Source: Chloroflexota bacterium
GTDB taxonomy: Bacteria; Chloroflexota; Anaerolineae; UBA4142
Direction: 5' to 3'
DNA length: 64,000 nucleotides
Assembly: GCA_016219275.1 (NCBI GenBank)
Contig: JACRBM010000038.1
Coordinates: 1-64,000, forward strand
Translations under genes and position numbers: made by a program
Notes under the pieces: generated by a model
Databases searched by the model: none
Told to the model about the DNA's origin: nothing
The model's input: only the letters and a program-made list of their open reading frames with translations
Shown: one piece after another, positions 1-64,000 of the stretch
How positions within the stretch are numbered: position 1 is the stretch's first letter
Layout of the letters: every line of letters starts with the position of its first letter

Positions 1-1
1 C

Positions 2-295
2 GTGGGTGTGCATGATAGTTTCTTTGAGTTGGGCGGGCACTCGCTGCTTGCGACCCAGTTCGTCTCGCGCGTGCGCGACGAGTTTCGCATCGAGTTGCCT
101 TTGCGCGCTCTGTTCGAGAAACCCAGCATCGGTGAACTCGCGCCCGAAGTCGAGCGCTTACATTCTGAAAACAAATCCAGCGACTTGACGATCAAAATCG
201 TGCCACGCGAATCGCGCCGCGTCAAACTCTCCACCCTCACATCCGGCGGCAATGGATCGCATCAGCCGGATCAAACGACAAGGATAACGCAATGA
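2..295 (+). CDS. C-terminal end of an upstream NRPS (peptidyl carrier protein), 5' truncated by window edge
   Basis: This is the last 97 residues of a larger synthetase whose start lies left of the window. The opening residues carry the carrier-protein signature [13 protein letters not shown], in which the Ser accepts the phosphopantetheine arm. The helices that follow end at [11 protein letters not shown]. The last 45 or so residues are a low-complexity basic and Thr-rich tail with no recognisable domain. The stop codon overlaps the ATG of the next NRPS gene (ATGA), so the two are probably translationally coupled and form consecutive parts of one assembly line. No TE or E domain follows this PCP, so its intermediate should pass to the C domain of the next protein. 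The PCP assignment is secure. The amino acid it carries cannot be read here. Confidence 0.93.
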
Positions 296-3200
296 GCGAA
301 CCACTTGTCACCCCAATCAATCAAAATGAAATTACGGAAGACGACGCATTTGTTTTCCCGGCATCGTTCGGTCAACAGCGACTGTGGTTTCTCGATCAGT
401 TCGAGCCGAACAGCCCGTTCTACAACATTCCCTCCGCCGCGCGGCTCAAAGGTCAACTAAACATCGCGACGCTCGAACGCGCGCTGAACGAAATCGTGCG
501 GCGTCACGAAATCTTACGCACGACCTTCGCGGCGATTGACGGTCAGCCGATGCAAATCATCAAGCCGCGTCTCACCTTGACGTTGCCGCTGGATGATTTG
601 CTCGACTGGTCTGTCTCGGAACGCGAAGCCGAAGCGATGCGCCGCGCGAATGACGAAGCGCGCCTGCCATTCGATTTGACGCGCGGTCCGCTCGTACGCG
701 TCCGCTTGTTGCGTCTCGCCGATGATGAGCACCTGATTTTGTTGACGATGCATCACATCATCAGCGATGGCTGGTCTATGGCGGTGCTGATCGGCGAACT
801 GGGCGCGCTCTATGCGGCGTTTTCGATGGGGCTACCTTCGCCGTTGCCGGAACTGCCGATCCAGTACGCCGATTTTACGATGTGGCAACGCGAGCGTTGC
901 GAACAAGGCGGCATCGAAGCGGAGACGGCGTACTGGAAAAAGCAATTGGGCGGCGCACTCCCCGTTCTCGAATTGCCGACCGATAAATCGCGCCCAGCAG
1001 TGCAGACCTCGTGCGGCGCGACGCAATCGGCGCGTGTGCCGAAATGCTTGGTCGAGACGATCAACGCGTTGAACCAGCGCGAGGGCGTGACATTGTTCAT
1101 GACGTTGATGACCGCGTTTCAATTGCTCTTACATCGCTACACCGGGCAAGACGAGGTTTGCGTCGGCACGCCGATTGCGAATCGGTTGCGCGCGGAACTC
1201 GAACCGCTGATCGGTTTGTTCATCAACACGCTCGTCATTCGCACCGATCTCTCCGGCAATCCGACGTTTCGTGAATTGCTCAAGCGCGTGCGACAGTTGA
1301 CGCTCGACGCGTATGCGAACCAGGACGTGCCATTCGAGCAGTTAGTCGAACTTTTGCAGCCGCAACGCGCGATGAGTCACTCGCCGATTTTCCAAGCGAT
1401 GTTGATTTTGCAGAACGCGCCGGTCAAAAGCCAGGACTTGCCGGGCATGACGTTGACAATGCTCGACGTGGATGCCGGCACCGCAACGTTCGACATCACA
1501 TTTTCGATTTCCGAAGTCGCCGATGGACTCGATGTCGCCGTCGAGTACAACACCGATTTGTTCAACGCCGACACGATTGCGCGAATGCTGGGACATTACC
1601 GAACGTTGCTCGAAAGCATCGTTGCGAATCCTGATTTACCAATTACCAATTACCCCCTGCTCACATCTACCGAACGACATCAACTGCTTGTCGAATGGAA
1701 CAACACCACAATTGACTATCCGCGTGACGTGTGCGTGCATCAACTTTTCGAAACCCAGGTCGCGCGCACGCCCGATGCGATTGCCGTGGTGTGGCATGAC
1801 GAGCGATTGACGTACCGCGAATTGAATCGCCGCGCGAATCAACTCGCGCATCATTTGCAAAACCGGGGCGTCGCGCCGGAAACACCCGTCGCCATTTGCG
1901 TCGAGCGTTCGCTCGAAATGATTGTGGCGGCGCTCGGCGTACTCAAAGCCGGCGGCGCGTACGTCCCGCTTGCCCCGGATTATCCGCCGGATCGCATCGC
2001 GTTCATGCTGCAAGATTCCGGCGCACCCATTGTACTGACCCAAACGCATCTCATCGAACGGTTCCGCCATTCACCATTTGCCATGCCCCATTCGCTCTGC
2101 CTCGACACCGATTGGCATACCCTCGCGCACGAGAGCGACGCGAATCCCACCAATCTCACCGTGCCGGAAAATCTCGCGTACATCATCTACACGTCTGGCT
2201 CGACCGGGCAATGCAAGGGCGTGCCGATCGAACACCGTTCGCTAGCGAATCAATTTCACGCGTGGCGCGAGGCGTACCAACTCGACGACGCGCGGGCGCA
2301 TTTGCAAATGGCGAGTTTTTCGTTCGACGTGTTCACCGGCGATCTCGTGCGCGCGTTGTGTTCTGGCGGAACGTTGGTCCTCTGCCCGCGCGAATGGCTT
2401 TTATTGCCGGACAAGTTGTACGCATTGATGCGTCGCGAGCAAGTGGACTGCGCGGAATTTGTCCCGGCGGTTTTGCGCCAACTGATTCAATATCTCGACG
2501 AGACAAATCAACGGCTCGATTTTATGCGTCTGCTGATTTGTGGTTCGGACAGTTGGTACGTGAACGAATATCATAAATTCAAACGCTTTTGCGGCTCACC
2601 CACGCGGCTCATCAACTCGTTCGGGTTGACCGAAGCGACGATTGACAGCACGTACTTTGAGGGATCGCTCGCCGATGCGCCAGCCGACCGCGTCGTGCCA
2701 ATCGGTCGTCCCTTCGCGAACACGCAACTCTACATTCTTGACGCGCACGCGCAACCCGTGCCCATCGGCATCCCCGGCGAATTGTACGTCGGCGGCGCGG
2801 GTGTCGCGCGCGGCTATCTCAATCGTCCTGAACTGACATCGGAAAAATTCATCACCGTCAACAGTATTTACTGCTCACTGTTCACTGACAACCGTTCACT
2901 GCGTTTATACAAGACCGGCGACCGTGCGCGTTATCTCGCCGATGGCAACGTCGAATTCCTGGGTCGCAATGATTTCCAGGTCAAGGTGCGCGGCTATCGC
3001 ATCGAGACCGGCGAAGTCGAAGCGGTCTTGCGCCAGCATCCAGTCGTGCGCGATGTCGCCGTCGCGGCGCGCGCTGAACGTTTGATCGCATATCTCGTCG
3101 CCGAGTTGCCGGTGGAGCGAATTCCCGTGCGGGGAAAATGCTGGGTCGTCGAAGACAATCTCGAATTGGAGGCGATTGACCTTGCTTATCGCGGGGTTTG

Positions 3201-6200
3201 CCTGATGCACGCACCAGCGGCATGGCAAGTGGGTCAGCCATTGCATTTGCGATTGCAAGTGCCTGACGTTACCGATGAACTCGTACTCAATGGAGCGGTG
3301 ACTTGGCGCAACAATGGGAATGCGGGAATCACTTTTGCGCCAACCCGAGAACAAGAAACCCTTTTGCGAAAAAGCGTCAAGTATATCGCAGAGACTCACG
3401 CAGACTGGGTGAGCGATCTGCGCGACCGCGAGCCGCGTCTACCGCTGCGTACGACGTGTCTCGTCGAATTTGATCAAGGCATCACCCAGGAATTGACTAT
3501 CGAAAATGTGTCGCGCGGCGGCGCGTGCCTAGTCGCGGAACATCATATTGCCGAACCAGGTCGCGGGGTACGCGTGCGCTTGCAATTGCCGGGCGCGCCC
3601 GCTGAAGTGTGGATGAAAGGTCTCGTGTGGTGGCGAAGCAACGGGCACACCGGAGTGAAATTCGAGGCGACCCCGGCGGAACGCGATTTGCTCAACATGC
3701 GGCTGACCGCGCTCATCAAAGCCAAAGGATTTTCGATTGCCGACCTGCGTTTGTTCTTGAAAGCAAAATTGCCGGATTACATGGTGCCGTGCGCGTTTGT
3801 GATGCTCGACGCGTTGCCGCTAACGCCGAATGGCAAGTTGGATCGCAACGCGTTGCCCGCGCCGGATTTATCGCGTCGCGATTGGGCAGGCGATTTCGTC
3901 GCGCCGCGCACACCGGTCGAAGAACTGCTCGTCGAAATCTGGAAGCCAGTTCTCGGCGTCGAGCAAATCGGCGTGCGCGATAATTTCTTCGACCTGGGCG
4001 GACATTCCCTGCTGGCGACCCAACTCGTGTCGCGCGTGCGCGAAGCATTCCAAATCGAATTGCCGTTACGCCACATTTTCGAATCGCCGACGATTGCCGA
4101 ACTCGCCGAGCATGTCGAGATCGCAAAACGCGCGGCGACGGGCATCATCGCGCCGCCCATCCGTCCGGTGTCGCGCGATGGCGAGTTGCCGCTCTCGTTC
4201 GCGCAACAACGCTTATGGTTCCTCGATCAACTCGAACCGAACAGCCCGTTCTACAATCTCACCGAAGCCACGCGGCTGACTGGCGCGCTCGATGTCGCCG
4301 CGCTCGAACGCGCATTGAACGAGGTCGTGCGCCGACACGAATCGCTCCGCACGACATTCCCGATGGTGGATGGCAAAGCGGTTCAGGTGATCGCGCCGAC
4401 GTTGATACTCGAATTGCCGATCAGTGATTTGCGCGCCCTGGATGAATCGGTGCGTGAAACGCGCGCGAGGCAAATCGCGGAAAGTGAAGCGCAGCGTCCA
4501 TTCGATCTCGCGCGCGGTCCGCTGTTGCGCGCGCATCTTGTGCGCGTGCGCGATGACGAGCACATTGTCTTGCTCGCATTGCATCACATCATCGGCGATG
4601 AATGGTCGTCGAACGTACTCATGCGTGAAGTCGGCGCGCTCTACGATGCGTTCGTGCATGGACGGTCATCGCCCTTGCCGCCGCTCGCGATTCAGTACGC
4701 GGACTATGCCGCATGGCAACGCGCGTGGTTGCAAGGCGCGGCGCTCGACACCCAGGTCGCGTACTGGCAACAACAACTCGCCGGGATTCCGCCGCTGATC
4801 GAATTGCCCACCGACCGACCGCGCCCGGCGGCGCAAACGCCGAACGGCGCGTATCAAACTTTCACCTTGAGCAAGGATTTGTCACGCGCGATCAAGGCAT
4901 TGTGTCAACGCGAAGGGGCGACCTTGTTCATGACCTTGCTCAGTGCGTTTGAGATTTTGATGCATCGCTACAGTCATCAAGACGACATTTGCGTTGGCAC
5001 GCCGATTGCGAATCGCTCGCGCCAAGAACTCGAAGGGTTGATTGGCTTTTTCGTCAACACGCTCGTCCTGCGCGGCAATTTGTCCGGCGAACCCAGTTTC
5101 CGTGAGTTGCTCAAGCGCACGCGCGAAACTGCGCTCGGCGCGTACGCGCATCAGGACGTGCCGTTCGAAATGCTCGTGGACGCGGTACAACCTAAACGCG
5201 ACCTTAGTCACGCGCCGCTGTTCCAGGTCATGTTCGTCATCCAGAATGCGCCGCCGCGCGCGCAACAAATTGCGAGCAACCTCACCTTGAGTCCAGTTGA
5301 AGCGCACAGCGGTACAGCGAAATTTGATTTGACGCTGTTCATGCTCGACGAGGCGGACCGCGTGAGCGGCGCGTTCGAGTACAACACCGATTTGTTCGAT
5401 GCGGATACGATCACGCGCATGATCGGACATTTCGAGACGTTGTTGCAAGCCATCGTCGCGGATCCCGATCACTCCATTTCGACTCTGCCGATGCTGACCG
5501 AACGCGAACGGCATCAACTCCTCGTCGAATGGAACGCTACGGCGGCGGATTATCCCGCGCATTTGTGCGCGCATCAATTATTCGAACAACAAGTCGCGCG
5601 CACGCCCGATGCGATTGCGGTCACGTTCGGCGATCAACATCTGACGTACGCCGAACTCAATCGCCGCGCCAATCAACTTGCGCGCCATTTGCAAAACCTG
5701 GGTGCGCAACCGGAAACACTCGTCGGCATTTGTGTCGAGCGCTCGTTCGAAATGGCGATTGGCTTGCTGGGAATTATGAAAGCCGGCGGCGCGTACGTCC
5801 CGCTCGATCCCAGTTATCCCGCCGAACGTCTCGCGTTCATGCTTCAAGATTCCGGCGCGTCCATCGTGTTGACGCAAGCCCATCTCGTCGAACGATTCCG
5901 CAATTCGCAATTCGCAACACTTGCGCCGCACGCAAGTGCAGGTGTTCGCAATTCGCTCTGTCTTGACACATCCTGGGATGACATGGCGCGCGAAGACGAC
6001 GCCAATCCCACAAGCGACGTTACGCCGGACAATCTCGCCTACATCATTTACACCTCCGGCTCAACGGGCAAACCGAAAGGCGCAATGATTGCGCATCGTG
6101 GACTGGTGAATTATTTGACCTGGTGCCAACGCGCGTATCCGCTCGATGCCGGACAAGGCGCGCCGGTGCATTCTTCGATTTCATTCGATCTCACGATCAC

Positions 6201-8802
6201 GAGTTTGTTCGCGCCGCTTATAAGTGGTCGCCGCGCGATTCTACTTCCCGAAGGTTCGGGCGTCGAAACGTTGAGCGAGGCATTGACGCGCGAGCGTGAT
6301 TTGTCGCTCGTCAAGATCACGCCGGTGCATTTGAAATTGTTGGGGCAACAATTGTCGCCCGCGCATGCGGCGGGAAGCACGCGCGCATTCATCATTGGCG
6401 GCGAAAATCTGTTGACCGATCACATTGCGTTTTGGCAAGCGCACGCGCCCGACACGCAACTCGTCAATGAGTACGGTCCAACCGAAACCGTCGTCGGGTG
6501 TTGCGTGTACTGGACGCCACTCGGCAAGCACAAATCCGGCGCGATTCCGATTGGGCGACCGATCATCAATACGCAATTGTTCGTGCTCGACAAACACATG
6601 CAACCCGTGCCGATTGGCGTGACGGGCGAATTGTATATCGGCGGCATCGGCGTGGCGCGCGGGTATTTGAATCGTCCGGAACTTACGACAGAAAAATTCA
6701 TCAATTACCAATTGCCAATTGCCAATTGCCAATTGCCAATTCGCCTTTACAAGACCGGCGACCTGGTGCGTTACCTGCCCGACGGCAATCTTGAATATTT
6801 GTGTCGCGTGGATTTTCAAGTGAAACTGCACGGCTTTCGCATCGAACTAGGTGAGATCGAAGCGATATTGACGGAACATCCGCGTGTGCGGCAAGCCGTC
6901 GCAATTCTTCGCAACGACACCGGCGAACCGCGCTTGGTTGCGTATGTAGTGCCGCATCAAGACCTTCCAGATCCGGGAAACCTGTCAGGTCTCGAACTGC
7001 GTGAATTTCTGCGCGCGAAATTGCCGGAATACATGGCGCCCTCCGCGTTTGTGATGCTCGATGAAATTCCGCTCACCGTGAACGGCAAAGTAGACTGGCG
7101 CGCGTTGCCTGCGCCCGACATGACGCGCGGCGAATTGCAAACCGAGTACGTCGCGCCGCGCACGCGCGCGGAGGAAATTCTCGCGACCATTTGGATCCAA
7201 GTCCTGGGTGTTCCACGCGTTGGGATTCACGACGATTTCTTTGAACTCGGCGGCGATTCGATCTTGGTCATTCAAATCATCGCGCGCGCGAATCAAGCCG
7301 GGTTGACACTCACACCCAAGCAATTGTTCCAGCATCCAACTATCGCGCAACTCGCGGCAGTGTCTGGAACAACGCGCGCGATCCACGCGGACCAAGCTGC
7401 CGTCAATGGCAATGTGCCGCTCACCCCAATTCAACAGTGGTTCTTTGATTTGAATTTGAGTGAATCGCATCACTGGAATCAATCGCTGATGTTGCAAGTG
7501 CGCGAACCGTTGACGCGCGAATCGCTGGAACAAGCCGTCGCGGCGGTGCTGGCACATCACGATGCGTTGCGAATACGATTCACGCGCGAGGACCTAGGTT
7601 GGCGCGCGACGAACGCCGATGCAACCAGCGCCATGCCAATCGAGTGGATTGATTTGCGCGAAGAATCAGAACCATCGCGGATTATCGAAGCGCGCGCGGC
7701 AGAGTTGCAAGCGAGTTTGAATCTTGAAGCCGGACCGTTGTTCCGCGTAGCGTATTTTGATTTGGGGGCAGACCGGGCAGGACGCTTGCTGTTGATCGCG
7801 CATCACCTGGTAATGGATGGCATATCTTGGCGCATCGTGCTCGGAGATTTGTTGACCGCGTATCAACACGCGCATCGCGGCGAGCGCGTGCAGTTGCCGC
7901 TCAAGACGACCTCCTTCCAACATTGGGCGGAACGATGCAATGCGTACGCGCAATCCAACTCGGTGCGCGACGAATTGCCGCACTGGCTCGACGCATTGGA
8001 GGATGGCGCGACAGCGTTGCCGATGGATGCAGACGGCGAGAACGCCGAAGCATCCGCGCAAAGCGTCGTTGTTTCGCTCGATGCGGACGAGACCGACGCG
8101 TTGCTACACCGGGTTCTAGCAACGAACCAGGTCGAGATCAACGATGTACTGCTGACCGCACTCGCGCAATCTCTCACGCGATGGACTGGGTCGCGCGCGG
8201 TGATCGTGGATTTGGAAGGACACGGACGCGAGGATTTGTTCGAGGACGTGGATGTGTCGCGCACGGTCGGTTGGTTTACGGCGCTGTATCCGGTGCGATT
8301 GGAGTTGGACAACGCCACGCCAAGCCATGCACTAAACGCGATCAAAGAACAATTGCGTCGCGTGCCGAATCATGGACTCGGCTATGGCTTGTTGCGTTAC
8401 TTGAACGCGGAAGCACAGCCATTGCGCGCGTTATCGCATCCGCAAGTTGTATTCAACTACCTGGGACAGTTCGACCAGGGTCTTGAAGCCGCATTGCTCG
8501 AGATCGCGCCGGAATCGCGCGGCGCGGAGCGCAGTCTGTGTGATGCACGCCCGCATTTGCTCGACATCAACGGCGGCATCGCCGGGGGCTGCTTGCAGAT
8601 GGAGTGGACCTACAGCGAGAACATTCATCGCCGCGAGACGATTGAGCGCGTGGCAAACGATTTTATTCGCGCGTTGCGCGCGCTGGTCGCCGCGCACGAA
8701 GCGGTCGAAACCGAATCAGATCTTGGCGAAGACGCCGATGTGTTTGGATGGAACAACGAAGACAGGCAAAACATTCTCGAGGCAATTGAGAAGGCACATT
8801 AG
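292..8802 (+). CDS. Bimodular NRPS C-A[PilZ-PilZ]-PCP-C-A-PCP-E (Orn-like, then D-Asn)
   Basis: Giant cytoplasmic synthetase of 2836 residues. Domains in order: C1 about 20-460 with HHIISDG at 154-160; A1 about 480-1200 with YTSGSTG at 633; PCP1 with Ser1239 in LGGHS; C2 about 1290-1730 with HHIIGDE at 1431; A2 about 1755-2280 with YTSGSTG at 1920; PCP2 with Ser2323 in LGGDS; and an epimerase about 2370-2815 with HHLVMDG at 2504. Read by hand against GrsA positions, the A1 pocket is DVGELCSID-K, close to the known ornithine code DVGEIGSIDK. The A2 pocket is DLTKIGEVG-K, the Asn type. A1 is interrupted between the A8 region and A9 by two PilZ domains (listed separately). A1 also has an unusual A3 loop, GSTGQCKG instead of GSTGKPKG. 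C2 has Glu instead of Gly after the catalytic Asp. The D-Asn product of the E domain fits the DCL-looking C domain of the next NRPS gene. The start is set by the ATGA overlap with the upstream gene. Confidence 0.95.
3112..3735 (+). other. Tandem PilZ domains inserted in the A1 adenylation domain
   Basis: This is a sub-region of the NRPS at 292-8802. After the A8 motif ([16 protein letters not shown]) and the strand RLIAYLVA, about 200 residues intervene before [13 protein letters not shown] and the A10 motif [10 protein letters not shown]. They form two PilZ-like repeats. Repeat 1 (about 942-1030) has RIPVR (R943, R947) and DLAYRG (963-968), the second being a weakened DxSxxG. Repeat 2 (about 1045-1135) has RLPLR (R1049, R1053) and NVSRGG (1072-1077), a complete RxxxR + NxSxxG c-di-GMP-binding signature. 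Both end in the typical strand pattern of hydrophobic-V-W-R-x-N-G-x-x-G-[IV]-x-F. In known PilZ proteins these motifs bind cyclic di-GMP. A role in switching the adenylation domain is inference. Confidence 0.85.
5917..5946 (-). repeat. 30-bp hairpin repeat inside NRPS A2, shared with the 57801-57900 element
   Basis: On the minus strand this stretch matches positions 57823-57852 at 29 of 30 bases. Its core is a hairpin with arms CACTTGCG and CGCAAGTG. It lies in frame within A2 coding sequence, in the loop just before the LCLDTSW strand, flanked by short CGCAATT tandem units. It encodes a Thr/Ala/His-rich insertion ([11 protein letters not shown]) that other A domains here lack. Confidence 0.85.
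6702..6743 (+). repeat. Six tandem 7-bp units (CAATTGC) within NRPS A2
   Basis: CAATTAC, four exact CAATTGC units and CAATTCG lie end to end in the loop between EKF (after A6) and RLYKTGD (A7). They encode [12 protein letters not shown]. The unit is 7 bp, so a gain or loss of one unit would shift the frame of the synthetase. The NRPS at 12448 has the same six-unit arrangement at the same protein position. Confidence 0.95.
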
Positions 8803-8835
8803 TCAGGTTGTCTGGCGGAAAGGCAGGTATGCAAA

Positions 8836-10509
8836 GTGAATGCCAAGTCTCTAACCCTTCGCGTGAGCCAAATCCTGGGTCTTGCTCTGGTAATTGCGTT
8901 CATTGGATTGGCTGGCTGGTGGTTGCCGGTCCCTATCGTTCGCGCGGCGACGCTTACCGTCACGAACGTGAACGACAGCGGAGCTGGCTCGTTGCGACAA
9001 GCCATTACCAACGCCGCGGCTGGCGACACAATTATGTTTGATGCCAGTCTCCGCGGTGGAACGATCACGCTGACCGGTGGTCAACTCGCGATCAATCAAT
9101 CACTCACCATCCAAGGGCTGGGCGCGACTGATTTGACGATTCGTGGAAATAACGCGTCGCGCGTGTTCAACATCGGCGCTAATGTTGTCGTCACCATTGC
9201 CGATCTCACCGTCGCGGATGGCTATGCCAACAATGCGAGAGGCGGCGGCATCATCAATGCCGGATCACTGACGTTGAACAATTGCATCATCACGCGTAAC
9301 CAAATCGGCGGAGCACTCTTGGGTATTCTCACGTACGGCGGGAGTGGCATTTACAATTCGGGCGCACTGACGATTACCAACAGCACGATCAGCGACAACC
9401 GCGACGCGAACAATTCAGCCGGCGGAGGCGGAATTTACAACGATGGGACATTCTATCTGAGCAACAGCATCGTCCGCAACAACCAATCGCGCACGATTTC
9501 ACGTTACGGCATCGTGGGCGGCGGCGGCATTTGCAATCGCGGCACGGCGACGATCACTTCCAGCACGATCATCAGTAACACGGCAACCGGTTATACCTTC
9601 GGCGGCGGCGGCGGCATCTACAACGATGGCACACTGACCATTATCTCCAGCGTCGTGCGGGAAAATAATGCGACCCAGACTTTTGGCGGCGGCATCATGA
9701 ACGCCGCCCAAGGCGCGCTCACAATCAGAACCAGTACGCTCGCCAACAATACGACGAATCAGGATGGCGGCGGAATTGAAAATGTCGGTACGTTGACCAT
9801 CTCGCAAAGCACGATTAGCGGGAATGTGGCGAACAGCATTTATTTTGGCGGCGGCGGAATTGACAATACCGAAGGCGCCGTCATTCTGGAAAACAGCACG
9901 GTCAGCAACAATCGCGCGTCGCCGAGCGGCGGAGGAATTCGCAACGAAGAAGGTCAGGTCACTATCACTTTTAGCACACTCAGCGGGAATACCGGCAACC
10001 CGATTGGCGGCGGGATTTATATCACTGGCAATGTCACCAACACGATGACGTCGCTCGCGACTTCGATCATTGCCAACAACACTGGACAAGATTGTGTGAA
10101 CCTGGGTGGTGGTATCACGATTGCGAGCACGTTGGTCGAGGACAATACCTGCGCGCCAACTTTTTCCGGCGATCCCGGTCTCGGTCCCTTGCAAAATAAC
10201 GGTGGGACGACTGAAACGCACGCGCTTTCACCCGGGAGTTTGGCGATTGATCGGATTTTGCAGAGCGAGAATGGATGCGGCGCCAGTATCGTGTCTGACC
10301 AGCGTGGCACGAGTCGCCCGAATAATGTTCGCTGCGATCTCGGCGCGTACGAGTACGTGCGCCCCACGGCGGTCACGCTTTCCGCATTCGGTGCGCGTGG
10401 CGATGAGTTGCCGTGGAGTCTTGAGCACGCGCTGGGAACACTCGTGTGCGGCGTCGCTCTGGTTCTTGGCGGATGGTTGTATCGTCGCGTGGGGTTCACA
10501 AGGAAATGA
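8836..10509 (+). CDS. Secreted right-handed beta-helix repeat protein, paralogue 1
   Basis: 557 residues starting at GTG, placed by the upstream GGAAAGGCAGG. An N-terminal hydrophobic segment (LGLALVIAFIGLAGWWL) followed by VRAA looks like a signal peptide. The body is a run of short repeats of the type GGGIxNxGxLTIxxSTIxxN, the pattern of parallel beta-helix surface proteins of the polymorphic membrane protein or choice-of-anchor-Q kind. Near the C-terminus, QNNGGTTETHAL, SPGSLAID and the DQRG element are typical of this family. The last 30 residues (TLVCGVALVLGGWLYRR) form a transmembrane anchor, so the protein is probably exported and cell-attached. It lies between NRPS genes in the same orientation. 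No enzymatic residues are evident and the substrate or ligand is unknown. Confidence 0.85.
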   Translation: MNAKSLTLRVSQILGLALVIAFIGLAGWWLPVPIVRAATLTVTNVNDSGAGSLRQAITNAAAGDTIMFDASLRGGTITLTGGQLAINQSLTIQGLGATDLTIRGNNASRVFNIGANVVVTIADLTVADGYANNARGGGIINAGSLTLNNCIITRNQIGGALLGILTYGGSGIYNSGALTITNSTISDNRDANNSAGGGGIYNDGTFYLSNSIVRNNQSRTISRYGIVGGGGICNRGTATITSSTIISNTATGYTFGGGGGIYNDGTLTIISSVVRENNATQTFGGGIMNAAQGALTIRTSTLANNTTNQDGGGIENVGTLTISQSTISGNVANSIYFGGGGIDNTEGAVILENSTVSNNRASPSGGGIRNEEGQVTITFSTLSGNTGNPIGGGIYITGNVTNTMTSLATSIIANNTGQDCVNLGGGITIASTLVEDNTCAPTFSGDPGLGPLQNNGGTTETHALSPGSLAIDRILQSENGCGASIVSDQRGTSRPNNVRCDLGAYEYVRPTAVTLSAFGARGDELPWSLEHALGTLVCGVALVLGGWLYRRVGFTRK

Positions 10510-10711
10510 TCCGCGCCAAATCTCGCGGGACAGGAAAGGAGGAATAACTTCCAAAATCGTCTTGGCTGTTCTCGGCAATGATCGGCATCCGCTCGCGTTC
10601 GCATTCCGTTCACACCAAGCGCGCGCTAGTACAAATTGGCGAGAAAAGTTGGGCACGCGGTACGCACAGATTAAGACAACCTGAACACAATCAGGTGGAG
10701 AGGAATTGACA

Positions 10712-12334
10712 ATGGACAGCCAATCCTTGGCACGCCGGCTGACCACCACTCTGTGCTATTGCTTCGTTGCCACACTGGTAGTCGGAATCGTTTTTGGGCT
10801 AGTGACGGTTCGGGTCGCCTCTGCCGCGACGATCACCGTCACAAACACCAACGACAGCGGAGCGGGCTCACTACGACAGGCAATTACGAATGCTGCCGCG
10901 GGAGATACTATCGTCTTTGATAGCAGTCTCACCGGAAGAACCATTACCCTGACCAGCGGACAACTCACGATTAACAAGCGACTCTACATTACCGGGCTAG
11001 GCGCGAGTAACTTGACGATTAGCGGCAACAATACGTCGCGCATCTTTAACGTTGGCACGAGTGGAGTTGTGGCAATTGCCGGTCTCACCATTGCGAATGG
11101 ACGGATCAATAATCTCAGGGGTGGTGGGGTCAACAACGCCGGCGCTCTAACGCTAGATAACTGCATCGTCACCCGGAACCAAATCGGCGGCAACTTGTTG
11201 GGCATTCTCATGTTCGGCGGCGGTGGAATTTACAACTCGGGAACCGTCACGATTACCAACAGTACGATCAGCGACAACAAAGACGCGGCAAACTCAGCCG
11301 GCGGCGGTGGAATTTCCAACGACGGCAAGTTGATCCTGAGCAACAGCATCGTTCGCGGCAACCAGGTCCACACCGCCTCTACGCTGGGTCAATACGGCGG
11401 CGGCGGCATCAGCAATCGCGGTACGGCGACGATCACTGCCAGCACGATCAGCAACAACACCGCGACCGGTTATTCGAACGGCGGCGGCGGTGGCATCTAC
11501 AACAACGGTCAAATGACCATCGCCACTAGCGTCCTGCAAAGCAACAATTCCAATTCCGATGCGAAAGGCGCATGGGGCGGATTCGGTGGTGGCATCCTTA
11601 ACTGGCAAGCTGGCAATCTGCTGATCCAAAATAGCACGCTGGTCGGCAACGTCGCCGATCGCGATGGCGGTGGTATTGAAAACCTGGGAACACTCACGGT
11701 GAGACAGAGCACCATCCGTGCGAACGTGGCGCGCGGCAAACGTCCGAGCTCGGGCTCGGGTCAGGTCGGTACGGGCGGCGGCGGAATTGATAACACCACC
11801 GGCACGTTGACCGTGGAAAATAGCACGATCAGCGGCAACACGTCAAACTTGCATGGCGGTGGATTGATCAACGATGAAGGCACGCTCCGCGCGACTTTTA
11901 CGACCATCAGCAACAACGCCGCGAGCATACTGGGTGGCGGAATCTATATCACCGGCACTGTCACTGACACGCTGTCGGATCTCACGAATACGATCATTGC
12001 CAACAGTGTCGGGCAAGATTGCATAAACCAGAGCAGTCCAATCACGATGGCTAGCACGTTGATCGAAGACAACACGTGCAGTCCGACACTCTCTGGCGAT
12101 CCCAATTTGGGACCATTGCAAAACAATGGCGGCACAACTGAAACCCACGCGCTCCTGTCCGGCAGTTTGGCGATTGATCGAATTCTCCAGGGTGTGAACG
12201 GCTGTGGCACGACATTCACGCTTGACCAACGCGGGGTCAGTCGCCCCAGTGGCTCTGGTTGCGATCTCGGCGCGTATGAACTTGACGTTACCCAAATCGC
12301 TCCAACTTCCAAACCGCAAATCAAAACCAGGTGA
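10712..12334 (+). CDS. Secreted right-handed beta-helix repeat protein, paralogue 2
   Basis: 540 residues. The ATG at 10712 is preferred over an in-frame TTG at 10706 because GGTGGAGAGGA lies just upstream. It is a close tandem paralogue of the 8836-10509 protein: the N-terminus after the signal peptide (VTNTNDSGAGSLRQAITNAAAGDTI) and most helix turns align block by block. It has an N-terminal signal/TM segment. Unlike paralogue 1 it ends shortly after the DQRG...CDLGAYE element in a polar tail, with no C-terminal membrane anchor, so it may be released or attached differently. Duplication followed by loss or gain of the anchor is the likely history. The next NRPS gene starts 113 bp downstream. 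Confidence 0.85.
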   Translation: MDSQSLARRLTTTLCYCFVATLVVGIVFGLVTVRVASAATITVTNTNDSGAGSLRQAITNAAAGDTIVFDSSLTGRTITLTSGQLTINKRLYITGLGASNLTISGNNTSRIFNVGTSGVVAIAGLTIANGRINNLRGGGVNNAGALTLDNCIVTRNQIGGNLLGILMFGGGGIYNSGTVTITNSTISDNKDAANSAGGGGISNDGKLILSNSIVRGNQVHTASTLGQYGGGGISNRGTATITASTISNNTATGYSNGGGGGIYNNGQMTIATSVLQSNNSNSDAKGAWGGFGGGILNWQAGNLLIQNSTLVGNVADRDGGGIENLGTLTVRQSTIRANVARGKRPSSGSGQVGTGGGGIDNTTGTLTVENSTISGNTSNLHGGGLINDEGTLRATFTTISNNAASILGGGIYITGTVTDTLSDLTNTIIANSVGQDCINQSSPITMASTLIEDNTCSPTLSGDPNLGPLQNNGGTTETHALLSGSLAIDRILQGVNGCGTTFTLDQRGVSRPSGSGCDLGAYELDVTQIAPTSKPQIKTR

Positions 12335-12447
12335 CCGGACTCTATCTACCATGGCGAACGAAGCGAGACATCTTGGCTGAACGACGAATTGAGATTTCTT
12401 GCTTCGTTCGAAATCCCGGTGTGAAATTTGCGCAAGGTCAATTGGTA

Positions 12448-15400
12448 ATGAACACGAAAAATATCGAAAACGTTTATCCGCTCTCACCGATGCAACAAGG
12501 GATGGTGTTTCACAGTATCGCCGCGCCGGAATCCGGCGTCTACATTGAGCAATTGAATTGCGCACTGCGTGGCGCGCTCGATGTCGCGGCATTCGAGTGC
12601 GCGTGGCAACGCGTCCTCGACCGCTATGCGATTCTGCGGACCTCATTTATTGGCGAGGGACTCAAAGAGCCGGTACAAGTCGTGCATCGCCAAGTGAAAT
12701 TGCCGTTCGAGTTTCAAGATTGGCGCGACACACCAACATCCGAACAACCGGCGCGCCTCAGCGCATTTCTCGCGGACGAACGGCGACGCGGTTTTGTTTT
12801 AACGGACGCGCCTTTGATGCGCGTTGCACTGATGCGCGTGACGAACGACATGTACGAATTTGTCTGGCAGCATCATCACGCGTTGCTCGACGGTTGGTCC
12901 GTGCCGATCGTACTGCAAGAAGTGTTCGCGTTCTACCACGCACGTTGTCGCAATCAAGCATTGCAACTGCCGCCGCCGCGTCCCTATCGCGATTACATCG
13001 TTTGGCTGAGAAAACAAGACCTGCGTCAAGCCGAAGATTTTTGGCGGCGCACGCTCAAAGGATTCACCGCGCCGACGCCGCTCATCGTTGATCGCGCGAT
13101 AAAAAATGCGGATGCCGCACACAGCGCCGAAGTAGAAACTCGCTTGTCGCTTGCGACGACGAACGTTTTGCAATCCGTCGCGCGGCAGAATCGGTTGACG
13201 CTGAACACACTCGTCCAAGGCGCGTGGGCATTGCTGTTGAGTCGTTATAGCGGCGAAGAGGATGTCGTTTTTGGCGCGACCGTGTCCGGGCGTCCGGCTG
13301 AGTTACCCGGCGCGGAAACGATGGTTGGCTTGTTCATCAACACGCTGCCGGTGCGCGTGCGCGTCACGCCAAACCTGCCGGTGGTCGCGTGGCTGCAAGA
13401 ACTCCAGACCCAGCAAGTAGAGTTGCGGCAGTACGAGTACACACCACTCGTGCAAATTCAGAGTTGGAGCGAAGCGCCGCGCGGCTTGTCCTTGTTCGAT
13501 AGCATTCTTGTTTTTGAAAACTTGCCGGTGAGCGATTCCCTGCGCGAGCAAGACGACGACCTGGAGATTTTGAACTATCGCTCGGTCGAGCAGACGAACT
13601 ATCCGCTCACGGCTGTCGCGGGACCCAGTTCTGAGTTAATGCTCAAAATTGTGTACGACAACGAACGTTTCGACCAGCCGACAATCACGCGAATGCTGGG
13701 ACATTGGCGAACCTTGCTCGAAGGGATAGCGGAAAATCCAAGTCAATCGCTTGCCGCACTGCCGTTGTTGACCCAGGTCGAGCGCGAACAAATTCTGGTC
13801 GAGTGGAACGACACAACCGCCGACTATGTGCGCGACCGGTGCGCGCACGAATTATTCGAGCAACAGGTCGCACGCACGCCGAACGCGATTGCGGTGACGC
13901 TCGGCGAGGCGCGCTTGACCTATCGCGAATTGAACGCGCGCGCGAATCAACTCGCGCATCACTTGCGAGAGCTGGGTGTCAAACCAGAAACACTCGTTGC
14001 GATTTGCATGGAACGCTCGCTCGAAATGATTGTCGCCGTGCTGGGTGTGCTCAAAGCCGGCGGCGCGTACGTTCCCCTTGATCCCACTTATCCGTTCGAC
14101 CGACTGGCATTTGTGCTTGACGATTCGCGCGCGCCGATATTGCTTACTCAATCGCATCTCACGTCGCGCCTGCCACAACATCCCATCCAGATTTGCCTGG
14201 ACACAGATTGGGAAAAGATGACGCGCGAGAGTGATGCAAATCTTCCGCTCTGCGCCACACCGGAAAATCTCGTGTACGTCATCTACACGTCCGGCTCGAC
14301 CGGCAAACCGAAAGGTACGCTCTTGCAACATCGCGGTCTATGCAATTTGATTGCCGCCTATCATCGCGATTTTGGGATTGGCGCGACGAGTCGCGTCCTG
14401 CAATTCTTTTCGTTTGGCTTCGATGGATCGGTCGCCGATATTTTTTCGGCGTTGTTGAATGGCGCAACACTGTGCCTAACTCCGCCCGACGCAGTCTCAT
14501 CCATCAACGACTTCGAGCGGCTCATCGCAGCGCAACACATCACGGTCGCCATGCTCCCGCCTGCCTTGCTCGCGCTGCTCCCGAGCGATGGCTTGTCCGA
14601 TTTGCAAACGATCATTTCCGCCGGGGAAAGTTGTCGTCGCGATGATGCGCTGCGCTGGGCGCGTCGTCGCCAATTCTTCAACGGGTACGGACCGACCGAA
14701 GTAACGGTTGCCGCGTCGTGGTATCGCGTGGAAGAATTGGACAGCGAGACGACCATACCGATTGGTCGTCCGATTGCGAACGCGCAAATTTATATTCTCG
14801 ATCAACAGCTCCAACCGGTTCCGGTCGGTGTGCCCGGTGAATTGCACATCGGCGGAGTTGGACTGGCGCGCGGCTATTTGAATCGTCCCGAACTCACCGC
14901 GGAAAAATTCATCCATTACCAATTGCCAATCGCCAATCGCCAATCGCCGATTCGTCTTTACAAGACTGGCGACCTGGGACGGTTCCGCGCGGATGGCAAC
15001 ATCGAATTCCTGGGTCGCATTGATCATCAGGTCAAACTGCGCGGATTTCGGATCGAGTTGGGCGAAATCGAAACCGTGTTGCGTGAACACCCAGCCGTGC
15101 AGGATGCGGTTGTGCTCGCACGTGAAGATCCGCCGGGAGAAAAACGGTTGGTTGCCTACGTCATTTCCGTTGGCGAAATCACCACGAACGACCTGAGCAA
15201 ATTCTTGCAAACCAAATTGCCTGCCTACATGACGCCAGCGGCATTCGTAATGATGGAGGCGTTTCCACTCAATGCCAGCGGCAAAGTAGATCGCCGCGCC
15301 TTGCCCGCGCCGGATCACGTTCCCGTCGCGACGGCACGCGTGGTGATTCCGCCGCGCGACACGTTGGAATTCGAACTAGCGCAGATTTGGGAGAAGATTC

Positions 15401-16374
15401 TCGGCGTGCATCCCATCGGCGTGCGCGACAATTTTTTTGAACTGGGCGGGCACTCGTTGCTCGCGTTGCGCCTGAGTGCGCTCGTTCAGCAAGAACTGGG
15501 ACAAAGTTTGCCGCTCGTGAATTTATTCCAGGAGCCGACGATTGAACATCTCGCCAGTGTGTTGCGCGGCGCAGAGATGACGACGCCGACGGTCGTGCCG
15601 ATTCAACCCCACGGGACCAAGCCCCCGATATTTTTCGTGCATCCGTCCGGCGGAAGTGTGCATTGGTACACCGAATTGGCGGAATCTCTCGGAGCGGACC
15701 AGCCATTTTACGGATTGCAAGCGCGCGGCGTACATGGCGACGCCGAATTGCACACGCGTGTCGAAGATATGGCGGCATTTTACCTCGACGCGATGCGCGC
15801 GCAACAAACCAACGGACCTTATCGCATCGGCAGTTGGTCAATGGGTGTGTCGGTCGCGTACGAGATGGCGCAACAATTGCGCGCGCTGAATCAACCCGTG
15901 TCTTTGCTTGCGCTGCTCGATCAAGGTCCAACGCTCGGAGCCAAAGAACCTGAAGACGACGCGGCGTACTTGGTAGATACCTTTGGCAAGCACATTCCAC
16001 TTGCCACCGAACAACTTCGCCAACTCGAACCGCACGAGCAAATCGCGCACGTTTGGCGTCAAGCGCGCCAAGCCGAATGGCTTTACCCGGATGTCACCCT
16101 CGATCAGTTCAGTCATTTCATTCGCATCTTGCGAACACATACCGACGCATTTCGACAATATAAACCGCAACGGTACGCTGGCAAGGTCACACTCTTTCGC
16201 GCGGAGGAACGACCGGCAGACGACCCGCCTGCTCATGACCTGGGGTGGGGTGCGTTAGCCACCCAGGGTGTTGAGATTCACTCCGTGCCGGGCGATCACC
16301 TCAGCATGATTCACGAACCGCATGTCCAGGTGTTGGCAGAAAAATTAAAAGGATGCTTGGACGAAACGCCGTAG
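12448..16374 (+). CDS. Terminal NRPS module C-A-PCP-TE of locus A
   Basis: 1308 residues. The ATG at 12448 is chosen because NIENVYPLSPMQQGM is the normal beginning of a C domain. The reading frame stays open upstream to 12331, but that part has no family similarity. C about 1-440 with HHALLDG (H143, H144, D148) has the YPLSPMQ start typical of DCL domains, fitting the epimerase that ends the previous NRPS. A about 470-960 has YTSGSTG at 613. Its pocket reads D-G-A-M-I-A-G-V-A, which I do not recognise. PCP has Ser1003 in LGGHS. The type I thioesterase about 1035-1308 has the triad Ser1131 (GSWSMG), Asp1158 and His1284 (GDHLS), and should release the finished peptide by hydrolysis or cyclisation. 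A 7-bp tandem repeat lies between A6 and A7. Confidence 0.95.
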   Translation: MNTKNIENVYPLSPMQQGMVFHSIAAPESGVYIEQLNCALRGALDVAAFECAWQRVLDRYAILRTSFIGEGLKEPVQVVHRQVKLPFEFQDWRDTPTSEQPARLSAFLADERRRGFVLTDAPLMRVALMRVTNDMYEFVWQHHHALLDGWSVPIVLQEVFAFYHARCRNQALQLPPPRPYRDYIVWLRKQDLRQAEDFWRRTLKGFTAPTPLIVDRAIKNADAAHSAEVETRLSLATTNVLQSVARQNRLTLNTLVQGAWALLLSRYSGEEDVVFGATVSGRPAELPGAETMVGLFINTLPVRVRVTPNLPVVAWLQELQTQQVELRQYEYTPLVQIQSWSEAPRGLSLFDSILVFENLPVSDSLREQDDDLEILNYRSVEQTNYPLTAVAGPSSELMLKIVYDNERFDQPTITRMLGHWRTLLEGIAENPSQSLAALPLLTQVEREQILVEWNDTTADYVRDRCAHELFEQQVARTPNAIAVTLGEARLTYRELNARANQLAHHLRELGVKPETLVAICMERSLEMIVAVLGVLKAGGAYVPLDPTYPFDRLAFVLDDSRAPILLTQSHLTSRLPQHPIQICLDTDWEKMTRESDANLPLCATPENLVYVIYTSGSTGKPKGTLLQHRGLCNLIAAYHRDFGIGATSRVLQFFSFGFDGSVADIFSALLNGATLCLTPPDAVSSINDFERLIAAQHITVAMLPPALLALLPSDGLSDLQTIISAGESCRRDDALRWARRRQFFNGYGPTEVTVAASWYRVEELDSETTIPIGRPIANAQIYILDQQLQPVPVGVPGELHIGGVGLARGYLNRPELTAEKFIHYQLPIANRQSPIRLYKTGDLGRFRADGNIEFLGRIDHQVKLRGFRIELGEIETVLREHPAVQDAVVLAREDPPGEKRLVAYVISVGEITTNDLSKFLQTKLPAYMTPAAFVMMEAFPLNASGKVDRRALPAPDHVPVATARVVIPPRDTLEFELAQIWEKILGVHPIGVRDNFFELGGHSLLALRLSALVQQELGQSLPLVNLFQEPTIEHLASVLRGAEMTTPTVVPIQPHGTKPPIFFVHPSGGSVHWYTELAESLGADQPFYGLQARGVHGDAELHTRVEDMAAFYLDAMRAQQTNGPYRIGSWSMGVSVAYEMAQQLRALNQPVSLLALLDQGPTLGAKEPEDDAAYLVDTFGKHIPLATEQLRQLEPHEQIAHVWRQARQAEWLYPDVTLDQFSHFIRILRTHTDAFRQYKPQRYAGKVTLFRAEERPADDPPAHDLGWGALATQGVEIHSVPGDHLSMIHEPHVQVLAEKLKGCLDETP
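14913..14954 (+). repeat. Six tandem 7-bp units within the A domain of the terminal NRPS
   Basis: CCATTAC, CAATTGC, three CAATCGC units and CGATTCG lie between the EKF and RLYKTGD motifs and encode HYQLPIANRQSPI. Unit number, length (42 bp) and protein position match those at 6702-6743 in the other NRPS gene. This is either shared descent of the A domain or independent spread of the same repeat. Confidence 0.92.
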
Positions 16375-16438
16375 GGAATGCGAAACAGCATGGCGTCCGT
16401 TCTTCACATTGAAAATGGGAATTCACAAGGACTAGGAA

Positions 16439-17740
16439 ATGCAACGACCTGCAAAACTGATGAATCGAAATTTCTTTCTGCTGTGGCAAGGGCAATCGGT
16501 TAGCCGCTTGGGCATTCAAGCGTTCGAGATCGCGATGCTATTCTGGATCAAGCATGCAACCGATTCGGCGACCTTGATGGGATTGATGCTGATGTTGTCG
16601 AATTTGCCGGGGATTGTGCTGGGTCCGATTGGCGGAACATTCGCCGACCGGTACTCGCGACGCGCGATTATTTTGGTAAGCGAGACCTTGAATGGCATCG
16701 CCGTGCTTTCGCTCGCCGCGCTGTTGTTCGTCGCGCCGGAATCAACCGACATCGTGCTCGTTTGGCTGTTCATCGTCTCGTTCGTTAGCGCGGTCGTCAG
16801 TTCCTTCTTCAACCCAGCCATGTCCGCCGCAATCCCCGACCTCGTTCCCGAAACGCGGGTTGCCACCGCCAACTCGCTGAGTCAGTTCACGGCGCAGATC
16901 GCCGTTTTCTTTGGGCAAGGGATTGGCGGCACGCTCTTTCGTTTGCTGGGTGCGCCAATACTCTTTTTGATTAACGGGTTGACCTATTTGTTTTCTGCGG
17001 CGTGCGTCCTGTTCATCCGGATTCCCCAAGAAATACCCGCCGAAGCCGGCGATTGGCGAAAGCAGTTTACGATACTCAAAGTGGATTTGATGAATGGCTT
17101 TCGTTATGTGTGGCACACACATGGCTTGCGTGAACTCGTTTTCGTGTCCGCGTTCTTGAATTTTTTCACGGTGCCCATCATCGTGCTATTGCCTTTCTAC
17201 GTCGAAGATTTTCTCAAGGTCAGCGTGGATTGGTACGGATTCTTGCTCGCGGCGTACGGGGTTGGCTCCGTGATTGGGTATGTGCTCGCAGGGATCATCC
17301 GTTTGGAGGGCAACGCGCGCAGTCGTGTGATGGTGAGCATGATCATCCTCGAATCATTTGGGTACGGCTTGCTGGGTTTTGCCGACAGCCCGTACACCGC
17401 GCTCGCGCTCGCGTTGCTGGGTGGATGCGTGGGAGGTTTTGTCGGCATTCTCATCACCACGCTTTTACAAATCACCACGCCGGGTGATATTCGCGGGCGC
17501 GTGTTTGGATTCCTCGCGACGATTGCAGGCAGTATCACCCCTATCGCGATGGGCATGACCGGTGTGATCGCCGATGCGCTTGGACATGACATCGCGCTCA
17601 TCTATATCAGTTGTGGAGCGATTTTATTCGTGCTGTCCATCCTCGTTTCGCTCAGTCGCGAATTTCGAAATTACCTGGCATTCGAGCGCGAGCATCTAGT
17701 TCCTGAACCGTTGCCCAACCCAGCGGTATCGGTTCACTAA
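16439..17740 (+). CDS. MFS efflux transporter, probably peptide exporter of locus A
   Basis: 433 residues with about twelve hydrophobic segments. The N-terminus (NFFLLWQGQSVSRLGIQAFEIAMLFW) and the loop GGTFADRYSRRAIIL between helices 2 and 3 are the classic major facilitator signature. They resemble most the DHA3 group, which includes macrolide and enterobactin exporters. It starts 64 bp after the terminal NRPS and is followed by the type II thioesterase, all on one strand, so export of or self-resistance to the locus A peptide is a reasonable inference. AAGGACTAGG upstream serves as ribosome binding site. The substrate is not readable from sequence. Confidence 0.88.
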   Translation: MQRPAKLMNRNFFLLWQGQSVSRLGIQAFEIAMLFWIKHATDSATLMGLMLMLSNLPGIVLGPIGGTFADRYSRRAIILVSETLNGIAVLSLAALLFVAPESTDIVLVWLFIVSFVSAVVSSFFNPAMSAAIPDLVPETRVATANSLSQFTAQIAVFFGQGIGGTLFRLLGAPILFLINGLTYLFSAACVLFIRIPQEIPAEAGDWRKQFTILKVDLMNGFRYVWHTHGLRELVFVSAFLNFFTVPIIVLLPFYVEDFLKVSVDWYGFLLAAYGVGSVIGYVLAGIIRLEGNARSRVMVSMIILESFGYGLLGFADSPYTALALALLGGCVGGFVGILITTLLQITTPGDIRGRVFGFLATIAGSITPIAMGMTGVIADALGHDIALIYISCGAILFVLSILVSLSREFRNYLAFEREHLVPEPLPNPAVSVH

Positions 17741-17779
17741 TTCATCACGATTGGTTTTTCAAAGGAGAGGAAAACGATT

Positions 17780-18613
17780 GTGAGCAATCTTATTCAATCG
17801 AATGCGTGGTTCGCGCATTCGCACCCAGTTCCGCAAGCGCGGCTCCGTTTGTTTTGCTTTCCGTACTCCGGCAGTAACGCCGCGTTGTTTCATGCTTGGC
17901 AAGACGACCTTCCGCTGGACATCGAGGTGTGCCCGGTGCAACTCCCTGGACGCGGCACGCGCATCGGCGAGCCGCCGTTCACACGACTCGCGTCGCTCGT
18001 GCACGCAACTGCGAACGCGCTGTTACCGCACCTCGACAAGCCATTCGCGCTATTTGGACATAGCTTGGGTGCATTGTTGAGTTTCGAACTGGCGCGCTAT
18101 TTGCGCCGCTATCATCACGTCAGCCCGGTTCACCTGATTGTCTCTGGTCACGGCGCGCCGCACATTCCCGACCGCAATCCACCGATTCATAAATTACCGG
18201 ACGCCGAGTTCATCGCGCAACTGCGTGAGTTCAAAGGAACCCCGGCGGAAGTACTCGAAAACGCCGAACTGTTGCAAATCGTTTTACCGGTTCTACGCGC
18301 GGATTTTGAGGCGTGCGAAACATACACCTATTCGCCGGACGCGCGGTTGGATTGTTCCATTTCTGCGTTTGGCGGCTTGGACGATGAGTACGTGAGTCGC
18401 AAAGAGATCGAAGAATGGCGCGCCCAGACCACTGCCGTATTTTTGGTACGCATGTTCCCGGGCGACCATTTTTTCATCAACACCGCGCGGGCATCGGTAT
18501 TGCGTATGGTCGGTCAAGAACTGGCGTCCATCATCCAAGCCAATGGTCTGGACAAGAACGCAAATGCTTTCAGATATTCCGTGGCAACTACCGCCGATCA
18601 CATTGCGCCCTAA
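17780..18613 (+). CDS. Type II thioesterase (editing) of the NRPS locus
   Basis: 277 residues, GTG start set by AAAGGAGAGG at 17761. Alpha/beta-hydrolase of the GrsT/SrfA-D family: FCFPYSGSNAALF at the N-terminus, VQLPGRGTRIGEPP, the nucleophile motif GHSLG, and GDHFFIN supplying the catalytic His. This family removes wrongly primed or stalled acyl groups from carrier proteins. It is the last gene in the run NRPS-MFS-TEII and could serve both NRPS loci. Length and motifs are complete. Confidence 0.94.
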   Translation: MSNLIQSNAWFAHSHPVPQARLRLFCFPYSGSNAALFHAWQDDLPLDIEVCPVQLPGRGTRIGEPPFTRLASLVHATANALLPHLDKPFALFGHSLGALLSFELARYLRRYHHVSPVHLIVSGHGAPHIPDRNPPIHKLPDAEFIAQLREFKGTPAEVLENAELLQIVLPVLRADFEACETYTYSPDARLDCSISAFGGLDDEYVSRKEIEEWRAQTTAVFLVRMFPGDHFFINTARASVLRMVGQELASIIQANGLDKNANAFRYSVATTADHIAP

Positions 18614-18780
18614 ATCCATTTGTGGCGTATCGCTTTAGATTTACCAACTCGCGACTCGATGGTTCGATCTTGCCGGCGACACCCATGTGACCGGCGAAAG
18701 GAGGTCACGCGATCAACCGAATCCGAATGAACTGTGAAAAAGAGTAGAAACCGAAGATTTTCAATTACAGGAGGGACAGA

Positions 18781-20556
18781 ATGTATTCGCAGAAGAAATG
18801 GCTTGTCATGGTGGGGCTGGTGATGCTCATCGCGATGATCATGCTCAGTTTTGGTGGCGCTCCCACCGCGAACGCCGCGCAAGTTGCCGCGGGTCAGCGC
18901 TTTATCGCCGTCGCCAAGAGTGACGCTGACTTGAGCGCGTTACGCGCCGAAGCACTCCAAGCTGGGGGCAAGATCATTCGCGAAATGCCAGCCATCAAGA
19001 TGCTGGTGGTTTCTGCGCCGGGTAATTTCAAGGATAAACTGAAAGCAAGCACCCACGCGGCTGGGGTCGCGCCGGATCGCGTGCAAAAGCTTATTCGACC
19101 GGAAATGAAGGCAGAACTTTATGGCACGACCGAGTTCCGCCAGCGCATCAACCTGGGCGCGAGTCAAAACTCGATCAAACCGCCCGTCAACCCGGATCCG
19201 GCGTACAACCTGCCCGGCTTGCTGTGGAATGTATTGCGAATCCGTACGCCTGATGCTTGGAAGATCACAACTGGGAATCCAGCCGTAAAAGTTGGGGTCG
19301 CCGACACGGGTTTGGATTTCACACACTCGGAACTCAAGGCGCGGATCGCGGATGTCGTGGACTTGACGGTGAATGAAGATCCGCCGCTCTGCAAGTATTA
19401 CTTTGGGGTTTCGGATGCGGACTTGGCGAGTCAATATGGCGGACCAGCCAAGACCGACTGGAACGGTCACGGTTCGTGGATCGGCGGGAACATTGCCGCC
19501 TCGCTCGACGGTGTGGGCATCAACGGCATCGCGCCAAACGTAAAACTCGTCGCGCTCAAAATCGCCCAATGGTGCGGCTATGCGTACGACTCCACCATCC
19601 TGGATGCGTTCCTCTATGCTGCTGACCATGGCATCAACATCGTCAGCATCTCGTTCGGTGGATACCTGGACTTGAAGGACCCCGAACAGCAAACGATCTA
19701 CAAACAGTACGTGCTCGCCGCGGCGTATGCTCGCCTCAAAGGGACGGTCATCGTCGCGTCGGCAGGCAACGAACACGCGCGCATCGGTCCGGGCGGCATC
19801 GTGCTCAGCCACGGTATCTTGACCGCTCCTGGGGCGACGGTGACGGAAGATTTCTTTGGCTGGTTCCAGATTCCGGGCGGTGTGCCAGGTGTAGTGGATG
19901 TCGCCGCGACCGGTAATGTTGTCAATGGTTCATCGCCGAGTTGCCCCCCGAACTCGACCGGCAGCAGCGCCACCTGCAAGCCGGCGAGCGATGCGCACCA
20001 ACCGATCGGTGTCGGAAAGCAAAATCAACTGACGTACTATAGCAACTATGGACCACGCATTGATGTGGCAGCGCCCGGCGGCGCGCGCAAATTCAACCTG
20101 CCTGCCTGGGATCGTGGAGGCACACCGGGGTATCCGGCAACTACTGCCGACGGCTACAATGCCTGGGAAGACTTTAGCATCACTTCGAACTGGTCAACAC
20201 AGATACCCTGCTATTACTGGACGACGAGTAGCATCTTTTATCCGAACGAGTGCTATTCGACGATCCAGGGCACCTCGATGGCAACACCCCACGTCTCTGC
20301 GGTACTGGCATTGGTCGCAAGCCAGAACCCGGCAGCGCGACGCGACGCTGATCTCTTGGTGCTCCTGATGAAACGGGGAGCGCAAAAAATGACCGGCAAC
20401 GTCACTCCGCCCCTGAGTGCGACGGATAAATCTGCCGGCGACCTGACTGGGCTGATTTGCAAAGATGGGTACTGCCATCTCGGCGGCAACCCCATTTCTG
20501 ATGCAGATGCTTATGGGGCGGGTTTGGTGGATGCACTGCGACCGCTGACACGCTAG
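18781..20556 (+). CDS. Secreted S8 family serine peptidase (subtilase)
   Basis: 591 residues with a good ribosome binding site (CAGGAGGG) just before the ATG. A signal segment (VMVGLVMLIAMIMLSFGG...ANAA) is followed by a propeptide-like region with a PA-type fold (FIAVAKSDADLSALRAEALQAGG). The catalytic triad is present: Asp175 in VGVADTGLDF, His230 in WNGHGSWIGG and Ser499 in GTSMATPH. It probably acts outside the membrane as a general or maturation protease. It follows locus A but has its own ribosome binding site after a 167-bp gap, so co-regulation with the NRPS genes is not shown. Whether it processes the NRPS product is unknown. Confidence 0.93.
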   Translation: MYSQKKWLVMVGLVMLIAMIMLSFGGAPTANAAQVAAGQRFIAVAKSDADLSALRAEALQAGGKIIREMPAIKMLVVSAPGNFKDKLKASTHAAGVAPDRVQKLIRPEMKAELYGTTEFRQRINLGASQNSIKPPVNPDPAYNLPGLLWNVLRIRTPDAWKITTGNPAVKVGVADTGLDFTHSELKARIADVVDLTVNEDPPLCKYYFGVSDADLASQYGGPAKTDWNGHGSWIGGNIAASLDGVGINGIAPNVKLVALKIAQWCGYAYDSTILDAFLYAADHGINIVSISFGGYLDLKDPEQQTIYKQYVLAAAYARLKGTVIVASAGNEHARIGPGGIVLSHGILTAPGATVTEDFFGWFQIPGGVPGVVDVAATGNVVNGSSPSCPPNSTGSSATCKPASDAHQPIGVGKQNQLTYYSNYGPRIDVAAPGGARKFNLPAWDRGGTPGYPATTADGYNAWEDFSITSNWSTQIPCYYWTTSSIFYPNECYSTIQGTSMATPHVSAVLALVASQNPAARRDADLLVLLMKRGAQKMTGNVTPPLSATDKSAGDLTGLICKDGYCHLGGNPISDADAYGAGLVDALRPLTR

Positions 20557-20631
20557 TTTTGAGTTGGGATGGACGATGTTGGGAGGCAAGGGAATTCCTT
20601 GCCTCCTCGACCCTGAAAAAAGGAGGACGCT

Positions 20632-21507
20632 ATGTTTACCCAAACACGCACTTTGAATCGAACCTTGCGAACCAGTTTCATCATCGTCAATCTGCTGATG
20701 GCATTGTTGGCAACGGTGTCCGTCGTCGCAGCGGCGTTCTACCCGATCAACACCAATGACAACTCGACCGCCGACTGGAACACCGTCGCCGTGTTCCAAA
20801 CCGACCCGGCGAGCGATGTTATCACCGGCACGGAGGACATTCTCAATACCTGGGTGGCAGTGAGCGCGGTCACCACAACTGCATCGTCGCTCAACTTTAT
20901 GGTCGAAACCCGAACCGCGCCGGCGTTGAATGTCTCGGGCAATGCGCAACGCGGAGTGGTCGCGATCATAGACTGCGACCGAGACGGACTCGACAACGAG
21001 GCGCACGACCGCATGATTACGTATTTGCTCGGAAATTCGTACAACGATCAGACCTCGGTGTGCCAGGGGAGTTACCCGCAAAGTGGTCAATGCTATATCT
21101 TGCCGGGCACCGGCGCGGCGGGACCGGAATTTGGAGAACGGGTTGGCTCGACTGCCTTTATCGAATGGCGCGTGCCGGTAACCGATCTACCGCCGGACGA
21201 TTTGGATACGAACAACTGTCGTGGCTTGGTCAACATTCGATTTGCCACAGTAATCCTCATTATCCCATCCTTGCCGTGGAATCCGGTCACGATCACGAAT
21301 ATTGATCAAACCACCCCCCTCCAAGTGTACAACGTCGCCGGGGGCACGCCCACGCGGGTTGCTCTCTCAAGTTTTCGATCAGCCAGCGACGATGCCTGGA
21401 ATCGCCAGATCATCACGCTCGCACTCGCCGGCATCGCGACCATTTTGTGGATTGGCGTCATTGTATCTATTCGGCGACGAAACCGGTCAACGCCCAAATC
21501 CATCTAG
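20632..21507 (+). CDS. Membrane-anchored extracytoplasmic protein of unknown function
   Basis: 291 residues. AAAAAAGGAGGACGC precedes the ATG at 20632. The N-terminus has a hydrophobic signal-like segment (FIIVNLLMALLATVSVVAAAFYPI). The middle is a beta-rich, Thr/Val-rich extracellular region containing DCDRDGLDNEAHD, an Asp-rich loop that may bind calcium. It ends with one transmembrane helix (IITLALAGIATILWIGVIV) and a basic tail. I do not recognise the family. It lies 75 bp downstream of the subtilase and 28 bp upstream of the FtsX-like permease on the same strand, so it may belong to a small envelope operon. Confidence 0.7.
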   Translation: MFTQTRTLNRTLRTSFIIVNLLMALLATVSVVAAAFYPINTNDNSTADWNTVAVFQTDPASDVITGTEDILNTWVAVSAVTTTASSLNFMVETRTAPALNVSGNAQRGVVAIIDCDRDGLDNEAHDRMITYLLGNSYNDQTSVCQGSYPQSGQCYILPGTGAAGPEFGERVGSTAFIEWRVPVTDLPPDDLDTNNCRGLVNIRFATVILIIPSLPWNPVTITNIDQTTPLQVYNVAGGTPTRVALSSFRSASDDAWNRQIITLALAGIATILWIGVIVSIRRRNRSTPKSI

Positions 21508-21534
21508 CGCAAACAAGGCACAAGCGAGGTCAAC

Positions 21535-24063
21535 ATGCAGGGTCTGGCGGAGCGCGCGATCAAGCCAGTCTCGCTCGAATTGCCACGTCCAAGACCAGGA
21601 CTGTCGCGATTCGTTAGTCCATGCTGGTGCAAGGTCTTGCGCGATCTTTGGGGCAACAAGCTGAGGACCTTTCTCGTCGTGTTGTCTATTGCGGTCGGCG
21701 TGTTTGCTGTTGGTACCGTCACCCAAACATTCACAATTATCTCGCAAGAATTGGCACTCAGTTACCCGCAAGCCAATCCAGCCAGCGCCACGTTGTACAC
21801 CGACGCGTTCGACGACAATCTAGTCCAGACCATACGGCGACTGCCTGGAGTTGGCGATGTGGAAGCGCGCAGTACCGTCGTCGTGCGCGTGCGGATTGGC
21901 GCGGACGAATGGAAATCCTTGTGGCTGTACGCGATTCCGGATTTCACCGACATTCGCATCAACAAGGTAATTCCCCAAGGCGCGTACGCGGCGAATTCGG
22001 AATTTCAAGCCGAACGCGGAAACTGGCCCCCGCCGGATCGCGCCGTCGTACTCGAGCGTTCGTCGCTGCTTATCCCAGGTTTCGTTCCGCCCGACGCGCG
22101 AGTTGGCAGAACGATTGAGATCGAGTTATCCGCCGGCGGCGAGAGACGCGAACTCGTGTTAGCCGGACTCGCGCACGAGTCCACCCAGTTGCCTGCGCCT
22201 TTCATCAACTCGGCGTTTGGTTACATTACGCCGGGCACATTCGAATGGTTGACCGGATCGCGTCGTTCCGACACATTGCACATCATCGTCGCCGAAAACC
22301 GGCTAGACCAAGCCCACATCACTCGCATCGCCGACCAAGTTCGCAACAAGATCGAATCCAGCGGACGCACGGTGTATGCCACAGAAATTCCAACGCCGGG
22401 CAAACATCCCTTGCAGGATTTATTTGTCGGAATGTTGCTGATTTTGAATTTGCTGGGATTCATGTCGTTGTTCCTGAGTGGCTTTCTGGTGATCAATACC
22501 ATCTCCGGGTTGCTGGCGCAGCAAGTCCGGCAAATTGGCATGATGAAGGCAATCGGCGCGCGCACCCACCAGATCGCCGCGATGTATTTGCTGATGGTGT
22601 TTTTGTTTGGCGTATTGGCATTGGGCATCGCGATCCCGGCATCAACGTTCGTCGCACGCGAGACCACGTTGTACCTGGCGAGTTTTGTCAACGTAGACTT
22701 TTCCGATTTCGACATTTCGCCCGCCGTCCTCGCCATCGAAATTGGCATCGGTCTACTCGTGCCCTTGGTCGCGGCGATCATCCCAGTTTGGAACGGGACG
22801 CACCTCACCATCCGCGAAGCCATCAACGAGTACGGTCTGGGCAAGGGCGCAGTCGGCGCAGGACGACTGGATCGTGTGTTGGCGCACGTGCGCGGTCTAT
22901 CGCGCCCGATGCGAATTTCTTTTCGGAACACCTTTCGCCGCCAAGCCCGGTTGATCCTTACACTGCTGACCTTGGTTCTCAGCGGAACCATCTTTGTCTC
23001 TGTTCTCAACGTCCATGTCTCGATGTTAGCGACACTCGAAGAGGCGCTGGGATACTGGCAATTCGACGTCTTGATTCCTTTCGCGCATCCGTACCGGATT
23101 GATGCGATTGAGCAAGTAACCGCGCGTGTGCCGGGCATTGTCAAAGCGGAATCCTGGGGCTTTGATACCGTTCGCCGATTGCGCGCCGACGACAGCGAAA
23201 GTGATGCGATTACGTTGTTCGCGCCCACCGCACAAACGGCAATGTTGCAACCCAACGTAACCCAGGGTCGTTGGTTATTGCCTGAAGATGAAAACGCAAT
23301 TGTCGTTAGCACCGATGTCGTCAAAGCCGAGCCAGACCTGCAGGTGGGCGATGCGCTTGTGCTCAAAATTCGCGGGCGCGAAACGACCTGGCGCATCGTC
23401 GGCATCATGCCGGTGCTTGGTCGTTTTGGCGCGGGAATCGGCAACGTGTACGTGAACTATGATCACTATGCGCGCATCGTCGGGCAAGTGGGACGCGCGG
23501 CAAGTGTTCAAGTGGTAACCGACCGACACGACACGGCGTACCAAATTGAAATCAAAAAAGCATTGGAGGAAAGTTACCGGCAAGCTGGGATGCGCGTCGG
23601 GGGCGGCGGCATTACGAGTGGACAGATTCGCGAACAGAATGAACTTTTCTTCAACATCATTGTGGCTTTATTGTTGGTGATGGCATCCCTGATGGCTCTC
23701 GTCGGCGGACTCGGCTTGATGGGAACGATGTCGTTGAATGTCTTGGAGCGCACACGCGAAATCGGCGTGATGCGCGCGATTGGCGCGTCGAACGGCGCGA
23801 TTCGACGAATCATTATGGCGGAAGGAATTTTTGTAGGCATGCTGAGCGGCGTGATTGCCATCCTCATCTCGATTCCGTTAGGCAATCTCCTCAGCGATGC
23901 CGTGGGACTTGCCGTCTTGCAACTTGCCCTCCAGTACACGATTTCGACTACCGGCATGGGACTCTGGCTCATCCTTGTCATGGGGCTATCCGCCGCTTCG
24001 AGTTTTTTGCCAGCGTACAGCGCCTCGCGCCTGACTGTCCGCGAGGTGCTCGTTTATGAATGA
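21535..24063 (+). CDS. ABC transporter permease, FtsX/MacB (LolC-like) family with duplicated core
   Basis: 842 residues. One TM segment near residue 50 (LRTFLVVLSIAVGVFAVGTV) precedes a large extracytoplasmic MacB-type domain. It is followed by a three-TM FtsX core (LLILNLLGFMSLFLSGFLVINTISGLLAQQVRQIGMMKAIGA). A second TM/periplasmic unit and a second FtsX core follow, ending in LTVREVLVYE. RQIGMMKAIGA and REIGVMRAIGA are the coupling motifs that contact an ABC ATPase. No ATPase gene lies nearby, so its partner must be encoded elsewhere. Its stop overlaps the start of the sigma factor gene (ATGA). Substrate unknown; lipoprotein or peptide handling is typical for the family. Confidence 0.9.
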   Translation: MQGLAERAIKPVSLELPRPRPGLSRFVSPCWCKVLRDLWGNKLRTFLVVLSIAVGVFAVGTVTQTFTIISQELALSYPQANPASATLYTDAFDDNLVQTIRRLPGVGDVEARSTVVVRVRIGADEWKSLWLYAIPDFTDIRINKVIPQGAYAANSEFQAERGNWPPPDRAVVLERSSLLIPGFVPPDARVGRTIEIELSAGGERRELVLAGLAHESTQLPAPFINSAFGYITPGTFEWLTGSRRSDTLHIIVAENRLDQAHITRIADQVRNKIESSGRTVYATEIPTPGKHPLQDLFVGMLLILNLLGFMSLFLSGFLVINTISGLLAQQVRQIGMMKAIGARTHQIAAMYLLMVFLFGVLALGIAIPASTFVARETTLYLASFVNVDFSDFDISPAVLAIEIGIGLLVPLVAAIIPVWNGTHLTIREAINEYGLGKGAVGAGRLDRVLAHVRGLSRPMRISFRNTFRRQARLILTLLTLVLSGTIFVSVLNVHVSMLATLEEALGYWQFDVLIPFAHPYRIDAIEQVTARVPGIVKAESWGFDTVRRLRADDSESDAITLFAPTAQTAMLQPNVTQGRWLLPEDENAIVVSTDVVKAEPDLQVGDALVLKIRGRETTWRIVGIMPVLGRFGAGIGNVYVNYDHYARIVGQVGRAASVQVVTDRHDTAYQIEIKKALEESYRQAGMRVGGGGITSGQIREQNELFFNIIVALLLVMASLMALVGGLGLMGTMSLNVLERTREIGVMRAIGASNGAIRRIIMAEGIFVGMLSGVIAILISIPLGNLLSDAVGLAVLQLALQYTISTTGMGLWLILVMGLSAASSFLPAYSASRLTVREVLVYE

Positions 24064-24674
24064 GGCGTGGCGACATGCCGATGATCGCCATGCCGAACCA
24101 AAGACATGGCGAATGGGAATGTACGGTGATTGCTGAACGAGAGCTTTTACGACGTGCCCGTCAACTGGAGCATCAAGCCCTGGCAGATATTTACGATCAA
24201 TACAGCACAGGTGTGTATCGTTATGCCGCGCGCTTGTTGGGCAACGCCGATCTGGCGGAAGAATGTGTCGCCGAGGTCTTTTGTCGTCTGCTCTATATTA
24301 TGAACAACGGCAAAGGACCACGCGAGCATTTGCGCGCTTATATCTATCGCATCGCACACAACTGGATCACGGATTGGTGGCGCCGACAGGAGGCGTTGCC
24401 AATGCCCATGGAGAGTGATCGCCCTGAATATTTGATGGAGGATTTCACCGAAGAGATACCGGACCCAAGTGAACAAGAGCAACTGCAGCAAGCTCTGCTA
24501 TGTTTAACTCCTGATCAACGCCAGGTTATCATGCTCAAGTTCTACGAAGACTGGGATAACAAAGAAATCGCGTTCGCATTGGGCAAACCTCCTGGGGCAA
24601 TCAAAGCGCTACAGCACCGCGCAGTACTAACACTGCGTCAGGTTTTGCACAACGGCGAGAGCAACGGTGTGTGA
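24060..24674 (+). CDS. RNA polymerase sigma factor, ECF subfamily
   Basis: 204 residues. Region 2 is YDQYSTGVYRYAARLLGNADLAEECVAEVFCRLL and continues with YIYRIAHNWITDWWRR. Region 4 is LTPDQRQVIMLKFYEDWDNKEIAFALGKPPGAIKALQHRAVLTLRQVL with a clear helix-turn-helix. The track-level start at 24060 overlaps the permease stop (ATGA); internal ATGs at 24075 and 24090 are alternatives. It probably directs transcription of envelope genes such as the exported proteins immediately downstream. The DUF5667 protein at 27866-29260 is a candidate regulator of it, by analogy with similar gene neighbourhoods. Confidence 0.9.
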   Translation: MRRGDMPMIAMPNQRHGEWECTVIAERELLRRARQLEHQALADIYDQYSTGVYRYAARLLGNADLAEECVAEVFCRLLYIMNNGKGPREHLRAYIYRIAHNWITDWWRRQEALPMPMESDRPEYLMEDFTEEIPDPSEQEQLQQALLCLTPDQRQVIMLKFYEDWDNKEIAFALGKPPGAIKALQHRAVLTLRQVLHNGESNGV

Positions 24675-24696
24675 CGATGCTCTTTAAGGAGGATTC

Positions 24697-25653
24697 ATGC
24701 GCCGCTTTGTTTTGTGTCTCATGGCATTCAGTTTGAGTTTGGTCTATGTCGGTTCGCTGTTTCAATCCATCCCCAATTCATTTGAGATGGCAAGCGCGGC
24801 GGAAGCCACCCATGTTGTTTTCCTGCCAATGGTACAACGCGATGGAACGCCTTTGCTAATTCCGACCAGCACACTAACAACTACACCCATACACACAGGT
24901 ACTCCGACGTTGACTCGTACGCCTACGTCAACTCCCACCCAAACCAAAACGCCTACCAGCACAACCACCAGCACCCGGACGAACACACCCACCAGCACAA
25001 CTACCAGCACTCGGACGAACACGCCCACCAGCACAACCACCAGCACTCGGACGAACACGCCCACCAGCACTCGGACGAACACGCCCACCAGTACTCCGAC
25101 GAACACATCAACGCACCCCCCCACCAGCACGCCGACAAGCACTCGGACCACCTGCACGATAACACAACTTGTCAGCGATAGCAGTTTTGAAGCGGGGTCA
25201 CCCAGTTTGTACTGGCAAGTTAGTAGTAGTCAATCGAGTGAGATCCTCGATAATTCACCAATCCCTCAACCCAACCCCACTCACACGGGTACATGGAAGG
25301 CATGGTTGGGCGGCGCTAATTTAGTGCAAGAGAGCGTGTGGCAAACATTCACCGTGGCGACCAGCGCGACAACCCTCCAAGTTAGTTTCTGGTGGCACGT
25401 GAACACTAGCGAGTCCGCCCCTCTCATCAACGATAGTCTTCATGTTCAAATCACTGACGCAAACGGAAATTGGTTGCAGACGGTGTACACATTGTATGAT
25501 GGCGATGCAAATTCAGCGTGGGTGCAACAAGTGATTCCGATTTCGCCGACGTACGCCGGACAAACGCTGCGAATCGTCCTTGTCGCGAATACGGATTCGA
25601 GTGATCCCACCAATTTCTTTATTGATGATGTGGTCGTTAGCGCATGCCAGTAA
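24697..25653 (+). CDS. Secreted protein with Thr-rich tandem repeat stalk and C-terminal beta-sandwich-like domain
   Basis: 318 residues, TTAAGGAGGA before the ATG. A signal peptide (FVLCLMAFSLSLVYVGSLF) is followed by about 90 residues of PTSTTTSTRTNT-type repeats, an extended and possibly glycosylated stalk. After the repeats comes a domain of about 150 residues (LVSDSSFEAGSPSLYWQVSSS...AWLGGANLVQESVWQTFTV...FIDDVVVSAC). This looks like a carbohydrate-binding or MAM-like jelly-roll found at the end of many bacterial surface proteins. It lies 22 bp after the sigma factor gene. Exact ligand unknown. Confidence 0.78.
   Translation: MRRFVLCLMAFSLSLVYVGSLFQSIPNSFEMASAAEATHVVFLPMVQRDGTPLLIPTSTLTTTPIHTGTPTLTRTPTSTPTQTKTPTSTTTSTRTNTPTSTTTSTRTNTPTSTTTSTRTNTPTSTRTNTPTSTPTNTSTHPPTSTPTSTRTTCTITQLVSDSSFEAGSPSLYWQVSSSQSSEILDNSPIPQPNPTHTGTWKAWLGGANLVQESVWQTFTVATSATTLQVSFWWHVNTSESAPLINDSLHVQITDANGNWLQTVYTLYDGDANSAWVQQVIPISPTYAGQTLRIVLVANTDSSDPTNFFIDDVVVSACQ
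24952..25107 (+). repeat. Tandem repeat (three 36-bp plus two 24-bp units) in the Thr-rich stalk
   Basis: Three near-identical 36-bp units and two shortened 24-bp units, built from CCCACCAGCAC...GGACGAACACG, encode PTSTTTSTRTNT. All unit lengths are multiples of 3, so copy number can change stalk length without a frameshift. It is coding and has no spacers, so it is not a CRISPR array. Confidence 0.93.
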
Positions 25654-25706
25654 GCCGGCACGCGCAACCCAAGCGCACCGTACATCCGGAGGGCACGAAG
25701 GAAAGA

Positions 25707-26459
25707 ATGCAACGCCGCGTGCTTTTGTTTCTAATTCCAAACCTATTGCTCCTGATTCTGCCGGCGCTCGCCTGTCAAGTGTTTTCGCGCGCCGAAATTG
25801 CGCCGGCAGAGCCAGCGCCTATCGCAACCGATACCGAGCCGGAAGCCATCGCATTAATTCCCATACCAACTGAAGCGATCCCGGCAGAGACGCCTCTTTT
25901 CTCCTTTCCTATCACACCGACCACGTCGGCTCGGATGTCACCACTGACCCCAACGAAAACTCCGCCGATGCGACCAGGCATAGTCACATCGGCGACAAGT
26001 ACCGTGAAACCCAATGCGACGGCGACCAATACGGCAAGACCCACTTTTACCACAACGCCCACCGCACTCCCACCTACCGTGACTCGCACATCCACGCCAT
26101 CTGCCACCCAGCCACCCAGCTTCATCAAAAGTGTAACCTTGGCGCAGGGAGTTGATTTGTCTACCGGGTCACCGGTTAACGTGGCGACCGTATTCCCGCG
26201 CAACGCGGTCGTGCACGCCATAGTTGCTTTGCAAAATGCGCCGGCTCAAATAAAAGTGAAAGCGGTATGGTACGCTGTTGATGTCGGCAACGCCGCGCCG
26301 CCCAACACCCAAATCTCCAATCCCATCGAGTGGATCACAGAGTCTGGAAATACGTTCGTTGATTTCACTCAGGGTCCCATCACGCTAACGGGTACATATC
26401 GTGTCGAAATCTACTCAAACAGCATTCTTGCTCAGACATCAAGTTTCAGCGTCAAGTAG
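25707..26459 (+). CDS. Lipoprotein with Thr/Pro linker, function unknown
   Basis: 250 residues from the ATG at 25707. This start is preferred over in-frame upstream codons because GAAGGAAAG precedes it and a lipoprotein signal follows directly: basic MQRR, a hydrophobic stretch (VLLFLIPNLLLLILP) and the lipobox ALAC with Cys at about position 23. A long Thr/Pro/Ala-rich linker leads to a compact C-terminal domain of about 110 residues (VTLAQGVDLSTGSPVNVATVFPRNAVVHAIVAL...GTYRVEIYSNSILAQTSSFSV) with an immunoglobulin-like strand pattern. Family not recognised. It is the third gene after the sigma factor. Confidence 0.75.
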   Translation: MQRRVLLFLIPNLLLLILPALACQVFSRAEIAPAEPAPIATDTEPEAIALIPIPTEAIPAETPLFSFPITPTTSARMSPLTPTKTPPMRPGIVTSATSTVKPNATATNTARPTFTTTPTALPPTVTRTSTPSATQPPSFIKSVTLAQGVDLSTGSPVNVATVFPRNAVVHAIVALQNAPAQIKVKAVWYAVDVGNAAPPNTQISNPIEWITESGNTFVDFTQGPITLTGTYRVEIYSNSILAQTSSFSVK

Positions 26460-26629
26460 AATGGCGAGCGAAGAAACGCAAGCACTCACCTCCCGCTTAC
26501 AGAGTAACCAGCCAAGTCATCCCACGTCATAATATATAGAGCGAGTTTACACCAGACCCACCATTGAGACACTCGCTCGAAATGCGCGGGAACGTGATTA
26601 CTCGGCTTGCCATCAAAGGAGGTCAAGCG

Positions 26630-27688
26630 ATGAAAGTTAATCAGCACATGCGATGGTTGGGACTAGTTTTCTTGCTGGCAATCGCAATCGGTTTGTTGCC
26701 GGTCCCAGTTGCTCAAGCGGACGAGTACGTTGGCACCTTTTTCTTCGGCACCATTCAAAGTCTGCCGAACACGCCCGGTTTTATTGGCGATTGGAAAGTC
26801 AACAATGTGATCGTTCATGTGACGAGCGGTACGGTGGTTGACCAACAAAAGGGCGCGGTCAGCATTGGCGCGCTCGTCGCCGTGCAAGGGTGGCCCAAGC
26901 CCGATGGTTCGGTAGATGGGACGTTCATTACCGTCGTCGCCGGAGTTGGCGACAAAACCAAGTTCTTTGGCATCGTCAAGGTCTTGCCCGCCGCCGCCAA
27001 CCTAGTTGGCGATTGGACTGTGCAAGTAGCGGTAAACCAAAGTGTCATCGTCCATGTCGCCAACACGACCAAGATTGATCAGACCAAGGGCAACGTTGTC
27101 GTCGGCGCGTTTGTCAAGGTAGAAGGCGTGCTCAAGAATGACCAGTCTGTGGATGCCATCGAGATCACCGTCGTATTTGTGCCGCAGAATCAAGGCAAAC
27201 CCGTTGCGTTCTTTGGCAAGATCGAGAGTTTGCCGAGTGGTGGTCTCGTCGGCGAGTGGAGTGTCAGCGGAATCAAAGTGAACGTCTCCGCCAGCACAAA
27301 AATTGACCAGACACGCGCCACGGCTCAGGTGGGTGCTTTTGTCCAGGTGAAAGGCATTGCCCAAGCCAATGGCTCGGTGAACGCAACAGAAATCGAAGTG
27401 AGAGCCAACACGTCTCCTCCGCCAGTCAACAAGTACATCAAGTTCTATGGCACGGTCCAGAGCATGCCGAATTCTGGAACGGTGGGCACGTGGATGGTCA
27501 GCGGGTTGCAAGTGAACGTGACCAGCCAGACCCAAATCCTCAATGGTCCTGCCAGAGTTGGCTCGATCGTCGAAGTGAAAGGGTACATCCAACCGGACGG
27601 CAGTATCAACGCGGTTCAGCTTCGAGTCATGGGCACAGGCGGAACAACGAGTTCGCCATTCGGACAGACGAGCGCCGTTGGACCGTAG
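26630..27688 (+). CDS. Secreted DUF5666-type four-repeat protein
   Basis: 352 residues. The ATG at 26630 is chosen for AAAGGAGG at 26617 and the following signal peptide (WLGLVFLLAIAIGLLPVPVAQA). The mature part consists of four repeats of about 70 residues. Each runs FxGxIxSLP, then G-x-W-x-V and V-x-V-x-x-x-T-x-I-D-Q, and ends VGAxVxVxGxxxxDGSVxAxxIxV. This is the pattern of DUF5666, a small beta-barrel repeat of unknown function frequent in Chloroflexota exported proteins. The C-terminus has no anchor. A bidirectional hairpin follows at 27814-27855. Confidence 0.82.
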   Translation: MKVNQHMRWLGLVFLLAIAIGLLPVPVAQADEYVGTFFFGTIQSLPNTPGFIGDWKVNNVIVHVTSGTVVDQQKGAVSIGALVAVQGWPKPDGSVDGTFITVVAGVGDKTKFFGIVKVLPAAANLVGDWTVQVAVNQSVIVHVANTTKIDQTKGNVVVGAFVKVEGVLKNDQSVDAIEITVVFVPQNQGKPVAFFGKIESLPSGGLVGEWSVSGIKVNVSASTKIDQTRATAQVGAFVQVKGIAQANGSVNATEIEVRANTSPPPVNKYIKFYGTVQSMPNSGTVGTWMVSGLQVNVTSQTQILNGPARVGSIVEVKGYIQPDGSINAVQLRVMGTGGTTSSPFGQTSAVGP

Positions 27689-27813
27689 CCATTTCGATGG
27701 CATTCGACGGTATAGTGAAGTTGCCAAAGGTCAATTCTCAAATCGTCGCAACAACTGGAGATGTTGTATTCAACCATCCTTTCTGGCTTGATGAGAAAAA
27801 ATGATGCGCTAAA

Positions 27814-27855
27814 AAAACGTGACGCCGCAGTGATTCGATTGCGGCGTCACGTTTT
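27814..27855. terminator. Bidirectional rho-independent terminator
   Basis: A perfect 16-bp inverted repeat (arms 27814-27829 and 27840-27855, GC-rich core GTGACGCCGC) with a 10-nt loop. The arms end in runs of A and T, giving a U tract on either strand. It lies between two convergent genes, 26630-27688 (+) and 27866-29260 (-), and can end both. Confidence 0.93.
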
Positions 27856-27865
27856 TATTGATTCG

Positions 27866-29260
27866 CTAATGCCCGGACGTTGGCAAAGGTGGTGATTGCA
27901 ATTTAGTTGGAATTGGCTGGGGCGAACTAGCCGGTGGCGACACAGTCGTGGCTTTGCCGGTCGGTGGTTGCGACGTAGGCAAGTTGGATGGTGTACGCAC
28001 ACCCGACCATGTCGGGAAAGCCGGCAGTGTTGGAAAACTGCGCGGTGTTTGCACGGCGGGTACGGTCGGGATCACTGGCACGGTTGGAATATATGATGAG
28101 GTCGGCACAACCGGAAAAGTCGGGAAAGCCGGCATAGTTGGAAAACTGCGCGGTGTTTGTGCGGCAGGTACGGTTGGAATATTCGGCGAGGTCGGCATGA
28201 CCGACCAGGTCGGAAATACTGGGAAGGTTGGAAAACTCGGTGGGGTCATCACAACCGAAGGCACTCGAGTTACCCGCAATGTTGGTGAATGCGTTGGAAT
28301 CTGAACCGCCGTTGGCGTTGGTTGATTCACCGGCGCAGGCGTAGCTGTACGCGATGGCGAAATCAAGGTCGCGTCAACGACTGGCGTATGCCATGCGCTC
28401 GTCCTCACGGGCGAAGGGATTGGGGGAACGATCAACGCCGGAGGAATAGTCGTCGCGCGCGGGGTGGCGCGTGCGAGTGTCGGCAAAGGTGATCCAGTTG
28501 GGAAACTCGAAGAGGGACTCGTTGCCGGTTTCAGTTCCCCATGCACCCGGGCGCGAAATTCCTCGCGGTCAGCCAATCCTAATTCTGTCAACGCGAGCCG
28601 GTGGGCAATCATCTCGCGGGCTTGCTCAATGGGCGGCGTTGTCGCGTCCGACATGTTTTGCAGTTGCTGATCAAGCGTCTCGCGCGCACGCGCCAGCACA
28701 CGATTGCTTGCCGAGTCATCCAAGTTCGCCGCGAGGACCAGCGCGTTTTCGATCTCATCCTGCTGGCGCACAAAAACCGCCGCGCCGGGTGCGATACCTT
28801 TCGCGTTCAGCGCGGCGATTTCTTGCGCGCGACGATCCGATAGCTTGAGCAATTGATTCGCGCGCATTTCCAAATCGCCAATCAGCGCAAGCTGAACATC
28901 TTCGCTCCAGATTTTCACGAAATAGAATGGGTTGTCGGGCAACGTATCTTGCGCCGCGTAGACACTCGCACTGCCGCTGCCCAAAACGATTGCTACAACG
29001 ACAAGCAAAATTTTCAACGGCGATAGATTAAAACGTCCCACTGGCGCGAACCAAACCAGCCATCCTGGGTGATCGGCATGGCGCGTCTGCGGCAAACGTT
29101 GCCGCAGGGATTCGGCGGTGGCAAGAAACCTGGCGCGACCGCGCGCAGCAGCGTGCGGATTTCGTTCCGGCACAGCGTCTAAACACGCCAGCGTCTTGTG
29201 TAGCTCTGGCTCAAGCCAAACATTCGAAGACTTGCCAAGTTTTCTGTGCCACTGGAACAT
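27866..29260 (-). CDS. DUF5667-type membrane protein with long Pro-rich C-terminal repeat region (possible anti-sigma factor)
   Basis: 464 residues. The cytoplasmic N-terminus (about 80 residues) holds LACLDAVPERNPHAAARGRARFLATAE, similar to the start of DUF5667 proteins. One TM helix follows (LKILLVVVAIVLGSGSASVYAA). Then comes QDTLPDNPFYFVKIWSEDVQLAL and a helical region to about residue 240, the DUF5667 signature. The remainder is Pro/Thr-rich with repeats of TPRSFPTxPAFPTxPxVPT. Genes of this type often sit near sigma-70 factors, and one lies at 24060, so an anti-sigma or sigma-linked envelope sensor is a plausible but unproven role. It converges with the DUF5666 gene. Confidence 0.72.
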   Translation of the reverse strand: MFQWHRKLGKSSNVWLEPELHKTLACLDAVPERNPHAAARGRARFLATAESLRQRLPQTRHADHPGWLVWFAPVGRFNLSPLKILLVVVAIVLGSGSASVYAAQDTLPDNPFYFVKIWSEDVQLALIGDLEMRANQLLKLSDRRAQEIAALNAKGIAPGAAVFVRQQDEIENALVLAANLDDSASNRVLARARETLDQQLQNMSDATTPPIEQAREMIAHRLALTELGLADREEFRARVHGELKPATSPSSSFPTGSPLPTLARATPRATTIPPALIVPPIPSPVRTSAWHTPVVDATLISPSRTATPAPVNQPTPTAVQIPTHSPTLRVTRVPSVVMTPPSFPTFPVFPTWSVMPTSPNIPTVPAAQTPRSFPTMPAFPTFPVVPTSSYIPTVPVIPTVPAVQTPRSFPTLPAFPTWSGVRTPSNLPTSQPPTGKATTVSPPASSPQPIPTKLQSPPLPTSGH

Positions 29261-29497
29261 ATCAAACCCACAAAGTTCAACCGCTCATTAACGCCGCAGA
29301 AATTCCGACACACTCTCTCTACTTGTACGACGTTCAAGCGCCTGTTTGGATACGAGAAAATAAATCGGCGCCGTGCCATCGGGCAATGTCACGACATAGC
29401 CATTCAGTTTTCGCTGAATTTTCCCATTGATCTTCATCGCAAGCGCGCTGAACCGCGCAACTTTCAATGGGATGAGAGATCAGCGTTTTACCATCAC

Positions 29498-29533
29498 AAA
29501 AAAAACACGCGACTCTTTTTGGAGAGTCGCGTG
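29498..29533 (-). terminator. Rho-independent terminator of the 29554-31176 gene
   Basis: Inverted repeat with arms 29506-29516 and 29523-29533 (CACGCGACTCT and its complement). On the minus strand it is followed directly by a run of eight T (29498-29505). It lies 20 bp after the stop of the minus-strand membrane protein gene. The 29261-29497 stretch between it and the next gene shows no convincing gene. Confidence 0.88.
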
Positions 29534-29553
29534 CAAACGCGCGTGTTCACGCG

Positions 29554-31176
29554 CTATTCGATTCCACACGCACCGCGATCCGCGCCGTAAAAACACGCAT
29601 ACATCGCTTGCGCGAAATACGCATGTCCCTGCGGCGTCAAGTGTCCGGTCCCATCTTTGTAAAACAACGCTTTGATTTCGTCCGTGTTCAATCCCGCTTG
29701 GCGAATGAACTGTCCCATCGGCAAGAATGCAATATCATTCTCTTGCGCGAATGGTCCCAGTTCGCGCTCCGGTCGAAACACATCGTACTTGCCCAGCGCG
29801 GGCGACCAAGCGCGTCCTTGATATTGTTGATAGAACGCCGCAGGAAAGTACGGAATCGTAACGAGGCGCATCTTGACACCTTGTTGATCGAGATGCTGTT
29901 TGAAATTCTTGAGCAATCCTTTTACGATTGCCATTGAACGCGCGGACGCTGCACTACCCTCGCGCTCGAACACGAAACTACTCGCGCCGAATGGCGCGGT
30001 ATCGGTTGCGCTGTCGGTGTTCGCGGGGAACGTTGGCACGAGCGGCGGCTGATTTCGAAAACCGCGCCATAGCGAATCCACCAACGTCAGCGTGAACAAC
30101 TGGCTTTGCAGCGCTTGCACCGGTTTAACCGGTTCATAACCAGTGATGACGACGTGTTGAAGCGTGTGCCGCGTGACCACATCGTCCGGATGAGTCACGA
30201 CATTGCCCTGATCGTCCACGCTAAACTGCGGAATCGTGTTCGCCGACGCAGTCTGAGTTTGTAGATCATTCACGAGATGAAACACGACAACGACTTCGTT
30301 CGGACTGAGCGGCTTGAGAATGTACGGATAAAGAATCGGATCCGCGTACAGCCCCAGACCATAGCCGGGAAAACCGATCGCCAGCACTTCGGTATCGCGT
30401 TCATTTTTTCGGATTTGCTTTTCCAACCCGATACCCATATTTTGTTCGGGCTGAATTTGCAGGGCTTGCACAAACGTATCGCCAACCAAAACGATTTTGC
30501 GCGCGTCCGCTTTGAGCCGAAACGGCGGATAGTAATAGCCGTACCGATTCGTCAGCCCATTTGCCGCGCCTTCGCGATTTTGATACACGCGTCCGTGCGG
30601 CACGAACAATCCCGATGTGTTTTGCGCGGGCAGAATTTTGAAGAGCGCGCCGATTTGCAACGCGCCCTCGACGCCGAGGTACGCCAGCGCTGCGACCAGC
30701 ACGACCTTGCGCCAATTTTGCATCTTGACGTGCGGCTCTGGCTTGGCGAGCAAGATCATGCCGACGACGACGACGATCAAGATCAGCATCGCGGCTGCCA
30801 GCAACGGGTACGACAGCCATTGATCCCACACGAACATCGTGAACAAAATCGCGCCGAGCGCGGCGAGAATCGTGACTCCGACTGCCGCGTGATTCTGGAT
30901 GTACGCAAGCCCGCGCTTGAGCCAAGTAATGCTATCGCGCGGCACGATCAAGCCGAACCAGAACGCGTACCCCAACGTGTATAGCACGAGCAGAATGAAA
31001 AACGGTGCGGAGTACAAACCGAAGATTTGTCCGTCGGGAGTCGTGTGCGTAAACAAGTCAACGAATCCCGCCGTCCACAACATCACCGCGATCACGAGCA
31101 ACAGAATGTACTCGGCGTGGCTGAGTTTCGGCGCGAGTTTCTTTTCGAGCGCGAGTGGATCGTAAAGTTCTTCCAT
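29554..31176 (-). CDS. Membrane protein with C-terminal SGNH-hydrolase-like domain lacking the usual Ser
   Basis: 540 residues from the ATG at 31176; GGGAGAG 5 bp upstream supports it over a TTG four codons earlier. Four to five N-terminal TM helices cover residues 20-165. They are followed by an extracytoplasmic domain with strand order VLVGDTFVQALQI, VLAIGFPGYGLGLYADPILY, VVVFHLVNDL and, near the end, DGTGHLTPQGHAYFAQAMY. This is the block layout of SGNH/GDSL hydrolases (GDSxT..., GxG/N, DxxH). The position of the nucleophile in GDS is Thr, so it may be inactive or unusual. A terminator lies downstream. Possible role in polysaccharide or lipid O-acyl transfer; not assignable. Confidence 0.72.
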   Translation of the reverse strand: MEELYDPLALEKKLAPKLSHAEYILLLVIAVMLWTAGFVDLFTHTTPDGQIFGLYSAPFFILLVLYTLGYAFWFGLIVPRDSITWLKRGLAYIQNHAAVGVTILAALGAILFTMFVWDQWLSYPLLAAAMLILIVVVVGMILLAKPEPHVKMQNWRKVVLVAALAYLGVEGALQIGALFKILPAQNTSGLFVPHGRVYQNREGAANGLTNRYGYYYPPFRLKADARKIVLVGDTFVQALQIQPEQNMGIGLEKQIRKNERDTEVLAIGFPGYGLGLYADPILYPYILKPLSPNEVVVVFHLVNDLQTQTASANTIPQFSVDDQGNVVTHPDDVVTRHTLQHVVITGYEPVKPVQALQSQLFTLTLVDSLWRGFRNQPPLVPTFPANTDSATDTAPFGASSFVFEREGSAASARSMAIVKGLLKNFKQHLDQQGVKMRLVTIPYFPAAFYQQYQGRAWSPALGKYDVFRPERELGPFAQENDIAFLPMGQFIRQAGLNTDEIKALFYKDGTGHLTPQGHAYFAQAMYACFYGADRGACGIE

Positions 31177-31274
31177 AGACTCTCCCAAGACCCTAAGAGC
31201 TTTTTAACAATTCGGCGAAATGCCTTTCGAAGGTTGATTAGAAACGTGTCGCTTAATCAACACCTTCGCCAAAA

Positions 31275-31365
31275 TCATTAATTGATCCGCGAATCACGCG
31301 AATCACGCGAATAAAAAACAAAATTAGCGCAGATTCGCGAGATTCGCGGATGAAGGAATTAATGA
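31275..31365. repeat. Palindromic intergenic element with about 30-bp inverted ends
   Basis: The left arm (31275-31304) begins TCATTAATT and contains ATCCGCGAATC and CGCGAATC. The right arm (31332-31365) is its inverse with a few mismatches. A related fragment (AATCCGCGAAGCACGCG) directly follows the stop of the NRPS gene at 38496, so the element appears dispersed. Confidence 0.8.
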
Positions 31366-31405
31366 CACGCCTGCCGCCTGCAAACCACACTTGTTTTGAC
31401 GGCAA

Positions 31406-31420
31406 AACCTTCGCAAGGTT
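31406..31420. repeat. AACCTTCGCAAGGTT palindrome, copy 1
   Basis: A 15-bp near-perfect palindrome. The identical sequence recurs at 32295-32309, a close variant at 32251-32264, and an expanded version forms the palindrome at 35576-35609. It flanks the HupE gene on both sides. It could be a short mobile or extragenic repeat rather than an operator. Confidence 0.75.
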
Positions 31421-31552
31421 GGCTTTTGTAAACCCTTAGAGTATGTTAAATAGGGGCGCTGGTTTCTCACGCAACGGCGCAAAGAGAACAGAAAATGGCG
31501 CTCTTTGCGGCTTGGCGTGAGACTTAAGACAACCTCGTAGGGTCCGACCAGG

Positions 31553-32155
31553 TTACGCCGCGCCCACCGTCGAAACGAAATACACGCCCATCAACGCGAT
31601 GCATGCGCCGGACACGCGCAAGATCAGCGCGCCGCGCGAATTTCGCAACGCGATGTATCCCAGCAGCGCGCCGATGACGTGCAAGCCCGCCGTCGCGACG
31701 ATAAAGCCGAGCACGTACGCAATCACTTGCATCACATCACTCACCGTCCCCAACTCCGCGCCGTGCGCGTGTCCGTGAAACACCGCGAACAAGCCGACAA
31801 ACAGCATCGCAATCCCTTCCGGTGTGCGCCGCTTGGTCAGCAACGCGACACCCAGGATGACGACCGACGACGCGATGCCGTACTCGACGAACGGCACCGC
31901 GACGCCGGCGATTCCCAGGATGCCGCCGATCACCATCACACTCACGAACGTCGTCGGCACGGTCCAGATCGCGCGCCCGCCCATTTGCGCGCTCAACATG
32001 CCGACGGTAATCATTGCCAGCAAGTGGTCAATGCCGAGAAGCGGATGCAAAAATCCTTCGATGGCATTGCCAACCGAGCCAGAGTGTGCCAAGACCAACC
32101 CGAATGCCGCGTAGCGCACAAGAATCGAACCGAGTATCGTGAACACGAGATACAT
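31553..32155 (-). CDS. hupE: HupE/UreJ family membrane protein (probable nickel/cobalt transporter)
   Basis: 200 residues, mostly transmembrane (six hydrophobic segments). HPLLGIDHLLAMITVGMLSAQMGG and FHGHAHGAELG are the two His-rich signatures of the HupE/UreJ family, which moves Ni or Co for hydrogenase or urease. The N-terminus is hydrophobic and acts as the first segment or signal. No urease, hydrogenase or cobalamin gene lies in the window, so its metal and client enzyme are unknown. It is flanked by AACCTTCGCAAGGTT repeats and stands alone on the minus strand. Confidence 0.85.
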   Translation of the reverse strand: MYLVFTILGSILVRYAAFGLVLAHSGSVGNAIEGFLHPLLGIDHLLAMITVGMLSAQMGGRAIWTVPTTFVSVMVIGGILGIAGVAVPFVEYGIASSVVILGVALLTKRRTPEGIAMLFVGLFAVFHGHAHGAELGTVSDVMQVIAYVLGFIVATAGLHVIGALLGYIALRNSRGALILRVSGACIALMGVYFVSTVGAA

Positions 32156-32294
32156 TTTTCCCTCCGTGTGGTTTGGTGGGTGTACCCATCGTCGCGCGGC
32201 GAGCTGCCCACACTACGATGAAGGTGTCCGTCAAAATTTTGGAACACTCGACCTTGCAAAGGTTTTGACGACAAATCAAATAGGATTGCCGTTC

Positions 32295-32309
32295 AACCTT
32301 CGCAAGGTT
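32295..32309. repeat. AACCTTCGCAAGGTT palindrome, copy 2
   Basis: Identical to the 31406-31420 copy, with a degenerate copy just upstream at 32251-32264. It lies between the divergent HupE and phosphopantetheinyl transferase genes, 70 bp before the transferase -10 box. Confidence 0.75.
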
Positions 32310-32356
32310 TTTTCACCACCCAAAAACTTGACGCACACCCCTACGATGATGCCAGG

Positions 32357-32385
32357 TTTCTTTTGAATGCGAAAAATTGTATAAT
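32357..32385 (+). promoter_or_regulatory. Promoter of the phosphopantetheinyl transferase gene (near-leaderless)
   Basis: A consensus TATAAT at 32380-32385, with a weak TTTCTT 17 bp upstream. Transcription would begin around 32391-32393, only about 5 bases before the ATG at 32397. No Shine-Dalgarno sequence is present in the gap, so a leaderless or nearly leaderless mRNA is likely. Confidence 0.6.
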
Positions 32386-32396
32386 CAGTCTACAAA

Positions 32397-33125
32397 ATGT
32401 CCTACGCTTGGCAACGCCCTCCAAATCAATTAACGCTCGAACCCAACCAGATTCACGTGTGGCGCATCACGCTCGATTCGTCTGCGCGCGCGGATGATTT
32501 AAGCGCGCTCCTCTCACGTGATGAACGCGCGCGCGCTCAGGCATTTCATTTTCCCGAACATCGCGCGCGGTTCATCGTCGCGCACGCAAGTGTGCGCTTG
32601 ATTCTCGCGCGCTATACGCGCATCGCGCCGCCAGACCTGGCTTTCGCTACGGATGTATTCGGCAAACCGGAATTGATTCAACCCACGCCCGTTCTGCGTT
32701 TCAACCTGGCGCATTCCGAAAATCTCGCGCTCTGCGCGATCACCGCGCACGCGCCCATCGGCGTGGATGTCGAATTCATCAAGCCGCTTGAGAACCGCGC
32801 CGACATTGCCGCGCGATTTTTTTCGCCACGCGAAGTTGCCGCGTTGCGCGCACTGCCCGCCCATCAACACACGCGCGGTTTTTTCAATTGTTGGACGCGC
32901 AAGGAAGCGTACATCAAAGCGATCGGCAAAGGTCTGAGTCAACCGCTCGACGAATTCGACGTTACGCTCGCGCCCGGCGAACCGGCGCGATTGTTGTTTG
33001 CGCGCGATGATCCGTTCGCGTCAGAACGCTGGTCGCTCTTCGCGCTCGAACCCGCGCCAGGGTACGTCGGCGCTATCGCGATTCAAGCGCGCGAACGCGA
33101 GTTGCGGTGCTGGCGGTTCGAGTAA
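32397..33125 (+). CDS. Sfp-type 4'-phosphopantetheinyl transferase
   Basis: 242 residues. It transfers the phosphopantetheine arm from coenzyme A to the Ser of carrier proteins, as required by every PCP in this window. Core motifs are complete: GVDVE with the metal-binding Asp124 and Glu126, and FNCWTRKEAYIKAIGKGL with Glu170 and Lys in the WxxKEA motif. Also seen are HFPEHRARFIVAHASVRLIL and FNLAHSENLALCAI, typical of the Sfp/HetI group. Its stop is 8 bp from the end of the convergent C-PCP-TE gene, placing it at the edge of locus B. Its own promoter suggests expression independent of the minus-strand operon. Confidence 0.95.
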   Translation: MSYAWQRPPNQLTLEPNQIHVWRITLDSSARADDLSALLSRDERARAQAFHFPEHRARFIVAHASVRLILARYTRIAPPDLAFATDVFGKPELIQPTPVLRFNLAHSENLALCAITAHAPIGVDVEFIKPLENRADIAARFFSPREVAALRALPAHQHTRGFFNCWTRKEAYIKAIGKGLSQPLDEFDVTLAPGEPARLLFARDDPFASERWSLFALEPAPGYVGAIAIQARERELRCWRFE

Positions 33126-33133
33126 TTGCCAAT

Positions 33134-35563
33134 TTACTCACGCCCATTGTTCAAATGCTTTTGTAAATACTCGCCCAACGCCTTGACCTGCGGCTCCATC
33201 AACATTCCCAGATGATCTTGCGTTTGCATCGGGCAAAGCGTGACTTGATTTTGAATCCACGCGTTCCAACCGTAATCCAACGCGAGGTCGGGTTGTTCGC
33301 TCCGAATTAGAATCGCGTTGCCGCGATACGGTTGCGCGGCATAGCGCGTGAGCAATTGCGCGTTCCACTGCAAATGGTACAAGCCGCGAATCTTCCCGGA
33401 CACCGGCAATCCCAAACGCGTGTTGATGTGATAAATCGTCATCCACACCGCATCGCGCGCGGCATAAACGCGATTGCGCGTTTCCCAATACACGCGCCGC
33501 GCGATGCGCCGCAAAACGTATCCGATTTTTTGCCGCCCATTCATCGTCGCCATCCGCGCGGCGTGCTTCTGCGCGCGTTCGGCGCGCGGCGCGTTCGGCG
33601 AAAAATCCGGACTCGTCGCGTCCACCAGCACGAGCAATTTCACTTGCTCGCCGGCGCGTTGCAACTGTTGCGCCATCTCGAACGCGACAATGCCCCCAAA
33701 ACAAAATCCGCCCAACGTATACGGTCCGCGCGGTTGCACCGCGCGCACCTCGCGCACATACTCGCGCGCCATTGCTTCGATGCTTGCGGGTGACGCTTCG
33801 CCGGGACGCCCCCCGGATTCTTGAATGCCGTACAGCGGTTGCGCTGGATCGAGATAACGCGGAATGTTGGCAAAACCATACGTGCCGCCCGCGCCATGAT
33901 GCACCAAGAAAAACGGCGGACGCGTGCCCGCCGGTTGAATCGGCACGAGATATTGCCACGGACTCGGCGCGACGCCGTCGCTGATCGCCTGCGCCAACGC
34001 GCGAATCGTCGGCGCTTGAAAAAGCACATAGACCGGTAATTTCCGCTCGAATTCCTTTTCGATTTTCGCGATGAGTTGCAATGCCTGCAACGAAGCGCCG
34101 CCGAGTTCAAAAAAATTCGCGTTCGCGCTGATCGCCGATTTTCCCAAGACCTGACTCCACAACGCGAGCAAACGCGCTTCGATGCTGTTGCTCACCGTTT
34201 CGATTTTTGCCGGAACCTGGGTCGCGCGCGATGGGGTTGTGTGCGCGCGCCAGGGTTTATCGGCGGGGATCCGCCGCGCCAACGCGCCCACCGTTTGCGC
34301 GGCATCGTTCGCCAGATGCTCCAGCAAACTTTGCAGACGCGTCAGAATTTCCGTCGCGGTGTTTTCATCGAACCGCGCCGCGTCGTAACCAAGCCAGAGC
34401 AAAACACGTTCGCCTTCATCCATCGCCGCCAACGTCAACGGAAAATTCGTCGTCAAGCCGCCTTTGAACGGACGCAAATCGAGCGCGTTCGCCTGCGCCG
34501 ATTTGATCGCGGCTTGAAATAGAAACAGATTTTCAAAGAGCGGCGCGCGCGCGTCCAACTCCGCCCACTCTTGCAGCGCGACCGGCGAAACATACTCGAA
34601 CTGTCTCTGCGCGAGTTGTTTTCTTTGTAGTTGCATGAGCCATGTCCACACCGCGTCGTCATCCCGCCAGCGCGCGCGGAGCGGCAAGTTGTTGATGAAC
34701 GATCCCAGCATCGTCTCGACGCCGGGCAATTCAGGCGGACGACCTGAAACCGTGACGCCCAACACCAGGTCGTTGCTTGCCGACCAACGGCTCAACACGA
34801 GCGTCCACATTCCAAGCAAGAGCGTGTTGAGCGTCAGTTGATTTTGCGCGGAGAGTCGGCGCAGTGCTTTCGTCGTGGATTCGGCGAGCGCGCGTTCCGC
34901 GTGGCGATACTCGCTCGCGCCGGCGGCAGGCGGCAAAATTGACGTGGGTTTCACTTCGCGTAATTCAGCGCGCCAAAACGATTCCGCCGCCGCGCGGTCT
35001 TGCTTTTGCAACCAAGCGATGTAATCGCGAAACGGTCGCCGCGTGTCCGGCGGTATCGCTTCGCCGTGCATCTGCGCGCGATAGAGCGCGGCGAGTTCGT
35101 TCAACACGAGCGGAATGCACCAACGGTCGAGTATGAGATGATGACTGCTCCACACCAGGTAATGCACATCGTCCGCGATCTGGATCAACGCGACGCGCAT
35201 CAACGGCGCGTGAGTCAGTTTGAATCCGCGCGCGCGGTCGCGCTCCAGAAATTCATTCAGACATTTTTCGTGGTCCGACGCCGGCGTCGCGCGCCAATCG
35301 TGTTTTTCAAATTCGAGCGTTGCCGACTCGCGCACGACCTGAACCGGCTCTTTCAACTTTTCCCACACGAACGCCGTCCGCAAAATCGCGTGTCGCGCGA
35401 CGAGTTCGCGCCATGCGCGTTCGAACGCATCCACATCCAACGCGCCGCGCGCGATGTACACGAGTTGATTGAACAACACCGACGATTGCGCCGCGCCGAG
35501 CGAATGGACGAGCATCAATTCTTGCATCGGCGAGAGCGGGTAAATGTCTTGAACGTTTTTCAT
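33134..35563 (-). CDS. Terminal NRPS C-PCP-TE without adenylation domain; TE with Cys nucleophile
   Basis: 809 residues. C about 1-440 starts MKNVQDIYPLSPMQELM (DCL-like, fitting the preceding epimerase) and has HHLILDRW (H141, H142, D146), with Arg where Gly is usual. No A domain follows. PCP about 455-530 has Ser491 in LGGAS. The thioesterase about 540-809 has GGFCFGG, so the nucleophile is Cys621 instead of Ser, with Asp648 (LVDATS) and His784 (QDHLG). Without its own A domain the PCP must be loaded in trans, or the C domain only condenses or transfers a chain. Cys-type TEs are known from SulM (sulfazecin) and ObiF (obafluorin), where they make strained rings; other Cys TEs simply hydrolyse. 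A palindrome lies just upstream. Confidence 0.93.
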   Translation of the reverse strand: MKNVQDIYPLSPMQELMLVHSLGAAQSSVLFNQLVYIARGALDVDAFERAWRELVARHAILRTAFVWEKLKEPVQVVRESATLEFEKHDWRATPASDHEKCLNEFLERDRARGFKLTHAPLMRVALIQIADDVHYLVWSSHHLILDRWCIPLVLNELAALYRAQMHGEAIPPDTRRPFRDYIAWLQKQDRAAAESFWRAELREVKPTSILPPAAGASEYRHAERALAESTTKALRRLSAQNQLTLNTLLLGMWTLVLSRWSASNDLVLGVTVSGRPPELPGVETMLGSFINNLPLRARWRDDDAVWTWLMQLQRKQLAQRQFEYVSPVALQEWAELDARAPLFENLFLFQAAIKSAQANALDLRPFKGGLTTNFPLTLAAMDEGERVLLWLGYDAARFDENTATEILTRLQSLLEHLANDAAQTVGALARRIPADKPWRAHTTPSRATQVPAKIETVSNSIEARLLALWSQVLGKSAISANANFFELGGASLQALQLIAKIEKEFERKLPVYVLFQAPTIRALAQAISDGVAPSPWQYLVPIQPAGTRPPFFLVHHGAGGTYGFANIPRYLDPAQPLYGIQESGGRPGEASPASIEAMAREYVREVRAVQPRGPYTLGGFCFGGIVAFEMAQQLQRAGEQVKLLVLVDATSPDFSPNAPRAERAQKHAARMATMNGRQKIGYVLRRIARRVYWETRNRVYAARDAVWMTIYHINTRLGLPVSGKIRGLYHLQWNAQLLTRYAAQPYRGNAILIRSEQPDLALDYGWNAWIQNQVTLCPMQTQDHLGMLMEPQVKALGEYLQKHLNNGRE

Positions 35564-35575
35564 ACGTTGATTGGA

Positions 35576-35609
35576 AACCTGGCGAAGGTTTTAAAACCTT
35601 CGCCAGGTT
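35576..35609. repeat. Perfect 34-bp palindrome between two locus B NRPS genes
   Basis: Two 17-base arms (AACCTGGCGAAGGTTTT and its complement) with no loop, lying 12 bp upstream of the C-PCP-TE start and 6 bp after the previous stop. It is an enlarged member of the AACCTTCGCAAGGTT family. It could form a strong RNA hairpin that reduces or separates expression of the terminal module. Confidence 0.88.
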
Positions 35610-35615
35610 GGACAC

Positions 35616-37544
35616 CTATTCCCCATCCACCTCAGCCAGCGCGTTTGCGATCTGACTCAGGTCGTTTTGGTTGAGCGATGCGAGCGCGAAATCGGACGCG
35701 GTTACGCCGCTCGCGTTCGACGATTGGCAGTGTCGAATCAATTGCCGCAACGCGTCCGCGAATCGCGCGGCAAGTCGTGCGATCGTTTCCGCGCGATGCG
35801 CATTCTCGCTGAAGGTCCAGACCGCGTGAAACGCGCCGTCGCGAATGTAACTGTTAATCTCGATGAGATATTGGCGCGCGTCGTCGGGATGCCGCGCCTC
35901 GCCGACCGACTCGGCAACTGGCTCGAACAAGCCGCGCGCGTGTTGCGTTTCGTCCAAGCGTCCCAAATAGTTGAACACGATTTCAGGTTCGGGGAGCGCG
36001 GATAATTTTTCGCGCGTCTCGGCGTCGCGCGACAAGTAACGCAAGATGCCGTGTCCGATGCCGTGATTCGGAATCGCGCGCAGTTGCTCTTTGACGGCAA
36101 CGAGTGTTTGTCCCCAATCCGCGTGCGCTTCAACTTGCAACGCGACGGGAAACACCGTCGTGAACCAGCCAACCGTGCGCGAGACATCCACGCCCTCGAA
36201 GAGCGATTCGCGTCCGTGTCCTTCGAGCGCGAGCAAAACGGAATTCGCGTTCGTCCACTCTGCCAACACGCGCGCGAGCGCGGTCAACAACGCGTCGTTG
36301 ATCTGCGTGCGATATGCTGGCGGCACGTCGTGCATCAGCGCGCGCGTTTCTTCGGCATCGAGCGCGACCGTAACCGTTTGCGCCGAACGCACCGAGTTGT
36401 CCGCACGCGCGTCGAAATCGCGCGGCAGGGTTGCGCGTGTGCCGAATTTCGCATCGAGCCAGAACGCGCGCTCCTGGATCAGCGCCGGTGATTCCGCGTG
36501 CGCGGCTTGCTGTTCGCTCCACTGTTTGAACGAGGTCGTCTTGGGCGCAAGTTGCGCCTGGCGATAGATCGTTTCGAAATCTTGCAAAAGCACGCGCCAC
36601 GAAAGATTGTCCACGACCAGGTGATGGCAAACGATCAACAATTCGCTTGCGCCAATCTGCGCGAACCGAATCAGCGCGCCTGTTTCGAGATTCAGTGCGC
36701 GATGCAAACGCGTCGCGATTTTTTCGACCGGTTCATCGCGCGCGATTGGTTCGAACGGAATCTCCGCCAACATCCCCAAAAATTCCTGATGCCATTTTCC
36801 GTCGGCTTGCCAAAACCGCGCGCGCAGTGCATCGTGTTGTTTCAAAAGTTGCGCGACTGTTTCGCGCGCGCGGGCGGGATCGAGCGATTCGTTCGCGCGC
36901 AACAAGAAACCTTGATTCCACTGTTGCGGTCGCGTGAGATTGTGCTCGAAGAACCAATGCTGAATTGGGGTCAGCGGAACCGCGCCGATCACTAATGTTT
37001 GCTCGGCAGTTTGCTTTTGCGATGCGGTTGCAATCGCGGCGAGAGCGGCAATCGTCGGATGATCGAACACGTCGGTCGGCGTAAAGAAAATATCGGCGCG
37101 CCGCGCGCGCGCGACGATCTGAATACACACCAGCGAGTCGCCGCCGATTTCAAAAAAGTTGTCGTGAATGCCGACTATTTCGAGACCCAACACCTCGGAC
37201 CAAATCTGCGCCAACTGTTTCTCGATTTCGTTGCGCGGCTCGACGAGCGCGGCGGACGCATCGGCAGGTGTCGCCGCGACATCGGGCAACGCCTTGCGAT
37301 CCACTTTGCCGTTCGGCATGCGCGGCAACGCGTCGAGCGCGATGATGTGCGCGGGCAGCATGTAATTCGGCAGTCGCGCGCCGAGAAAATTTTTGAGGTC
37401 GCCCGCGTCTGCGCCGTTTTTGAACACGACGTACGCAACCAGTTGTTTGCTCGCGTTCGCGTTCGGCGTCGCGCCGAGTTTTTGCGCGAGGCGCGCGCGT
37501 TGTTGTTGCGACAGCGCGGCGAGTCGTTCGGACAATTGGCTCAT
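35616..37544 (-). CDS. Split NRPS: A-domain C-terminal part, PCP, epimerase
   Basis: 642 residues. The ATG at 37544 overlaps the methyltransferase stop (ATGA) and fits MSQLSERLAALSQQQRARLAQKLG, a short helical start. From about residue 33 the sequence KQLVAYVV...LPNYMLPAHIIALDALPRMPNGKVDRKALP is the A9-A10 subdomain of an adenylation domain, including the catalytic Lys80. Motifs A1-A8 are absent here but end the 38496-41264 gene. PCP has Ser137 in IGGDS. The epimerase (about 175-620) has HHLVVDN (H307, H308, D312), with Asn for the usual Gly, then LEGHGRE and RTVGWFTTVFP. It should deliver a D-residue to the C domain of the next gene. The long open frame upstream of 37544 is an overlap with the methyltransferase gene and not coding. 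Confidence 0.92.
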   Translation of the reverse strand: MSQLSERLAALSQQQRARLAQKLGATPNANASKQLVAYVVFKNGADAGDLKNFLGARLPNYMLPAHIIALDALPRMPNGKVDRKALPDVAATPADASAALVEPRNEIEKQLAQIWSEVLGLEIVGIHDNFFEIGGDSLVCIQIVARARRADIFFTPTDVFDHPTIAALAAIATASQKQTAEQTLVIGAVPLTPIQHWFFEHNLTRPQQWNQGFLLRANESLDPARARETVAQLLKQHDALRARFWQADGKWHQEFLGMLAEIPFEPIARDEPVEKIATRLHRALNLETGALIRFAQIGASELLIVCHHLVVDNLSWRVLLQDFETIYRQAQLAPKTTSFKQWSEQQAAHAESPALIQERAFWLDAKFGTRATLPRDFDARADNSVRSAQTVTVALDAEETRALMHDVPPAYRTQINDALLTALARVLAEWTNANSVLLALEGHGRESLFEGVDVSRTVGWFTTVFPVALQVEAHADWGQTLVAVKEQLRAIPNHGIGHGILRYLSRDAETREKLSALPEPEIVFNYLGRLDETQHARGLFEPVAESVGEARHPDDARQYLIEINSYIRDGAFHAVWTFSENAHRAETIARLAARFADALRQLIRHCQSSNASGVTASDFALASLNQNDLSQIANALAEVDGE

Positions 37545-38329
37545 TTGACCGCCTTGATGACGACCATCGAATCCGCCCACCACGTATCGCGCAGGTCGGG
37601 CGGCAGGGTCAGTTTGACGCGCGCGAGTTCGAACGCGCGAAAGTGATTCAAGACCAATCGCTGATGCGCGCGGCTGAACGAATCCATCTCGTTCGTCATA
37701 TACGTGAAAATTCCGCCGTCGCGCAAATGCGCGGATGCGGTTGGGAAGAATTGTTCGGCGAACGTCACGCTGTTCAACACCTGCTCGACGTACTCGGTTT
37801 CGTTCAACGGAAACGTGTGAAAAAAAATTCCGTCGTACATTCCAAATTGAGCCACCGTGTCTTGCCACTTGCCTTGAATCAAGCGAATGTCGCGTTCGGA
37901 AAATTTCGCACGCCATGCGTGAAACCGCGCGATGACCGAATCGTTGCACTCGACCACCGTGTGCGATGTGACGCCGCACGCTTGAATGTATTCTGCCGAC
38001 ACGCCGCGCCCGAACCCAATTTCCAGCACGTCGCCGTGCGTTTGCGTGGCGATCTGCGCCATCGCACGCATCAACGGAATTTGCCAGTCTTCCATGATTT
38101 CGTCATCGGCGAGCGGCGCGTTGCCGCGTTCTGCGATGTGAACGCTTTCCGCGCCGGGCACAAAGCGCGCGGCAAGTTGATCGAGTTGATTCAGGTCGTC
38201 GGCGAATTCCGCCATCGCCTTGTTCAACAGCCAATTGCGTTGCGACGCGCGCGGCGGCGCGATGAAATTTTCGTTCTTGAGGTCGAGCGTCAGTTCAAAA
38301 TTTTGCGTGCGTTTGAGTTTGCGAGTCAT
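37541..38329 (-). CDS. SAM-dependent methyltransferase, guanidinoacetate-methyltransferase-like, between split A-domain genes
   Basis: 262 residues. The ATG at 38329 (MTRKLKRTQNFEL) is chosen because the frame further upstream runs through a palindromic repeat. Class I Rossmann methyltransferase: motif I DVLEIGFGRGVSAEYIQA, then HTVVECNDSVIARF, GKWQDTV, YDGIFFHTFPLNE and LRDGGIFTYM. The spacing and the VLEIGFG/HTxxECND/YDGIxxxTxPL pattern match the guanidinoacetate/arginine N-methyltransferase group better than standard NRPS N-methyl domains. In ordinary synthetases a methyltransferase domain sits inside A between A8 and A9. Here a free gene occupies exactly that position, between the gene ending in A8 and the gene starting in A9. 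It probably methylates the residue activated by the split module. Backbone versus side-chain methylation is open. Confidence 0.82.
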   Translation of the reverse strand: MTRKLKRTQNFELTLDLKNENFIAPPRASQRNWLLNKAMAEFADDLNQLDQLAARFVPGAESVHIAERGNAPLADDEIMEDWQIPLMRAMAQIATQTHGDVLEIGFGRGVSAEYIQACGVTSHTVVECNDSVIARFHAWRAKFSERDIRLIQGKWQDTVAQFGMYDGIFFHTFPLNETEYVEQVLNSVTFAEQFFPTASAHLRDGGIFTYMTNEMDSFSRAHQRLVLNHFRAFELARVKLTLPPDLRDTWWADSMVVIKAVK

Positions 38330-38339
38330 AAGTTCAATT

Positions 38340-38454
38340 CTGTCAATGCGAGCGCCGTTTGCGAAGCAATCCCCCTCCCCAACCCTCCCCCGCGCGCGGG
38401 GGAGGGCAGGGTGGGGGCGGAGATTGCTTCGTCGCTTTGCTCCTCCCAATGACA
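38340..38454. repeat. Palindromic repeat element with GC-rich central hairpin (same family as 42446 and 59175)
   Basis: The outer arms (TGTCAATGCGAGCG...GCGAAGCAATC and inverse) match the elements at 42446-42525 and 59175-59247. The centre carries an extra perfect GC-rich hairpin (38383-38406) resembling that at 54074-54098. It separates the end of the C-A gene from the start of the methyltransferase gene. Confidence 0.85.
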
Positions 38455-38495
38455 TCTGAGCGGTTCAATTCGTGAAGATTCGCGTGCTTCGCGGA

Positions 38496-41264
38496 TTAAC
38501 CAAGTTGCTCGATCTCGTCGAGCAGTTGCCGCGCGCGCGCGTTGCCGCGCGCTTCGAGTTGCGCAAGCAGACCGTCGTCGGCATCGCGCGTGATGACGAC
38601 CGCGTCTTGCGCGCCGGCGTATTGCTTGATCGCCGCTTCGATCTCTTCGACTTCGATGCGATAACCGCGAATTTTCACTTGATGATCCACGCGACCCAGG
38701 AAATCAATGTTGCCGTCGGGACGATAACGCGCGAGGTCGCCGGTTTTGTAAAGGCGGGTTGGGGAATTGCTAAATGGGAATTGGTAAATGGTAAATTTCT
38801 CCGCCGTCAAATCTTCGCGATGCCAATATCCGGGCGCAACACCATCGCCGCCGATGTACAACTCGCCGGCAACGCCGAGGGGAACGGGGCGCAAATGTGT
38901 GTCGAGAATGTACGCTTGCATGTTCGGAATCGGACGCCCAATCGAAACCTGGGTCGCGTCCGGCGGAATCGCGCACGCGGTTGCCCACACCGTGCCTTCG
39001 GTCGGACCGTACTCGTTGTAGAGCGTCGCGCGCGGCAAACGCGCGTAATGTTTCTGAATCAACGCGGCAGGACAGGATTCGCCCGCGACGATTACGACGC
39101 GCAACGAATCGAGCGCGCCGGGTTCCGCGTACTCGAGCACGAGATGGTAGAGCGAGGGAAGCGCGAGCGTGTGCGTTACGCGCCAGCGCGCGATGAGATC
39201 GCCGACGTAATTCACATCCTTCTCGCCGTCTTGATCGGGCAGGCACAACGCGCCGCCTTGCGCCAACGCCCAAAAAATTCCGGCGACCGAACTATCGAAC
39301 GCGAACGACGAGAGGAGCAAATAGCGTTCCGCTTTTTCCGGATAAAACGCGAAACGCGCGAACGTCGAATGAACGAGATGGCGATGCGTGATCGGCACGC
39401 CTTTCGGTTTGCCGGTCGAGCCGGACGTGTAAATGATGTACGCGAGTGAATCGGAAGTCGCATCGTTGGATAGTTGGATAGTTGGATAGTTGGCAATGGA
39501 TTCCCAGTCTGCATCGAGGCAAACGATGCGCGCGGTTGTGTGCGGCAACGCGTCGCGCCATCGCCGTTGCGTCAGCACCACCGGCGCATGCGTGTCGGAC
39601 AGCATGAACGCGAGACGTTCCGCCGGGTACGATGGATCGAGCGGGACGTACGCGCCGCCGGCTTGAAGCACGCCGACGATGCCGACGATCATTTCGAGCG
39701 AACGCTCGACGCACAAGCCGACACACACGTTCGCGCCGACGCCTTGCGCGCGCAAGAAATTCGCGAGACGATTCGCGCGCGCGTCGAGTTCGGCGTACGT
39801 CAAACATTCGTCGCGATAAAACACCGCGGGCGCGTCCGGCGTTTGCGCCGCGTGTTGTTCGATCAGCGTGTGCATCAACGCGTCGCGCGGGTAATCGCAT
39901 CGCGCGTTGTTCCACTCGACGAGCATCGTATCCAGTTCCGCGCGCGTCAACATTTCGACCTCGCCCACGCGTTGTTGGGAATGCGCGAGCATATTCGCCA
40001 AAATCGTTTGCAGATGCGCGAGTAGTTGGTCAACGATTGCCGGCGCGAAACGCGCGCGATCCGCGATGAGGTACAACTGCATCGCCGCGCCCGGCACGAC
40101 GAGCAGCGCGAGCGGAAAGTTGCTCTGCTCGGCGTGTCGAATCGCGCCGAGGTGAATGTTGCACGTCGGCGGCGTGAGCGAACCTTCGGTCGGATAATTT
40201 TCAAAAACGACAATCGTATCGAACAGCGCGCGCTGCTGTTGCATCTCGCTCCATGCGCGAATTTTCGCGAGCGACGTGTGTTCGTACTCGCGCAGGGCGA
40301 CGTTGCGCGCTTGCAATTGTTCGAGCCACGCATCGAGCGGCATGGCGGCGTCCACCGCCACGCGCAAGGGCAGCGTGTTGATGAACATGCCGATCATTTT
40401 TTCCGCGCCGTCCAAATCGAACGGTCGCCCCGCCATCGTTACGCCGAACAGCACCTCGTCCGCGCCGCTGTAACGATTAAGCAGAATCGCCCACGCGGCT
40501 TGGATCAGCGTGTTCAACGTCACGCGATTCGATTGCGCGAACGTTTGCAGCGCCGCGCTCGTTTCGGCGGACAACGCGACGCGTGTTTGAATGTAGCCCG
40601 CTTCGCCCGTTGTGCGCGATTCGATTTCCAATTTCGTCGGCGCTTCCAAGCCGCGCAGTTCGGCGCGCCAAAATGATTCCGCGCGCGTGTGATCGCGTTG
40701 CGCGAGCCAACGAATGTAATCTTGAAACGGTCGCGGCGACTCGCGCGAAAATGTTTCGCCGCGACAAAGCGCGTCGTAACATGCCAACACCTCGCGCAGG
40801 ACGAGGTAGGTTGACCACCCGTCCATAATCAGATGTGAGTAACTCCAGACGAAGCGATGCGCGTGCGGCGCGGTGCGGATTAAACGCAAACGCATCAGCG
40901 GCGCACGCGTCAATTCAAATCCTTGCGCGCGATCCGCGCGCAAAATTTCCTCTAGCCGCGCGTCCTGTTCGGCTGGGTCGCGCGACGACCAATCCTCGAT
41001 CTGCCAATCCAGTTCGACGCGTTCGCGTACGATCTGCAACGGCTGATCGCGTTTCTCCCACGTGAACAAGGTTCGCAACGCAGCGTGCCGATTCGCGATC
41101 ATCTCCCACGCGCGCGTGAACGCGTCGCGATTCAGTTCGCCGTCAAGTTCGCAAATCAATTGCTGAACGTAGACGCCGCTGTTCGGCGATTGGATGACGT
41201 GAAACAGCATCCCTTCTTGCGTGGGCGTGAGTGGATAAATCGCTTGAATGTTTCCGGTGGTCAT
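38496..41264 (-). CDS. Split NRPS: C domain plus adenylation domain truncated after A8
   Basis: 922 residues, starting in ATGA overlap with the previous NRPS stop. C about 1-440 has YSHLIMDGW: the catalytic His144 and Asp148 are present, but the first His of HHxxxDG is Ser143. The IYPLTPTQEGM start is DCL-like, as expected after an epimerase. The A domain about 470-885 has YTSGSTG at 612 and D657 as the first pocket residue. The pocket reads D-S-A-L-I-A-E-V-W, an assignment I do not recognise. It ends soon after A8 (KIRGYRIEVEEIEAAI), with a helical tail (LLAQLEARGNARARQLLDEI) replacing A9-A10, which lie two genes downstream. The protein can adenylate only if the two parts assemble in trans. 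Just after the stop lies a fragment of the CCGCGAATC repeat. Confidence 0.92.
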   Translation of the reverse strand: MTTGNIQAIYPLTPTQEGMLFHVIQSPNSGVYVQQLICELDGELNRDAFTRAWEMIANRHAALRTLFTWEKRDQPLQIVRERVELDWQIEDWSSRDPAEQDARLEEILRADRAQGFELTRAPLMRLRLIRTAPHAHRFVWSYSHLIMDGWSTYLVLREVLACYDALCRGETFSRESPRPFQDYIRWLAQRDHTRAESFWRAELRGLEAPTKLEIESRTTGEAGYIQTRVALSAETSAALQTFAQSNRVTLNTLIQAAWAILLNRYSGADEVLFGVTMAGRPFDLDGAEKMIGMFINTLPLRVAVDAAMPLDAWLEQLQARNVALREYEHTSLAKIRAWSEMQQQRALFDTIVVFENYPTEGSLTPPTCNIHLGAIRHAEQSNFPLALLVVPGAAMQLYLIADRARFAPAIVDQLLAHLQTILANMLAHSQQRVGEVEMLTRAELDTMLVEWNNARCDYPRDALMHTLIEQHAAQTPDAPAVFYRDECLTYAELDARANRLANFLRAQGVGANVCVGLCVERSLEMIVGIVGVLQAGGAYVPLDPSYPAERLAFMLSDTHAPVVLTQRRWRDALPHTTARIVCLDADWESIANYPTIQLSNDATSDSLAYIIYTSGSTGKPKGVPITHRHLVHSTFARFAFYPEKAERYLLLSSFAFDSSVAGIFWALAQGGALCLPDQDGEKDVNYVGDLIARWRVTHTLALPSLYHLVLEYAEPGALDSLRVVIVAGESCPAALIQKHYARLPRATLYNEYGPTEGTVWATACAIPPDATQVSIGRPIPNMQAYILDTHLRPVPLGVAGELYIGGDGVAPGYWHREDLTAEKFTIYQFPFSNSPTRLYKTGDLARYRPDGNIDFLGRVDHQVKIRGYRIEVEEIEAAIKQYAGAQDAVVITRDADDGLLAQLEARGNARARQLLDEIEQLG

Positions 41265-44200
41265 GGTTCTGTAAACTCAGCGAGAATTTCGTCTAACTGG
41301 GTTTGGTTCAATCGCGCCTCTGGAAAATCAGAGGGCGTGAGCGCGCGCGCGTTTTCTGTGCCATCAATCAACGCGCACAAATGCGCGCGATAATTTTGCG
41401 CGAGTTGTTCAATCGTCGCGCGTTGGTGCAGACGCGCGCCGAACGTCCAGTCCACGCGCAACGCGTCGTCCGCGATGTGCGCGTTGACTTCGAGCGCGTA
41501 TGGTCTTTGCGCGCGCGGACTGCGCGCGAGTTGCAACGGTCCCGCCAACTGAAAGCGCGTTGAATCCGCGGCGACCGCGTCGAACTGTCCCAGATAGTTG
41601 AACAATACGTGCGGCGCGACGGCGAGCGCGGCATCGTTTGCGAGATAACGCAAAACGCCGTAATCGAGTCCGTGATTCGGCAGCGCGCGCAGAGTTTCTT
41701 TGATCTGCTTGAGCGTCTCGACGCGCTGGGCGCGCGCGGTCAAATTGACCGGGAAGATCGCGGTGAACCAGCCGACCGTACGCGATAGGTCCACCTCGGC
41801 GAACAAATCCTCGCGTCCGTGTCCTTCGAGCGTGATCGTGTGCGCGGCGCGTCCCGTCCAATCGGACAAGGTGTGCGCGAGCGCGGTGAGGAGCAGATCG
41901 TTGATCTGCGCGTTGAACCGCGCGGCGACCTCGCGCATCAATCGCCGCGTGTCGTCCACGTCGAGCGCGATCGAGATTGTCGCCGCGTGCGCTTGCGCGT
42001 TGTCGCCGCGCGCATCGAACGGAATTTCGATGGACGCGTCCTGGGTTTGCGTCAGCCAAGCATTGCGATGGACGCGTGCGCCGGCGTACTCGCTCAATTT
42101 TTCCGACCACTGCTTGAACGACGTCGTCTTGGGCGGCAACGCGACCGCGCGATGTTCTTCGAGTTGATCGCACGCGGTTTCCAAATCCTTGAGCAAGACC
42201 CACCACGCCACGCCATCCACCGCGAGATGATGCGCGGCGATCACCAAGCGCGGCGGATGCGCGTCACCGCGATTGACCCACAACGCGCGCAACATCCTGC
42301 CGCGTTCGAAATCCAAACTCGTTTGCAACTTGTCCGCCGCGCGTGCGAGTTCGGTTTCTTGCGCCGAGTCACGCAGATGCGACAGGTCAATTTCATCGAG
42401 AACATCTTGCTGCGCGTCTAGGGCTTTGGGTAAGTCGCGCCCGTCTGTCATTGCGAGCGGTTTTTGCGAAGCAATCTCCAAGTTGCTTGGGGACTGCTTC
42501 GCTCCGCTCGCAGTGACATTCGGACTTGGACCAAGCCCTAGCGCGCCTGCTTCGAGTGTTTGCCGCCAGCCGTTTTCGTCGCGCGTGAATCGCGAACGCA
42601 ACGCGTCGTGATGCGCGAGCAAATGGCGCAACGCGTTCGCGAGCAGCGCGGGATCGGTGCGCTTGGTGATATCGAGTTGCAGAGTTTGATTCCAGTGATG
42701 CGCGTCCGCGAAATTCTGTTCGAAGAACCAATGTTGAATCGGCGTGAGCGGCGCATCGCCGGTAACGACGCCTTGCTCCGCGCGCGCGCGCGTCTGCGCG
42801 ACCGCGACGCTCGCCAACTCGGCAATCGTTTGATGCTGAAACAATTGACTCGGCGTGAGTTTCAAGCCGACTTGATTCGCGCGCGCGATCGTTTGGATGT
42901 TCAGAATCGAATCGCCGCCGAGTTCGAAAAAGTTGTCGTGGATGCCGACGCGTTCGATTCGCAACACCTTGCGCCAAATTTCGGCGAGCAATTTTTCGGT
43001 CGGCGTGCGCGGCGCGACGAACGTCGCCGACAGTTCGGGACGCGATTCGCCGGGACGCGGCAATGCCTGACGATCCACTTTGCCGTTCGGCGTCAGCGGC
43101 AGTTTGTCGAGTCGAATGAAATGCGCGGGAAGCATAAAGGCAGGCAACTGTTGTGCGAGATGCGCGCGCAGTTCCGCCGGCGTGAGCGGCTTGTCCGAAA
43201 CGAAATATGCCGCGAGCCGATTCGTCTCCGCGTCCTGCGCCGGTTCGACGTAGCCGATTTCGTTCAGGATGCGCTGGACGCGCGCCGCGTCAATGTCGTC
43301 GTCGAGTTCTTGTAGCGCGGCGTCGCGCGTTTTGTGTCCCAGTCGCACGTCCCAACTGTACGGCAACGCGTAATTGTGAAAGCCGCGCTGTTTCTTGTGA
43401 AGGTAAATGCCGACTTCGTTGATGAGACAATTCGTCGAGCGACCCGTGTCCGCCGGACGAATCCAGGGCGCGTGTTCCGTCAAGAACGCGTACACCTCGG
43501 CAAGCGACACGTCGCAGTAGCGATAAAAATCAACGAACTGGATGTTGTCGAAGAGCGCGTCGTCGCGAAAGACATCCACGTCGAGTTTGTGCGAGATCAC
43601 ATCGTCGCGGCGATGGTACGCCTTGCGCGCCGCGATCACGGCTTGGTCAAGCGCGGCGGGATCGAAATCGGGCGCGAGGAAAACGTCCTCGGTCAAGCGC
43701 GTTTCGAAAAATTGCCCGCGCGACAAGCCGGTCACGATGTAGCGGATGTTTTGCTCGCGCGCGAGATTGACCGCGAGCGTGTAAATCGTTTTGAAACAAC
43801 CGTTGCAGACGTTCGCATACTGCTTCAAACTGTCCGCAAAAATCGCGTTCATGTGCGGCGTGGTTCCGAAAACGTGATCCACGCCGAGCGCCTGCACGAC
43901 GCGCACGATATTCGCTTTCGCGGATTCGGAGATGTAGCCGTTGTCGAGCGAAAAGACGAGCGGCGTGAGACCCAGCTCGACGAGGCGATACAGCATGTAC
44001 GTGCTGTCCTTGCCGCCGCTCAACAACGCGATGCAATCGTACTTGCCGGCGCGCGCGGCGCGCATCTGCGCGACGATGGCGCGCAGATCGTCCATCGTCT
44101 TGAAATATCGTTGCGCCTTGTCTTTGTACGTGTCGAACGCGCGGCAAAAATTGCACACGCCGTTCGCGTCGTAACTCGCGCCGGGAAAATTCGACGCGAG

Positions 44201-46945
44201 TCCGCAGCGCGCGCAAAAGAAAACGTCTTGTGTAACGCGCGCGGGTTTGACCACATCCACCACGCACTCACGCACGTCGGAATGCGCGAGCAAGCGCGCT
44301 TCGATCTCGCCGAGTTCGATACGCGCGCCGCCAACTTTGACTTGATGATCCGCGCGACCCAGGAATTCGAGTTGACCGCCGGCAAGCCACCGCGCGAGGT
44401 CGCCGGTTTTGTAAAGGCGCAATTGGGAATTGGGAATCGGGAATCGGGAATTGAGGAATCGTTCCGCCGTCAGGTCATCGCGACCGAAATATCCGCGCGC
44501 CAGTCCGTCGCCTGCGATGTACATTTCGCCGATGACGCCGGTGGGCGTGGGATTGAGATGTTGATCGAGAACGTAAATTTGCGCGTTGTCGGCGGGCTTG
44601 CCAATCGGCACGGACAGCGCGCGGTCGCGTTCCGCATCGAAGCGATGAATCATGCAACCGACGGTCGCTTCGGTCGGACCGTACTCGTTGTAGATTTCGA
44701 TTGGCTTATCAAACGCGCGCGTGATCGCGCGGGCGAGTTCGGTTTTGAAATCTTCGCCGCCGACGATGAGCGCGCGGACGCGCGACGCGCGCAGATCAGA
44801 ATCGCGAATCAGTGCGAGGTGCGCGGGCGTGAGTTTGATAATATCCACCGCGTTGTCCGCAATCACTTTTAGAATCGCCGTCCCGCGCGCGTCGGGATCG
44901 TCGCGATAGACGACGAGGCGTCCGCCGGAAATCAACGGCGTGAAAATGGAGGTTACCGTGAGATCGAACGACAACGATGAAAAGAGTGGAAATGCGAGCC
45001 GCTCGCCTTGCGTGTACACCCTTTTTGCCCACCAAATATAATTCGTCAACGCGCGATGTTCGATCATCACGCCTTTGGGTTTGCCGGTCGAGCCGGAAGT
45101 GTAAATCACATAAGCAAGCGAATCGGAATTAATTGGTGATTGGGAATTGGTGATTGGACGCGCTGCGTGGAGATCGAGAAACTCGGTGTCCAAACACAAG
45201 ACGGTTCCATCGAATTCGAGAACGCGATTCTTGAGATGCGATTGCGTCAACACCATGGGCGCGCGGGTGTCGGCGAGAATTAGCGCGAGGCGTTCTGGCG
45301 GGTACGCCGGATCAACCGGGACGTACGCGCCGCCCGCTTTGAGGACGCCGAGAATCGCGACGACGACCTCGCTGGAATGTGCCATGTAAATCACGACGCG
45401 TTGCTCTGGCGCAATGCCGCGCCCGCGCAAGTGATGCGCGAGTTGGTTCGCGCGCGCGTTCAGTTCCGCGTACGTCAAGCGCGCGCCTTCAAACTCGATC
45501 GCGATGTCGTCCGGGTTTTGCGCGGCTTGTTGCTCGAACAGCGCGACGACGGTTTGCTCCGCCGGGTACGGCGTCGCGGTGCGATTGTATGCGACGACGA
45601 GCGCCTGATGTTCGGCGTCGCTCTGCAAACTGATCGCGTTGAGCACGCGCGCGCGGTCGGCAAGGAACGCGTCCACGACGCGCAAGAATTGTTGAATCGT
45701 CCACGCGCGTTGCGCTTCGTCGAACACGCTCGCGTTCAAATCAAAGTGCAATGTGAAATTGCCGGTCGCGCCGAAATCGTGGACTTGCAAACGCAAACTG
45801 TGATTGCTGTCGCCGTAACCGGCATGAATCCACTCGACCTGTGGCGTCATTCCCGCAAAATCGGGAAACGCGACGTTGACATAGTTGAGCAAAATCTCGT
45901 ACGCGCGATTGCGCTCCGCGCTACTCACGCCGGGTTGCGCGTATCGCAACGCGTTCAACACCTCGCGCGAAACTTTTTTGTGGAGCGATGCAAACGTATC
46001 GTCGTCCGCGACCTCGAACGTGAGCGGACAAATTTCGATGAACACGCCGACCGTGTCCTTGTGCGCCGCCGTCGCGCGATTGTGGAACGGCACGCCAATC
46101 GTCAAGCGCGCATTGCCGCTGACGCGATGGAGATACGCACTCATCAGCGTCGCAAAGATCGCGTAGAGCGACAGGTCTTGGCTCAACAGGCGCATCCCCG
46201 GCGCGTTCGCGAGCGCGCGCAGTTGCGCGGAGCGTTCCGCACCCAAATCCAACGCAACGCGTTCGGTGCGCGCGCCGCGTGAGGCGGGAACGCGATTGAA
46301 AAATTCGATCGGTTGCGACGCGGGCGTTTGCGCGCGCCAGTACGCGTCCGCCTGCGCGAATTGCGGCGTCGCGCGAAACGCGCGTTCGTAATCGGCGTAC
46401 TCGCGGAACGTCGGACGCGCGGGCAGATCGCGTAGATCGTTTTGCAACGCGCGCGCGTACAACTCCGCCATTCGTTTGTACACGACGACGAACGACCAGC
46501 CGTCGGTGATGAGGTGATGTTGATTGAGATACCAGACGAATCGCGCGGGCGCGAGTTGGACAAGGCACGATTCGAACAGACGCGCACGCAGATCACAGAC
46601 GCGCGCGCGCCGCGCGTCGAGCCATTCTGCAAACGCGGCTGGGGGATCGTCCGCGCGCGAAAGATCAATCCACTCGACCGCGTAATCGAGTTGCGGCAAG
46701 ACGCGTTGCTGCGGCGCGCCGTCGAGCTCGACGACGACGGTGCGGAGCGCGTCGCTCTGATTGATCAACGCCTGGAACGCGCGTTGAAACGCGGCGCGGT
46801 CAATCGCACCGTCGAACGCGAACGCCTGAATCATATTGTAGAGCGGCGCGTCGGGATCGAGTTTTTGCCCCAGCCAAATGAGAAACTGGGTGTTGGTGAG
46901 ATTCGAACGTTCGCGCAGCGTGTTATCGGAAATCGGCAATGCCAC
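41261..46945 (-). CDS. NRPS C-A[PP-loop ATPase]-PCP-E of locus B (Asn code)
   Basis: 1894 residues. C about 15-450 with HHLITDG (H143, H144, D148) begins NLTNTQFLIWLGQKLD, an initiation-type C domain. It probably accepts the pyrrolyl group from the free PCP upstream. A about 470-1300 has YTSGSTG at 615 and D661. The pocket reads D-L-T-K-I-G-E-V-G, an Asn code identical to that of the 292-8802 A2 domain. Between A8 and A9 about 340 residues of a Cys-rich PP-loop ATPase are inserted (listed separately). A10 ([15 protein letters not shown]) follows. PCP has Ser1346 in LGGDS. The epimerase about 1385-1880 has HHLAVDG (1572-1578). It contains an in-frame palindromic repeat (residues about 1474-1500). 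It ends in ATGA overlap with the next NRPS gene. Confidence 0.94.
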   Translation of the reverse strand: MALPISDNTLRERSNLTNTQFLIWLGQKLDPDAPLYNMIQAFAFDGAIDRAAFQRAFQALINQSDALRTVVVELDGAPQQRVLPQLDYAVEWIDLSRADDPPAAFAEWLDARRARVCDLRARLFESCLVQLAPARFVWYLNQHHLITDGWSFVVVYKRMAELYARALQNDLRDLPARPTFREYADYERAFRATPQFAQADAYWRAQTPASQPIEFFNRVPASRGARTERVALDLGAERSAQLRALANAPGMRLLSQDLSLYAIFATLMSAYLHRVSGNARLTIGVPFHNRATAAHKDTVGVFIEICPLTFEVADDDTFASLHKKVSREVLNALRYAQPGVSSAERNRAYEILLNYVNVAFPDFAGMTPQVEWIHAGYGDSNHSLRLQVHDFGATGNFTLHFDLNASVFDEAQRAWTIQQFLRVVDAFLADRARVLNAISLQSDAEHQALVVAYNRTATPYPAEQTVVALFEQQAAQNPDDIAIEFEGARLTYAELNARANQLAHHLRGRGIAPEQRVVIYMAHSSEVVVAILGVLKAGGAYVPVDPAYPPERLALILADTRAPMVLTQSHLKNRVLEFDGTVLCLDTEFLDLHAARPITNSQSPINSDSLAYVIYTSGSTGKPKGVMIEHRALTNYIWWAKRVYTQGERLAFPLFSSLSFDLTVTSIFTPLISGGRLVVYRDDPDARGTAILKVIADNAVDIIKLTPAHLALIRDSDLRASRVRALIVGGEDFKTELARAITRAFDKPIEIYNEYGPTEATVGCMIHRFDAERDRALSVPIGKPADNAQIYVLDQHLNPTPTGVIGEMYIAGDGLARGYFGRDDLTAERFLNSRFPIPNSQLRLYKTGDLARWLAGGQLEFLGRADHQVKVGGARIELGEIEARLLAHSDVRECVVDVVKPARVTQDVFFCARCGLASNFPGASYDANGVCNFCRAFDTYKDKAQRYFKTMDDLRAIVAQMRAARAGKYDCIALLSGGKDSTYMLYRLVELGLTPLVFSLDNGYISESAKANIVRVVQALGVDHVFGTTPHMNAIFADSLKQYANVCNGCFKTIYTLAVNLAREQNIRYIVTGLSRGQFFETRLTEDVFLAPDFDPAALDQAVIAARKAYHRRDDVISHKLDVDVFRDDALFDNIQFVDFYRYCDVSLAEVYAFLTEHAPWIRPADTGRSTNCLINEVGIYLHKKQRGFHNYALPYSWDVRLGHKTRDAALQELDDDIDAARVQRILNEIGYVEPAQDAETNRLAAYFVSDKPLTPAELRAHLAQQLPAFMLPAHFIRLDKLPLTPNGKVDRQALPRPGESRPELSATFVAPRTPTEKLLAEIWRKVLRIERVGIHDNFFELGGDSILNIQTIARANQVGLKLTPSQLFQHQTIAELASVAVAQTRARAEQGVVTGDAPLTPIQHWFFEQNFADAHHWNQTLQLDITKRTDPALLANALRHLLAHHDALRSRFTRDENGWRQTLEAGALGLGPSPNVTASGAKQSPSNLEIASQKPLAMTDGRDLPKALDAQQDVLDEIDLSHLRDSAQETELARAADKLQTSLDFERGRMLRALWVNRGDAHPPRLVIAAHHLAVDGVAWWVLLKDLETACDQLEEHRAVALPPKTTSFKQWSEKLSEYAGARVHRNAWLTQTQDASIEIPFDARGDNAQAHAATISIALDVDDTRRLMREVAARFNAQINDLLLTALAHTLSDWTGRAAHTITLEGHGREDLFAEVDLSRTVGWFTAIFPVNLTARAQRVETLKQIKETLRALPNHGLDYGVLRYLANDAALAVAPHVLFNYLGQFDAVAADSTRFQLAGPLQLARSPRAQRPYALEVNAHIADDALRVDWTFGARLHQRATIEQLAQNYRAHLCALIDGTENARALTPSDFPEARLNQTQLDEILAEFTEP
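42446..42525 (-). repeat. Palindromic repeat inserted in frame in the NRPS epimerase domain
   Basis: An 80-bp imperfect palindrome (TGTCATTGCGAGCG...CGCTCGCAGTGACA) on the coding strand. It encodes SPNVTASGAKQSPSNLEIAS, a peptide repeated almost exactly in the LuxR-type regulator at 59175-59247. It lies in a loop of the epimerase after RFTRDENGWRQTLEA, where such domains normally continue directly to a DLS segment. Confidence 0.92.
43225..44250 (-). other. PP-loop (AANH-type) ATPase domain embedded in an adenylation domain
   Basis: Sub-region of the NRPS at 41261-46945, residues about 900-1240. It starts with a four-Cys knuckle (C911, C914, C931, C934 in CARCG and CNFCR). The PP-loop follows, ALLSGGKDST (S976-T982), with Lys979 and Asp980. 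A third CxxC (C1047, C1050 in CNGCF) comes next, then IRYIVTGLSRGQFFETRL and a conserved-looking C-terminal stretch (RPADTGRSTNCLINEVG...NYALPYSWDVRLGHK). PP-loop ATPases adenylate a carbonyl oxygen for attack by N or S, as in GMP synthetase, TtcA, and sugar amidotransferases of the WbpG type. Chemistry on the bound Asn is inferred. The insertion site is the A8-A9 hinge. Confidence 0.85.
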
Positions 46946-47039
46946 GGCAGTTGCTCCGAAAAAAATTAGATGGCGGTTTTGCGTAGGGGCACATCTTGTG
47001 CGTGCCCAGTCTGGGCAACCACGCGAGTCGCCCCGACAT

Positions 47040-47312
47040 CTACGTTTCCATTCGCTTGCTCAAATACTCTGCCATCGCGTCGAGCGTTTGGAAATTTTCA
47101 ATCACGACATCCTCGGGTGGAATCGTCGTTTTGAATTCCGTTTCGATGAACGCGATCATCCGCACCGCGCCGAGCGAATCCACCAGCCCGCTCAGCAACA
47201 GATCGTCGTCGTCGCGCAATTCGATGGCGCGTCCCAGCAACAACTCGCCGAGGATGAATTGGCGCAAAGATTCTTTTACGTCCATTTGAAAGATAGTCTG
47301 GGTCATCATCAT
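47040..47312 (-). CDS. Free peptidyl carrier protein of the pyrrole starter cassette
   Basis: 90 residues. Small acidic four-helix carrier with the phosphopantetheine site GLVDSLG (Ser46), the form seen in PltL-type carriers that hold proline during its oxidation to pyrrole-2-carboxylate. The start is set by ATGA overlap with the upstream membrane protein stop. The next gene, the elongation NRPS, starts 94 bp further on and lacks its own loading module, so this PCP is its likely donor. Confidence 0.9.
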   Translation of the reverse strand: MMMTQTIFQMDVKESLRQFILGELLLGRAIELRDDDDLLLSGLVDSLGAVRMIAFIETEFKTTIPPEDVVIENFQTLDAMAEYLSKRMET

Positions 47313-48052
47313 GTCGGGGATTGCTCCAGGGATTTTGGATTTTCAATTTTGGATTTGCGATTTGCGATTGATAATCTAGCTTTGACGGCGATGAAACCTG
47401 TGATCTGCATCGCGACGGCAATCGCGACAAGGACAATCAACGGCGCGCGCAACAGCGCATCGCGTTGCTCGATGGTCTGATAAAGCAAAGCATGAGTAAC
47501 GATGAACGCGAACGCGAGATAACTCGTCCGTTGAAGCCACTTCCAGCGCCGCGTGCCGAGTCGTCGCAAGGCGATGTTGTTCGAAATGACCAGTAGCATC
47601 GCGAGAATGCCTGCCTGCGCGAGCGCGATGTAATTCGCCAACCCGAACAGATTCGCTTGAATCGGAAAGGGATTGTGCGCGTTGGGCAAATGCTGAATCC
47701 AGTACCACCAAATGCGCCAACCGCCCGGCGCGTGCACGGTTACGGCGAACGCGATGTGCGCGAACGCGATGCTCGCCGCCCAGATGCCGACATCGCGGCG
47801 CAACATATAATTCGCGGGAGGCGCGCGATGGCGCAGAACGTACAGCGGACCGAGCGCGAACGTCGCGACGATGAACGTCAGCGCGGTGTACGCGAACGCG
47901 AGACTCAAACGCCAATTGAGCCAATCGGCTTTGCGACCCGAGCCGTCTTCCCACTGCTCCGGCGAAAAACCGAGCGCGCTAAAAATCGTCGCGATGCTGA
48001 TTGCGGCGATGAGCGCGAGGATGAGATGGCGGTTACGTCGTTTCGTGTCCAT
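47309..48052 (-). CDS. Ferric-reductase-like transmembrane (heme b) protein in the pyrrole cassette
   Basis: 247 residues from the ATG at 48052, which overlaps the end of the adenylation gene by 20 bp. The longer frame to 48178 lies inside that gene. Six hydrophobic segments are present. His residues in IAFAHIAFAVTVHAPGGW and LAFAFIVTHALLYQ are placed as in the ferric reductase-like/YedZ (MsrQ) transmembrane family, which carries b-type heme. There is no flavin or NADPH domain. Its location between the prolyl-AMP ligase and its PCP suggests a role with the flavin-dependent prolyl dehydrogenase, perhaps electron removal to the membrane. That is inference; pyrrole cassettes I know of do not require such a protein. 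Confidence 0.78.
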   Translation of the reverse strand: MDTKRRNRHLILALIAAISIATIFSALGFSPEQWEDGSGRKADWLNWRLSLAFAYTALTFIVATFALGPLYVLRHRAPPANYMLRRDVGIWAASIAFAHIAFAVTVHAPGGWRIWWYWIQHLPNAHNPFPIQANLFGLANYIALAQAGILAMLLVISNNIALRRLGTRRWKWLQRTSYLAFAFIVTHALLYQTIEQRDALLRAPLIVLVAIAVAMQITGFIAVKARLSIANRKSKIENPKSLEQSPT

Positions 48053-49613
48053 TGTTTTCAATCGCCTGTTCGCGCAACGCGCGGCGATCAATTTTGCCGG
48101 TGCCCGTCCGCGGGAAATCGTCCAGCACCAAAATTTTGTGCGGCACCGCGTAGGGCGGGACGCGTTGCGCGAGATCATTTCGCAAATCGGGAATGGGCGT
48201 CTCTTTTTTTAGAATGACGGCGGCTTCCACCCACTGACTCCCCTCGCCATCCGGCACCGCGTACACCGCGCACTCGCCGACCGCCGCGTTCAGCGAAAGC
48301 GCGTTCTCCACTTCGTCGAGTTCGACGCGATAGCCGCGCGTTTTGATTTGCCGATCCTTGCGTCCGCAAAAACGAAGCAAGCCATCTGCGTCCACGCGCA
48401 TCAAATCGCCGGTGCGATAGAAAACGTCGTCGTACTGCTCGAACACTTGCCGCCGATAAAACGCGCGCGCGTTCAAATCGGGACGCCCCCAATAACCGCG
48501 CATCATCGTCGGCGTGCGGACGACCAACTCGCCGATGTCGCCGGCGCGCGCGGGCTGATCGTTTTCGTCGAGCAGGATTCCTTCCGAGTTGTCCCACACG
48601 CGCCCGATCGGAATGGATTCGGCGTAATCGTCCGCGAGTTGCGGGACGTGATAGTACGTGCATTGATTCACTTCGGCGGGACCGTACACGTTGCTCACGC
48701 GCGCGCGCGGAATCAGGCGCATCAACTCGCGCAGATGCTTGGGCGGAAACGGCTCACCGCCGTACAGAATCCAGCGCAGGGATGAAACGTCGCGGCTCGG
48801 CAGAACGCCGCGCAAAACGAGTTGCACGAGCGCGGTCGTCACCGAGTACCAAATCGTCAGGCGTTCGTCTTCGATCAACTTGGACATGCTCGCCGGAAAT
48901 TTCGTCGTCGGTTCGGGAATGATGACGGTCGTCGCGCCGCAAAGTGGACCCGTGAAGTAGTCGAACGTGGACATATCGAAATGCAACGGCGAGTGATTGC
49001 TGAGTCGGTCGGTATGCGTCACGCCGTACAAATCCGCCGAGAGTCGCGCGTACGCCAAGCCGCTCGCGTGCGTGTGCATCAATCCCTTGGGTGTGCCGGT
49101 TGACCCAGACGTGTACATCACGTACGCCAAATCTTGTTCGGTCAACAAAATATCCGGCGCGGGAACAGCGCGCCCGTCGAGCGCGTCCCAGGGTACGCCT
49201 CGCGCACGCACATCCTCGCGCGGCGCGACGCCGATCACACATTCGAGCGGGCTGTTCATCGCGATGTCGCGCAACGCATCCACCTTGTTTTCCTGTGAAA
49301 CGATGTGGCGAATCGCGCAATCGTTGACGACAAAATTCAAACGCGCGACCGGCGCAAGCGGATCGAGCGGCACGTATGCCGCGCCGGCTTTCCAGATGCC
49401 GTAAATCGCGATGGGCGTTTCGATGCCCTTGCGTAAATAAATCCCGACGCGGTCGCCGCGACGCACACCTTGTTCGACCAGCACACGCGCGAGCGCGTTC
49501 GCCCGGCGATGCCATTCGCCGTACGTCAGCGTTTGTCCGGCGAAACGCATCGCCGGATGATCGGGATACCGTTGCGCGGATTCGTCGAGAATGTGCGAGA
49601 GTAAGTAAATCAT
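48033..49613 (-). CDS. Stand-alone adenylation enzyme, L-prolyl-AMP ligase (PltF/RedM-like)
   Basis: 526 residues from the ATG at 49613 (MIYLLSHILDESAQRYPDHPA). An open frame further upstream overlaps the dehydrogenase gene and is not used. A complete A domain: YTSGSTG at 167, LHFDMSTFDYFTGPL with Asp213, TIWYSVTTALVQLVLRG, YGGEPFPPKHL, NVYGPAEVNQCTYYHVP and GYRVELDEVE, ending DDFPRTGTGKIDRRALR with the A10 Lys. The FDMSTFDYF...IWYSV pattern is characteristic of proline-activating ligases that load a free PCP in pyrrole pathways. Dehydrogenase, PCP and ornithine cyclodeaminase genes are all adjacent. Confidence 0.93.
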   Translation of the reverse strand: MIYLLSHILDESAQRYPDHPAMRFAGQTLTYGEWHRRANALARVLVEQGVRRGDRVGIYLRKGIETPIAIYGIWKAGAAYVPLDPLAPVARLNFVVNDCAIRHIVSQENKVDALRDIAMNSPLECVIGVAPREDVRARGVPWDALDGRAVPAPDILLTEQDLAYVMYTSGSTGTPKGLMHTHASGLAYARLSADLYGVTHTDRLSNHSPLHFDMSTFDYFTGPLCGATTVIIPEPTTKFPASMSKLIEDERLTIWYSVTTALVQLVLRGVLPSRDVSSLRWILYGGEPFPPKHLRELMRLIPRARVSNVYGPAEVNQCTYYHVPQLADDYAESIPIGRVWDNSEGILLDENDQPARAGDIGELVVRTPTMMRGYWGRPDLNARAFYRRQVFEQYDDVFYRTGDLMRVDADGLLRFCGRKDRQIKTRGYRVELDEVENALSLNAAVGECAVYAVPDGEGSQWVEAAVILKKETPIPDLRNDLAQRVPPYAVPHKILVLDDFPRTGTGKIDRRALREQAIENNGHETT

Positions 49614-49645
49614 TTGAATCCCGTAAGGCAAATTTGAAATTTGCC

Positions 49646-50791
49646 TTACAATCCCAGCAAGCGCGCGATAATGTTGCGCTGAATGTCCGATGTGCCGCCG
49701 TAAATCGGTCCGCCCAACGCGTCGCGCAGATCGCGCTCGATTTCGAATTCGGTCACGTACCCGCGCGCGCCGTGAATGCGCGCCGCGTCGAGCGACGATT
49801 GCGCGAAACTTTCGCCGACGAATAGATTCGCAAGCGCGGCGTCGAGCATCGCGGACTGATTCGTTTGTTTGAGCCACGCGGCTTTGTACGTCAGCAGGCG
49901 CGCGGTTTCGAGCCGCAATTTCATTTCCGCGACGCGATTCGAAATCGCTTGAAATTTTCCGATGGGTTGACCGAACGCGTGCCGTGCGCGCGCGAAGCGA
50001 ATGCACGCGTCGAGTTGACGTTCCATCGCGCCGATCTCGCTCGCGAGAATGCACGCGCGTTCCCACTCTTGCGACGAGTTGAACATGCTCGCGCCCGCGC
50101 CTTCGGGACCCAAACGATTTTCCGTCGGGACGAAACAATCTTTCAGCGTGAGTTTGCCCATCGGCACGGTGCGCAAACCCATCTTGTCCATCACCGCGCT
50201 CGTCTCAAATCCGCGCGTGCCGCGTTCGACAAAAAAAATGCTGATGCCCCAGTTGCCGCGTTGCGGATTCGTCGTCGCAAAGATCAACGCGAGATCGGCG
50301 AGCGGCGCAAAAGTGATGAAGGTTTTTTCGCCGTTCAACAAATAGCCGTCCTCGCGTTTCGTCGCCGTCGTGGCAAGCGCGAACGCGTCGGAACCGGTTG
50401 CGGGTTCGGTCATGCCGTAGCACGCGATCATTTCGCCCTTGCACAAGCGCGGTACGTACCGTTCCTTTTGCGCCGCGCTCGCAAAGCCGGTGATCGTCGG
50501 CAGGATGCTCGTCAATTGCGCGCTGATCGCAAAGGTCAAGCCGTTGTCGCGGCACGCGTACCCCAGCGCTTCGAGCGCGAGCGTTGTCGAGAGCGCGTCT
50601 TTGCCTTGCCCGCCGTACTCGCGCGGCGCGTTCAATCCGAGCAAGCCAAACTCGCCGCACTTGCGCCAATGCTCGCGCGAAAAAATTCCCTGCTTGTCGC
50701 GCGCGATCAGATCGCCGCCGAGTTCGCGTTGCGCGAATTCGATGATCGCGTGACGGAGTTCGCGTTGTTCGTCGGTGAGAGAGAAATCCAT
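49646..50791 (-). CDS. Acyl-CoA-dehydrogenase-like flavoprotein, prolyl-S-PCP dehydrogenase (PltE/RedW-like)
   Basis: 381 residues from the ATG at 50791 (MDFSLTDEQRELRHAIIEFAQ). Full-length ACAD: YGMTEPATGSDAFAL and GEKTFITFAPLADLAL in the beta domain, RQLDACIRFARARHAFGQPIGKFQAI, and IYGGTSDIQRNIIARLLG at the end. The Glu usually found in IYEGTSEIQ is Gly here. Glu244 in EWERA lies where isovaleryl-CoA- and prolyl-dehydrogenases carry the base. The expected reaction is FAD-dependent four-electron oxidation of prolyl-S-PCP to pyrrole-2-carboxyl-S-PCP. It starts 2 bp after the ornithine cyclodeaminase stop and ends 32 bp before the ligase start. Confidence 0.9.
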   Translation of the reverse strand: MDFSLTDEQRELRHAIIEFAQRELGGDLIARDKQGIFSREHWRKCGEFGLLGLNAPREYGGQGKDALSTTLALEALGYACRDNGLTFAISAQLTSILPTITGFASAAQKERYVPRLCKGEMIACYGMTEPATGSDAFALATTATKREDGYLLNGEKTFITFAPLADLALIFATTNPQRGNWGISIFFVERGTRGFETSAVMDKMGLRTVPMGKLTLKDCFVPTENRLGPEGAGASMFNSSQEWERACILASEIGAMERQLDACIRFARARHAFGQPIGKFQAISNRVAEMKLRLETARLLTYKAAWLKQTNQSAMLDAALANLFVGESFAQSSLDAARIHGARGYVTEFEIERDLRDALGGPIYGGTSDIQRNIIARLLGL

Positions 50792-50793
50792 CG

Positions 50794-51849
50794 CTATGCT
50801 TCGTGTCCGTTCCGCACCGCGCGGTACGGGTCGCGCGGATCGGACGAGATGCTTTCGATTTCGAGCCGCGTGCCGACGTTCATGTCGCGCGCGTAATCGC
50901 TGAACAGTTCGAGCGCGACCATATCTTCGAGCGCCCAACCGGTCGAATCGAACACGGTGGTCTTGCCGCGCAGATGCGCGTATTTTTCCGGATGCTTCAC
51001 CACTTCCACCAGCATGGGACCGATATCCTCGCGCGCGAGTTGTTGGCATTCGCCTTCGCACATCGCTTGCTCCGTAAAATCGGGGCAGACAAAACTCCGT
51101 TTGAGCAGATCGAGCGGGATTTCGACTTTACCGGCGAAATCGGAGCCGATGGCGTTGACGTGCAGCCCCGGTTTGACGTTCACGTTCCGAAAAACCGGAC
51201 CCTTGCCGGGGTCAATGGAGGTGCACGTGCACAGCACATCGGCGGAGGTAACCAAATAGTCGAGTGAATCTTTGCCGATGAGCGCGATATCCAAATTCAA
51301 AAAGCAAGTTCGGTCGGGAAACGTTTTGCTGACGAGCGGATTGACGTCGTACACGATCACGCCTTCAATGTCCATCACGCGCGAGAGCGCGTGGAGTTGC
51401 GTAACCGCTTGTGCGCCCGCGCCGATGATGCCGACGACGTTGCTGCGCTCGGACGCAAGGGCGCGTGTCGCGATGGCGGATGCCGCGCCGGTACGCAGCG
51501 CGGTCAACAGCGTACCGTCGGCGACGGCGAGCCAATGCCCGGTGTGTGTGTCGTACGCGCTGATGTTGGAAATGATCGTCGGCAGGTTTCGCCGCGTCGG
51601 GTTTGTCGGATGATAGCCGACGACCTTGATCGTGATTTTATCGTTCGCCATCACCGGCATCCATTCGAGCAAGCCGGGATTGGGCGATGTGTATTGAAAA
51701 CCGGAACGCGCGGGAATCTGGGTCGTCGCGGGATCGTATTGTTCGAACGCGCGTGTGAGCCGCTGGATCATTTCGTCCATCAGCGCGTTGAGACCGACGC
51801 GCGCGACGATTTGGCGCACGGTGTCTTTGGAAAGAATCAATGTGTCCAT
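50794..51849 (-). CDS. Ornithine cyclodeaminase family protein (probable L-Orn to L-Pro supply)
   Basis: 351 residues. Ornithine cyclodeaminase/mu-crystallin fold: KVVGYHPTNPTRRNLPT, ADGTLLTALRTGAASAIATRAL, the NAD-binding GIIGAGAQAVTQL, NAIGSDFAGKVEIP with Asp237 at the place of the catalytic Asp, and DSTGWALEDMVAL. The family also contains pyrroline carboxylate and ketimine reductases. Here the neighbouring prolyl ligase and dehydrogenase make conversion of ornithine to proline with loss of ammonia the best explanation. It is the first gene of the minus-strand operon. The 276 bp upstream (51850-52125) show no gene, and I could not define a promoter there. Confidence 0.86.
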   Translation of the reverse strand: MDTLILSKDTVRQIVARVGLNALMDEMIQRLTRAFEQYDPATTQIPARSGFQYTSPNPGLLEWMPVMANDKITIKVVGYHPTNPTRRNLPTIISNISAYDTHTGHWLAVADGTLLTALRTGAASAIATRALASERSNVVGIIGAGAQAVTQLHALSRVMDIEGVIVYDVNPLVSKTFPDRTCFLNLDIALIGKDSLDYLVTSADVLCTCTSIDPGKGPVFRNVNVKPGLHVNAIGSDFAGKVEIPLDLLKRSFVCPDFTEQAMCEGECQQLAREDIGPMLVEVVKHPEKYAHLRGKTTVFDSTGWALEDMVALELFSDYARDMNVGTRLEIESISSDPRDPYRAVRNGHEA

Positions 51850-52125
51850 TCAGTGTTTCTCTCTCGCGTTTTCTACTTGCCACGCAATACATGGTTTTTT
51901 CCGTTTGGCGTTTTCAATCCTGGGAAATATAAACCGAGTGACTTGGCTTTGCCAGTCCGGTAAGTGCTCACTTTTTGCTCATTTTGTATCTGCTTTGGCA
52001 ATAGCCATTCTTTTTTGCCATAGAGCAGATAAAGAAATCCTGATTGTTTTCTCTATGCCCTCTATGTCCTCTATGGCTAATCCGCCATCGCCAAACGACC
52101 CAGCCCAGTCAGGCGAACACCCACG

Positions 52126-53784
52126 TCATTCGGCGATGGAAATTTCGCGAATCAATTGACGGCGCGAATCCAGCGCGCCGTCGTGATAGAGCCAGGTTAC
52201 TTGATAAACCCGGACACGGTGAATTGGCTCTTGATCGGCATAGACCGGCGGACGCGGCAACACCCACAAATGCCCCGGCGCTTGGAAGGAAACCCCGCGC
52301 GCCGACGCGTTGCGATTGGCAAGAAAGCGGCGCACGAGATCATCGAACAGTTCGGCGCGCGGCGCGTCGAACTCGCCACTCCCCCGTTCCACCTCGACCG
52401 CCTCGAACTGCTCGAACGATTTCACGGCGACCAACGCGCGCGCCATCGCGTTATTCATAGTTACGCCCCAGATTTGATTTGGGATGTGTCGCGCTGGATC
52501 GAGCCATCCGAAATTGCTGAACGTGACGAGATCCGCGTAATGCGAAAACAGATGACTCGGCAACACGTACGCCGCGCCGCTTGCGCCAATGGCTTCGAGA
52601 CGAATCGTGCGCGTAATCGGCGTGTCATACCACGCTAACGGCACCGGCTTGAACCAAATGCTCGACCCAGCAATCAACACGATGCTGATGAAAAAATGCG
52701 CGCGCGTGAAAATCGGCAAACCATCCGCGCCGCGATTTTTGCGCCAGATGAGAATGAGCGCGGCATCGAGCAGAATCCATTTCCAAAACGCGATGCCGCA
52801 CACGAGCAAAATGCCCGCGTGCATCGCGACGCACCCGGCAAGCCACCAGATGGTTACGTCGCGTCGCCACAACGCGACGAGCGCGCCGAGTTCGACGACG
52901 AGCGTAAAAAGCATTAGCGGCAAGGTAAAGGGCGCGAGCCACTGGGTCAATGTAACGATGAGGTTCGCATCGAGGAAACTGAGCCAGCCATGCGCGTAAC
53001 CGGCGGGAAGCAAAAAGTACAGGTACGGATGCGCGAGCCAATCGAGTTCGAGCTTGCCGACGCCCGCGCTCCAGTACGCCGAGGCGACGAGACACAGCAG
53101 CAGGAACAGAAACGTGTCCGCGCGGCGTTCGCGGGTAGCGGCGTTCAACAGAAACGCGGCAGTGAACAACACGAGCGCGCGCAAAGGCAAATCAATTTCC
53201 GTCCAACTAAATTGCCACGTGAGCGGATAATCGAATTGCCAGATCAGCGTGAACGCGAGCGCGAGAAAGGGCAGAAGAAAAATTGGACGCCAGAGTATCA
53301 ATACCGCAAAACCGATCAACCACGCGCGATCAAGCCAATGACCTTGATTGAAATAGAAATTATAGTCGTACGCGGCGAACGTCCACGCGTAAATTCCGGC
53401 GAGGAGACCGATCAGCGCGCGCAATTCCGCGCCGTGTTCTAAATCGCGCCACGGACGCGCGAGCGCGCGGAAACGCGTGATGACGAGAACACCAAACAGG
53501 AGAAGGGGTAGGGGGTTTTCGGCGATGCGCCAAACCAACCCGACCGCGAGGATCGGCTGGGCATAGTCACGCGCGGGTAGATGGCTCGTTTGGCGCAACC
53601 AGCGCTCTAGAAAAAAATACACAACGAGCAAAACACCCGCACGTGCGCAAATCTCAATTAACGGCTTGACGCGCGCCGTGAGAGGATGCGAAAATATCTC
53701 TAGGCGATGCTCAGTAAAGGTTTGCAATTCGCCAAATTTGCATCTGTGATTCGCCCTTGCGGCGTCGCAACGACGACCACCCAC
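52126..53784 (-). CDS. Polytopic membrane protein, possibly HTTM-like
   Basis: 552 residues, about twelve hydrophobic segments through residue 410, then a soluble C-terminal region of about 130 residues. The segment ASAYWSAGVGKLELDWLAHPYLYFLLPAG and its surroundings recall HTTM (vitamin-K-carboxylase-like) membrane proteins, where such a loop follows helices of similar spacing, but the match is weak. The start is uncertain: the GTG at 53784 is the frame limit and the first 40 residues do not look conserved. The gene is on the same strand as locus B and upstream of it, yet separated by 276 bp, so it may be independent. Confidence 0.6.
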   Translation of the reverse strand: MGGRRCDAARANHRCKFGELQTFTEHRLEIFSHPLTARVKPLIEICARAGVLLVVYFFLERWLRQTSHLPARDYAQPILAVGLVWRIAENPLPLLLFGVLVITRFRALARPWRDLEHGAELRALIGLLAGIYAWTFAAYDYNFYFNQGHWLDRAWLIGFAVLILWRPIFLLPFLALAFTLIWQFDYPLTWQFSWTEIDLPLRALVLFTAAFLLNAATRERRADTFLFLLLCLVASAYWSAGVGKLELDWLAHPYLYFLLPAGYAHGWLSFLDANLIVTLTQWLAPFTLPLMLFTLVVELGALVALWRRDVTIWWLAGCVAMHAGILLVCGIAFWKWILLDAALILIWRKNRGADGLPIFTRAHFFISIVLIAGSSIWFKPVPLAWYDTPITRTIRLEAIGASGAAYVLPSHLFSHYADLVTFSNFGWLDPARHIPNQIWGVTMNNAMARALVAVKSFEQFEAVEVERGSGEFDAPRAELFDDLVRRFLANRNASARGVSFQAPGHLWVLPRPPVYADQEPIHRVRVYQVTWLYHDGALDSRRQLIREISIAE

Positions 53785-54073
53785 GTTCCGACGTCATCGT
53801 CGGAACAATTTTTCTCGCCCTTCATCAGGCGCGTGTTTCGGAAATTCTACTACCGCGTGTCCCAGGTGTCAATGGGGAAAAGATAAAAATTTCGCGTGAT
53901 TCTGAGAAGGTTCATGGTCTAACCTAAACCCAGTGTGCTGGCATATCGCCTATCGCCATCACTGGGTTGTCGTCAACCCCGCCCATTGCTGGCTGGATTG
54001 GCTGAGGACACGCTCGGTGAGTTTGCACGGCTTTTCAAAAGTCGCTTGACTCACTTGCCAACCTAACCCCCAA

Positions 54074-54098
54074 CCCCCTTCCCTTATAGGGAAGGGGG
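54074..54098. repeat. GC-rich hairpin repeat
   Basis: CCCCCTTCCC and GGGAAGGGGG arms around TTATA form a strong hairpin. It resembles the centre of the repeat at 38340-38454, so this core may move on its own. Confidence 0.75.
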
Positions 54099-54144
54099 CA
54101 GGGGGATGGGTCTGCAAATGACATTTGAAAAACCGTGGGTGAGT

Positions 54145-54172
54145 TTGTGAATGTGGACAAGCGCAGTATAAT
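54145..54172 (+). promoter_or_regulatory. Sigma-70-like promoter of the aminotransferase gene
   Basis: TTGTGA at 54145-54150 and consensus TATAAT at 54167-54172 with 16-bp spacing, leaving a leader of about 80 bases that contains the GAAAGGAGA ribosome binding site before the ATG at 54261. Confidence 0.7.
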
Positions 54173-54260
54173 CTGCGCGACGGTTGGGATTGCTGCGTAG
54201 AGAACGCGCGCGATCCAGACTCGCGGTGATGGGGGATGAGAGTGAAGTGAAAGGAGAATC

Positions 54261-55646
54261 ATGCAAAGAGACCACACTAAACTGCTCGCTGAATTGACAG
54301 CGGAATATCAACGCTATTCGCCAAAATCCGCCGCACTGAATGCGACAGCCAAAGCGCACATGGTGGATGGCGGCAACCATGCGCTGCGGCTCATGCAACC
54401 GTTTCCGCCGCGCATCGTCGCCGCCCAGGGCGCGTACGTCCAAGACGAGGATGGGCACCGCATTCTCGATTTTTGGCAAGGGCATTACGCCAACATCCTG
54501 GGTCACAACCCGGCGATCGTTTCTTCCGTTTTGGCAGATGCCTTTGAATCGCGCCGGGGTCTCCAAACCGGCTTTACCGACCGGCTGCAAGTTGAAACAG
54601 CAGAGATTCTCTGCCGGCAAACCGGCGCGGAGCGCGTTCGTTTTACAACGAGCGGCGCGCTGGCGACGATGTACGCGATCATGCTCGGCGGCGCGTTTAC
54701 CCAGCGTAATCTCGTAATGAAAATCGGCGGCGGGTGGCACGGCGGGCAACCTTGGGGACTCAAGGGATCGCATTTTCAAAATGGTCACGGCTTTGACTCC
54801 TTGGACAGCGCCGGGCTTGCCCCAGGCACGCGCGATCAAGTTCTCATTACGCGTTTCAACGATCCGGCGATGCTCGAAAAACAGTTTCGTCAGTACGGCG
54901 ATAAGATCGCCGGTTTCATCGTCGAGCCATTCATCGGCGCGGGCGGCTCGATCCCGGCGACACGCGAATATCTTCAGACCGCGCGACGATTGACGCAGCA
55001 ATACGGCGCGGTGCTGATTTTCGACGAGGTCATCTCCGGCTTTCGCTTTCGCGCGGGCGATGCCGGCGCGCTGTTTGGCGTCAAGCCCGACTTGGCAACC
55101 TTCGCCAAAGCGATTGGTGGCGGAATGCCGGTTGCCGCCGTCGCCGGGCGCGCCGACATCATGAACTTGGTGGGGCGTGGAAGCAGCCGCCCGGTCGCGT
55201 TTTCGGGTGGCACGTACTCGGGTCATCCCGCCGCGATGTTAGCGGCGAAAACGTTCATGACGTACCTCGTCGAGCATGAAGCGGAGATTTATCCGCGCCT
55301 TGCGGCGCTGGGTCAAAAAACCCGGCAGACGATTGTATCGGCGTTCACGGAAGAGGGCATTTACGCGTACTGCACCGGCAAACCCAACGATGCCATCACC
55401 GGCATTTCGTTGGCGATGCTTTTCTTCCCGTATCAAGCCGGGCGTCAACTGGAACGACCGGACGATACGCGCGACCCCGACGTGTGCGATCTCGTCCTCA
55501 GCGAAAAAGTCTTGCCGATCGCGATGCTCCTGGAAAATGTACATGTAGTTCATGGCTTGGGCGCAGTCAGCACCGCCCACACGGAAGCCGACATTGACCG
55601 GCTCGGCGAGGTTTGCCGCCGCGTTGCGCGACGTTTCAGATCATAA
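54261..55646 (+). CDS. Class III PLP-dependent aminotransferase
   Basis: 461 residues, GAAAGGAGAATC before the ATG. It has the fold of glutamate-1-semialdehyde aminomutase and related omega-aminotransferases: VDGGNHALRLMQPFPPRI at the N-terminus, FTTSGALATMYAIML for cofactor phosphate binding, IFDEVISGFRF with the PLP-contacting Asp, and TFAKAIGGGMPVAAVAG with the Schiff-base Lys. HGLGAVSTAHTEADIDR at the end also fits the class. Substrate is not readable; it is not a standard HemL because HemL normally shows different N-terminal motifs. Own promoter upstream. There is no evidence that it belongs to locus B, but supplying an unusual amino acid is possible. Confidence 0.88.
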   Translation: MQRDHTKLLAELTAEYQRYSPKSAALNATAKAHMVDGGNHALRLMQPFPPRIVAAQGAYVQDEDGHRILDFWQGHYANILGHNPAIVSSVLADAFESRRGLQTGFTDRLQVETAEILCRQTGAERVRFTTSGALATMYAIMLGGAFTQRNLVMKIGGGWHGGQPWGLKGSHFQNGHGFDSLDSAGLAPGTRDQVLITRFNDPAMLEKQFRQYGDKIAGFIVEPFIGAGGSIPATREYLQTARRLTQQYGAVLIFDEVISGFRFRAGDAGALFGVKPDLATFAKAIGGGMPVAAVAGRADIMNLVGRGSSRPVAFSGGTYSGHPAAMLAAKTFMTYLVEHEAEIYPRLAALGQKTRQTIVSAFTEEGIYAYCTGKPNDAITGISLAMLFFPYQAGRQLERPDDTRDPDVCDLVLSEKVLPIAMLLENVHVVHGLGAVSTAHTEADIDRLGEVCRRVARRFRS

Positions 55647-55673
55647 TTCTGCTTACCCTCATTACCGCGTCAA

Positions 55674-55702
55674 TTGGCAGATCATGCGAATACGGCTATA
55701 AT
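55674..55702 (+). promoter_or_regulatory. Strong promoter of the SNF2 helicase operon, leaderless
   Basis: TTGGCA at 55674-55679 and TATAAT at 55697-55702 with exact 17-bp spacing. The predicted start of transcription coincides with the GTG at 55710. The in-frame TTG at 55674 that would give a longer protein is therefore the -35 box and not a start codon. Confidence 0.8.
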
Positions 55703-55709
55703 CGTTGGC

Positions 55710-57803
55710 GTGAGCACTTTCTCCATCACCGAACCTGGGTTTCAAATTGGCGACCGCATCGAATTGAATGCGGACGCGAACACGTTGCGCCAAGGATTGT
55801 TACCACTCGACCCAGTCCTCGCCGGTGTGCTCAGTCAAGCCGAAGTTGTGATTGACGCCGCTGAACCAACTACGCTGAAATTCAATCTCGCACAAGGCGC
55901 GTTCAAAAGCGTCAAGCTCCTACGTCCACTCGCCAAACAACCTGGGACACTCATCCTCGAATGCCAGACCGTTCAGCCGTACCGCTTCCGTCTCGTCGTC
56001 GAATCCGCTGCGCCCATTCAAATTTCAACACCGCCCAACGATGTCGTCACCTTCAGCCCGGAAGACGCGGTGCTGCTAGGAAATCGTTCCGCGCTTGCGC
56101 GCTGGCGCGATTTTCGTTTGGCGCTGCAAGCGACGCGCCTCGCGATGGTCGCCGGGTTCGATCAACTCTTGTGCCTGCCGTGGCTGCACGATGTCGAACT
56201 GCTCGAACATCAACTTCGCACTGCACGCACCGTGTTGCGCCGTCTGCGCGGGCGCGCGCTCTTGTGCGACGAAGTCGGCTTGGGCAAGACGATTGAAGCC
56301 GGCATCATCCTCGAAGAACTCGTCGTGCGCGGACTCGCGCGCCGCGTATTGATCCTCACGCCGCCGTCGCTCGTCGAGCAGTGGCAAGGCGAGATGCGCC
56401 GCAAGTTCGGTTTGGATTTCATCGTCCACGACGACCCAGGTTTCCGCGAGCAAGGCGCAAACGCCTGGTCAGCGCACGACCGCATCATCGCATCGTACCA
56501 CACTGCGAAACGCGAGCCGCATCGCGCGGCGCTCCTCAAGCAGGACTGGGATTTGGTGATCGTGGACGAGGTGCATCACTTTCGCAATCGCCAGACGTTG
56601 TTGTGGCAGATGGCATCCGAACTGCGTCGCAAGTACATTTTGTTGTTGACCGCGACGCCCGTGCAAAACGATCTCGAAGAATTGTTCAACCTCGTCACGC
56701 TTCTGCAACCGGGGTTGCTCAGCACCGCGCGTTCATTTCAAAAACAATTTGTGGATCGCCGCGACAAACTGATGCCGCGCAATGTAGACGAATTGCATCG
56801 CCTCCTCGCCGAAGTGATGGTACGCAATCGCCGCTCGACGGTTGGGCTGGCGCTGACGCGGCGGATTGCGAAAACCCATTTCGTCACGCTGAACGACCAG
56901 GAACGCGCACTGTACGATGACGTTTCGCGTTTTGTGCGCCAGCGTTTGAATATTCCCAGTGATTCCAAATCCCTGCGGGACGGTTCCCAGCCAAAACGCG
57001 CGTTATCGCGCATGTCGCTCATCACCTTGCAAAAAGAATTGGGCAGCGCGAGCCAAGCCGCCGCGCCAACGCTCGCCCGCATCGCGGACGACGAACGCTT
57101 GCCCGCCCCCGAACGCGCGACCCTCGCGCAATTTGCGGACACCGCGCGCGCACTGACCGCGAACAGCAAAGCCGACCGCTTACTTGCCTTGCTCCAGGAT
57201 TTTCCCGATAAGATGGTCGTCTTTACGCAATTTCGCGCGACCCAGGAATGGCTGCACAAGCGTTTGCGCGAGGCGGGGCAATCGGTCGTCGTGTTTCACG
57301 GTGGGATGTTGCGCTTGGAAAAAGAGGAATCAATCCGGCAATTTCAAAAGGACGCACGCATCTTGCTCAGCACGGACGCGGGCAGCGAAGGACGCAATCT
57401 GCAATTCTGCAATGCGGTGTGCAATTTCGATTTGCCCTGGAATCCGATGAAGATCGAACAACGCGTCGGACGCTTGAGCCGCATCGGGCAGACGCGCGAT
57501 GTGTTCGTGTTCAACCTTGCCGCAGCGGACACGCTCGAAGCCGCGGTGTTACATCTGCTCGAAGCGAAAATCGCCATGTTCGAACTCGTCATCGGCGAGA
57601 TTGATATGATCCTGGGAAACCTGGATGAGGAAAAAGAATTCGAAGAAGTCGTGACCGATTTGTGGGTGCAGTCGCGTGACGATTCCGATTTTCGCTCCGC
57701 GCTCGACCGCTTGGGCGATCAACTGTTGTCGGCGAAAGAAAATTACTTGCGCCAGCGCGCACAAGAAGAGCGGCTGTTTGGAGAAAAGTTTACGCCGGAG
57801 TAG
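55710..57803 (+). CDS. SNF2/HepA-type DEAD-like helicase
   Basis: 697 residues from the GTG at 55710. N-terminal beta-rich region to about residue 130, then two RecA-like domains. Walker A is DEVGLGKTIEAG with Lys193, motif II is DEVH at 286-289, motif III is LLTATPVQND. In the second half VFTQFRATQEWL, STDAGSEGRNLQFCNAV and EQRVGRLSRIGQTRDV supply motifs V and VI. This layout matches the RapA/HepA branch of SNF2 ATPases, which remodel RNA polymerase-DNA or other protein-DNA complexes. It is followed by a coiled-coil zinc-ribbon protein, probably its partner. Its stop TAG is the first three bases of a palindromic repeat. Confidence 0.92.
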   Translation: MSTFSITEPGFQIGDRIELNADANTLRQGLLPLDPVLAGVLSQAEVVIDAAEPTTLKFNLAQGAFKSVKLLRPLAKQPGTLILECQTVQPYRFRLVVESAAPIQISTPPNDVVTFSPEDAVLLGNRSALARWRDFRLALQATRLAMVAGFDQLLCLPWLHDVELLEHQLRTARTVLRRLRGRALLCDEVGLGKTIEAGIILEELVVRGLARRVLILTPPSLVEQWQGEMRRKFGLDFIVHDDPGFREQGANAWSAHDRIIASYHTAKREPHRAALLKQDWDLVIVDEVHHFRNRQTLLWQMASELRRKYILLLTATPVQNDLEELFNLVTLLQPGLLSTARSFQKQFVDRRDKLMPRNVDELHRLLAEVMVRNRRSTVGLALTRRIAKTHFVTLNDQERALYDDVSRFVRQRLNIPSDSKSLRDGSQPKRALSRMSLITLQKELGSASQAAAPTLARIADDERLPAPERATLAQFADTARALTANSKADRLLALLQDFPDKMVVFTQFRATQEWLHKRLREAGQSVVVFHGGMLRLEKEESIRQFQKDARILLSTDAGSEGRNLQFCNAVCNFDLPWNPMKIEQRVGRLSRIGQTRDVFVFNLAAADTLEAAVLHLLEAKIAMFELVIGEIDMILGNLDEEKEFEEVVTDLWVQSRDDSDFRSALDRLGDQLLSAKENYLRQRAQEERLFGEKFTPE

Positions 57804-57900
57804 TGCACTAGTGCGATAGTGCAACACCTGCACTTGCGTGCGGTGCAAGTGTAGTGCGTTAGTTGGTCGGTAACTATCGCACTATCGCACTAGTGCACTA
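57801..57900. repeat. 100-bp MITE-like element with perfect 22-bp inverted ends
   Basis: The ends 57801-57822 and 57879-57900 are exact inverse copies (TAGTGCACTAGTGCGATAG...). The centre (57823-57852) is the 30-bp hairpin that also occurs inverted inside the NRPS at 5917-5946. The first TAG of the element is the helicase stop codon, and the element ends 10 bp before the next start codon. Confidence 0.92.
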
Positions 57901-57910
57901 ACGAACTAAA

Positions 57911-58969
57911 ATGCCTGACCCATTAGAGCAATTCCTAATCGAATACGTAGACGCGGTCGGCGGATTAGCGGATGAAATCGAGCCGCAAGTGTACGACGTG
58001 TTGACGCCCGAGGCGGATAAACCACTGCGCGTTGCCTTCGACCCCGACGCGTTGCCCGAACATCCGTCGGCGCAATTGCTCACGTTCGGCAGTGCGCTGC
58101 TCGACGACCTGTTGACGCGCGCGCAGACGCGCGGACAAATCGGCTTGGCGTTTCTCGACGACGCGCATTTGTCGCCGCACGCGCTCGCGCAACGCGTAAC
58201 GCGCGACCTGGTTTTACCGGCGGCGATCACGTTGCGGATCGAAAATATTCGCCCGCTCTATGTGACGCACACGCTGTTTTGGTTCGAGGTCACGTACCTG
58301 GGTGACGAGAAAGAGCAAGCCCTGTACCCAATCGCGATTGATCGCTACTATGGTCGGCAGGTGCGGCGTCTCGACGACCTGCTGGAGGGCGAACGGTTCA
58401 CCGAGACGCGGCGATGGACCTTTGCCGATGCGAAAGCGTTGCCGCTCGACCGCGCGTACCTCGATGCGCGTGATGCCATCGTCCGCACGGTGCGCGCCGA
58501 AGTGCACGCGCGGCAGCATCAAACGCAAACGCGGCTCGTCGAACAGACTGAGCGAATGAAGCGGTATTACGCCGATTTGCGCGCGGAACTTATAGAGCGG
58601 ATTGAACGCGCGACCGCGCGCGGCGATGAAACCGAATCGCTGCGTTTGCGTCAAGACGCACTGAATCGCGAAGAAGCCTTGCGCTTGGACGAACTCGCGC
58701 GCAAAGCGCAGTTGCGCGTGCAACTCAAGTTGGTGAATCTCCTGCACGTTAAAATTCCGCGCCTGTTCATTTCCACGCACGTCACTGCCAAACAGATCCC
58801 GACGATTCATCCCGCGTCGCTCACGCTGACCTGGGATCCACTCGTCGAGAAAACGGATGCGCTCGTTTGCCCGAATTGCCAACGCCCCACGTTTGAACTG
58901 CGCGTGAATCGCCACGGCGCGCTGCACTGTCCAGAATGTAATCCACTGTTGTCGAAAACCAGGTCGTAA
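57911..58969 (+). CDS. Coiled-coil protein with C-terminal zinc ribbon, helicase partner
   Basis: 352 residues. The N-terminal half has alpha/beta character. Residues about 195-265 are strongly charged helix (RQHQTQTRLVEQTERMKRY... LNREEALRLDELARKAQLRVQ), a probable coiled coil. The C-terminus has CPNCQRP and CPECN, one zinc ribbon. I do not know the family by name. It sits behind a HepA-like helicase with only the 100-bp repeat between, and overlaps the next gene (TAATG), so it probably works with the helicase. DNA or RNA polymerase contact through the zinc ribbon is inference. Confidence 0.75.
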   Translation: MPDPLEQFLIEYVDAVGGLADEIEPQVYDVLTPEADKPLRVAFDPDALPEHPSAQLLTFGSALLDDLLTRAQTRGQIGLAFLDDAHLSPHALAQRVTRDLVLPAAITLRIENIRPLYVTHTLFWFEVTYLGDEKEQALYPIAIDRYYGRQVRRLDDLLEGERFTETRRWTFADAKALPLDRAYLDARDAIVRTVRAEVHARQHQTQTRLVEQTERMKRYYADLRAELIERIERATARGDETESLRLRQDALNREEALRLDELARKAQLRVQLKLVNLLHVKIPRLFISTHVTAKQIPTIHPASLTLTWDPLVEKTDALVCPNCQRPTFELRVNRHGALHCPECNPLLSKTRS

Positions 58970-61824
58970 TGCCCAATCCTCAGCCGAATGCGCTCCTAGC
59001 AAGCAAACTCTACATTCCGCCGCAGCGCCCTAACCTGGTCACGCGGCACAATTTGCTCCAGAAACTGGACGCGGCATTGCGTCCAGAAGTGCGTCTCATC
59101 CTCGTCTGCGCCCCCGCCGGCTTTGGCAAGACGACGCTGTTGAGCCATTGGGTGACTCAAACCCAAAGTCCGAATGTCACTGCGAGCGGAACGAAGCAGT
59201 CTCCGAGCAACTTGGAGATTGCTTCGCGAAAAGCGCTCGCAATGACAGGCAGGGGCGACTTTGACAATACCCGCCCGGTCGCTTGGCTCTCGCTCGACGA
59301 AGGCGATAACGATCTGATTCGTTGCTTGACGTACTTGATCGCGGCTTTGCAACGAGTGAACCCAGGTTTGGGCGAGGTCGCGTTGTCCATGCTGCAAACT
59401 CCGCAACCACCGGCTATCGAGCCGATCCTCACTGCATTGATCAACGATCTTTCCGAGAGCACGAACTCGTTTGTCCTCATCCTCGACGATTATCACGTCA
59501 TCAAATCCCGACCCATCCACGATGCGATCATTTTCCTGATTGATCATTTGCCAACGCCGATGCACTTGGTCATCGCAACCCGCGCCGACCCGCCGATCCC
59601 GCTGGCGCGTCTGCGCGGACGAATGCAGTTGGTCGAACTGCGCGCCGCCGATCTACGATTCGCTGGCGACGAGGTCGCGACTTTTCTCAATCAAGTCATG
59701 GCGCTGAATCTCTCCGGCGACGATGTCGCGGGACTGGAAGCGCGCACTGAGGGCTGGATCGTCGGGCTGCAATTGGCGGCGCTTTCGATGCAAGGCAGAG
59801 ATGACCCGGCTGGTTTCATTGCGGCGTTTTCCGGAAGTCATCATTACGTTCTCGACTATTTGATCGAACAAGTCCTCCACGGTCTGCCCGAATACGTTCA
59901 AACCTTTCTGCTGCACACCTCAATCCTCGACCGCATGTGCGGTTCATTGTGTGATGCGGTGCTCGGTCAAAAGGATGAAGGCGGAAGGATCAAGGATGAA
60001 AAGGATTCACATTCAGAAGTTTCATCCTTGATCCTTCACGCAGAGCGTTCATCCTTTATTCTAGAGTACTTGGAACGCAACAACTTGTTCATTGTGCCCC
60101 TCGACGACGAACGGCGTTGGTATCGCTATCATCATCTCTTTGCCGATCTGTTGCGAAATCAATTGGGCAGACGCGCCGCCGATCAAATTCCGGAATTGCA
60201 TCGGCGTGCTAGTCTGTGGCATGAACGAAACGGATTGACCTCCGAAGCAGTGAACCACGCATTGCTTGCGCGGGACTGGGAACGGGCTGCCGATCTCATC
60301 GAACAACATGCTTTGGCATTGCTGAACCGTGGCGAACTGACGACGCTTTTGGGATGGTTGACGGCGTTACCAGAAATGGAGATGCTTACCCGAACGCGGC
60401 TGTGCCTCTATCATGCCTGGGTCCTCACGCTGACGGGTCGCTTCGATGCGGCGGAAGCGCGCTTGCAACGCGTTGCTAAGACCTTGGACTCTTCCACAGT
60501 CCAGGGTCGGGAAATGCTGGGACACATCGTGGCGTTACGCGCCAATGCGGCGGCTCATCATGGCGATGCGACACGCGCGACCTTGCTTGCGCGCGAAGCG
60601 CTTCAATACTTACCCGACGATGACCTCCAGACGCGTTGTGTCGTTGACTCCATCCTGGGTTCTGCCCTGCTCTTGACCGGCGATGTGAAAGGGGCGTGCC
60701 AGGTACTGGCGGAAGCCGGACGAATCGGACAAGTGTCGGGTAATCTCCTGTTGTCCATCGGCGCGCTCAGTACGTTGGGTGGGCAGCAGATAGTGCTGGG
60801 TCAGCTCCACCAAGCCGCCGAAACTTACGAGGACGTGTTGCGCTTGTCTGCCGGGCGCGATAAACACTCGAAACCATTACCGCCCGCGGCGAGGGCGTAC
60901 ATGGGCTTGAGCGAACTGCACTACGAGTGGAACGACCTTGAATCCGCAACACGTTTCGCGGAAGAATGTTTTGAATTGAGCCGGTACTGGGAATATCCGG
61001 ACGCTCTGGCGCGGATGCCGTTGGCGATGGCACGCATGCGACTTGCGCGGGGCGATGTGGTTGGCGCATACGAAGCGTTTCAGCAAGCGGAGAAAATTGC
61101 AAAGCAGCATCGTACGGACCCCTGGGCAGTTGATCGTTTAGAGCAGTTTCGCGTGCGGCTTTGGTTAGCTCCAGAGGGAGGCAATCTCGCCGCGGCAACA
61201 CGCTGGGCTGAGACACGCGCGAGCGCGCTCGAGGCAAATGCAGAATTACCGTACGTGCGCGAACGGGAACACCTGGCATTGGCGCGAGTACTGATCGCTG
61301 AAGCAAGGTTCGATCAAGCCCTGGGTCTGCTCAATCGGCTGAATGCCTCGGCTAATGCCGGCGGGCGAATCGGAAGAGTGATCGAGACCTTGGTTCTCGA
61401 GGCAGTCACGATGCAACTCAAGGACGCGCGGGACGCGGCAATCTCGGCACTCGGACAGGCGATGACGCTTGCAGAACCGGCGGGGTACGTTCGCACTTTT
61501 GTGGACGCAGGCGAACCGATGCGATTGCTTTTGGAAAGGATGAACGCCTCGCGTGAAGGCAGAGGGATGAAGGAATACATTCGGCAATTACTTGTCGCTT
61601 TTGGCAGAGTGAAGGAAATTCATCCTTCAGTCGAGCCGTTAAGCGCGCGCGAGTTGGAGGTGCTGCGCGCCATCGCGGACGGCATGTCGAATGCAGAAAT
61701 CGCGCAGCGGCTCGTCATTGAGGTGAGCACCGTCAAGCGCCACATCAATCACATCTTTAGCAAGCTCGGCGTAACGACGCGCATCCAAGCCATCGTCAAG
61801 GCGAGAGGGATTGGATTATTGTAG
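58969..61824 (+). CDS. LuxR family ATP-dependent regulator, MalT/LAL type
   Basis: 951 residues, starting in TAATG overlap with the previous gene. P-loop APAGFGKTTLLSHW (Lys54), then VAWLSLDEGDNDLIR, the Walker B region FVLILDDYHVI, and the STAND-ATPase features GRMQLVELRAADLRF and WYRYHHLFADLL. The middle is helical and TPR-like. At the C-terminus (about 885-945) lies a LuxR helix-turn-helix, LSARELEVLRAIADGMSNAEIAQRL...VSTVKRHINHIFSKLGV. It is a large inducer-responsive activator; inducer and targets are unknown. Two palindromic repeats lie in frame in its coding sequence (59175-59247 and 59970-60056) and add loops absent from the usual family alignment, so activity may be affected. Confidence 0.93.
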   Translation: MPNPQPNALLASKLYIPPQRPNLVTRHNLLQKLDAALRPEVRLILVCAPAGFGKTTLLSHWVTQTQSPNVTASGTKQSPSNLEIASRKALAMTGRGDFDNTRPVAWLSLDEGDNDLIRCLTYLIAALQRVNPGLGEVALSMLQTPQPPAIEPILTALINDLSESTNSFVLILDDYHVIKSRPIHDAIIFLIDHLPTPMHLVIATRADPPIPLARLRGRMQLVELRAADLRFAGDEVATFLNQVMALNLSGDDVAGLEARTEGWIVGLQLAALSMQGRDDPAGFIAAFSGSHHYVLDYLIEQVLHGLPEYVQTFLLHTSILDRMCGSLCDAVLGQKDEGGRIKDEKDSHSEVSSLILHAERSSFILEYLERNNLFIVPLDDERRWYRYHHLFADLLRNQLGRRAADQIPELHRRASLWHERNGLTSEAVNHALLARDWERAADLIEQHALALLNRGELTTLLGWLTALPEMEMLTRTRLCLYHAWVLTLTGRFDAAEARLQRVAKTLDSSTVQGREMLGHIVALRANAAAHHGDATRATLLAREALQYLPDDDLQTRCVVDSILGSALLLTGDVKGACQVLAEAGRIGQVSGNLLLSIGALSTLGGQQIVLGQLHQAAETYEDVLRLSAGRDKHSKPLPPAARAYMGLSELHYEWNDLESATRFAEECFELSRYWEYPDALARMPLAMARMRLARGDVVGAYEAFQQAEKIAKQHRTDPWAVDRLEQFRVRLWLAPEGGNLAAATRWAETRASALEANAELPYVREREHLALARVLIAEARFDQALGLLNRLNASANAGGRIGRVIETLVLEAVTMQLKDARDAAISALGQAMTLAEPAGYVRTFVDAGEPMRLLLERMNASREGRGMKEYIRQLLVAFGRVKEIHPSVEPLSARELEVLRAIADGMSNAEIAQRLVIEVSTVKRHINHIFSKLGVTTRIQAIVKARGIGLL
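59175..59247 (+). repeat. Palindromic repeat inserted in frame in the MalT-like regulator
   Basis: A 73-bp palindrome (TGTCACTGCGAGCG...CGCTCGCAATGACA) encoding SPNVTASGTKQSPSNLEIAS. The flanking AGTCCGAA is also shared with the NRPS copy at 42446-42525. It lies between the P-loop region and VAWLSLDEGDND, where family members have only a short link. Confidence 0.93.
59970..60056 (+). repeat. Second, unrelated palindromic repeat in frame in the MalT-like regulator
   Basis: Arms AAAGGATGAA...GAAGGATCAAGGATGAAA and the inverse TTTCATCCTTGATCCTTC...TTCATCCTTT. It encodes a charged loop, KDEGGRIKDEKDSHSEV, and a more hydrophobic return strand between CDAVLG and ILEYLERNNLF. A related degraded copy may lie at about 61537-61577 in the same gene. 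Confidence 0.85.
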
Positions 61825-61871
61825 GATTTAATCAAGATTCGTCACACGAAGCAAGCTCATTCTCGTGAGGG

Positions 61872-61968
61872 TGGGACGCGGACCGACTGTGGTAGAGTGC
61901 GCCACAGCCACGCGGACGAACGCAGATTGAAATTTTATCCACGTTCGTCCGCGGTACTCCGCGTCCCA
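61872..61968. repeat. Nested palindromic intergenic repeat
   Basis: Outer arms TGGGACGCGGA (61872-61882) and TCCGCGTCCCA (61958-61968), inner arms CGCGGACGAACG (61911-61922) and CGTTCGTCCGCG (61942-61953). It occupies most of the 248-bp gap between the regulator and the next small gene. I see no gene in that gap. Confidence 0.85.
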
Positions 61969-62072
61969 TTGATTTTTACCAGATACACCCGGCAATTCAC
62001 CCTGGGGTGGACGACAATGCACCCACCCTCTATGTATATTGTGCTCGCAAGTGATGAACAGGAGGCAACCGG

Positions 62073-62324
62073 GTGACCAAGCATCAAGACTCCGCGCCGC
62101 CGGTAATTTACGAGATCCGGCTGAAGGGACACTTGTCCTCCGATTGGTCGCACTGGTTCGACGACCTGGCAATCACCTACGACGACGAGGGCAATACACT
62201 ACTCACTGGTCCCGTCGTAGACCAGGCTGCTCTGCATGGATTGCTAGACAAGGTGCGCGATCTTGGGTTGTATCTCACAAGCGTACGAATGTGTCGAGAA
62301 GATCCTGGAAAACAAATTGAGTGA
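62073..62324 (+). CDS. Small conserved-looking protein of unknown function
   Basis: 83 residues, GTG start with AGGAGGCAACCGG upstream. The sequence VIYEIRLKGHLSSDWSHWFDDLAITYDDEGNTLL...GPVVDQAALHGLLDKVRDLGLYLTSVR has a compact alpha/beta pattern ending in a regulatory-domain-like helix, and looks like a real small cytosolic protein. I recall similar short proteins being common in Chloroflexota and other environmental genomes but cannot name the family. It precedes the small membrane protein gene on the same strand. Confidence 0.75.
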   Translation: MTKHQDSAPPVIYEIRLKGHLSSDWSHWFDDLAITYDDEGNTLLTGPVVDQAALHGLLDKVRDLGLYLTSVRMCREDPGKQIE

Positions 62325-62380
62325 TGTGGCGATGACAACAAAACTATATTCAGCGCGATAAACGCGCAAGGAGAGAACCA

Positions 62381-62797
62381 ATGAAAAAGAGCATTCGAGT
62401 TTCACTGTTTGTTGCCGGTGGCATCGGCTTGTTCTTCACCGTCTTCCATTGCCTCATGTTTTATCTGTTCAAATGGAGTGCGACCCTGGCATGTCTCGAC
62501 CCTATGAACTGGGCAACCTTCCAGACCTTCAATTTGGTCGCGATTTTGATGGTGGCGACGATCACCTTCTTTTCGTTTCGTCATCCCGATGAATTGGTCA
62601 AGACCGCTCTCGGCAAATCGCTCTTGATTGTCTTTGGGATTTTCTATCTGATCAGGATCGCCGCCGAGTTTATTTTCTACGGCTATCGTGGTACAAGTTC
62701 CCTGGTGATCATCATCCTGTGTCTTGTTCCAGCGATGGTCTATCTTTTCTCGTCTGTATCGCCGATGCAAAGGGAAGAAACCGTCCATCAATTATGA
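62381..62797 (+). CDS. Small four-helix membrane protein of unknown function
   Basis: 138 residues, AAGGAGAGAACC before the ATG. Four hydrophobic segments: VSLFVAGGIGLFFTVFHCLMF, FNLVAILMVATITFFSF, SLLIVFGIFYLIRIAAEFIF and SLVIIILCLVPAMVYLF. There is a conserved-looking His/Cys (FHCL) in the first helix and polar ends. No family recognised. It lies 15 bp upstream of the PEP/pyruvate-binding gene and may be cotranscribed with it. Confidence 0.75.
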   Translation: MKKSIRVSLFVAGGIGLFFTVFHCLMFYLFKWSATLACLDPMNWATFQTFNLVAILMVATITFFSFRHPDELVKTALGKSLLIVFGIFYLIRIAAEFIFYGYRGTSSLVIIILCLVPAMVYLFSSVSPMQREETVHQL

Positions 62798-62812
62798 GAA
62801 AGTTGATTACCC

Positions 62813-64000
62813 ATGGCAAGAAACAGTGTTGGAACGTTTGGTGAATTGACAGCCATCGAGCAATCCACCGCCGGTGGAAAAGGTGGAATGTTGGCGCGGC
62901 TCTTTCAAGCCGGTTACCCCGTCCCCGATGGCTTTGTCATCTTGCCAACTGCTTTCGATGGTGACGACTTACAAACAGATGCCTGGGTGCAAGTGCACGC
63001 GCGCCTCGAACGAATGCGTGCATCCAACAAGGACTGTGCTTTCGCAATCCGTTCGTCCGCATTGAGTGAGGATTCCGCCCAAGCATCCTTCGCCGGGGCG
63101 TTCGAGACGATTCTGGATGTGCAGACCGATGCGGATATTCGGAACGCGATTCAGACCGTGCACTGTTCGCGGTTATCGGAACGCGTCGCCGCGTATAGTC
63201 ACGCACGCGGCATGGAAACCGATCACGCGATGGCTATCGTCGTGCAACGGTTGATCCGCGCCGATTTTTCCGGCGTGCTGTTCACGGCTGACCCGGTGAC
63301 CGGCAATCGGCGACAGATGACCGGAAACTATGTGCATGGCTTAGGCGAGCAACTCGTGTCGGGTCAAGCCAACGCCGAATCTTTTTCGTTGCAACATCCC
63401 AATGGCAAGTATGACGGTCCGTCTGCGCTCAAACAGTTGGCTCGCGAACTTTACAAACTGGGAAGCCGGCTGGAGCGTGAGCTTGGCGCGCCGCAGGACA
63501 TCGAATGGGCAATCGCCGACCGCAAATTGTACTTGCTTCAATCACGCCCGATCACAACCTTGGTCGCGCACGACCCGGCGACCGGCGAATGGAATGACAC
63601 TCTCGCCGGCGATTTCCTGTGGTCGAATGTCAACGTCGGCGAAGGCGTGCCGGATGTGATGACGCCTTTGACCTGGGATGTGCTTGGCGCGTATTGGGAC
63701 GCGTGGGTCCTGATCCCGGGTTATCGTTACCTGGGCAATATCGCGGGGCGCGTGTATACGAACTTGAGTGTGATTGCTTCGATCTATGCCGCGCTGGGAA
63801 AAAAGCGCGAGGAAGTTCTCAAGATCGTCGAGGGCTTGGGATTCCTCCGCCTGCCCGACGATATGGAGATTCCGCTGATTCCATTGCGAAGATCGTTTGT
63901 GTATTCGTTCATTCCAAACATGCTGGCTCTACAGCTCAAGATGCGCAAAGAGCTGAACCATTCGCAGACTTTTCTCGCTGAAAATCCGACCTGGTGCGAA
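62813..64000 (+). CDS. PEP/pyruvate-binding domain protein (PEP-synthase or rifampicin-phosphotransferase-like), 3' truncated by window edge
   Basis: The frame is open from the ATG at 62813 to the end of the window (396 codons, no stop). The N-terminus ARNSVGTFGELTAIEQSTAGGKGGMLARLFQAGYPVPDGFVI and AIRSSALSEDSAQASFAGAFETIL are the ATP-grasp-like nucleotide-binding signatures of the PEP synthase/PPDK family. VVQRLIRADFSGVLFTADPVTGNRRQM, ERELGAPQDIEWAIADRKLYLLQSRPI follow. The linker beginning WSNVNVGEGVPDVMTPLTWDVL resembles the rifampicin phosphotransferase-type arrangement more than true PEP synthase. The swivelling His domain would lie beyond the window, so substrate and function stay open. 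Confidence 0.85.
   Translation, partial: MARNSVGTFGELTAIEQSTAGGKGGMLARLFQAGYPVPDGFVILPTAFDGDDLQTDAWVQVHARLERMRASNKDCAFAIRSSALSEDSAQASFAGAFETILDVQTDADIRNAIQTVHCSRLSERVAAYSHARGMETDHAMAIVVQRLIRADFSGVLFTADPVTGNRRQMTGNYVHGLGEQLVSGQANAESFSLQHPNGKYDGPSALKQLARELYKLGSRLERELGAPQDIEWAIADRKLYLLQSRPITTLVAHDPATGEWNDTLAGDFLWSNVNVGEGVPDVMTPLTWDVLGAYWDAWVLIPGYRYLGNIAGRVYTNLSVIASIYAALGKKREEVLKIVEGLGFLRLPDDMEIPLIPLRRSFVYSFIPNMLALQLKMRKELNHSQTFLAENPTWCE

Follow-up and report, generated by a model that had tools for sequence, protein, structure and literature searches.

A probable split adenylation domain encoded with a free methyltransferase by three genes of a Chloroflexota NRPS cluster

Introduction

An adenylation (A) domain of a nonribosomal peptide synthetase (NRPS) is usually regarded as a single folding unit within a single polypeptide chain. 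In interrupted A domains, such as those of TioS and KtzH, a methyltransferase is situated between motifs A8 and A9 and the tethered amino acid is methylated (PMC11355689, PMC8949500); in KtzH the methylation is on the side chain (PMC11355689, PMC8949500). In the corallorazine system, the proteins Crz1.2 and Crz2 adenylate glycine in vitro only when mixed (PMC11342130). This two-piece A domain works, and the principle that an A domain can be split and still function is therefore already known. For the product side, module 5 of the evybactin NRPS is described as giving D-His(3-Me), with an epimerase after it (PMC11711294).

Here, we describe a locus within a 64,000-nucleotide stretch of a Chloroflexota genome (contig JACRBM010000038.1), further called the window. 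The A-M-A regions of TioS and KtzH are single polypeptides, whereas the corresponding parts in the window are encoded by separate genes. Very likely, this is a naturally split NRPS A domain whose separate polypeptides would assemble in trans into a histidine-activating and histidine-methylating module.

Results

Anatomy of the split module

The following features make up the module and its junctions.

38496-41264, minus strand: C domain and A-domain core with motifs A1-A8, with a C-terminal tail after A8 (Pfam, specificity code)
38499-38624, minus strand: tail of the C-A protein after A8, its pattern kept across the family and helical in the model of relative L034
37541-38329, minus strand: stand-alone guanidinoacetate-methyltransferase (GAMT)-like SAM methyltransferase (MT), 262 aa (GAMT similarity, homologues)
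35616-37544, minus strand: (A9-A10)-PCP-E protein (Pfam, TIGR01720)
37479-37544, minus strand: N-terminal extension of the (A9-A10)-PCP-E protein (MSQLSERLAALSQQQRARLAQ), two predicted helices (model)
37277-37448, minus strand: latter half of the C-terminal A subdomain, with A9, A10 and the invariant Lys80 (Pfam AMP-binding_C, positions 27-76 of 76)
38468-38500, minus strand: short dispersed repeat in which the C-A gene has its TAA stop (91% to another copy)
38337-38459, minus strand: dispersed palindromic repeat between the C-A stop and the MT start (own-genome matches)

In the C-A protein, Pfam assigned residues 7-446 to Condensation and 469-814 to AMP-binding; AMP-binding_C was absent from this protein, and motif A8 (GRVDHQVKIRGYRIE) stood at the end of the ORF. 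The ORF of the (A9-A10)-PCP-E protein began just before A9 (LPNYMLP), with A10 (NGKVDRKAL) also at its start. Its residues 33-80 matched AMP-binding_C at profile positions 27-76 of 76 only; a PCP (110-170) and a Condensation-fold part (187-619) followed, the latter matching TIGR01720, which is typical of epimerization domains.

A sequence-only reading of this DNA had proposed that the first protein ends after A8 and that the last one carries A9 and the A10 lysine, and both proposals agree with the domain assignments. The same reading saw a free SAM methyltransferase at the place where embedded methyltransferases sit. The position held; the enzyme is of the GAMT type and not of the type normally embedded. 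The MT start that it had used, 38455, turned out to be too early: homologues align from MTRKLKRT, at ~38329, and the leader 38455-38329 (MSLGGAKRRSNLRPHPALPRARGRVGEG...) is a dispersed repeat with many copies in the genome.

Read along the gene order, the locus holds the full set of motifs A1-A10 with a catalytic domain between A8 and A9. The insert and both A parts are not on a single polypeptide but are distributed over three ORFs, in the window as well as in 27 related loci. Judged from such comparisons, the three genes look like a working three-protein unit and not a broken gene.

Gene junctions and related loci

A collection scan with the methyltransferase as the query produced 28 loci, on which we mapped the C, A-core, MT, A9-A10, PCP, E, TE and amidotransferase domains and recorded shared ORFs. 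The A1-A8 half, the MT and the A9-A10 half were three separate ORFs in 19 of the scanned loci (L015-L033). Searching around Dokdonia and around a gammaproteobacterium gave eight further records with the same three-ORF split; some of these may represent additional assemblies of species counted before. By record title, this three-piece form was present in Chloroflexota, Pseudomonadota, Rhodothermota, Bacteroidota and Planctomycetota; among the named strains with these boundaries were Dokdonia pacifica DSM 25597, Hyunsoonleella ulvae HU1-3 and Arenibacter amylolyticus AK53. In four clean loci (L034-L037) the MT was fused behind the A1-A8 half, and the A9-A10 half was a separate ORF; L039 resembled them, with a frame break inside the methyltransferase. 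The two-piece form occurred, again by record title, in Calditrichota, Krumholzibacteriota and Planctomycetota. A continuous A-MT-A gene was found in none of the loci.

Of 349 Flavobacteriaceae genomes searched, 11 carried the MT, each time in a short frame of its own, and five loci from this family (L024, L025, L028, L029, L030) had two tandem carrier-protein domains after the A9-A10 half. An MT search around the window's own genome at E 1e-10 returned that genome only, among 400 sampled from the phylum, and a search of plasmids gave no match. A stand-alone MT (L002/L042), 35% identical and with non-NRPS neighbours in the stretch read, was taken as a distant relative and excluded from the family, while two outlying MTs without a split A domain (L038, L040) served as tree outliers only.

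The distance between the C-A ORF and the MT varied across loci from -4 to +166 bp; between the MT and the A9 ORF it was -4, -1, 0, +1, +2 or +78 bp in the clearly assigned three-piece loci, with start codons that were chosen automatically and of which a few are uncertain. In the window, the MT and A9 ORFs share an ATGA overlap (37541-37544). The A/MT boundary of the window is a 166-bp gap, compared to a 4-bp overlap in close Anaerolineae relatives. The C-A stop codon (38496-38498) falls inside the short repeat, and most of the 44 own-genome matches to the junction stretch searched lie within the palindromic repeat. The 4-bp overlap in the close relatives shows that the repeats were not the cause of the split; they inserted at a gene border that was already there. 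A repeat-induced break of a once continuous gene was ruled out, as relatives without the repeats are split identically.

Dispersed repeats exactly at the first junction, one of them carrying the stop codon, and a frame change with a 4-bp overlap at the second are also what one could expect from a sequencing or assembly frameshift or from a decaying pseudogene, with the locus being in reality one continuous C-A-MT-A-PCP-E gene broken by repeats. However, the same boundaries recur in the 19 and 8 other loci, named strains included, with differing gaps and overlaps, the pieces show purifying selection, and no continuous form was found among the loci. The comparison refutes this explanation for the family, and we consider it barely credible.

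Alternatively, the split at the gene level could be undone at translation, by a programmed frameshift or stop-codon readthrough, to give one polypeptide. Overlaps of 1-4 bp, like those of translationally coupled genes, are present at many junctions, but ordinary translational coupling accounts for them. The junction geometry differs between genomes (-4 to +78 bp at MT/A9), which argues against programmed frameshifting. Moreover, in the gammaproteobacterial locus (L026/L074) the C-A ORF is separated from the MT and A9-PCP-E ORFs by a TE-PCP-C gene on the opposite strand, which makes a common reading frame or transcript of the two halves impossible there. Such rejoining is therefore highly improbable.

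Sequence conservation and selection

For near relatives, in pairs with unsaturated dS, the ORFs of the A core, the A9 piece and the MT had dN/dS values of ~0.05-0.2. The exception was the A9 ORF of L032/L033, the most distant unsaturated pair, with dN/dS of ~0.5. For example, the two Dokdonia loci (L024/L025) gave ~0.10 for the C-A ORF, 0.05 for the MT and 0.11 for the A9-PCP-E ORF. By these ratios, the split pieces are under purifying selection. The tail after A8 was the least conserved part in most pairs compared, with dN/dS of ~0.2-0.6 versus ~0.05-0.09 for the MT, which makes docking the weakest step of the proposal.

The A10 lysine was invariant in 17 of the 17 aligned A9 pieces. Some isolated A cores bind substrate, and one might infer that the A core of the C-A protein works alone, the A9-A10 piece being a leftover linker before the PCP. 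The invariance of the lysine speaks against this, as does corallorazine, where the same truncation was inactive until the downstream protein was added (PMC11342130). We regard a self-sufficient core as very unlikely; complementation of the two halves is the preferred reading.

Structural models and the methyltransferase tree

In the single-chain AF2 model of the window's A9-PCP part, N-terminal helices 2-9 and 13-23 were followed by a disordered stretch, and the A C-terminal subdomain was represented by strand-helix-strand only. The AF2 model of the A-MT fusion of L034 had a confident A core, a mostly confident MT core and a half subdomain of low confidence; its tail after A8 contained two helices (440-449, 452-474). 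These models, which are single chains built on shallow alignments and have low confidence at the half subdomain, fit the idea that the missing subdomain strands come from the partner protein and do not prove it. The sequence-only reading had also noticed helical extensions at both cut ends. Both are predicted to be helical and are conserved in pattern, and the terminal helices may possibly be docking elements.

Among the matches listed, the TioS A-M-A structure 5WMM alone aligned over the full length of the fusion model. The alignment covered 573 residues over A and MT with an rmsd of 14.2 Å; domain content and order thus match, and the arrangement does not.

In the MT tree the fused forms made one clade (support 99/97), so that a single change of state suffices. 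The outliers L038 and L040 do not fix the root of the tree or the direction of the change (fusion vs fission). The window's MT grouped with two Anaerolineae (83/85).

Cluster neighbours

The genes around the module are the following.

32397-33125, plus strand: Sfp-type phosphopantetheinyl transferase (read from the sequence; homologues recur beside the cluster), convergent to the minus-strand cluster
33134-35563, minus strand: C-PCP-TE terminal protein (Pfam)
41261-46945, minus strand: upstream C-A-PCP-E module with the A domain interrupted within one polypeptide (Pfam, TIGR03573, specificity code)
47309-48178, minus strand: small membrane protein resembling haem-binding subunits of reductases
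~48033-49640, minus strand: stand-alone A domain beside the dehydrogenase, conserved in the family (Pfam)
~49646-50791, minus strand: acyl-CoA dehydrogenase like prolyl-carrier-protein dehydrogenases (best NCBIfam PigA/RedW, below curated cut-offs)
50794-51849, minus strand: ornithine cyclodeaminase-family protein (family match)

The A domain of the 41261-46945 protein has the code DLTKIGEVGK, read as Asn; this code is treated among the Asp/Asn/Glu/Gln codes (PMC12283262). Between its A8 and A9 we found an insert similar to N-acetyl sugar amidotransferases (~43256-44218, minus strand; TIGR03573 E 1.8e-37, below the curated cut-off), which recurs in several related clusters and is not among the known A-domain inserts in two reviews. 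It might turn the side-chain amide of Asn into an amidine.

These interrupted A domains served as a control. Eight of them with both flanks seen (the window, L068, L069, L070, L072, L075, L081, L082), several of which are in the same clusters as split A domains, had the insert at the same A8-A9 site and were each one continuous ORF. Hence, the split is a property of the MT module, not of the annotation or of A8-A9 inserts generally.

The stand-alone A domain probably serves a proline starter, and the ornithine cyclodeaminase-family protein would supply the proline. A motif search of 47000-52000 found no carrier-protein gene for this starter; the carrier protein may be encoded outside this region, or its motif may have diverged.

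Other observations concern further features of the window. Within the E domain of the amidotransferase NRPS a palindromic dispersed repeat is located in frame (42420-42520, minus strand); the stretch searched had 19 partial genome matches, and the HHxxxDG motif of this E domain is still present. Short repeat-like low-complexity stretches also occur in frame in A domains of this genome, at ~38755-38800 and 39480-39510 (minus strand; TTTACCATTTACCAATTCCCATTTAGCAATTCCCC, NYPTIQLSN). Another NRPS (292-8802, plus strand) has a PilZ domain (PF07238, E 5.9e-15) in its first A domain, at residues ~930-1155. The insert is located just before A9 and by eye is apparently a tandem pair with an RxxxR / NxSxxG-like pattern, which would make it possible that this A domain is c-di-GMP-responsive.

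Substrate code and role of the methyltransferase

The split A domain of the window has the code DSALIAEVWK, where the tenth residue is Lys as assumed from A10, and every relative's split A domain with a readable code has DS[A/V/T]L[I/M/L]AEVWK. DSALIAEVWK was reported as a His code (PMC12283262), and the A domain of the C-A protein carries this His specificity code.

The MT is a GAMT-like SAM methyltransferase (E 4.3e-20); the GAMT family profile matched its SAM-binding core at E 5e-32, while NCBIfam gave no match and Pfam no family above cut-off. Its only solved relatives by sequence are guanidinoacetate N-methyltransferases, and the substrate could therefore differ from histidine. Guanidinoacetate itself is unlikely, given the NRPS context.

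It is conceivable that the A halves complement each other and that the MT is an independent tailoring enzyme for another group, e.g., the amidine of the amidotransferase module. GAMT methylates an amidino nitrogen, and in Rhodohalobacter (L041, 5980-6798) the MT adjoins an amidotransferase module, and the stretch read there shows no split A domain. On the other hand, wherever a split A domain is present the MT sits between its halves or is fused to the A core, and throughout the 99/97 clade it is physically fused after A8. The MT and the His-code A domain also occur together in two loci in which no amidotransferase was detected (L073, L074), which makes histidine the likelier substrate. An independent MT thus appears unlikely, though it deserves attention. 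From the sequence context, the MT more likely methylates carrier-bound His, and the E domain that follows the PCP would then turn this residue into D-methyl-His.

Judging by the genes upstream, the peptide would start with a pyrrole-2-carboxyl group, and the amidotransferase-interrupted module would add an Asn-derived residue next. For the cluster family, a pyrrole-Asn-(methyl)His peptide is the predicted product; no product matching it was found in the literature searched.

Discussion

In the proposed module, the C-A1-A8 protein would contribute the core with the active site as well as the initial portion of the mobile C-terminal subdomain, and the A9-A10-PCP-E protein would supply the rest of this subdomain, including the catalytic A10 lysine, together with the PCP and the E domain. 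The two halves would re-form one C-terminal subdomain. The GAMT-like MT, encoded where embedded methyltransferases sit, most likely acts in trans at that place. Histidine would be activated and loaded on the PCP of the A9-A10-PCP-E protein, the MT would methylate the tethered histidine, probably on the side chain, and the E domain would give D-methyl-His.

The suggestion of the sequence-only reading, that a C-A-MT-A-PCP-E module is cut into three polypeptides, is borne out by a three-ORF boundary kept across phyla, by the invariant A10 lysine and by purifying selection. Its view of a natural three-piece interrupted A domain has gained from the relatives and the related two-piece forms.

We also put forward, tentatively and with more doubt than belief, that the complex is obligate. 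The free MT would then be a scaffold joining the A halves, histidine activation would depend on it, and the family would be an intermediate step between a free and an embedded tailoring enzyme, with fusion to the A core having occurred once.

For NRPS engineering, a natural A domain made from separate proteins would offer split points that already exist in nature, and its terminal helices might be of use for docking. The series of three pieces, two pieces and the known one-piece interrupted A domains gives a route to studying the origin of the latter, within a cluster family spread over several phyla.

Comparison with known systems

Our search of the open-licence literature turned up neither a three-piece A domain nor an A domain interrupted by an amidotransferase. 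By this search, the three-piece form is new; the split functional A domain itself is not, given corallorazine. Among the methyltransferases, GAMT (PDB 3ORH, 1XCJ) and the window's MT share the methyltransferase core and differ in the NRPS context, in the extra N- and C-terminal parts of the MT and in its predicted substrate, carrier-bound His. With regard to the residue, the evybactin NRPS resembles the window's predicted module in that the module yielding D-methyl-His also has an E domain.

The closest system is Crz1/Crz2. There, as in the window, the A domain is cut after A8, a methyltransferase is at the A8-A9 site, and A9-A10 with the T/PCP domain starts the next ORF. Crz1/Crz2 consists of two pieces, with the nMT on Crz1 and glycine as the substrate, compared to three pieces, a free MT and a His code in the window, which, unlike Crz1/Crz2, also has an E domain after the PCP. 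The Crz nMT is described as a conventional N-methyltransferase, versus the GAMT-like MT here. Thus, the window has the corallorazine-type border after A8 with A9-A10-T on the next protein, whereas an MT joined to the C-terminal end of the A1-A8 half is seen only in L034-L037, the two-piece relatives that match the Crz topology.

What the first reader, a model, noticed from the sequence alone, without database searches (positions are those of the whole stretch)
43225..44250. PP-loop ATPase with three CxxC pairs embedded in an Asn-coding adenylation domain
An SGGKDST ATPase of the AANH/N-type ATP-PPase class sits at the A8-A9 hinge of the locus B elongation synthetase, preceded by a CxxC/CxxC knuckle and followed by CNGCF. 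Such enzymes activate a carbonyl by adenylation for attack by sulfur or ammonia. Placed in cis in an Asn module it could make a thioamide, amidine or amide on the assembly line. AANH-like enzymes act in trans in closthioamide biosynthesis; an in-cis version within an A domain is new to me.
Basis: partly seen in the sequence, partly recalled or inferred. Interest (0 to 1): 0.92.

Follow-up and report, generated by a model that had tools for sequence, protein, structure and literature searches.

The report
ATPase domain inside asparagine-loading peptide synthetase
A peptide-assembling enzyme carries, inside the part that selects asparagine, a second ATP-using enzyme that most likely turns asparagine's side-chain amide into a nitrile, a trick already known from the antibiotics albicidin and cystobactamid, and its conserved cysteines suggest what the unexplained metal in that known enzyme may be.

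Summary
ORF 41261-46945(-), a C-A-PCP-E module, has a full-length PP-loop (AANH) domain inserted at about 43240-44239, between A8 and A9. ATP motif SGGKDST, N-terminal CxxC/CxxC knuckle, CNGC and STNC are intact. The A-domain signature is DLTKIGEVGK (Asn).

The architecture is not new. Albicidin AlbIV and cystobactamid CysH carry the same kind of insert ("AMDH", 342 aa, SGGKD, Asn A domain). CysH dehydrates carrier-bound Asn to beta-cyanoalanine in vitro (PMC7966384). The best reading is an in-line AMDH-type module making beta-cyanoalanine. I could not obtain the AlbIV or CysH sequences, so this membership is inferred.

What I add: the domain belongs to one well-supported clade of embedded domains spread over several phyla. 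It carries three invariant cysteines (C145, C148, C271 of the insert) in the same columns as the three cysteines needed by CtaC, the [4Fe-4S] closthioamide thioamide synthetase. True sugar amidotransferases lack all three. CysH was reported dark brown with no identified metal site, so this is a testable candidate. Amidine formation is disfavoured: no second HisH/HisF, and not in the NASAT clade. A thioamide product remains possible.

The parts
41261..46945 (-). NRPS module C - A(interrupted) - PCP - E (1894 aa)
43214..44239 (-). inserted AANH / PP-loop domain (about 342 aa, protein P0001), AMDH-type by inference
   Evidence: relatives
44144..44215 (-). N-terminal CxxC...CxxC knuckle (CARC, CNFC), the tetracysteine Zn motif of the NASAT-like family
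   Evidence: Zn site in LpNASAT, PMC10607449
44003..44020 (-). PP-loop SGGKDS (ATP site), intact
   Evidence: D and S essential in CtaC
43796..43807 (-). CNGC: C145 and C148 of the insert, candidate Fe-S ligands
   Evidence: invariant in 62-sequence alignment; same columns as CtaC C154/C157; CxxC aligned with TtuA-like CxxC
43427..43438 (-). STNC: C271 of the insert, candidate third Fe-S ligand
   Evidence: invariant; same column as CtaC C284
44300..45559 (-). large subdomain of the Asn-type A domain (AMP-binding 470-820 through A8), signature DLTKIGEVG(K)
   Evidence: signature meaning from PMC12283262
43061..43228 (-). C-terminal A subdomain with A9 and A10 (NGKVD)
47043..47342 (-). stand-alone PCP of the probable pyrrole-2-carbonyl starter set
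   Evidence: PF00550 E 2e-8
48033..50138 (-). stand-alone A domain of the starter set (frame open upstream of the likely start)
   Evidence: PF00501 E 1.6e-86
49646..51061 (-). acyl-CoA-dehydrogenase-like enzyme (prolyl-PCP dehydrogenase type by context)
   Evidence: conserved in relatives
50794..51849 (-). ornithine cyclodeaminase family (probable proline supply)
   Evidence: PF02423 E 9e-59
38496..41264 (-). next module: C - A(N-terminal part), ends at the A8-A9 hinge
37541..38455 (-). methyltransferase gene lying between the two halves of the next A domain
   Evidence: weak PF13489/PF13649 matches; conserved
35616..37979 (-). A(C-terminal part) - PCP - E
33134..35563 (-). C - PCP - TE, terminal module

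Best explanation
The insert is an AMDH-type (amide dehydratase / aminomutase) AANH domain working in cis in an Asn-loading elongation module. Proposed sequence of events: (1) the A domain adenylates L-Asn and loads the adjacent PCP; (2) the insert binds ATP at SGGKDST and activates the side-chain amide oxygen of carrier-bound Asn, most likely as an O-adenylate; (3) AMP leaves with loss of water, giving the nitrile beta-cyanoalanine; (4) the residue is joined to the upstream acyl group, probably pyrrole-2-carbonyl, epimerised by the E domain and passed on. Three cysteines (C145, C148, C271) are proposed to hold a three-ligand [4Fe-4S] cluster near the ATP site, as in CtaC, TtuA and NcsA. Shown here: the architecture, intact ATP motif, Asn-type signature, invariant cysteine triad and its coincidence with the essential CtaC triad. 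Inferred: homology to AlbIV/CysH, the nitrile product, the cluster, the timing and the starter unit.
For: [quoted passage not shown]). CysH converts carrier-bound Asn to a -18 Da species only when AMDH is present. The window signature DLTKIGEVGK is the one listed for Asn and for the albicidin cyanoalanine module (PMC12283262). Across the searches, the embedded domains with an intact ATP motif whose own A domain could be read sit in Asn-type modules (window, L025-L028, L106, L139, L142, L146, L188), two sit in Gln/Glu-type modules (L140, L141), and the Streptomyces copy lies outside an A domain. This points to the side-chain amide, and CysH also loads Gln. In L028 the module is formyltransferase-A-PCP with no upstream acyl partner, so a peptide-bond target is not the common factor. 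Embedded domains form one clade (SH-aLRT 100). The Cys triad is invariant in 62 sequences, sits in CtaC's essential columns and is absent from NASATs. CysH was dark brown with no assigned metal site.
Against: AlbIV and CysH sequences were not obtainable here, so direct homology and their cysteines are unchecked. Their modules are stand-alone and load in trans; this one is an in-line C-A-PCP-E module. The cysteine triad is shared with a thioamide synthetase, so the product could be a thioamide. There is no product, expression or biochemical evidence. The domain-in-module structure prediction failed (pLDDT 44), so distances between active sites are unknown.
Confidence: 0.6

Rival explanations
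1. In-cis thioamide synthetase: a CtaC-type [4Fe-4S] AANH domain replaces the oxygen of the Asn side-chain amide, or of the acyl-Asn amide, by sulfur on the carrier protein.
For: CtaC (identified here as L165 by D77, S78, C154, C157, C284) is found by the same profile (E 5.5e-31) and shares all three essential cysteines column for column. The CxxC aligns with that of TtuA-like proteins. After LpNASAT, the nearest folds include LarE with and without [4Fe-4S], NcsA and TtuA.
Against: CtaC lies in a different part of the tree from the embedded clade, which is a single group. Identity to CtaC is 19%. The published relative with this architecture dehydrates Asn instead.
Confidence: 0.2
2. Aminomutase: the domain isomerises carrier-bound Asn (or beta-hydroxy-Asn) to isoasparagine, the other activity of CysH AMDH.
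For: Deletion experiments in the cystobactamid cluster assign this activity to the same domain.
Against: No CysJ-like hydroxylase and no CysB-like shuttle was recognised among the cluster genes examined, although several cluster genes have no Pfam match; no albicidin with isoAsn is known.
Confidence: 0.1
3. Amidine synthase of the NASAT (WbpG/PseA) kind, using ammonia from a HisH/HisF-like pair.
For: Closest named profile is TIGR03573 and closest fold is LpNASAT, Z 20.5 over 306 residues.
Against: Below the family cut-off; outside the NASAT clade; carries a cysteine triad that NASATs lack. HisF/HisA searches found only the adjacent his pair in the window genome and in the L025-L028 genomes, and in the window genome one GATase hit beside it. 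A true NASAT with hisF and hisH lies on the Roseovarius plasmid in addition to the embedded copy.
Confidence: 0.05
4. Catalytically dead insert kept for structural reasons.
For: A sister clade of embedded domains has lost the ATP motif (SGGRGA in L143, L144, L145, L163).
Against: The window copy keeps SGGKDST and all family-invariant residues.
Confidence: 0.05

Closest known systems
AMDH domain of CysH (cystobactamid) and the AANH insert of AlbIV (albicidin)
   Same: AANH insert of about 342 aa with SGGKD(S) in an Asn-activating A domain; signature DLTKIGEVGK as reported for the albicidin cyanoalanine module
   Different: AlbIV and CysH are stand-alone A-T modules loading the assembly line in trans; here the module is in line (C-A-PCP-E), in a cluster with a probable pyrrole starter. 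Sequences not compared.
CtaC, closthioamide thioamide synthetase
   Same: AANH enzyme acting on carrier-bound substrate; N-terminal CxxC/CxxC, PP-loop and the CxxC + C triad in the same alignment columns
   Different: Stand-alone protein; separate clade; 19% identity; thioamide product
N-acetyl sugar amidotransferases (WbpG, WbuX, LpNASAT 8WEX)
   Same: Whole fold (Z 20.5), tetracysteine Zn knuckle, PP-loop
   Different: NASATs lack the C145/C148/C271 triad and lie in another clade; no HisH/HisF pair goes with the insert
TtuA / NcsA / Fe-S LarE sulfur-inserting enzymes
   Same: AANH core; CxxC aligns; NcsA cluster ligands Cys142, Cys145, Cys233 have the same CxxC + C layout
   Different: Act on tRNA or a nucleotide cofactor; remote similarity only
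A domains interrupted at A8-A9 by methyltransferase, oxidase or ketoreductase domains
   Same: Same insertion point (PMC8949500, PMC11355689)
   Different: Different inserted enzyme

Membership tests
AMDH domain (CysH/AlbIV type) | AANH insert with SGGKD ATP motif | tested here: met
AMDH domain (CysH/AlbIV type) | inserted into an A domain with Asn specificity | tested here: met
   signature DLTKIGEVGK read by motif anchoring; meaning from PMC12283262
AMDH domain (CysH/AlbIV type) | size of about 342 aa / 38 kDa | tested here: met
   insert lies between aa 882 (A8) and 1267 (A9), domain about 905-1240
AMDH domain (CysH/AlbIV type) | sequence homology to the AlbIV/CysH inserts | not testable with these tools
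   neither sequence was reached by the searches
AMDH domain (CysH/AlbIV type) | dehydration or isomerisation of carrier-bound Asn | not testable with these tools
   needs protein
CtaC thioamide synthetase subfamily | PP-loop Asp and Ser (D77, S78 in CtaC) | tested here: met
CtaC thioamide synthetase subfamily | three Fe-S cysteines (C154, C157, C284 in CtaC) | tested here: met
   same columns as C145, C148, C271
CtaC thioamide synthetase subfamily | groups with CtaC in the tree | tested here: not met
   embedded domains form their own clade, SH-aLRT 100; CtaC is on a long branch elsewhere
N-acetyl sugar amidotransferase (TIGR03573) | profile score above the curated cut-off | tested here: not met
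   135 bits against 203
N-acetyl sugar amidotransferase (TIGR03573) | tetracysteine motif and PP-loop | tested here: met
   definition in PMC10607449
N-acetyl sugar amidotransferase (TIGR03573) | HisH/HisF-like partners | tested here: not met
   only the histidine-pathway copies
N-acetyl sugar amidotransferase (TIGR03573) | groups with NASATs in the tree | tested here: not met
Three-cysteine [4Fe-4S] AANH enzymes | actual cluster bound | not testable with these tools

The most novel reading that the evidence does not exclude
The embedded clade is a family of three-cysteine [4Fe-4S] AANH enzymes nested in A domains, and the window member makes a thioamide (thio-asparagine) on the assembly line, or reaches the nitrile through a sulfur-containing intermediate. 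That would make nitrile-forming and thioamide-forming NRPS enzymes variants of one Fe-S mechanism.
Probability: 0.2. Interest if true: 0.8.

Novelty: new member of a known kind. Interest (0 to 1): 0.5.

Why it matters
The authors of the CysH study left the AMDH mechanism open, saw a dark-brown protein and found no metal-binding motif. The invariant C-x2-C ... C triad, placed in the same columns as CtaC's essential cysteines and absent from sugar amidotransferases, gives a specific site to mutate and a specific cofactor to look for. The survey also shows that such interrupted A domains occur in Chloroflexota, Pseudomonadota (including plasmids), a Clostridia genome and an unnamed class, with a trans relative on a Streptomyces plasmid. 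Some lie in Gln/Glu-type modules, and a sister group has lost its ATP site, so the family is more varied than the published description.

Tried and rejected
Searched 400 Chloroflexota genomes with the insert: no further embedded copy, only stand-alone relatives at about 31%. Prediction of the whole A-insert unit (855 aa, 5 sequences) failed with pLDDT 44 and was not used. hhalign forced to full length did not align the third cysteine with TtuA-like proteins, so only the CxxC correspondence is claimed there; the third cysteine is supported by CtaC, not by TtuA. A direct comparison with AlbIV or CysH was attempted through Gammaproteobacteria and the order of the best hit, without reaching them. 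Literature searches for NASAT, amidotransferase or thioamide inserts in A domains found nothing; the key papers came from a search on the A-domain signature. One search was an accidental look-up of an unrelated paper. HisH/HisF-dependent amidination was considered and set aside. An Asp/Glu specificity of the window A domain was not pursued, because its signature is the one listed for Asn and because CysH rejects Asp and Glu; DAQDLGVVDK is listed for both Glu and Gln, so the Gln reading of L140/L141 is uncertain. No model coordinates were available, so cysteine distances were not measured.

Full report
WHAT IS THERE. The minus-strand ORF 41261-46945 encodes 1894 aa. Pfam finds condensation, AMP-binding (470-820), AMP-binding_C (1240-1289) and PCP, and NCBIfam the E-type extension TIGR01720. 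Between the A8 motif (aa 869-882) and the A9 motif (aa 1267-1273) lies a domain of about 342 aa with CARC, CNFC, SGGKDST, CNGC and STNC. The A-domain motifs on both sides are intact, including A10 NGKVD. The insert matches TIGR03573 (N-acetyl sugar amidotransferase) over 3-328 of 344 positions, below that family's cut-off.

STRUCTURE. AlphaFold2 with 62 relatives gives pLDDT 89.5 and pTM 0.89. The best PDB match is LpNASAT 8WEX, Z 20.5 over 306 residues. It is followed by LarE, Fe-S LarE, NcsA, TtuA, NAD and GMP synthetases and the nitrile synthetase ArtA, all at Z about 12-14 and therefore hardly separable from one another. The fold settles the superfamily, not the reaction.

RELATIVES. One scan of 84,980 genomes found the same interrupted A domain in three Anaerolineae MAGs (70, 70 and 67%) and a beta-proteobacterial MAG (50%). 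Plasmid records gave two Rhodobacterales (about 60%; the Roseovarius copy is annotated as an NRPS, the other record has no gene listed there) and one Streptomyces at 37.5%, where the domain is fused to a condensation-like fragment beside a separate A-PCP protein, asnB and a racemase gene. A profile search of an unnamed class reached through L045 gave about ten more embedded copies. One lies in the genome I take to be Ruminiclostridium cellulolyticum, and a gammaproteobacterial MAG has a 62% copy. In a 78-row tree the 16 embedded domains form one group (SH-aLRT 100), separate from CtaC, from trans-acting relatives beside NRPS genes, from the large stand-alone family and from NASATs. The tree is a quick search and some branches, CtaC's included, are long.

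CYSTEINE TRIAD. In 62 aligned sequences C9, C12, C29, C32, the PP-loop, C145, C148 and C271 are invariant. (The 62 rows were chosen among relatives that carry these cysteines, 75 of the loci kept from the scan. The unselected table is.) NASATs keep the first four and the PP-loop but lack the last three. This includes a NASAT that lies next to hisF and hisH on the very plasmid that carries an embedded copy. I identified CtaC (L165) by five residues that match the published numbering exactly (D77, S78, C154, C157, C284; PMC6772006), by its neighbours read from sequence and by a 4,068,724-bp contig, which is the size I recall for that strain. The profile alignment places C154, C157 and C284 on C145, C148 and C271. 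Mutating any of these diminished CtaC activity. An independent profile-profile alignment puts the CxxC on the CxxC of TtuA-like proteins, but does not resolve the third cysteine. NcsA binds its [4Fe-4S] cluster with the same CxxC + C layout (PMC10067955).

SPECIFICITY. Reading the signature by motif anchoring gives D-L-T-K-I-G-E-V-G(-K) for the window; the anchoring to PheA positions is from general knowledge. PMC12283262 lists DLTKIGEVGK for Asn and for the beta-cyanoalanine of albicidin. The other interrupted A domains with an intact ATP motif that could be read have the same type, except two of type DAQD-IG-V-VD (Gln or Glu). A third group, D-P-W-(M/L)-(I/V)-G-T-I-N, has a degenerate ATP motif (SGGRGA in most) while keeping the cysteines.

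WHAT IT MOST LIKELY DOES. The literature already contains this architecture. AlbIV has a 342-aa AANH-like extension with SGGKD in an Asn-activating module (PMC8949500). CysH has a 38-kDa insert, 69% identical to that of AlbIV, named AMDH. Carrier-bound Asn loses 18 Da on CysH but not on CysH without the domain, and deletions show that the domain can also isomerise Asn (PMC7966384). [quoted passage not shown] The window domain fits this description in every respect that I could test. I therefore favour dehydration to beta-cyanoalanine, with thioamide formation second, isomerisation third and amidination a distant fourth. I could not obtain the AlbIV or CysH sequences, so membership is an inference, though a strong one. 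The same paper reports that purified CysH is dark brown and that no Fe-S motif was recognised; the triad described here is a candidate for that site.

SURROUNDINGS. Ornithine cyclodeaminase, an acyl-CoA-dehydrogenase-like enzyme, a stand-alone A domain and a stand-alone PCP lie upstream. By the known logic of prolyl-carrier dehydrogenation, which I take from general knowledge, they suggest a pyrrole-2-carbonyl starter. Homologues of most of the cluster occur in L025-L027, and part of it on the Roseovarius plasmid. The following A domain is split into separate ORFs at the same hinge, with a methyltransferase gene in between; L025 and L026 have the same split.

VERDICT. The architecture is known, so this is a new member of a known kind, in an in-line rather than a stand-alone module. 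The interest lies in the cysteine triad, which makes the open question of the AMDH cofactor and mechanism directly testable.

Noticed in passing
window 292-8802, about 3043-3790: Two PilZ domains (PF07238, E 5.9e-15, two stretches) lie inside the C-terminal part of the first A domain of the other NRPS; this could mean cyclic-di-GMP control of an assembly line.
   Followed up: partly
window 35616-41264: An A domain split at the A8-A9 hinge into separate ORFs with a methyltransferase gene between the halves; the same split is present in L025 and L026, while in L188 the corresponding A domain is whole.
   Followed up: partly
L143, L144, L145, L147, L163: A sister group of embedded AANH domains has lost the ATP motif (SGGRGA, or ACERVA in L147) but keeps the cysteine triad; L172 shows one of them in an NRPS that also holds radical-SAM and B12-binding domains.
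   Followed up: partly
L029-L099 (most): A large stand-alone family in many phyla shares the cysteine triad and motifs YGWSPGQ and STNCLLN; its function is unknown and it is not close to the sugar amidotransferases.
   Followed up: no
window 31553-32155; L026, L027, L106: A HupE/UreJ metal-permease-like gene accompanies the cluster in Chloroflexota and on the Rhodobacterales plasmids, which may hint at a metal-binding product.
   Followed up: no
L106 1953-5301: The Roseovarius plasmid carries a true NASAT with hisF and hisH and, separately, the embedded AANH domain, a natural side-by-side comparison.
   Followed up: yes
L028 3175-7758: Formyltransferase - A[AANH] - PCP: an initiation module for a probable N-formyl, modified Asn.
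   Followed up: no
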